This document shows, one piece after another, positions 1 through 27,475 of a stretch of 27,475 bases of DNA. The DNA lies in the IMG/VR virus record IMGVR_UViG_3300032286_000590, positions 1 through 27,475 of that record. The stretch is one strand, 5' to 3'. The notes beneath the pieces were generated by a model that saw only the letters and a list, made by a program, of their open reading frames with translations, had not been told where the DNA came from and made no database searches. Every line of letters starts with the position of its first letter. Position 1 is the first letter of the stretch. This stretch comes from a virus. The position numbers and the translations under genes were made by a program.

Positions 1-1548
1 AACCCTAGAACCTTTTGTTATTTCTTTATAACCATCATTAAAAACTTTACTAACTTGGTCTATTGCATTACCTACATGCTTTAACTTATTGCCATTATTT
101 GGTTGTGATTCAACTAACTTCTGGGTGTCATACATTATTGACCCAGGCTTCATGTCATATTCAGTTGTTTCGGTAGTCTCAAATGTTGTTTGCTTGGTAT
201 TTGAATCCCCAAACACCTGACCATTTAATCCAACGTTCTTTCCTGCGTTGTTTTTATATTTAGGTGACACCCAAGTCAACCCCCCCTCTATACTACCGCC
301 ATCTGTAAATGATTTGCCATTTGCACCTATCTTTGGGTTAAATGATTCACCTTCATATAACTTTGACACCTCTGATGGACCGTAAACAGGAGTTTGTACT
401 TTTCTACCAAATTGGTCTTCTGGTAAATCTTTCTGTGGACTTAGAACATCCGTAGGATCCAAATCATAACTCCCAACATAATAACCGTTTTTATTCTTTG
501 TGAACAAATCAGTAAACCCACCTAATACACTATTTTTCTTATAGTTTGGTCTATATAAATTATATTCTATATTTGAAAATAATATTGATTTTTGCCCTTT
601 ACCTGTGTTATCGAAAAATAATTGGCTTCCTGTTTTTTTCTGCTGGAATATTCCCCCTAGAAAACCTTTATTTGGTTTACCAGTTAAACTAATCGTGGGG
701 TCAAAGTAACTTCCAAATATTGTAGGAAAAGGTAATTCTGCCCCGGCTAATTCTAAGGCTAATTGTGCTGCTCCAAATATAAAATTATTTGTTCTAGTTA
801 TCGTCCATATAGGTTCAATAATTGGTTTTGTTCCAGTTATTAAGTTGTAAACATCTAAGGGGTCATTGATGTCTGATATCGCATTTTCAAACCTTGTTAA
901 GATATTGTACTTGTCAATAAATCTACCAATCCTATCTTCAAAATATCCACTTAATTTTTCCGCACCTAATCTAACAATATAAGAATCTTCTTTTAATTTT
1001 GATGCTGTATTCGCATTCTCTGTAAAAATATCAAATGCCGTATATTCTGATGGCTTAAATGATGAACTACCATTTAACCAATAATATAATATATCTTTCT
1101 TTTTTAAATTTGTATCAAACCAATAATCATCGCTGTTTATAAAAACACCAGCATCTGCATATATATCTTGACTAGTATTAACACCTGAATAAAAGTTATG
1201 TACAATATTATCGTTTAGTTTAGGTAAACTATTTATTAGTAAATTCGTTTTACTAAAGTTATATTCACCATAATTGGTCTTATCATTTTTTAAAGTGCCA
1301 ACATCAGTAACTAATTGATAACCCCCATCTCGACCATACTGATTTAGCACATAAGCCTTATCTGCTAACACTTTTGTATCAATTAAGTAGTCTGGTGAAT
1401 CTATAACAGAATAATCATTTAGAGGCGATACTTCATATGTAAATGGTGGAGTTTTACCATAGGGGGATTTACTGTAAGGAACTAAATTCCTTAACATTAA
1501 TTTTTTTCTAAATTCTTCACTATTTCCAAAATCTAAAAGACTACGCAT
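1..1548 (-). CDS. Large structural (tail/baseplate-region) protein, 3' part cut by the window edge
   Basis: The frame is open from the ATG at 1548 to the left edge: 516 codons with no stop, so the C-terminus lies outside the window. It begins MRSLLDFGNSEEFRKKL and soon has RNLVPYSKSPYG, a style of opening I associate with large structural proteins of Bacteroidota phages. The rest is soluble, rich in Asn, Tyr, Phe and Gly, with no membrane segment, signal peptide or enzyme motif that I recognise. It follows the tape-measure gene by 40 bases and has its own TATTTATA box 23 bases before the start, so it is probably expressed late with the tail genes. A tail-terminator, hub or baseplate role is inferred from position only. 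Confidence 0.75.
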   Translation of the reverse strand, partial: MRSLLDFGNSEEFRKKLMLRNLVPYSKSPYGKTPPFTYEVSPLNDYSVIDSPDYLIDTKVLADKAYVLNQYGRDGGYQLVTDVGTLKNDKTNYGEYNFSKTNLLINSLPKLNDNIVHNFYSGVNTSQDIYADAGVFINSDDYWFDTNLKKKDILYYWLNGSSSFKPSEYTAFDIFTENANTASKLKEDSYIVRLGAEKLSGYFEDRIGRFIDKYNILTRFENAISDINDPLDVYNLITGTKPIIEPIWTITRTNNFIFGAAQLALELAGAELPFPTIFGSYFDPTISLTGKPNKGFLGGIFQQKKTGSQLFFDNTGKGQKSILFSNIEYNLYRPNYKKNSVLGGFTDLFTKNKNGYYVGSYDLDPTDVLSPQKDLPEDQFGRKVQTPVYGPSEVSKLYEGESFNPKIGANGKSFTDGGSIEGGLTWVSPKYKNNAGKNVGLNGQVFGDSNTKQTTFETTETTEYDMKPGSIMYDTQKLVESQPNNGNKLKHVGNAIDQVSKVFNDGYKEITKGSRV

Positions 1549-1563
1549 TCCAATTGTTTAATA

Positions 1564-1571
1564 TATAAATA
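1564..1571 (-). promoter_or_regulatory. Candidate late-promoter box TATTTATA
   Basis: On the minus strand TATTTATA begins 23 bases before the ATG at 1548, in the 40-base gap after the tape-measure gene. It belongs to a set of similar boxes before leftward genes (3424, 4366, 4963, 5919, 10116, 10387, 21866, 25061). AT-rich DNA yields such octamers by chance, so the recurring position is the evidence. Confidence 0.4.
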
Positions 1572-1588
1572 TCAAATTTATTTTTTAT

Positions 1589-3409
1589 TTAAGCATTGCC
1601 CTTCATGTCTAGGCTGTATTTTATATTTTTTGTATAGTTATTTAAATCATTTATATCTATTGCTTTATCAATCATCTTTTGGTTACTTGAAAGCAAACCA
1701 TCTTGGTTTTTTTGATTAACATCAATAGTTATTGATAATGTACCTTTACTCTCTGATTTACCCAGACCGACATTTAATTTGTTTAAATCATTTATTCTAT
1801 CATTCATTGCATTGTATGACATCGCACCATCTTTTGGTGGCGGTGGGGGTAAATTGAATCCTGTACTTATAAGGTTAGATAAGTCACCAAAAAGAGTATT
1901 CATTTGATTTAAATATTTTTCAATGTTCATTTCAGTTCCAATCCTAGATTCTTTCACTCCCCTAGAAATATTATCTGGAATTTCTTGTATATAACCCCCA
2001 ACAGCTTGGAATATTTTTACCATTTCTGCACCAAAATCCCCCCCTTGATACATTTGACCAATTGGGTTAGCAACACCTCTTATTGTTTTTCTAGCAACAT
2101 CAGCATTAGGAATGCCTTTATACGCTATATCACCTAAGTCGCCAGCAAATGTTCTTGCCCCCTCTTGGAATTTACCAATAACTGATTGCTCACCAACAAA
2201 ACCAAATAGTAATTTATTTTTAATTGCGCTGACATCATTTCTTATTATGTCTGATATACTCATAGAATCCCTAGCTAAGTCCTCTAGTGTTTTGGGTTCT
2301 TCTTTTGATAATTCATTTAACTTATTAATCTGTTTATCTGTCAAATCTTTTACTGCCGTGGCAATACTCTCGCCTGTTTTTTCATCTGTAACTTTTATTT
2401 TATATTCATTATCAGTATCTAAATAAGCTAGATTGGCAATAAACATTTTTTGTTCATCACTCAAATTAAACTTAATATCAATTTCACTAGCCCTAGCATT
2501 AAACTCAGCCAAATTTAATGACATTTTTTTAAATTCACCAACACCTACACCAGCTGCATCAGCCAAATTTGTCATTTGACCCATAGCACTTGGGTTTATT
2601 TCAAACCTTCCAGCCTCTTCATTAAATTGTGTGAATTTTTCACCTGCCGAAGCTAAATTCATTATTAACCCTTCTGGGTCATTTAATGATTTATTCATTA
2701 AAGTAAAAGGATCCGCTAAATCGCCCACAAATACCCCCAGACGTTGGAACGCTGCTGCGGTCTCTATTGCACCCTCTGGCTCAAAAACTTTGTCTGCAAA
2801 CCTAGCTATTTCACTCATACTAGCTTTAATGATGCTCGCTTGTGCTGCCATTTTTGTAAAACCCTCGACACCATCTTTAAATGAAAATCTATTCAATAAA
2901 TCTGTATTATCAACAACATCACCTATGACAGTTCTAGCATCAACACCAACAGTTCTAACATATTGTAATGATTTTTCTAAATTTTCCCCAATTTTAGAAG
3001 TCATAATACCAGCCTCGGAAAAATTACGAATAAGAGTTTCGGTACCCTTGCCTAATAATTGTTGTGCTGCAAATAATTTTTCATAAACTTCTGGCTCAAA
3101 TATAACATTTCTACCCATAGCAGAAGTAGATTCATTAATAATGTCAACAACGTTTTGTAAATTCCCCCCTAATTTGGCAACCAAAGGTGCTGTATCAGCA
3201 ATTGTTGTTTTAAATTCACTTATTCTTGTTCTTGAAAGTAATAATTGATAATTGACTGCTGATGCACCTTTCTCTAATTCATTAAAAGCATTTCTAAAAT
3301 CAAAAAAATCTTTTGTTATATCATTTATTTTAACTCCAAAAAAACCAATTATATCCTCTAGTGCATTTAAAACACCTTTACCTTGTTCCTTATCTTTATC
3401 GTCTGCCAT
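1589..3409 (-). CDS. Putative tail tape-measure protein
   Basis: This 606-residue protein is probably the tape measure that sets tail length and fills the tube. Its length is close to that of T4 gp29 (590 residues). It is largely helical by composition and has repeated A/N/L-rich stretches. A block around residues 215-265 (FQRLGVFVGDLADPFTLMNK, then a Asn-Asp-Pro-Glu segment and AGEKFTQF) resembles a block I know from tape-measure-like proteins of large Bacteroidota phages. A Pro run (NLPPPPPKDG) near residue 520 divides the main body from a C-terminal tail. It lies directly after the gp26-like chaperone gene and downstream of the tail tube, the usual tube-chaperone-tape measure order. It has its own terminator/promoter punctuation (3424-3463). 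A different hub protein remains possible. Confidence 0.7.
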   Translation of the reverse strand: MADDKDKEQGKGVLNALEDIIGFFGVKINDITKDFFDFRNAFNELEKGASAVNYQLLLSRTRISEFKTTIADTAPLVAKLGGNLQNVVDIINESTSAMGRNVIFEPEVYEKLFAAQQLLGKGTETLIRNFSEAGIMTSKIGENLEKSLQYVRTVGVDARTVIGDVVDNTDLLNRFSFKDGVEGFTKMAAQASIIKASMSEIARFADKVFEPEGAIETAAAFQRLGVFVGDLADPFTLMNKSLNDPEGLIMNLASAGEKFTQFNEEAGRFEINPSAMGQMTNLADAAGVGVGEFKKMSLNLAEFNARASEIDIKFNLSDEQKMFIANLAYLDTDNEYKIKVTDEKTGESIATAVKDLTDKQINKLNELSKEEPKTLEDLARDSMSISDIIRNDVSAIKNKLLFGFVGEQSVIGKFQEGARTFAGDLGDIAYKGIPNADVARKTIRGVANPIGQMYQGGDFGAEMVKIFQAVGGYIQEIPDNISRGVKESRIGTEMNIEKYLNQMNTLFGDLSNLISTGFNLPPPPPKDGAMSYNAMNDRINDLNKLNVGLGKSESKGTLSITIDVNQKNQDGLLSSNQKMIDKAIDINDLNNYTKNIKYSLDMKGNA

Positions 3410-3423
3410 TATTACATTTTATA

Positions 3424-3431
3424 TATAAATA
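3424..3431 (-). promoter_or_regulatory. Candidate late-promoter box TATTTATA before the tape measure
   Basis: The minus-strand box starts 22 bases before the ATG at 3409 and lies directly after the terminator hairpin 3433-3463. This looks like a terminator-then-promoter junction that gives the tape measure its own transcript. Confidence 0.45.
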
Positions 3432-3432
3432 G

Positions 3433-3463
3433 AATAAGGAATGATTTTTAATCATTCCTTATT
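3433..3463 (-). terminator. Perfect 14-bp hairpin between chaperone and tape-measure genes
   Basis: Positions 3433-3446 and 3450-3463 are exact inverted repeats (14 bp, 3-base loop). On the minus strand the stem is followed by CTATTTATATA, only moderately U-rich. The stop codon of the 58-codon overlapping frame (3452-3454) lies inside the stem, so coding runs right up to the hairpin. Confidence 0.65.
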
Positions 3464-3628
3464 ATCTTCAATCCATTTATTTATTAAAAATTTTCTTATA
3501 AAGATTGGCATTGCTAAGAAGTCAGAATAGGATACATGTAATAACTTAGTTAAATAATAATATTCAGTTAGTTGACCTAATCTATATTCCGAAGAAAGGG
3601 CGAAAAAACTCCACCCCAAACCCAGCAT
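3452..3628 (-). CDS. Overlapping 58-codon frame: putative frameshift extension of the tail-assembly chaperone
   Basis: The frame runs from an ATG at 3628 to a TGA at 3452-3454 and is shifted by +1 (equivalently -2) from the gp26-like gene that ends at 3582. Past that stop it encodes a continuous 43-residue stretch with protein-like composition, including LGQLTEYYYLTKLLHVSY and a following FLAMPIFIRKFLINKWIED. The MP-[hydrophobic]-R-[RK]-F-hydrophobic pattern resembles short proteins and extensions found next to tape measures. The shifted frame is open only from about 3637 and the host frame closes at 3582, leaving a window of about 55 bases that includes a six-T run (minus strand, 3608-3603: GAG TTT TTT CGC). 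A shift there would give a fusion of about 292 residues. The alternative is a separate overlapping gene starting at 3628. Confidence 0.6.
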   Translation of the reverse strand: MLGLGWSFFALSSEYRLGQLTEYYYLTKLLHVSYSDFLAMPIFIRKFLINKWIEDNKE

Positions 3629-4331
3629 ACACTGTGGTCATATCTCCTGATGGGGTCATTATATCTCTTTTTAAATCAAGTTTAGGCTCGTTATCATTCA
3701 AAAATTTCTTAATGAATTTTGAATCAGCAATTGGCATACCTTCAACATATTTCGCAATATATGCTTTATCCGTACTACCATTTATACTAATAATTTCTTT
3801 GGATAATCTTAATGTTACTCTTGGTGCGGTTCTACCTTGGGGATAACTTTCAATAATATCATTTATTTGTAAAATTTCTCCATAAGTCAAAGGTTTTAAT
3901 TTTATTGTATCGCCAGACTTAGGTAAAACTATTTCATACATACCCTCTGAATTCGGTGATAAACCATTAATTATGGTTAACTCCTCCAAACTAACATTAA
4001 CTTTAAATCTATTATTTGTTTTGGGATCAACTGCCATAATTTCCATATCAGAACCAAATGAAGTATTTCTTAAAAAGATTAATATTGCTTCAATATCACC
4101 TTCTATCATTTCTTCAGGTCTTAAATCTGGTTCGTATATTTTATTCTTTAACAATTGTAGTGTGAAATTCTTTGTTGCACCTAGCAAAAGGTTTTCATCG
4201 GATGCTGTTAAATAACCAACTTTTACTGACTTTTTTTTATTTTTATAAAAAATACCTTTTGATGGCAACTCTACTACATCGTGGGGTAAGTCAAAATTGG
4301 CTTGAGCATATTCATATGTCTTATCTTCCAT
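3582..4331 (-). CDS. T4 gp26-like baseplate/tail-assembly chaperone protein
   Basis: This 249-residue protein has the layout of the T4_baseplate (gp26-like) family. The N-terminal motif is ELPSKGIFY (about residues 21-29). Then come GYLTASDENLL (39-49), a helix with EGDIEAILIFLRNTSFG (77-93), an acidic VSLEEL, and a C-terminal end VEFFRPFFGI. Family members are small proteins of baseplate hub or tail assembly. It lies between the tail tube and the tape measure, as a tail-assembly chaperone would. Its last codons overlap a second frame (3452-3628), which suggests a longer frameshifted form. The start at 4331 is the ATG 97 bases after the tube gene. A terminator (4376-4408) and a TATTTATT box (4366-4373) precede it. 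Confidence 0.7.
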   Translation of the reverse strand: MEDKTYEYAQANFDLPHDVVELPSKGIFYKNKKKSVKVGYLTASDENLLLGATKNFTLQLLKNKIYEPDLRPEEMIEGDIEAILIFLRNTSFGSDMEIMAVDPKTNNRFKVNVSLEELTIINGLSPNSEGMYEIVLPKSGDTIKLKPLTYGEILQINDIIESYPQGRTAPRVTLRLSKEIISINGSTDKAYIAKYVEGMPIADSKFIKKFLNDNEPKLDLKRDIMTPSGDMTTVYAGFGVEFFRPFFGI

Positions 4332-4365
4332 TTTTTTATAATAAAAATATAATTAAAAGTAGTAA

Positions 4366-4373
4366 AATAAATA
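4366..4373 (-). promoter_or_regulatory. Candidate late-promoter box TATTTATT
   Basis: The box is on the minus strand, 42 bases before the ATG at 4331 and two bases beyond the terminator stem that ends the tail-tube transcript. It is a one-base variant of the TATTTATA box, with the same hairpin-then-box arrangement as at 3424-3463. Confidence 0.35.
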
Positions 4374-4375
4374 GA

Positions 4376-4408
4376 AAAATCCATATACTAAAATAATATA
4401 TGGATTTT
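4376..4408 (-). terminator. Terminator after the tail-tube gene
   Basis: Inverted repeats 4376-4387 and 4397-4408 give a perfect 12-bp stem with a 9-base loop. On the minus strand the stem ends in TTTT and runs into TCTATTTATTTT, a good U-rich tail. It lies 20 bases after the tube stop codon at 4429. Confidence 0.75.
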
Positions 4409-4428
4409 ACCTTGAAGGGAATATTAAA

Positions 4429-4917
4429 TTAATAAACAAGAATACATCTATCTGGTTGCATTGTTGCATCAATATCTACTAAATTATTATTAGAATAACC
4501 CAAAGCACCAAAATTAACATTTGTCAATAGACAACCTTGTAATATCCATCTTTCAATAACAACACCCGTTGGGTCTAAAAGTTCCAAGTCAACATCTTTC
4601 TTATAACCAGCAGCGTAACCAGACCTACCAGTAACAGATTCAGAATGAAGTCTAACCCACTCCATTAATGCTTGTGTTGCAGATGGACCAATAGGGTCTC
4701 TAAACTTTACATTAATAGTGTTCCATGTAAACCTACCAGAAACAAATGTTGATGTATTTAAAAATTGTATCTCAACTGGATCCATTTTAATACTAGGTCT
4801 TGAAGTTGATTCTACAAACCACTCATTTATCCCCATACTAGAAGGAAACCTTAAAATGAACCTATTTTGCCTTTTTGGTTCATATGGTAAAGGCATTTTC
4901 ATAAGTAAATCCGCCAT
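4429..4917 (-). CDS. Tail tube protein, T4 gp19-like
   Basis: The 162-residue length matches the gp19 tail-tube family (T4 gp19 is 163). It starts MADLLMKMPLPYEPKRQNRF and contains RFILRFPSSMGINEWFVES, SRPSIKMDPVEIQFLN, and further on FTWNTINVKFRDPIGPSA. It ends with ERWILQGCLLTNVNFGALGY and a final beta strand, the usual order for this two-sheet fold. The product stacks as hexameric rings to form the inner tube inside the sheath. The gene is monocistronic by appearance, with 182 bases of very AT-rich DNA upstream and a terminator just downstream, which fits a product made in large amounts. Its distance from the sheath gene, with two genes between them, is unusual compared with T4, where 18 and 19 are adjacent. 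Confidence 0.9.
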   Translation of the reverse strand: MADLLMKMPLPYEPKRQNRFILRFPSSMGINEWFVESTSRPSIKMDPVEIQFLNTSTFVSGRFTWNTINVKFRDPIGPSATQALMEWVRLHSESVTGRSGYAAGYKKDVDLELLDPTGVVIERWILQGCLLTNVNFGALGYSNNNLVDIDATMQPDRCILVY

Positions 4918-4962
4918 AATATATTTTTTTTAATTTTTTTTAAACTATTTATTATTATATTT

Positions 4963-4970
4963 AATAAATA
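4963..4970 (-). promoter_or_regulatory. Candidate late-promoter box TATTTATT before the tail tube
   Basis: On the minus strand the sequence GATATTTATTAAA begins 53 bases before the ATG at 4917. The gap 4918-5099 is otherwise almost pure A/T with no GC-rich hairpin or other recognisable site. The local AT content makes chance matches likely. Confidence 0.3.
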
Positions 4971-5099
4971 TCTACTAATTAGAAAAAATGTTTATTTATT
5001 GTTTTTTTATAGTATTTAAAAAAAATGTATTTACTTTTTCTTTTTTAAAATTTAGTATTATAATATATTATTAATATATTAATTATATATAATATAATA

Positions 5100-5903
5100 T
5101 TATACTTTCTCTTTAGTACCTTTATTTGTTGAATATATTGTTAATTCTGGTTTATTAACTTTATTTTTAATAGTTTCTATATTCTTTGGATCATCATCTG
5201 AAAAACCAATTGAAAACTTTAAATTCTTCAAAGCCTCTCCTTTAATATCATTTTTAAAAGAAAATGCTTTTTTTAATTTTTTAGCCATTGATTTACAATA
5301 ATCATAAAATTCATTTAATGCTTTTACCTTTTCATCTTCAGGATTAGCAGCACTACCTGATCCGAATGATACTGGATAAAATTTACATAAATCTAAATAA
5401 TCATCAATAATATCACCTTCACTTTCAAATTCAGTTAAATCTCTATACTTTTTAAGGTTGTGTATAACCCTTTTTTTACTTATTCCATTGAAATCATTAT
5501 CAATATAAATTCTAACTGCTTTTTTTAATGTTTCTGGATTATGTCCTCTTGCTGTTATAATTGAAAATATTGAACCATTATTAATTGCTTCTTTGAAATC
5601 TGAAAACGCTGGTCCTATTTTTGCTATCATAATGTCTTCCAAAAATTGTTCATCACCTTCAACTTTAAATTGTCTAAATGGTAAATTGGCATAATTAACT
5701 ATCGTTGTTCCTCTATACTTAAAATCTTTCTTTCCAATATCTCCCCTATATTTAGCAAAATCGTGGGTTGACATACCAACTTCTTCATAATTATTATCTA
5801 ATAAAATTATTTCAGTAGGCATAAAAACAATATTATCATCCCAATCAAATGCATAATATTTCATATCAGGAGTATTATTAATATCAAAACTTTCAACTAT
5901 CAT
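5100..5903 (-). CDS. HAD-superfamily phosphatase-like protein
   Basis: This 267-residue protein carries haloacid-dehalogenase motifs in the right order. They are motif I FDWDDN (Asp20 and Asp22 as nucleophile and acid), motif II IITARG (Thr117) and motif IV GFSDDDPKN (Asp236-Asp238). This architecture acts on phosphorylated substrates with Mg2+. The FAFDWDDN plus ITARG style recalls phage polynucleotide 3'-phosphatase-like HAD proteins, but there is no kinase P-loop, so the substrate is unknown. The gene lies between the rightward lysin and the tail tube, an odd place for an enzyme. It may act on nucleotides or nucleic-acid ends, or modify a protein. The start is the ATG at 5903, with a TATTTATT box 23 bases upstream. 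Confidence 0.75.
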   Translation of the reverse strand: MIVESFDINNTPDMKYYAFDWDDNIVFMPTEIILLDNNYEEVGMSTHDFAKYRGDIGKKDFKYRGTTIVNYANLPFRQFKVEGDEQFLEDIMIAKIGPAFSDFKEAINNGSIFSIITARGHNPETLKKAVRIYIDNDFNGISKKRVIHNLKKYRDLTEFESEGDIIDDYLDLCKFYPVSFGSGSAANPEDEKVKALNEFYDYCKSMAKKLKKAFSFKNDIKGEALKNLKFSIGFSDDDPKNIETIKNKVNKPELTIYSTNKGTKEKV

Positions 5904-5918
5904 ATATATATTTTTTAT

Positions 5919-5926
5919 AATAAATA
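5919..5926 (-). promoter_or_regulatory. Candidate promoter box TATTTATT before the HAD gene
   Basis: The minus-strand box begins 23 bases before the ATG at 5903, the same spacing as at the genes starting 1548, 3409 and 21849. A second copy (TATTTATA, 5961-5968) lies further upstream in the same divergent gap. Confidence 0.35.
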
Positions 5927-5966
5927 TTCATTTTTTTTGAATTATTAAATATAAATTTAATATAAA

Positions 5967-5974
5967 TAGATTTG
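5967..5974 (+). promoter_or_regulatory. Bacteroidota-type -7 element TAGATTTG before the lysin gene
   Basis: TAGATTTG fits the TAnnTTTG -7 consensus of Bacteroidota primary-sigma promoters, 56 bases before the ATG at 6030. A TTTG at 5936-5939 could be the -33 element, but the 27-base spacing is longer than the usual 19-21, so only the -7 half is convincing. It points rightward, toward the only plus-strand gene. Confidence 0.45.
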
Positions 5975-6029
5975 CTTCTATATCTTTACTTATAAGTTAT
6001 AAATTTTTATTTTTATATTAAATTTTTTA

Positions 6030-6863
6030 ATGAAAAGAAATATACAAAAACCAGAAAAAAAGGGATTTGGTTTGTCTATGGTTATAGGATTCTGGGGGTT
6101 AATATTTTTAGCTTTCTTGTTTTCCCCAAAGAAACAAAAAGAACAATTGATTGAAATGACACCAATTGTTAAAGTTGATACATTATATCTTGAATCTACA
6201 ACACAACCAAAAAAAGAAGAAAAAGTTTTAGGTAATAGTAAATCTAAAGTAGATAAATATGCTTATGCTGGTAGGTCTTATGGATATGATATACGTAATT
6301 TAAATAGAACTGAGTTAAAAGCGTACCTTGAAAAGTATGGATTTAGAAATTTGAAAAATGCTAATCTATTTAAAATGAGAAGAATATGGATGGCGTTTAA
6401 CTACGATGACATGCTTATGAATGTTCATTATTTAACAGACTTTCCAATATCAATGATATACTCATTCTTTATAATTGAAGCAACAAACAAAGGTATTGAA
6501 ACAAATCTATGGCGTATTCATGCTAACGCAGGTGGGGGTAAAGCAATAAAAGGTTTTGGTACGGTTACTTATAACACAAGGGAAGTAATCAAAGGTAAAA
6601 ATAAGATGATTAAGGATAAGTTTTATAGTGCTAGTTCAACGGAATTAGGTATAGAGGCTTGGGCTAGAATATTAAATTCTGGTAGGTATTATGATTGTAA
6701 AAAGGCAAATTATAAGTTACCGAAAAAAGATTTATATGAAAGCATATGTAAATGCGTTTATGAATCAGGTTATCATACAGACCCCAAGTATAAGTTCAGA
6801 GCAGAGTTTATGGCTGAATACTGGGAAATAAAAACAAAGAATTTCCCAATAGAAGAGTTTTAA
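6030..6863 (+). CDS. Membrane-anchored glucosaminidase-like lysin
   Basis: This 277-residue protein has a basic N-terminus followed by one hydrophobic segment (about residues 14-31, LSMVIGFWGLIFLAFLF), consistent with a signal anchor. A charged linker (40-75) leads to RSYGYDIRN and a C-terminal domain (about 125-260) resembling endo-beta-N-acetylglucosaminidase/lysozyme folds. In it, FFIIEATNKG (Glu150 as likely catalytic acid) is followed by IHANAGGGKAIKGFG, like the E...G...N.GGIK pattern of that family. It would cut peptidoglycan, either as an endolysin or as a cell-wall enzyme for entry. It is the only rightward gene, set between leftward genes with its own promoter-like element and terminator, which suggests timing separate from the tail genes. 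No holin or spanin is seen beside it. Confidence 0.7.
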   Translation: MKRNIQKPEKKGFGLSMVIGFWGLIFLAFLFSPKKQKEQLIEMTPIVKVDTLYLESTTQPKKEEKVLGNSKSKVDKYAYAGRSYGYDIRNLNRTELKAYLEKYGFRNLKNANLFKMRRIWMAFNYDDMLMNVHYLTDFPISMIYSFFIIEATNKGIETNLWRIHANAGGGKAIKGFGTVTYNTREVIKGKNKMIKDKFYSASSTELGIEAWARILNSGRYYDCKKANYKLPKKDLYESICKCVYESGYHTDPKYKFRAEFMAEYWEIKTKNFPIEEF

Positions 6864-6867
6864 AAGA

Positions 6868-6899
6868 AAACCCCCACCTCAAAGCTGAAGTGGGGGTTT
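6868..6899. terminator. Bidirectional terminator between convergent lysin and sheath genes
   Basis: AAACCCCCAC (6868-6877) pairs exactly with GTGGGGGTTT (6890-6899). One mismatch and two further pairs close a 6-base loop. It is the most GC-rich hairpin in the window. On the minus strand it is followed by a TTTTCTTTT tract and on the plus strand by TTTGTTGT, so it can serve the lysin gene (stop 6863) and the sheath gene (stop 6958). Confidence 0.9.
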
Positions 6900-6957
6900 G
6901 TTGTAAAATTCCATCATTACACCCTATTATAAGGCTCAATGTTGGATATATCCATCA

Positions 6958-9900
6958 TTATATATCTTCAAATGATGCACCAGTGGGTGTAATGATAAAT
7001 GAGAGATCAATATACTCCAAACTGCGAGTTGGCTTAATGTAGATTTTACCGCTCATTGTATTTCTATCAATATCTTCTGGGTCAGATGAAACTGTAACAC
7101 GGAAATCAGTTAAGCCACGATCCCTTCTAATAGCGTCTAGGATTGGATTTACGGTGTCCAAAAACTGTTGGCGGACTATCTGGTCATTTTGTTCAAAAAG
7201 TAATCTCACGGCAACCGCAGAGATTAATTTACGTGCTTGCAATAGTAACCTTCTAACGTTAAGTCTATTTAATGCAGACTCCCTAACTTGTAATGTTTTA
7301 TTACCCCAAATAACGGTATTCACATCAGAGAACGTTGCAATTGGATTTATTCTACCTTGGTATAATATATCTCTTTCGTCTTGTGTAAGTTTAAGTCTTG
7401 CTTTTACTGAATTAACCAAACCTCTACTATAACCAGCGGATGCAAACCAAGGGAATGCCACGTTGTCAGTTAATGCTAAGTTTCTACAAACTTCTCCTGT
7501 TGGTGGAATATAAACTTGTGTGTTGTTTGTTGTATCTCTAACCAAAATCCAAGGGTAATATGTTGCTGTATAATTTGAATCAATATTTGTTTCCTCCAAA
7601 GAAACAATTGATTCTTGGGGGTATATATATGCTTTTGTATTTGTATCCAATAAATCGGCATCTGGCGTTGTTGTTATATAAATTGAATCAGCTCTATCGT
7701 TTTCAACCATATCAATAGCGGCCTCAACCAAATTACTATTATTAACATAATCAATACCAGGGGTAACGAATACATTTATATTAACTGATTCTGGGTTTTT
7801 ATATGTTAAAACACCTTTTAAGTATGCATAATAATCTGTTGTTGCAAAATCAATAGTACCATCACCTTCAACAATCTGCTTAAATGTACCTTGACCAGTT
7901 GCCGCAGCATATCTACCAGTAACGCTTTTGGCTCCCCTCATATAACCAGTTCCACCAATTATATATTCATCACCATTTGTTCTTTTCTCATTATAGATAT
8001 CCCAACCATCAAATCCACCTTCTAACATTAATGTGAATTTTCTTGAATATAAATAATAGTATGCGTTTGTATTATCTTCTGGTTCAGAGTTAAAACTAGA
8101 TACCCCAACCTCAAAGGCTGTTTCACCACTTGTTGTATATGAGTTTGCTATTGTAACAGTCGTAGCACCAGAATCCATGTGGAATCCTTTTGTAATTACG
8201 TTCCAATCAACACTATCAGATATAATACTTGTTGGGTTAACTTTTCCTTTGTATGATAAGAACGCATTATCATATCCGAATGATGTTGAAAAGCCTAAAT
8301 AAGTTCTCTTAACATTATCGGAAGTAACAACGTTACTAGTCGCAAAAGGTTGGTTATAAACAGTTTGATTATTATAATAGTATTGTGTTTTATATAATGG
8401 TCCAGGTGTTTTACTCGAACCATATTTTCTATGCTGGTATCCCATAAAACCACAAGGTAACGCGTCATTAGGATATTCTTCCGACATTTCCAACATAATA
8501 TACTTAGATACTAAATTGTATTCCCCATCGCTAGTACCTATTTTTTTACCAATAAAACTATTTGTTGTCTCATCTAATGTGCAATTTGTGTATTTCTCAA
8601 GAACAACTGGTGCTGAATCAGAATCATAAAAACTTCTAACCAAAACATCAAATGTTTTATTCTTAAATGACATATTAACAATTGACACTTTAACTTCAGT
8701 ATTCGCACTCGAACCATCAGATATAGAAATGAATCTAAATAAATTATATACTTTATTACCCCTCAATTCAGAAACAACATAAGGCGACTTCGGTGATTGA
8801 TATTGCTCTAAATACCAACCAATTGAGTTAGCATTACCACTTCTAGCAGTGTCTAAATAAGTTAAATCAAATCTTAATCCCCTAATGTATCCCATTTTAT
8901 ACATTTGATTTAACAAATTAGGATAGTGTTCTTCAACAAAAATAGGGGTCTCATTTTTAGGTTTTCCGAAATTATCTACACCTATAACATTAGTAATGTA
9001 ATTAGCGTTAGTATCTTTCATAGATACACCAAATGTAAATGTTTTATTTTCTTTAGTTTTACCACTTAAAACAAAATCACCATAAGGATTTGATGTTATT
9101 ACAGAACTATTTGAAGAATCAATTTTTATGTTATTTCCAGATATTTCATAAACAGGTCCATGTTCAGTTGATGAATAACTTGTTAAGCCTCTTGACCTTA
9201 ATGTGGCAACAACAACATTATTATAACTAGAGTATGTCTTACCAGTAAATTGATAAATTGCACCTATCGCTGTACCTGAAAAACTATTAGTTACATTACC
9301 TGGAATAAAAGAACTAAAATAATAATAAAAAGAATAACCTGAATAATTACCATTTCCAAGGTCATTAAATGTTGCATACTCCCATACAAAATTTTGTGAA
9401 TTAGGGGTATTGTCTGATTTTAATGGGATAGTTGTATTAAAGTAATTATATGTAACCCCTGATGTAAATGGGGAAGCAATATTAATATTATAATCAGCTA
9501 GCGGTATTGAACCGTAATATTGTGTTTGTGCAGATAATGAACGATTTAAATAAACATCATTCGCAAATGTTTTTAAATCCTCATAATATGTTGAAATATT
9601 TCCATTTGCACCTTGGTATGTGTCACCAGTAAAAGTTGGTAATGATATATAATTATTATTAGATAAATTAATCAAAAAATTATTTGTACTACCTGTGAAA
9701 TTTATTAAAATATTTTCACTTTGATTAGTATATTTAATTGTTGAGTAATCACAATTACCAATAGTAGTTATTGACCATGATGGACCTGCATCATATCCAG
9801 ATAATCCTAAAATTCTAGTTACATATAATTGATTTGATTGTTGTAAATATGACTTAGCAATATATGCTGATTCATATTTAGGTATTTGTGTGTTAACATA

Positions 9901-10095
9901 TTTTTCTGGTGACGTACCCCCAAAATATGTTTGATATTCATCATAACTTGATATAAATATAGGTTCAAAAGCTGGTCCTTTTAATGTCTCGCCAACCATT
10001 CCTAATGTTGTAACACCAACACTTTGTGAAACAAATGTTAAATCTGTTTCTGAAGTATATACACCTGGTGATACAAATACTTTTTCATTTGCCAT
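6958..10095 (-). CDS. Contractile tail sheath protein (large form)
   Basis: The N-terminus ANEKVFVSPGVYTSETDLT and the segment IFISSYDEYQTYFG are typical of phage tail sheaths. So is the C-terminal part, with LNVRRLLLQARKLISAVA and DPEDIDRNTMSGKIYIKP, leading to a final strand-rich end. The 1045 residues compare with 659 in T4 gp18. The extra length lies in the middle (about residues 110-690), which is rich in Tyr, Asn, Ser and Thr and probably forms surface-exposed inserted domains. The sheath contracts to drive the tube through the envelope. The gene is insulated: a terminator (10156-10191) and TATTTATA box lie before it and the bidirectional terminator after it, which suits very high expression. 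The start is the ATG at 10095. Confidence 0.93.
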   Translation of the reverse strand: MANEKVFVSPGVYTSETDLTFVSQSVGVTTLGMVGETLKGPAFEPIFISSYDEYQTYFGGTSPEKYVNTQIPKYESAYIAKSYLQQSNQLYVTRILGLSGYDAGPSWSITTIGNCDYSTIKYTNQSENILINFTGSTNNFLINLSNNNYISLPTFTGDTYQGANGNISTYYEDLKTFANDVYLNRSLSAQTQYYGSIPLADYNINIASPFTSGVTYNYFNTTIPLKSDNTPNSQNFVWEYATFNDLGNGNYSGYSFYYYFSSFIPGNVTNSFSGTAIGAIYQFTGKTYSSYNNVVVATLRSRGLTSYSSTEHGPVYEISGNNIKIDSSNSSVITSNPYGDFVLSGKTKENKTFTFGVSMKDTNANYITNVIGVDNFGKPKNETPIFVEEHYPNLLNQMYKMGYIRGLRFDLTYLDTARSGNANSIGWYLEQYQSPKSPYVVSELRGNKVYNLFRFISISDGSSANTEVKVSIVNMSFKNKTFDVLVRSFYDSDSAPVVLEKYTNCTLDETTNSFIGKKIGTSDGEYNLVSKYIMLEMSEEYPNDALPCGFMGYQHRKYGSSKTPGPLYKTQYYYNNQTVYNQPFATSNVVTSDNVKRTYLGFSTSFGYDNAFLSYKGKVNPTSIISDSVDWNVITKGFHMDSGATTVTIANSYTTSGETAFEVGVSSFNSEPEDNTNAYYYLYSRKFTLMLEGGFDGWDIYNEKRTNGDEYIIGGTGYMRGAKSVTGRYAAATGQGTFKQIVEGDGTIDFATTDYYAYLKGVLTYKNPESVNINVFVTPGIDYVNNSNLVEAAIDMVENDRADSIYITTTPDADLLDTNTKAYIYPQESIVSLEETNIDSNYTATYYPWILVRDTTNNTQVYIPPTGEVCRNLALTDNVAFPWFASAGYSRGLVNSVKARLKLTQDERDILYQGRINPIATFSDVNTVIWGNKTLQVRESALNRLNVRRLLLQARKLISAVAVRLLFEQNDQIVRQQFLDTVNPILDAIRRDRGLTDFRVTVSSDPEDIDRNTMSGKIYIKPTRSLEYIDLSFIITPTGASFEDI

Positions 10096-10115
10096 AATTT
10101 TATTTATTTTATTTA

Positions 10116-10123
10116 TATAAATA
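10116..10123 (-). promoter_or_regulatory. Candidate late-promoter box TATTTATA before the sheath gene
   Basis: The minus strand reads AGATATTTATATAAATAAAA, with the box starting 28 bases before the ATG at 10095. The site is near-palindromic and also contains TATAAATA, the T4 late-promoter sequence, on the sense strand. It lies about 33 bases beyond the hairpin 10156-10191. Confidence 0.45.
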
Positions 10124-10155
10124 TCTAAAAAAAAATGAAAAACTTTTAAATATTA

Positions 10156-10191
10156 AAAAAGGATACTAATTATATAACTAGTATCCTTTTT
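10156..10191 (-). terminator. Terminator upstream of the sheath gene
   Basis: Positions 10156-10168 and 10179-10191 form a perfect 13-bp stem with a 10-base loop. On the minus strand it ends in a run of six T. It closes the unit that includes the 53-residue gene (stop 10216) and separates it from the sheath. The symmetrical A/T flanks mean it might also work in the other direction. Confidence 0.8.
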
Positions 10192-10215
10192 AATTGTAAA
10201 TTTGATAATTGTAGT

Positions 10216-10377
10216 CTATTTTGGTTTATTTGGAATGTGCATATATATTGTTTTAAACTGATTGTTTATTGTTGCAATATTTGATTCCTCTGTTTGAGCA
10301 TTTAAATTATTAATTGTTAAATTTTTATTAATGTATTTTACATTTTTCTGTTGCATATTATTTAATTTTGATTCCAT
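10216..10377 (-). CDS. Small hypothetical protein, 53 residues
   Basis: An ATG at 10377 opens 53 codons to a TAG at 10216-10218, filling most of the 323-base gap between the 79-residue gene and the sheath. The product is Asn-, Lys- and Gln-rich (MESKLNNMQQKNVKYINKNL at the start) and ends HIPNKPK. It has no membrane segment and could form a short helix. It lies between a TATTTATA box 17 bases upstream and a terminator 25 bases downstream, a clean gene-like setting. I do not recognise the family. Its place before the sheath suggests a small tail or assembly factor, but that is inference. Confidence 0.6.
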   Translation of the reverse strand: MESKLNNMQQKNVKYINKNLTINNLNAQTEESNIATINNQFKTIYMHIPNKPK

Positions 10378-10386
10378 TGTTTTATA

Positions 10387-10394
10387 TATAAATA
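10387..10394 (-). promoter_or_regulatory. Candidate late-promoter box TATTTATA before the 53-residue gene
   Basis: The minus strand reads ACATATTTATATATAAAACA, with the box 17 bases before the ATG at 10377. It is nearly identical over about 15 bases to the site before the tape-measure gene (CTATTTATATATAAAATG). Confidence 0.45.
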
Positions 10395-10418
10395 TGTTAA
10401 TTATTTTAAATATTCTAT

Positions 10419-10658
10419 TTAGTATATATTAGGCGTTATGAATTCAAATTCAATCGGTGTTCCTAAAACAGGTAGCAAGGTTTCATCGTAAACAATGTAC
10501 CAAAATTGAGGGTCATTTAATTCTGCAAATTGATAACCTACCCAATTTTGCGTCACATCATTTGGATTCACGGGGATGCCATAGTATTCATTGCATTGCA
10601 ATTTTGCCTCAATGGCTTGGTTTTCCGTGGTATATTTGTATCCTTTAAAAAATGCCAT
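10419..10658 (-). CDS. Small fibre-partner protein, 79 residues
   Basis: This acidic, aromatic-rich protein starts MAFFKGYKYTTENQ and ends FEFITPNIY. Its start overlaps the end of the 556-residue fibre-like gene by 14 bases, so translation is coupled. The opening GYKYTTENQ recalls GYKLTENQ in the 72-residue protein at 12341-12559, which follows the other fibre-like gene in the same way. One small gene after each fibre suggests a dedicated assembly chaperone or tip accessory, comparable in placement to Tfa-type fibre chaperones, though no sequence match to Tfa is claimed. There is no signal peptide or membrane segment. Confidence 0.7.
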   Translation of the reverse strand: MAFFKGYKYTTENQAIEAKLQCNEYYGIPVNPNDVTQNWVGYQFAELNDPQFWYIVYDETLLPVLGTPIEFEFITPNIY

Positions 10659-12315
10659 AATATGTATTTATATTTGTTTGGATTCCTTCCCTATTTGCCT
10701 CTTGATCTGATGTGTAAACTATTATTTCACTTACTTTTCCATTTAAATAATCGTCCTCACCACCAGTAGAATAAATTATAGTAGTTATTCCAAATTGGCT
10801 AAAACTTGGATTAACACCATCAACTGTTACGTCTATCTCATTATTTCTGTAAGTTTTAATACCTGTATTTTTTGTAAAAACAGTATTTAAATAAAGTTGA
10901 TTTATATTTCTAATAAGTGATACACTGTTAAACGCAAGTTGTCTGTTTCTATGTACAGTATAATATTGATTTTCATATCTAATTTTTAAGGAACCTGTAG
11001 GTCCTCCTATAATTGCATGATTAGCTTTACTAGTTGACCTTAGCGATACTTCAAAAGTTGAATAAACACTATTAGATGATGGTATTACTGTAAAACTTAA
11101 AGAATCAAATCCATCACAAACTATTGTTGGTTTAGAATTTTGCAAATTAACAATACCATTATTTACTATTTTAGATTGAAAAGTTGCCGATGTTTCTGTT
11201 GCATTTTTTGCATTCCCACTTTGGTCGTACCACCTTGTTACAAAGCCATTTCCAACACCGCAAAATGATAATAAAGAAACTGTATCAAGATTTCCAGCTA
11301 CAAAGCCAATATCTTGCTCCGTGTTATCTGATGACCTCCTTACCCTTATTGCACTTCCTGCATAAGCCGTGCGCAATTTACGCAAGGAATAAGCGGCTGC
11401 TGCATTGGGATAGGTATCTAATAGCAATGGTGGTGGTGAAACTGATGGTGTGATTGATGTGGTTGGAGTAAATGTGATTGTGGGTGTTGGTGTTTGAGTT
11501 ATAGACTGAGTTAATGTAGGCGTAACTGTTTGTTCTATCGAACAATTCAATCTAAAATCCCATATGTTTATAGGGGCACAAGAATAAACTTCAACTTTTG
11601 CGATTTCACTTGTGGATGTTTTTACAAAACTAAACAACCCCTCGCTTGTTGAATTAACAAATGGATAACCATCTGGGGCTGAATTTGTAACATTTATATT
11701 TGGATACTCTAAATTCGTTAAAGGATCTATCTTACCCATTAAATGTTCTGTAAAGTTTTCTCTAAACATTTGGTCATAATCATAAACAAATGAACCTACA
11801 TATCCAGTATCAAGCAATCTATTATTATTATAATATAAAATAAATCTATCCGCAATAGTATATGCACTATATTCAAATGTTACTATAGTATTAGTACTAT
11901 ACCCAATATTCACATAAGATATATGTGGATAAACTTCTGGTCCATTATAATCAATTAATGTGTTACACAATAATGGACTTGTTGGGGTGATAGTTAAAGT
12001 TGGTGTGATAGTTAGAGTTGGTGTGATAGATATTGTTGGGGTCAAAGTTGGAGTTATAGATGTTGTTGGTGTCACAGTTGGCGTTACACAAGGTAAAATA
12101 TTACCTAAATCTGGAACAACTAATTCATAATTTGTTTTATATGTTGGTGAATATATGTTATAAGTTCCACTAAGACTATTAGACCCATTTATTGTAAGAA
12201 CATCAAATGGAACTATTTTCTCACCCAATGTAAATACTTGGTTTCCTTGCGTAACAGAAACAAATACCACCTCATTTAAAAGGTTATTACTTAATATTTT
12301 TATACCACAACTCAT
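10645..12315 (-). CDS. Fibre-like protein with Pro/Thr linkers and arabinofuranosidase-B-like C-terminal domain
   Basis: This 556-residue modular protein starts with an adaptor-like region (residues 1-75). A Pro/Thr linker follows (77-114), then a beta-rich middle domain (about 117-260), a second Pro/Thr linker (263-296) and a C-terminal domain (300-556). The last opens with AAAAYSLRKLRTAYAGSAIR and RVRRSSDNTEQDIGF, then FVTRWYDQSGNAKNAT. That signature is shared with the alpha-L-arabinofuranosidase-B catalytic-like (jelly-roll) domain common in phage and Bacteroidota proteins, where it often binds glycans rather than cuts them. The likely role is host glycan recognition at the tail. The next gene (10658) is coupled. 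Enzyme activity cannot be judged from the sequence alone. Confidence 0.75.
   Translation of the reverse strand: MSCGIKILSNNLLNEVVFVSVTQGNQVFTLGEKIVPFDVLTINGSNSLSGTYNIYSPTYKTNYELVVPDLGNILPCVTPTVTPTTSITPTLTPTISITPTLTITPTLTITPTSPLLCNTLIDYNGPEVYPHISYVNIGYSTNTIVTFEYSAYTIADRFILYYNNNRLLDTGYVGSFVYDYDQMFRENFTEHLMGKIDPLTNLEYPNINVTNSAPDGYPFVNSTSEGLFSFVKTSTSEIAKVEVYSCAPINIWDFRLNCSIEQTVTPTLTQSITQTPTPTITFTPTTSITPSVSPPPLLLDTYPNAAAAYSLRKLRTAYAGSAIRVRRSSDNTEQDIGFVAGNLDTVSLLSFCGVGNGFVTRWYDQSGNAKNATETSATFQSKIVNNGIVNLQNSKPTIVCDGFDSLSFTVIPSSNSVYSTFEVSLRSTSKANHAIIGGPTGSLKIRYENQYYTVHRNRQLAFNSVSLIRNINQLYLNTVFTKNTGIKTYRNNEIDVTVDGVNPSFSQFGITTIIYSTGGEDDYLNGKVSEIIVYTSDQEANREGIQTNINTYYGIF
11428..11529 (-). repeat. Pro/Thr linker 2 of the 556-residue fibre protein
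   Basis: It encodes residues 263-296, with repeated TPT/TPS and S-I-T-P units. It joins the middle domain to the C-terminal recognition domain. Confidence 0.7.
11974..12087 (-). repeat. Pro/Thr linker 1 of the 556-residue fibre protein
   Basis: It encodes residues 77-114, with TLTITPT-like repeats of imperfect 18-base period. It joins the N-terminal adaptor to the middle domain. Confidence 0.75.
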
Positions 12316-12340
12316 TATGTTAAATTATATTCTATATTGT

Positions 12341-12559
12341 TTATTTTGTAAATTCGTAAACAGGTGGAACATATTCAGCCTGTGGACATTCTAACAACCA
12401 ATTTATTTCCGTTGTTTCAATGATTGCTATGTCCTCATCTGTAAAGAAGGTAAACCAAATACCATTTATATCCTGCACGCAATTTATAAATTGATGTGCT
12501 GTGTAGAATTTATCTTGTACAAAATTCTTTTGATTTTCTGTTAATTTATATCCTATCAT
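12341..12559 (-). CDS. Small fibre-partner protein, 72 residues
   Basis: The protein begins [19 protein letters not shown] and ends with a Pro/Tyr-rich tail ([12 protein letters not shown]). It contains [19 protein letters not shown], with a strongly hydrophobic core and acidic surface. The ATG overlaps the TGA of the 723-residue fibre gene (ATGA), so it is translationally coupled to it. It shares the GYK-TENQ opening with the 79-residue protein after the neighbouring fibre. I infer a fibre-specific chaperone or small tip protein. No family is recognised. Confidence 0.7.
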
Positions 12560-14727
12560 ACTTGGCGATTTAAAGTGGTTTGGAAGGCTTGAACTCGCGT
12601 GTAAAAATTATTGAATTCTAAATTACTCAAAGAATTTCCTAAATGAGCAAAAGCAATTTGTTTATTTGAAAATGCAGCCGCACCTGTGCTTACATTTCCT
12701 GCTCCAACAAATACATTTAAGTTTGGTAAAAATGTTGCAATGGTTGATGTTGTTTTAGAAATTGATATATTTCTTTCAAAAGATACCCAAGAACTTGAAC
12801 TACTCCTTGATACACCCCACATGCCTCGAGAATCAGTAGTTGTTATTCTTACTCTACCATTAGTTAATTGAGTATCCCAACAAAATTGCTCTCTAAATGT
12901 AAGCTTGGATTCTAAAAAAGTATCTGGAATATATGTAGGCAAAGAAGCATTACCCATCTCTATGCTTCCTTCGCTAGGACTTAACTCAGTTCTTAGATAA
13001 GCACTCAATGAAAAATTGTTAACTGTTTGATTCGTATTTGTGTTAAATCCAGTGTCCATGAATGCACTTGTTCCATTCCCATTTACCCCCGTACTTGCAA
13101 AAGTCCATCCACTACTAAATGTACCCGTAAAACTTGCACTCTTTAAATTCTGCGCACAAGATGCCGCACTTGCTCCCACCATTGGGTAAATGGCTTTCAT
13201 CTTTGTCCAAATACCATCTGCCTTCATTCCAACTACCAATGTGTTAACTGCCGTTTTTTCTGTTGCCGACAATGTTCCCCCTGCCACTGTAACACGGTCA
13301 AAGAAGGCTTGCGCGTCTGCATCAAATGTTGTAGTTGGTGTAATAGTGTTAGTAGGGGTGATTGTATTAGTAGGTGTTATTGTATTGGTAGGTGTTATGG
13401 TATTGGTAGGAGTTATTGAATTAGTAGGTGTTATAGTGTTAGTAGGTGTTATGGTATTGGTAGGTGTTATTGTATTGGTAGGGGTTATTGTATTAGTAGG
13501 TGTTATGGTGTTAGTTGGTGTTATTGATGGTGTCATAGTATTAGTTGGTGTTATGGTGTTAGTTGGTGTTATGGTATTGGTAGGTGTTATGGTATTAGTA
13601 GGCGTTATTGTATTGGTAGGGGTTATTGTATTAGTAGGTGTTATGGTATTGGTAGGGGTTACTGTTGGCGTTGGTCCCATTCTTAAAGAATTACCTTTAA
13701 AATAAGTGTTATTTGTATTCAATAATCTAAAATTACTATTATTAAATGTTGTGTACACACGGTAATTACCTTGTGGGATTGATGATCCTGTGTATTGAAT
13801 TACCATATTGCTATACACAGAATTAATGCCAACTGGAGTTAGCGAGTTAGGGTCACCATAATCATTAACGCCAATATTAGTAATAACCTCATTATTTGTC
13901 GCTGTTGTCGAAATGACCCAAGTAAACCAAGAATAACCACTAACCAAATCTGCTGGAACTTCATGTGTCTTAAACAAATATGCTTGAATTAAATTACCAT
14001 AAGAATCAACACCACCACTTGTTCTACTTATGTTTGAACTTCTTACTGATGGCGCATTACCACCCCAACCAGAGAATGATAGATATGAATTTAACTGATT
14101 TGAGAAAACATTTTGGTTTATTGATGGCGCAATGCCATTTGCAAAACCCCTAAATGCCGAACTCCTTGATTGCATCCAACCGTTGAATTGAGTATTTAAA
14201 CTAATTGGTTCAATAAATAAGTAAGCATATAATATTGGTAATGATGGTGTTATAGATGGTGTATTGGTTGGCGTTTTTGTTGGCGTAACGGTTCTTGTTA
14301 ATGATATGGTTGGTGTTATAGATGGTGTAACGGTTCTTGTTAATGATATGGTTGGTGTTATTGTTGGTGTAATAGATATTGTTGCTGTTTTTGTTGGTGT
14401 CGGTGTTGGTGGTAAGCCTGATGTCAATGTAGGTGTTGGCGTTATTGTTGGTGTTCTTGTAACACATGGTGTAGATGGTATTGTTGCTGATGGCGTTGGA
14501 CACTCCAAACTATATTGAACCCCAGCTGATAATTGATTTCTAGTTATATTTGTATATATTGGTGTTGAATTGATTGTACCAATATAAATATTGAATGGTC
14601 CCTCTGATGTTGATAAGTTATTTAATCTTAATAGGAAAGTTGTACAACCACTTGTATTAACAGTCTGCTCATATGATGAGCCACATACTGGATCCTGATT
14701 AGATATTATAAACTTATATGCACCCAT
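12556..14727 (-). CDS. Tail fibre-like protein with two Pro/Thr linkers, one a 17-copy hexapeptide repeat
   Basis: The 723 residues form five parts. First is an adaptor-like N-terminus (1-76, with [11 protein letters not shown]). Second is a Pro/Thr linker (77-164), third a beta-rich domain (165-350). Fourth is a second linker (352-468) made of 17 TPTN(T/S)(I/M) hexapeptides plus TPSI and TPTTTF. The C-terminal domain (469-723) starts [11 protein letters not shown] and has [17 protein letters not shown], a start I recognise from phage fibre and tail proteins. Its remainder is beta-rich and LamG/concanavalin-like. This looks like a fibre or adhesin displaying a recognition domain on a long, extended stalk. 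Wobble positions in the repeat differ between copies, so the peptide rather than the DNA seems to be kept. The following 72-residue gene is coupled by ATGA. Confidence 0.78.
13324..13674 (-). repeat. 18-bp-period tandem array coding 17 hexapeptides
   Basis: The array encodes residues 352-468 of the fibre. Units are 18 bases, with variation at synonymous positions. The order is six TPTNTI, one TPTNTM, an inserted TPSI, five TPTNTI, one TPTNSI, four TPTNTI and a final TPTTTF. Copy number could change by slippage without breaking the frame. Confidence 0.9.
14236..14499 (-). repeat. Pro/Thr linker 1 of the 723-residue fibre
   Basis: It encodes residues 77-164. It contains a duplicated block ISLTRTVTP (about residues 127-135 and 141-149) whose two DNA copies are nearly the same, suggesting a fairly recent local duplication. 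Confidence 0.75.
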
Positions 14728-14731
14728 AAAA

Positions 14732-14950
14732 TCAACAACTTATTATCTTGAAAGTTTCATTACCATATATATCTTGAATTGTGATAATTAGAGTTGATTC
14801 ACCATTAAAAAAACTTGGTATTTCCACATCAAGTGAATAACAAAATTGGTAGATTGTTGTAATATATGTTTTATTATTACCATTCCCATCTGAAATGTAA
14901 ATATATAAAGGCATCGCACCAACCAAATCAGTTATTGTTACTACATTCAT
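14732..14950 (-). CDS. Small adaptor-like protein, 72 residues
   Basis: The protein starts [20 protein letters not shown] and continues with [16 protein letters not shown], ending [16 protein letters not shown]. Its ATG overlaps the TGA of the 87-residue gene upstream (ATGA) and the next fibre gene starts only five bases after its stop. The LVG-PL-IYISD pattern is shared with the 87-residue protein, and more weakly with the N-terminus of the 723-residue fibre ([12 protein letters not shown]). I infer a small beta-sandwich adaptor module that attaches fibres to the baseplate or to one another. I recognise similar short proteins in other large Bacteroidota phages, but no function is known to me. 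Confidence 0.65.
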
Positions 14951-15210
14951 GCTACAATTGATATATCAACAATTAAATCACAATTAAATTGGCAATTTAA
15001 TTTCCTCTCAATAAATTCATTTAATGAATCTATTATTTTTATGGTTACTTGTGGCGCTGTTGCAAAAACCAAAGGAAGATTATATTCAGTCGTTCCACTG
15101 AAGTATGAATTTACTTGCCCCAGATACGTTTCATTACCCCCATATACATCAGATATGTAAATCTTCAAAGGATACGACCCAACCAAATTTGATAAAACAA
15201 TTTTTGTCAT
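14947..15210 (-). CDS. Small adaptor-like protein, 87 residues
   Basis: The start is placed at the ATG at 15210, which overlaps the stop of the SprB-repeat gene as ATGA. A TTG at 15219 would add three residues but is less likely. The sequence starts MTKIVLSNLVGSYPLKIYIS, has DVYGGNETYLGQVNSYFSG, then VTIKIIDSLNEF, and has two Cys near CQFNC. It is a paralogue of the 72-residue neighbour (LVG-PL-IYISD-YG pattern). Two copies between a SprB-repeat protein and a fibre suggest they form part of the same attachment assembly. A function beyond that is not visible. Confidence 0.65.
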   Translation of the reverse strand: MTKIVLSNLVGSYPLKIYISDVYGGNETYLGQVNSYFSGTTEYNLPLVFATAPQVTIKIIDSLNEFIERKLNCQFNCDLIVDISIVA

Positions 15211-17348
15211 GATGTGCAAATAATATCATATGTTATTTTTAATCTTATTGTTAAAACTTGTGATAGTATTTGTTGATTATTAGGTTCAGCGATAATTTTA
15301 ACTTTATTTGTGAACAAGTCATATTCAACACTTTCAACACCAGGTACATCATTAATAATTGTTTTTAAAGCATTAGCATATTCAGAGTCTAATGGTACTG
15401 AATTTCTAGTATATCCAGTATAAAAAATTAAACTATCACTATAACCATTAGGTTCTAGTTCTACAATTATTTCATAAATCCCATAATTTAAATTACACAA
15501 TGGATTATTAGAAGCCAAATCGTCAAACCCTTCATTAAACATATCCGATAATGTCTGGCTACCTATTGGTTGTATAATGAAATCTTGTGTATCAATTGTA
15601 TAAACCTGAGTTGTTGTAATTGATCTAAAACAATCAACAATAATTTCTCTCTTTAAACTACAATCATTATCATCAGTTAATAATAGTGTATATGTCCCCC
15701 CAGTTAACCCAGAAACTATAATACTCTGAGGATTGTTTGGTATATTACTGGACCAATTAAATACAAATGGTGGTTTGCCTTTTGTAATAAATGTGTTAAT
15801 AATACCATCATTACCCTTATCACATGCTATTGGATATAAATAAAAATCAACCCCATTATTCTGGCTGATATATACTTCTTTGGTTTGTTCACAACCTAAA
15901 GAATCTATAACCCTGCTAGTATATTGCCCACTTTGTATATTATTAAATGTAACAGCGCTTAAAGAAGTATCTAATATAGAATAATCCGTTCCTAAATAAT
16001 AGCTATATGGAGGTGTACCCCCTGAACTAATATATAAAAATACACCGCCATTAGAATTCCCACAAGTTGTTCCAGTTGTCGAATAGTTTAAACTAAACCT
16101 ATTTTCTGTCATTATAGTAACTTCATCACTATAATAACAACCACTAGAATCTGTAATGTAAGCAGTATAATTACCACTTTGCAAATTATTAAATGTATGA
16201 TTATTTGAATTTGTTATAAATGTATTTGTATTTCCACTTGAATTAATAATCCCAAAAGTATATGGACCTAATCCCCCATTTGCTGTTAATGTTAATGCTC
16301 CTCCATTATTTGAACAATATGAATTTTGAACAAAAATGTCAGCTGATATCATACTATTAACGGTAGATAATGTTAATGAAGTGTTAACATTACAAAGCCC
16401 AGCATCTGTTATTGATATAGTGTAACCATTAGCTGGTAAATTATCTATTAAAATTGTCTTCTCATACGTTATGTCAACATATCCACCATTCAATAAATAA
16501 TAATATGGTGCAGTCCCCCCACTTAAAGTTATGGTTATACTACCATTTGAATTAAAACAAATTGGTGGTGACGTTGTTATTGATTGAATACCCAAGTTTT
16601 GAACATCCTTAACTTCAATTGTTTTTGTTTTTGAACAATTTTTAGCATCAACTATTTCAACTGAATACAATCCACTTGTCAACCCAGTTATAGTATTTCC
16701 AGTTTGTGGTACACTCCAATTATATGTGTATGGCGAATAGCCTGTTTCCCCCGTTATATATATTTTACCTGTTGATCCTGAAAAACAAGGTGAATCGTCT
16801 ATAACATAATACCCAAAATCAAAATCACTAGATGATTCAATAATAAATGATTCTGTCTTTGCAGTACACCCACCAAAATCTTCAAAATATAAATAATATG
16901 TACCACCGCTTAAATTATTATAAAAAATATAGTTTGATATACTACCTTTGCTATCTATTAAATTTGATTGCTGCGTATATAAATACGAGTAAATGGATGA
17001 GTTATTTGATGTTGTACTAGCAACTACTTGCCCATTGTTATTTCCACAAGTTGTATCAACAACATTACTTATGTTAGCACAAAATCCGCTTGATATTGGT
17101 ATATTAATATAATATTCTAAATTTGTTGGTGTCGATGAATCATTTATCTTTACCGAATATGAACCCCCACTTAATGAGGATACAAATATTGGGCTAGTTG
17201 TATTAATAATAGTTGCATTATTTAGTGGTGCTAAAAAATCAATTGTATATGGTGGAGTTCCACCACTTAAAGCCAGAATAAAAGCACCACTACTATTACT
17301 ACTACAATCACCCGTTAATGTTAAATTATAAGAAAATGCAGACATCAT
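15207..17348 (-). CDS. SprB-repeat structural protein (adhesin-like), 713 residues
   Basis: About seven repeats of roughly 70-80 residues carry the SprB signature: GG-PY near the start and a (L/I)-G-Y-(S/T)-hydrophobic-D-x-x-x-C near the end. Examples are SGGTPPYTI, SGGTAPYYYLLNGG, ANGGLGPYTFG, SSGGTPPYSYYLG and KGKPPFVFNW, with closers such as GLYSVEIVDAKNC and GNYTAYITDSSGC. SprB is the gliding adhesin of Flavobacteria, and such repeats mark Bacteroidota surface proteins. A different C-terminal domain (about residues 575-713, with IGSQTLSDMFNEG) probably anchors it to the baseplate. There is no signal peptide, as expected for a virion protein. The ATG at 17348 overlaps the previous stop (ATGA) and is preferred over a TTG at 17354. 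Confidence 0.8.
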   Translation of the reverse strand: MMSAFSYNLTLTGDCSSNSSGAFILALSGGTPPYTIDFLAPLNNATIINTTSPIFVSSLSGGSYSVKINDSSTPTNLEYYINIPISSGFCANISNVVDTTCGNNNGQVVASTTSNNSSIYSYLYTQQSNLIDSKGSISNYIFYNNLSGGTYYLYFEDFGGCTAKTESFIIESSSDFDFGYYVIDDSPCFSGSTGKIYITGETGYSPYTYNWSVPQTGNTITGLTSGLYSVEIVDAKNCSKTKTIEVKDVQNLGIQSITTSPPICFNSNGSITITLSGGTAPYYYLLNGGYVDITYEKTILIDNLPANGYTISITDAGLCNVNTSLTLSTVNSMISADIFVQNSYCSNNGGALTLTANGGLGPYTFGIINSSGNTNTFITNSNNHTFNNLQSGNYTAYITDSSGCYYSDEVTIMTENRFSLNYSTTGTTCGNSNGGVFLYISSGGTPPYSYYLGTDYSILDTSLSAVTFNNIQSGQYTSRVIDSLGCEQTKEVYISQNNGVDFYLYPIACDKGNDGIINTFITKGKPPFVFNWSSNIPNNPQSIIVSGLTGGTYTLLLTDDNDCSLKREIIVDCFRSITTTQVYTIDTQDFIIQPIGSQTLSDMFNEGFDDLASNNPLCNLNYGIYEIIVELEPNGYSDSLIFYTGYTRNSVPLDSEYANALKTIINDVPGVESVEYDLFTNKVKIIAEPNNQQILSQVLTIRLKITYDIICTS

Positions 17349-20300
17349 TGACAAATTAAAGTTACATCAACACTAATATTTAGTGTCATCTTTTTATTAT
17401 CAGTATTTACTGTTTTACAAAATAAATCAGTCAATACCAATTGATTATCCATTGATTCTTGATAATTAATATTATTTTTTATTAAACTAGGTAAAACACT
17501 ATTCAAAGTATTTGACCATATTTGTTGTGTTGGAGCATCTGTATCGCCTAGTCCAAGATAAAATTTAGTTTTATTAATTACTGTATTACCTAATTTAAAT
17601 TCCAAATACCAAGTTGTCATAACTTTATTATTATCACAATTAGCCGTTGTCGATTGTTTAGATTTAGTTATATTATTTCTTAGTATGTCTAAAAATTTAT
17701 CATTAGGCATAGAAATAATCTGTGCTACATTTTTTTGGCAAACACCATTAAATATATCAGAATTTATTAACTCAGGACTATCAGCTTTTATATCTAAAGT
17801 TTTAACATTTAAATTTCTATTAATTATAGAAACACAATTTTCTATATTATAACCCATATTATTTAAAGATGTTATTATACTATTAGTATAGTAGGTATCG
17901 GTAGCATTTTGATTAACATCCAGCATATAACTAAATTGAGTTTTATCACTCAACCCATTGTTATTCTTATACACACCATCCCCATTTTTTATGGCTATTA
18001 ATAAGTTTTTAAAATCTAATGATTTTACTTCATTTGTGTTAACTCTAAATATAATACCCGTATAATATGAATTTGAAAAATTCGCTATTCCATTTCTTAA
18101 ATTACTTATGTCTGTTAAGTATTCCGCTGTTGGCGTTTGATTTATATTTAAACTATCTCTTGTATAAACTGGACTAGCATCACTCTGGAAAACTAGATTT
18201 ATAACACTTCTAATACTAGCTGCTGATCCACCTCTATTTAGTACATCAAAAGTTCTTTCTTTATTTGTAAATTCCTTAATCTTTACTCTATTGTTGTACA
18301 ATACCCCATCATTATTGTAATATTTAAGTAAACAATTTTTTAATACCCCATCTTTCATTTTTAATAATGATGTATAAGTACCAGCCATATTAGTTTCATT
18401 ACTATACCAAATATTTATTTCTGTATCTTTATTTAAGACTCTCTTATTTGGTATTTCCCCAACCACACAACCTAACCTTCTTTTGTAAACATATTTTTGC
18501 CTATGAAATGGTGTATTCTCGTATCTTGATCCACCAATCCAAATTGTTGTCGCAGGAATCATTTGTTCAACAATATTAATCCAATATGGGTTAATATTGT
18601 TTGCATACTCAATTAAATTACTATATGTGTATTTATTTGTTGCATTAATTTGGTTTCTTGCACCAATATATAACCAATACAAATATTGCAATACAGGATA
18701 ACCACCAGTTTTTCCATCAGTAATAAACAATCTATTTCTAGTGTTTAACATGTTGCTTGAAAAAGTTTGAGAAAACTCAAAAAATGTCTTAGTTTTAGGG
18801 CTTGGTATTATAGTGGTACTATCTTTATCGTCTGTATTTTTATTTGGGTTATTTGACCCAACATTTATGAATGTTAAACCCTCTTGTGGTATTGGAAAAT
18901 TATTTTCAACGGACTTTAGCCAAACGTCATATAATATAGCTTGGGATGGATTAATATATAATTCGATGTTTTTAACATTTAGAACCAACCTTTCAGTCGT
19001 TAAAAAATAATACGCATTATACTCACCAGAACTTGATTTTCTTGTTGCCAAATCATCAATATTCCAAGATTTTTTATTATCAATTGTCTTAGTTAAAGCG
19101 AACCCATCATTAATATATGGCAATCTTCTAAATAAATCTAAATATTTTTGACCATATGTGAAGCCTTCAAATTCTGAACTATATATTGTAGTATCCCCGC
19201 TAACTACTCTCTTTGGTATTTCTAAACTTCTATGAGATGGGGTCAGTTCATACCAGCCTGCACCTTTTTGAAAATAGAAATCAGGATTATTAACTTTTTT
19301 AGGATATCCACTTAAATAATCAACAGGATACTCATTTATATTGTAATCAACTACAACAGAATCATTATTTGACGTAAAACCAGTAAATATAACGCCCTCA
19401 ATTGTATACGTTTTGTTCGTAAAAATAGGATCAGAATCAATATAATATCCCCCATCTAGTTTAGCTATAGAATTATTAAATTTATTTAAATTTATTGGTG
19501 CATCAGCCAAGTATATGTGCTCGTTGAATTGTATCATAGCATCTGGAACACCAAATAACTTCATTAAAAATTCAATAGGTCTTCTTGTTCCCTTTGATTT
19601 AAATAAATAAAATGAATTTATTACTAAATTTCTATAAAAAGTATAATTTAATTCTAATGGGGTTTGAGTTCTACTATAAGCAGAATATACACCACTTTCA
19701 TTCGTACCGAAAATTGAGTCGATTAATGACTTATCATATAAGAAATCAAAGTTATCCCCCCAGCCTAATGTTTTACTTAAATTTGCTACTAATTGTGAAG
19801 GGATATCATTTTTAGGTACATAATTAACAGCGTTCATGTATCCTAATGAATCAATAAATTTCTTTACTTCATCAAAACTACGACCATATATTTGTAAAAC
19901 ACTTTCAACTCTACGGTCATTCGTATCAAATTCTTTTAAAGAATCAGCAACAAAAAATCTCGATATCAAGTTGGTTTTAACCCCATCAAAATATTCAGCA
20001 ATCTCTTGTAATTTATTCAAATAAGTATCAAAACTCTCGGATGATATATCTAAATTCCAACTACCATCTAGTGGCCAATTTAAACTATAATTGACAATAA
20101 CAAAACTACCATCGTCTTTCTCCTCTGGAACTTGTAAGTTCATAGTGTAAACTGGGTTTGTTAATGTATTTAACATGTATTGTTCAACCTCGTCAAAATC
20201 ACTCTTCAGAATTAAATTATATAAAAAATCGTTTGGTCTAATTATATAAGGCGTTATTGAACTATGTACACCAAAGACATCAACATTAAATGGGTTGCCT

Positions 20301-20956
20301 GATACTGTAATATTTAATATCCCATCTGTCAAAGTATCTGTTGTTGTTAATATAGTTATTGGATATTGTTTACCACTTATATCTAAAACATAATCTCTAT
20401 AATATGTTGTTAAATCCCTAAACTTACTAACACTAATTTCGTTCGAACTAATATTAATTGCAGCATTTTTTGTAAAATCAACCCCAAATGGATTATTTAC
20501 TTTTAATACATCAATATCAAATGTTGTATTGATTAAATCATAATTAATATTTGTTGCAGTATAACCAGTAACTAAATTATCATTATATAAATTAACATCA
20601 ATTGATGCTGGAAAATAATTTATAATTTTTGTTATTGAAACTGAAAATCTTTTTGATAATGAACCATATAATGAAAAATTAAAAACTTGTGATATATCAT
20701 AATTTGGTACAATATTTAATTCATTAGCTATGCTTTCTCTTACATTAGATATATCACTAATACCTAAGTCCAAAAGATTTATTGGCTTATCAAATAAATT
20801 TGTATAAAAACTTGGCGATGTTTTTTCCGTTATACTTGGGGTAAACTGGAAATTACCATAGGTTAAACCCCCACCTTGCACAAGCTGGTATCCAACTAAA
20901 TTATCAAATACTCCAATTCCACTACCTGGACTTTTCTTAATATAAATTATTGGCAT
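17345..20956 (-). CDS. Large baseplate-type structural protein, 1203 residues
   Basis: This is the longest gene here and soluble throughout. A block near residues 340-470 (RRVESVLQIYGRSFDEVKKF, later LFKSKGTRRPIEFLMKLFG) resembles baseplate wedge proteins of the tail protein I/gp7 type, where a subunit-joining domain precedes host-facing parts. A later block (VEQMIPATTIWIGG, then RQKYVYKRRLG) is one I associate with large Bacteroidota phage tail proteins. It shares one base with the upstream stop (TAATG) and overlaps the SprB-repeat gene downstream, so it is tightly coupled. I infer a wedge or peripheral scaffold to which the SprB-repeat and fibre proteins attach. The exact T4 counterpart cannot be assigned. 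Confidence 0.65.
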   Translation of the reverse strand: MPIIYIKKSPGSGIGVFDNLVGYQLVQGGGLTYGNFQFTPSITEKTSPSFYTNLFDKPINLLDLGISDISNVRESIANELNIVPNYDISQVFNFSLYGSLSKRFSVSITKIINYFPASIDVNLYNDNLVTGYTATNINYDLINTTFDIDVLKVNNPFGVDFTKNAAINISSNEISVSKFRDLTTYYRDYVLDISGKQYPITILTTTDTLTDGILNITVSGNPFNVDVFGVHSSITPYIIRPNDFLYNLILKSDFDEVEQYMLNTLTNPVYTMNLQVPEEKDDGSFVIVNYSLNWPLDGSWNLDISSESFDTYLNKLQEIAEYFDGVKTNLISRFFVADSLKEFDTNDRRVESVLQIYGRSFDEVKKFIDSLGYMNAVNYVPKNDIPSQLVANLSKTLGWGDNFDFLYDKSLIDSIFGTNESGVYSAYSRTQTPLELNYTFYRNLVINSFYLFKSKGTRRPIEFLMKLFGVPDAMIQFNEHIYLADAPINLNKFNNSIAKLDGGYYIDSDPIFTNKTYTIEGVIFTGFTSNNDSVVVDYNINEYPVDYLSGYPKKVNNPDFYFQKGAGWYELTPSHRSLEIPKRVVSGDTTIYSSEFEGFTYGQKYLDLFRRLPYINDGFALTKTIDNKKSWNIDDLATRKSSSGEYNAYYFLTTERLVLNVKNIELYINPSQAILYDVWLKSVENNFPIPQEGLTFINVGSNNPNKNTDDKDSTTIIPSPKTKTFFEFSQTFSSNMLNTRNRLFITDGKTGGYPVLQYLYWLYIGARNQINATNKYTYSNLIEYANNINPYWINIVEQMIPATTIWIGGSRYENTPFHRQKYVYKRRLGCVVGEIPNKRVLNKDTEINIWYSNETNMAGTYTSLLKMKDGVLKNCLLKYYNNDGVLYNNRVKIKEFTNKERTFDVLNRGGSAASIRSVINLVFQSDASPVYTRDSLNINQTPTAEYLTDISNLRNGIANFSNSYYTGIIFRVNTNEVKSLDFKNLLIAIKNGDGVYKNNNGLSDKTQFSYMLDVNQNATDTYYTNSIITSLNNMGYNIENCVSIINRNLNVKTLDIKADSPELINSDIFNGVCQKNVAQIISMPNDKFLDILRNNITKSKQSTTANCDNNKVMTTWYLEFKLGNTVINKTKFYLGLGDTDAPTQQIWSNTLNSVLPSLIKNNINYQESMDNQLVLTDLFCKTVNTDNKKMTLNISVDVTLICQ

Positions 20957-21849
20957 TATTCTATTATATTATCAAAGTTTTTACTTATATCAATATCATC
21001 ACCTCGGTCTTCTCTAACCTCATAAAGCAATTCATTAAATTGATTTCTAACTTCAAATAAATTATATTGTTTATATATGTTATTTTCACTATCATATATA
21101 GTGTATATTCCATCCTCAACAGATTTAGTCTGGTTGCCAAATATCCCAACAGCTAATGTTGATATGTCATGTTCAGCAATCTCAACCTCTAATGTAGTAG
21201 GATTAAAATATGTATTAGAAATAATAATGCTTTGACCAGGCTGCCCAATAAATGGTACAGCATTTGTCTTGTTAGATGGTGTACTACTAGGGGAAAGCGT
21301 TAAAAAAACTAAATTAGTATTATTATCAACATATCTATATCTTATTGTTTTTTGTGATGTATTTGTTTCATTTGTAACAATTGGCTCACAAAAGAAAGAT
21401 GATGTTATTATTCTAAAAAAGTTAGGTACTTTATTCCCTTTATTTATATATTCAACTCTATATCCAACTAATTCTTGAATTGTTTCAAATTTATTCCTAA
21501 AATCATCTGGAACATCATCTAAATTTATTATGATACCTTTAACATTTGGTAATGCACTTAATATACCGCAATCACTTATCTTTGTTCTAATTTGCGCTGG
21601 TCTTAAATATAAAGTATAATAACCAATGCTACTAAATTCAGCAGCAGGTAATGTTAAATTATATAACCCCCCCAATAACTCTTGAGTATTAACATCATCA
21701 AAATATGGCTTTAATAATGTTGTTGCAGATAATTTTTTTTGAACAATGTTTTCTGTTTGATTTCTTGATGGTGAATATATCATGATTATTTCTACATCCT
21801 CTGGACTAACATCACTAGGTCTAACTGTACCATACACTCCAATTGCCAT
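20956..21849 (-). CDS. Unrecognised structural protein, 297 residues
   Basis: It starts MAIGVYGTVRPSDVSPEDVE and has IIMIYSPSRNQTEN, LYNLTLPAAEFSSIGYYTLY and a C-terminal IYTIYDSENNIYKQYNLFEV. No catalytic motif, membrane segment or coiled coil stands out. The pattern looks beta-rich with several glycine turns. It is the first gene of a run that includes the 1203-residue baseplate protein, which it joins by a TAATG overlap. A TATTTATA box lies 24 bases before its ATG. A baseplate wedge component is a reasonable guess from context only. Confidence 0.6.
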   Translation of the reverse strand: MAIGVYGTVRPSDVSPEDVEIIMIYSPSRNQTENIVQKKLSATTLLKPYFDDVNTQELLGGLYNLTLPAAEFSSIGYYTLYLRPAQIRTKISDCGILSALPNVKGIIINLDDVPDDFRNKFETIQELVGYRVEYINKGNKVPNFFRIITSSFFCEPIVTNETNTSQKTIRYRYVDNNTNLVFLTLSPSSTPSNKTNAVPFIGQPGQSIIISNTYFNPTTLEVEIAEHDISTLAVGIFGNQTKSVEDGIYTIYDSENNIYKQYNLFEVRNQFNELLYEVREDRGDDIDISKNFDNIIE

Positions 21850-21865
21850 AATATTATTTTTATTT

Positions 21866-21873
21866 TATAAATA
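21866..21873 (-). promoter_or_regulatory. Candidate late-promoter box TATTTATA
   Basis: The minus strand reads AACTATTTATAAAATAAAAA, with the box starting 24 bases before the ATG at 21849. It lies in the 34-base gap after the previous stop, one of the few true gaps in this gene-dense half. Confidence 0.45.
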
Positions 21874-21883
21874 GTTTATTTCT

Positions 21884-22903
21884 TTATTTATTTGCCAAAT
21901 TAAAGAACCCATATCCATAATTTTCTAATTCTTCTATATTTTTAACCTCCCCAAGTCTAAGAACTTTTTCATACCCAGAAATCTTACCCCTCTCAATAAA
22001 AACATTTGAAAAAATTTGTACATTTGATACGGACTTCATTAGAACATCATTTTTAGTTATCCCACTTAAAATTGTGGTATTTTTAGTCAAACCACTAACA
22101 TCAACAATAAATACTGAAACACTATTTTTGTAATCTATATATGAAATATCATTAATTGTGTATGCTGTAAATTCTGTTGTTATATTATCAATTTGACCCA
22201 ATAATACTTTGCCGATGTAAATTGGTTTCCCTACTTTATATTTATTAACACCATAATTACTTAATTCATTTAATTTTGACTTAGTAAAACCACTTAGCGA
22301 TACTGATTGGTTTTCAGTATAATAGTCTATATCAAAATTAGAATCTCCATCAAATATGTACTCATAATCTATTGGAGTATCTTTCCAAGGACCACCACTA
22401 GGAATAAATTCAAATTTACCTTTAGGGTTATCACTAATCTTTGTGGAATCAAAAGGTGTTTTTATGCTTTTAGTTACAATGTTAGTTCCAAAATTATTTA
22501 CTTGTTTTAATGTTATATTGTAAATATTATCAGAATTATACGTATGGCAAATATTATCACCAATAAATGTTTCAATGATATCATCCCCCCAATCTATAAT
22601 GTATTCAGAATTTTTTGTATAGTTATTTTTTAATGAAGTATTATTCACACAAAACTCATATTCAGTTATACCACTAAATGTGAAATTCAATACAGTTTCT
22701 TTTTGTAATATTGCACCATCAAATTCTGAATAATACCCAATATCTATATAACTTTGTGTTAAAAATATTGGAACATTAATATAAGTTTCGCCAGTTAAGA
22801 CTTTACTTATCTGTGAATAAACCCCAACATCTTTATTATTAAATGATTTATTAGAAACCATTCCAAATATTGACTCAGGCGATATTTTAAAATTATTAAT
22901 CAT
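21884..22903 (-). CDS. Structural protein with a PKD-like segment, 339 residues
   Basis: Around residues 100-155 the protein has YIIDWGDDIIETFIG, then CHTYNSDNIYNITL and QVNNFG. The WGD...HTY...Y-I-L-x-x-x-N-x-x-G layout is that of PKD beta-sandwich domains, common in Bacteroidota surface and gliding-adhesin proteins. The rest is beta-rich without motifs I recognise. It starts one base after the stop of the protease-fusion gene and is probably co-translated. The role is likely structural, adding an Ig-like display domain to the baseplate. Confidence 0.6.
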   Translation of the reverse strand: MINNFKISPESIFGMVSNKSFNNKDVGVYSQISKVLTGETYINVPIFLTQSYIDIGYYSEFDGAILQKETVLNFTFSGITEYEFCVNNTSLKNNYTKNSEYIIDWGDDIIETFIGDNICHTYNSDNIYNITLKQVNNFGTNIVTKSIKTPFDSTKISDNPKGKFEFIPSGGPWKDTPIDYEYIFDGDSNFDIDYYTENQSVSLSGFTKSKLNELSNYGVNKYKVGKPIYIGKVLLGQIDNITTEFTAYTINDISYIDYKNSVSVFIVDVSGLTKNTTILSGITKNDVLMKSVSNVQIFSNVFIERGKISGYEKVLRLGEVKNIEELENYGYGFFNLANK

Positions 22904-22904
22904 A

Positions 22905-25040
22905 TTATTTTACATTAACATATTCATACCACTTTATTAAATCACCATTCACGCCAATTCTCTTATTCTCCACTTTCATATCATAATAACCATAGGTTTT
23001 ATCAACATAATTTAATTTTACTTTATAGTAAAAATCAAAAATACTATTTAAATTATATTTGTCTGATGTTAAACCACCTTGTGATATATTACACAATCTA
23101 GTAAACAATCCAGTTGAGCTATCGAAAAAGGTTGCCCCCAGATAGAACGTATCAATACTTAAATAATCTTTATCCTTTAACCAATATAAAAAATACCCCT
23201 CTGTATTTTTATTATAATCTAAAATATAATTTGGATATAATAAGCCATCAGTATTTTTTTCACCATTATTAAATGGTAATATTGTTGTTAATAATATTTT
23301 TTGTTCCTTCGCAATAGGTGAATCATAATAATCTAATTTAAAAAATGAATTTTTAAATTTATTAGAATTATATTTTAAATCTCTAACTAAAAATCTACTA
23401 TTTAAATAACTTGGTATCCATTGAGCTTTATTTGCTATAGTAGTTCCTGTGAAAAAATTAAACTCAAAATTAACAGTATAACATTTTTCTAAGTTTACTG
23501 CCGTAATAGTTGGGGTTGACGTACTTGTTATTGTTGCGGTATTTGTTGGCGTACTTGTTATAGTTGTTGTTGTTGTTACGGTTGGCGTTATAGTTGGTGT
23601 TGGAGTTGTTGTTGGAGTAATAGTTGTTGTTATTGTAATTGTGGGGGTTGGTGTTGGTGCAATTGTTGTTGTGTTAGTTGGTGTGAATGTTGGCGTTGGT
23701 GTTGTGGTTGGTGTTGTAGTTGAAGTGTTAGTTGTTGTCGGTATTGGCGTATTTGTAGCAACTAACCCTGCCTGCCAAAAAATTGTGCTGCCGTTTTTTA
23801 TTGTTTCTTGCGATGATGTTCCTGGTATGAAATATGTTTGAATTTTTGTTAAATCTGAAAATCCGACATTCTGCTCCCCATTCCAAGGTGAAATATTCAT
23901 ATCTTTTGCCAGCCTATCAATTCTATTTGCAAAACCTATTGTTGTAAATGGGTCAATATTTCCATTAACATTATAATTAACTGATGAACCAGCAAAAACT
24001 AACCCTATTATTTTTCTAACACCATTAAAGTCCGCCAATAAAGCTGATCCTGAATCCCCACCTTCAATAGGGGATAAACAAAATCTCCCTGGTGTAATTG
24101 TTGAAGCACTAGCAATGAACCCAATACTATCCCCAAACACAACATTTGTTTCAGATTTTTGATTACCATAAGCAATATTAAAAATATTATATAAACTAAA
24201 TGGAAGTAATTTACTTGCCCCCTCACCTTTAGCACCTGTTCTTGCCCCACTACTAAATAAATTATTACGATTCGATAATAATGAATCAATTTCTTGAGTT
24301 GTAGCATATTGCAATGGTCCAGTATAACCATTTAAATTAAATTGTTTATATGATTGAGTATAACTAATGTCAGATGGTTTTAAAGTAGTTAAGGCAACAT
24401 CCATATAATTTGTACCACTATTGGATATTGGTTTGTATTTTTTAACAGTCCCAATAAAACTTGATGAATCATTAAATGGTTGAACAATCCTATTATTTAA
24501 CACATTAGTTAAAACTCCATTGATATTTCTATTTGAAGTAATAAATGCAGAATCTCCAACCAAAACATGATTGTTTGACACCCCAACTAAGGTATTAGTG
24601 TCATTGTCTTTAGCTAAAAAACCTAATGTCCCAATATATCCAGCTATAGTTGTATAATTTATAGCAGAAGATCCACCTTGTATTGGTCTAATCTTTGCTC
24701 TATTTGGAATTGGATTTGCGTTTGTATACCAATCATAGAAATTAGTTGGACAAAATGATGCTAAATTTGGGTTTGGTTCCCCTTGAAGAAATTTAAAATT
24801 ACCTTCTATAACATCAGTTAAATAAACACTAGTATCAAGTAAAAGTGTTTTTGGTACAATCTCATCACTATTTAGTTCATTTGTTGACAACTTTTTATCA
24901 ACATAATGTATTATACTTAATTCATCTGTTATAGTATTATTAACTACTTTATACCCATATCCTAAACCAATAACATTTTTAGGTCTATTTGGAAAATAGT
25001 CCTCAATTAATTTTGAAATATTATTTGTACTATTAATCAT
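22905..25040 (-). CDS. Trypsin-like serine protease fused by a Pro/Thr linker to a tail-type domain
   Basis: The N-terminus KNVIGLGYGYKVVNNTITDE leads into a chymotrypsin-fold protease. The three triad residues are visible: His158 (GVSNNHVLVGDSAF), Asp214 (YMDVALTTL) and Ser330 (IEGGDSGSALL). The order and spacing match trypsin-like proteases of the type with an N-terminal IGVGVGYK domain. A Pro/Thr-rich linker (about residues 431-512) follows, then a C-terminal domain (513-711) with KLDYYDSPIAKEQKILLT and WLKDKDYLSIDTFYLG, a style I associate with phage tail proteins. There is no signal peptide, so it should act from the virion. It could process tail proteins or digest host surface proteins. 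The start is the ATG at 25040, with a TATTTATA box 28 bases upstream inside the preceding gene. Confidence 0.8.
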   Translation of the reverse strand: MINSTNNISKLIEDYFPNRPKNVIGLGYGYKVVNNTITDELSIIHYVDKKLSTNELNSDEIVPKTLLLDTSVYLTDVIEGNFKFLQGEPNPNLASFCPTNFYDWYTNANPIPNRAKIRPIQGGSSAINYTTIAGYIGTLGFLAKDNDTNTLVGVSNNHVLVGDSAFITSNRNINGVLTNVLNNRIVQPFNDSSSFIGTVKKYKPISNSGTNYMDVALTTLKPSDISYTQSYKQFNLNGYTGPLQYATTQEIDSLLSNRNNLFSSGARTGAKGEGASKLLPFSLYNIFNIAYGNQKSETNVVFGDSIGFIASASTITPGRFCLSPIEGGDSGSALLADFNGVRKIIGLVFAGSSVNYNVNGNIDPFTTIGFANRIDRLAKDMNISPWNGEQNVGFSDLTKIQTYFIPGTSSQETIKNGSTIFWQAGLVATNTPIPTTTNTSTTTPTTTPTPTFTPTNTTTIAPTPTPTITITTTITPTTTPTPTITPTVTTTTTITSTPTNTATITSTSTPTITAVNLEKCYTVNFEFNFFTGTTIANKAQWIPSYLNSRFLVRDLKYNSNKFKNSFFKLDYYDSPIAKEQKILLTTILPFNNGEKNTDGLLYPNYILDYNKNTEGYFLYWLKDKDYLSIDTFYLGATFFDSSTGLFTRLCNISQGGLTSDKYNLNSIFDFYYKVKLNYVDKTYGYYDMKVENKRIGVNGDLIKWYEYVNVK
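23505..23750 (-). repeat. Pro/Thr linker of the protease fusion
   Basis: It encodes about residues 431-512, rich in TPTPT, TTTIT and NTT units, less regular than the array at 13324-13674. It joins protease and tail-type domains. Confidence 0.7.
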
Positions 25041-25042
25041 AT

Positions 25043-25342
25043 TTAAATATTAGGTATGTATATAAATACAGTGCCAGCTACGGCACTTTTATCTTCAATT
25101 ATATTATTTATATTGATTGGACTAATCAATTCTGAACCAGTAATTATTTTATCACATTTTTGAGGTGAAAACCTTGATAATTCATAATCTATTTTATTAC
25201 TAGTTATTTCATTTATAATATCACTTTCATATTGATTAATGATATCTCCTTGATTTAACATATCCCAATCAAAATTTATTGGAATATTAATATTTAAATC
25301 ATCAATATTTGGTCTTTTTATTAAGAATTTATTCACAATCAT
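25043..25342 (-). CDS. Small hypothetical protein, 99 residues
   Basis: The ATG at 25342 is preferred over a TTG at 25345. The gene overlaps the end of the 547-residue gene by 14 bases and stops two bases before the protease-fusion ATG, so it is in a tightly coupled chain. The sequence starts MIVNKFLIKRPNIDDLNINI and has NFDWDMLNQGDIIN, ending TVFIYIPNI. It is acidic and Ile/Asn-rich without membrane segments or known motifs. It may be a small baseplate or linker subunit, an inference from context only. Confidence 0.55.
   Translation of the reverse strand: MIVNKFLIKRPNIDDLNINIPINFDWDMLNQGDIINQYESDIINEITSNKIDYELSRFSPQKCDKIITGSELISPININNIIEDKSAVAGTVFIYIPNI
25061..25068 (-). promoter_or_regulatory. 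Possible internal promoter box TATTTATA before the protease fusion
   Basis: The minus strand reads CTGTATTTATATACATACC. The box begins 28 bases before the ATG at 25040 but lies in the coding region of the preceding gene, so it may be coincidental. Confidence 0.25.
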
Positions 25343-26972
25343 CAATAATTGGTTTTTGATTTTGAGTAAAACCAGTTGTTATATTCAAATATGAATATCC
25401 TTCTGGTTTTAATTTAAAAATAAAATAATTAAACGGATATATAGAATCATTAATAAATGGATGATTCACCCCATTTCCTTCTTCGTCAAAAAATCCTGTA
25501 TCGTACAAATCTCTCCAAATATATTTATTAAGTTTTTTTGAAAAAAAAGCATATTTCGGAATATCTTCTTTACTGTCAAAATCAATAGTATTTAGTAAAT
25601 TAGAAAAAACTTTTATTGTAATTTTATTGTGTGGTTTATAATAATATCCATTCTTTTGATTTAATATTTTAAATATCTCAGGATTATGTGTTATCTTATT
25701 ATAATAATCACTAACAACTCTTTCTTTATGCTCAATAATATTCCATTCGCAAAAATCACCATTAATTATATCCCCTAATTTATAATTATCATTATAATGA
25801 AATACAAAATTACCTCTGGGATAACTTTTAGTTTGTATATTAACTTTAGATTTAGATGAATCCCACCATGAATTAGGCTTCTCATTTATATTAAATTCCC
25901 AGCCTTGTTTTAATCCACTATTTTGGGGGTTATTGAAAAAGCCTGATGTTCCTTTATGAACAATTGTAAAATACAATTCACTTATGGGTCTGTTCTTATT
26001 GTCAACAATAGATTCAACATTAATATCATCAATGGAAGTGAAATTATATGAAACATTTGATATTCTTCTACCCAACCTAATTTCATTTTCATAAAAAACT
26101 ATACTATATGGCGAATCAAACATATTTTTTTCAAAGCCAGCCTTAACGCAAATAATATCATCAACAGTTTTTATTATTTTATGTCTTCTAATATAGTAAG
26201 AAGATTTTGATTCATTAACATTATTAGGATCTATAACTCTTTTTATTACCCCTATATAATCATTTGGTATTGGAAAATTCAAAGGGTTATTAATTTCGAT
26301 ATTTATTATATAATCTTCTGTATTGTATTTTTCATTACCTAATGAATGAACTTTAAATATATTTTCAACCCCATTTTTAATAAAACTTATGTATTCGCTT
26401 GCTAAAATACCATGTTTAACCCCAAATTTTAATCTAACATAATCTTTGCCACTATTTTTTATATACTCAGAAACAAAAGGAATACCATCAAATACTTTCC
26501 AGTTTAATTTTTTACCAAATAAATCAATTTCCAAATCAAAATCAACCTCATCGTATGGATACGTGAAATAATATGACCAATTATATTTATATGATAATGA
26601 ACTATCATAAATGTTGTAGTCAACATTTATTGGAGGTCTAAAAAAATCAAATTCATAACTATTTAAGTAGCCATATTTGTTACTTATATTCAAATTGTCA
26701 GTATATTCATAAAATAATGTATTCTTATAATCTGGGTAATCTGTTGTACCCGTATATGAATTATTATATATAAAATTTAATTTAATTGTTGGTCTATATT
26801 TATTTGTCTTATTTTTTTCTTCATTTGCTAATTCAAGTAAATTTATATTTGAGTTTTTATCGAACTCAACCAATTCTTTCCTACCACTATACAAATTTAA
26901 GTTCAAATTACTATCTATATCATCTGAACCTTTATATTTAAATTTATTTGGGACTACTCTATTCTTACTCAT
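25329..26972 (-). CDS. Large structural protein of unknown function, 547 residues
   Basis: The protein starts MSKNRVVPNKFKYKGSDDID. It is soluble, aromatic- and Asn-rich and probably beta-rich. Recognisable stretches are NYKLGDIINGDFCEWNIIEH, ERVVSDYYNKITHN and later WRDLYDTGFFDEEGNGVNH. I associate these with a structural protein recurring in the tail regions of large Bacteroidota phages, with no known function. Its ATG overlaps the stop of the gene before it (ATGA) and its end overlaps the next gene by 14 bases. A baseplate or fibre-adaptor role is likely by context. Confidence 0.65.
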   Translation of the reverse strand: MSKNRVVPNKFKYKGSDDIDSNLNLNLYSGRKELVEFDKNSNINLLELANEEKNKTNKYRPTIKLNFIYNNSYTGTTDYPDYKNTLFYEYTDNLNISNKYGYLNSYEFDFFRPPINVDYNIYDSSLSYKYNWSYYFTYPYDEVDFDLEIDLFGKKLNWKVFDGIPFVSEYIKNSGKDYVRLKFGVKHGILASEYISFIKNGVENIFKVHSLGNEKYNTEDYIINIEINNPLNFPIPNDYIGVIKRVIDPNNVNESKSSYYIRRHKIIKTVDDIICVKAGFEKNMFDSPYSIVFYENEIRLGRRISNVSYNFTSIDDINVESIVDNKNRPISELYFTIVHKGTSGFFNNPQNSGLKQGWEFNINEKPNSWWDSSKSKVNIQTKSYPRGNFVFHYNDNYKLGDIINGDFCEWNIIEHKERVVSDYYNKITHNPEIFKILNQKNGYYYKPHNKITIKVFSNLLNTIDFDSKEDIPKYAFFSKKLNKYIWRDLYDTGFFDEEGNGVNHPFINDSIYPFNYFIFKLKPEGYSYLNITTGFTQNQKPIIDDCE

Positions 26973-27475
26973 AATGGATACCTATTTTTAAACAAATTCA
27001 TAGCTGAACCCCCCTTTACTAAACCAAAATAAAAATAATATGGTGCACCAACTAAAAACTTCATACTAGAAATACTATTAATATTATCAGCATATATATA
27101 ACCACGACTATAAATATCATCAGATAAATTACCTGCTAATGTTTTTGAGTTAACAAAATAATTATCTTCAGCATTTCTCTTTTCAAGCCTATCTAATGTT
27201 TGGTAATACCTGCTTGTAACTTTTAATCTTGTATCTGCACCAACCCAATGATTTTTATCAGTACCAAAAATATAAGTACTAGCTTTTTCACCCTTTCTCT
27301 CCCATATATATATTGGCACTTTTTGTGATTTAATAGGTATTGGAATGGTTCTAAACAATAAATCATTATCATCTCTAACGTTTATTCTGCTTGGGGTTAA
27401 ATAATCTCTAATTTGTAAATCCTCAACTGATGACGTAAAAAATACACCAATATATGTTTTAGTATCTATCTTATA
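26969..27475 (-). CDS. Structural protein, N-terminus cut by the right window edge
   Basis: The frame stays open from its stop at 26969 to the right edge: 168 residues visible, starting YKIDTKTYIGVFF. A TTG at 27358 has coding sequence upstream in the same frame, so it is not the start. Recognisable stretches are PIPIKSQKVPIYIWERKGEK and YYQTLDRLEKRNAEDNYF, ending SAMNLFKNRYPL. No domain is recognised. It overlaps the next gene by ATGA and heads the leftward chain of baseplate genes as far as this window shows. Confidence 0.65.
   Translation of the reverse strand, partial: YKIDTKTYIGVFFTSSVEDLQIRDYLTPSRINVRDDNDLLFRTIPIPIKSQKVPIYIWERKGEKASTYIFGTDKNHWVGADTRLKVTSRYYQTLDRLEKRNAEDNYFVNSKTLAGNLSDDIYSRGYIYADNINSISSMKFLVGAPYYFYFGLVKGGSAMNLFKNRYPL

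Follow-up and report, generated by a model that had tools for sequence, protein, structure and literature searches.

Introduction

Phage tails are well known for enzymes that cut glycans. Trypsin-fold proteases displayed on tails have hardly been described, and no literature specific to them was found within the limits of what we covered. A serine protease-like domain within a phage tail protein does have a parallel in the S74 intramolecular chaperone autoprotease, a self-cleaving domain built into phage tailspikes; it differs from the protease treated here in being C-terminal, in using a Ser-Lys dyad and in having an unrelated fold.

Streptogrisin B and alpha-lytic protease, of the S1 family, are secreted proteins made with a pro-region. 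NARROW LEAF 1 (NAL1) is a rice yield gene, and its family is known from crop genetics; plant NAL1 acts on TOPLESS-type corepressors. The plant proteins (PDB 7y77, 8pmi and 8pn2) consist of an N-terminal domain, made up of a helix and a beta hairpin, followed by a chymotrypsin-fold domain. In maize, NAL1a acts as a trypsin-like enzyme and degrades REL2, a corepressor, within the plant cell (PMC12915138), a result that supports the proteolytic nature of the family. NAL1-like proteases of the same family and with the same triad also occur in bacteria (Bacillota, Chloroflexota, Nitrospirota and others). They are stand-alone proteins, mostly of 294–374 residues.

Here we describe a NAL1-type protease encoded in a virus record of 27,475 bases (the entire stretch analyzed, hereafter "the window"). 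Genes for a sheath (6958–10095), a tube (4429–4917) and a hub-like protein (3582–4331) identify the window as a fragment of a contractile-tailed phage. While the protease family and the presence of enzymes on tails are both known, a baseplate gene interrupted by a NAL1-type protease, together with a potential docking-tail partner, is new; no description of such a protease in a baseplate gene was found in the literature searched.

Results and Discussion

Domain organization of the 711-residue protein

The initial annotation placed an open reading frame at 22905–25040, and reanalysis recovered it at exactly this position on the minus strand. It encodes a 711-residue protein that comprises a NAL1-type serine protease, a Pro/Thr stalk and a C-terminal baseplate-cluster domain. 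The protease module (residues 1–425) is complete and of the trypsin-like serine type. It begins with a NAL1_N-like domain of a helix and a beta hairpin (residues 1–85; 24786–25040, minus strand), for which the Pfam NAL1_N matches (E = 0.0019–0.005) lie below the cut-off and which is included in a structural match to rice NAL1 that starts at residue 3. The chymotrypsin-fold catalytic domain follows (residues 118–388; 23877–24689, minus strand); over residues 118–386, VIA-align returned Z scores of 16.4–16.9 against streptogrisin-type proteases. The module closes with an extension of about 37 residues (389–425; 23766–23876, minus strand) that, in our alignment, is confined to the tail-phage clade: it is present in the window and at L010, L014, L022 and L067 and is absent from L068 and from all bacterial homologues.

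The stalk (residues 426–513, about 88 residues; 23502–23765, minus strand) is 72% Pro plus Thr. It leads to a C-terminal domain of 198 residues (514–711; 22908–23501, minus strand), which is equivalent to the second half of a 263/264-residue baseplate-cluster protein of related phages. This domain has no annotated family, and its placement in the virion thus rests on synteny. The protease gene lies in a single run of minus-strand tail genes together with those for sheath, tube and hub, which supports the proposed location in a baseplate cluster, and this synteny and the uninterrupted homologue both support the earlier description of the C-terminus as a tail-type domain. The stalk and the reported lack of a signal peptide likewise held up: by eye, the N-terminus (MINSTNNISKLIEDYFPNRPKN...) has no hydrophobic stretch resembling a signal peptide.

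The protease is a member of the NAL1 family

A trypsin fold had been claimed from the sequence, and the predicted structure supports it, matching NAL1 and streptogrisin-type proteases throughout the catalytic domain; the triad residues come in the order expected. The protease is a member of the NAL1 family, a relationship that the initial annotation did not recognize. The window protein by itself matched the PHROG family phrog_20754 ("protease") over residues 7–226 (E = 7e-19), scored 18.3 bits against Pfam NAL1_N, for which the cut-off is 27, and did not match Nal1_C. Among the 30 aligned members, all matched phrog_20754, and 26 and 18 matched NAL1_N and Nal1_C, respectively, at E ≤ 0.01. The PHROG entry covers the same module as the window protease and is silent on virion location or fusion. 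When a profile of the 30 homologues was searched against the PDB (hmmsearch), the best match was rice NAL1 (7y77; E = 1.6e-15, in two matched stretches), followed by streptogrisins and alpha-lytic protease.

Fold comparisons were carried out with an AlphaFold model built from the 30-sequence alignment (pLDDT 74.8, pTM 0.82); an earlier model from five sequences (pLDDT 45) was not used. Over residues 3–396, the model superposes on NAL1 (8pmi) with a Z score of 27.7 and an rmsd of 3.8 for 323 residues. Streptogrisin B and alpha-lytic protease share the catalytic-domain fold (residues 118–388; Z of about 16–17), and their match leaves out the N-terminal domain of NAL1. Of the HtrA/Deg proteases, which carry a PDZ domain after the catalytic domain, most Deg entries match the catalytic part only (Z of 13–14), and no PDZ domain was detected after the catalytic domain of the window protein by Pfam at E ≤ 1. 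The phage and plant forms have in common the order of the two domains and of the triad residues. They differ in sequence (16% identity), in the C-terminal extension, the Pro/Thr stalk and the baseplate-cluster domain that the phage form adds, and in their wholly different gene settings. The bacterial proteases, too, lack extension, stalk and baseplate fusion, unlike the window protein.

Homologues with 40–54% identity to the protease are found in other phages and, together with the PHROG match, take the observation beyond chance. A tblastn search of 50,697 phage records with the protein returned nothing at E ≤ 1, and a scan of viral contigs with the window protein as the single query gave no match; relatives could be gathered only through a neighboring baseplate gene and through alignments. 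A fold search of the viral library found one near relative, an uncharacterized 449-residue protein of Virus NIOZ-UU157 (TM 0.80, 30% identity).

The active site

The protein was said to contain an intact His158/Asp214/Ser330 triad, and this assignment is borne out. The three residues, whose codons lie at 24567–24569, 24399–24401 and 24051–24053 (all minus strand), reside in the motifs SNNH, NYMD and GGDSGSA, follow one another in the trypsin order with the serine in a GDSGS loop, and are invariant in all 30 aligned homologues. In the model, the ten-residue blocks that contain H158, D214 and S330 have mean pLDDT values of 89, 92 and 75. One motif is unusual: residues 265–269 (24234–24248, minus strand) read GARTG, while 29 of the 30 homologues retain an arginine directly after the glycine (GRTTG-type). 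This departure could alter the activity of the window protease. Judged by its sequence, the window protein is probably proteolytic, given the intact triad and GDSGS loop, with some doubt attaching to GARTG.

A homologue from an archaeal virus keeps all three catalytic residues as well; in Aeropyrum coil-shaped virus, the putative serine protease (L027:1902–2882) aligns with the same family, triad included.

Evidence that the protease interrupts a baseplate-cluster gene

Three phage contigs (L004, L005 and L069) share the baseplate cluster with the window; they are close to one another, and the comparison spans these three and the window. Where the window has two open reading frames, each of the three has one uninterrupted gene of 263/264 codons. 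In L004, it is located two genes downstream of the gene that follows a baseplate wedge (gp6/J-like) gene. The C-terminal domain of the window protein (aligned residues 513–710) is 65% identical, over about 198 residues, to the last ~197 residues of the L004 product (7236–8024), with the same relationship in L005 and L069. The first 63 residues of that product are 56% identical to a separate 100-residue ORF in the window, immediately upstream of the protease, in which the conserved first half of the baseplate-cluster gene occupies 25154–25342 (minus strand). Although the ORF list starts this frame at a TTG (25345), the ATG at 25342 is the likelier start.

Because the relatives have the gene whole and the window has its halves on either side of the protease and stalk, we conclude that an insertion very likely split a conserved baseplate-cluster gene in its linker; insertion rather than loss is supported by the occurrence of the cassette in other phages. 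The upstream half ends in a putative docking tail (below), so that the cassette seemingly brought its upstream flank with it, which would make the window arrangement the derived one. The fusion to a baseplate-cluster domain that the initial annotation described is therefore real; the split gene, and the other arrangements in which this protease occurs, had not been seen. The rearrangement is itself visible here, with relatives that have a whole baseplate gene standing beside a phage in which it is split by a protease.

The protease in other phages

In a phylogenetic tree, the protease clade of the window has 100/100 support and includes stand-alone genes of 408–414 codons in jumbo phages (L012–L014, L022 and L067). 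A search for the same fusion in relatives, proposed at the outset, revealed several arrangements, of which fusion is just one: the protease may stand alone, form part of a 2766-residue protein, or be fused as in the window. The 2766-residue protein (L010:6307–14607) is encoded by G001, the 72-kb contig that holds L004. The protease module opens this protein; after it come an M12B metalloprotease, whose HExxHxxGxxHxxD motif (HELGHNLGTIHTHD) is intact, many stalks, with about 17 stretches rich in Pro and Thr, and a VWA domain. G001 thus combines two unrelated proteases with adhesin-like modules.

In the jumbo phage G004, the stand-alone protease is situated between the sheath and a T4-type portal. 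We considered whether the relatives might represent bacterial contractile injection systems instead of phages; this was rejected, as G004 encodes the T4-type portal (E = 8e-78), a terminase and a sheath. Throughout the tail-phage clade, the neighbors of the protease include long proteins with Pro/Thr stalks, and wherever a contig reveals a tail region, it is there that the protease lies. G008 (L067) yielded no sheath, and recognized tail genes do not surround its protease and stalked partner.

A conserved tail upstream of the protease

In the window and three other cases, the protease gene is directly preceded by one whose product terminates in T-[LV]-F-x-x-I-P-N-[LI]: the C-termini read NTLFIFIPNL (L014), NTLFMFIPNL (L022), VTVFIHIPNLL (L067) and GTVFIYIPNI (window; TVFIYIPNI at 25046–25072, minus strand). 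The same tail stands directly upstream of the protease in L014/L012/L013, L022/L023 and L067. All four distinct upstream genes of this sub-clade carry it, and their products otherwise differ, except for one domain common to L014 and L022. Chance was considered as the origin of the motif: across 608 ORFs of at least 50 residues from the viral loci, the strict form turned up nowhere but immediately upstream of proteases and in a single 53-residue ORF. Readthrough of the stop codon, or frameshifting, from the upstream gene into the protease was rejected as a general explanation. Measured against the upstream gene, the start of the protease lies in the same frame twice and, in the remaining two cases, in the two other frames; such variation argues against a readthrough fusion. 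The tail is a possible docking peptide that would engage the protease non-covalently.

A 53-residue ORF of the window (10216–10377, minus strand), flanked by a stalk gene on one side and by the sheath gene on the other, ends in TIYMHIPNKPK, close to the motif; no homologue of it was found in the other loci.

Proposed role of the protease

The account that we favor, and hold to be probable by a modest measure, is that a T4-type phage tail bears a NAL1-family protease whose cassette split a baseplate gene, that this protease cuts a host surface protein, and that a tail peptide docks the severed half. The cassette would have combined a stand-alone protease gene with the 3' terminal part of a gene for a stalk protein, and its point of entry would have been the linker between the two domains encoded by a baseplate gene. 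The C-terminal half would thereby have become tethered to the protease through the Pro/Thr stalk, the N-terminal half gaining TVFIYIPNI. In the virion, the C-terminal domain would anchor the protein in the baseplate region, and the stalk would project the protease. So exposed, the enzyme may cut a host surface protein (adhesins, the S-layer or other outer proteins) at adsorption, to reach or free a receptor. TVFIYIPNI probably docks the upstream protein on the protease with no covalent bond, in which case the two baseplate pieces may remain together as a single complex. We infer virion location, extracellular action, substrate and docking alike: display on the virion is suggested by the tail-cluster location in the window and by the position in G004, where sheath and portal flank the gene, and a host-surface role by the G001 protein, in which the module is fused to adhesin-like domains and another protease. 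Such a protease would extend the NAL1 family to virus particles, suggests a tail that carries a protease besides the usual sugar-binding parts, and would lead one to expect phages whose infection depends on cleaving a surface protein.

A broader proposal, which we advance only tentatively and regard as doubtful, is that the NAL1-type protease and a docking-tail partner make up a mobile cassette that plugs into virion proteins, through docking in the jumbo phages, fusion in G001 and both in the window. If so, phages would have a modular way of arming their tails with proteases, and in the window the protease would hold the split baseplate halves together.

Could the enzyme serve assembly or maturation instead, cleaving tail or fibre proteins, perhaps even itself at the stalk, with no role at the host surface? 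Its fusion to a conserved baseplate-cluster domain, the abundance of stalked partners in its cluster and the tail peptide of the neighboring gene, which could be a processing signal, all fit this idea. We nonetheless consider it unlikely: the baseplate gene is whole, with no protease inside, in L004, L005 and L069, and no further copy of the protease was found in the L005 and L069 contigs, which are fragments, so that baseplate assembly does not depend on a protease at that place. That G001 joins the module to VWA domains and to a protease of another family also speaks against an assembly role.

Less probable still is action inside the cell, for example on host regulatory or defence proteins, the baseplate fusion being incidental or undone by self-cleavage. 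The degradation of REL2 by the maize enzyme (PMC12915138) sets a precedent, the bacterial homologues have no evident signal peptides, and stand-alone relatives at L068 and in the huge phage LR756508 (L076) lie among replication or unknown genes. In these two relatives, however, the C-terminal extension that marks the tail-phage clade is missing, and L068 falls outside that clade in the tree, while the proteases within it keep company with the stalk proteins and, where this is visible, with tail genes. Finally, the departure from the GRTTG-type motif and the several other stalked modules in the tail cluster might suggest a catalytically weak or dead adhesin that only binds, a notion made very improbable by the intact H158, D214, S330 and GDSGS loop and by a triad that is invariant over the whole clade and the bacterial homologues.

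Additional observations

Repeats of the SprB type are best known from Bacteroidota surface adhesins. The window encodes a 715-residue protein with such repeats (15207–17354, minus strand; Pfam E = 6.6e-18), which hints at a Bacteroidota host. Two further Pro/Thr-stalk proteins are encoded downstream of the protease (10645–12315 and 12556–14727, minus strand), the first of which matches ArabFuran-catal (E = 3.4e-8). In L004, the C-terminus of a tail-fibre gene product (17992–21387) matches long tail fibre families and may be S74-like. On Rhizobium plasmids (L025 and L028), a NAL1-like protease gene is located near radical SAM and HEXXH "putative peptide modification" genes, and its product is possibly a peptide-maturation protease. 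Inside the tail cluster of the window, an endolysin/FlgJ-like gene, identified through weak matches, lies on the opposite strand (6030–6863, plus strand).
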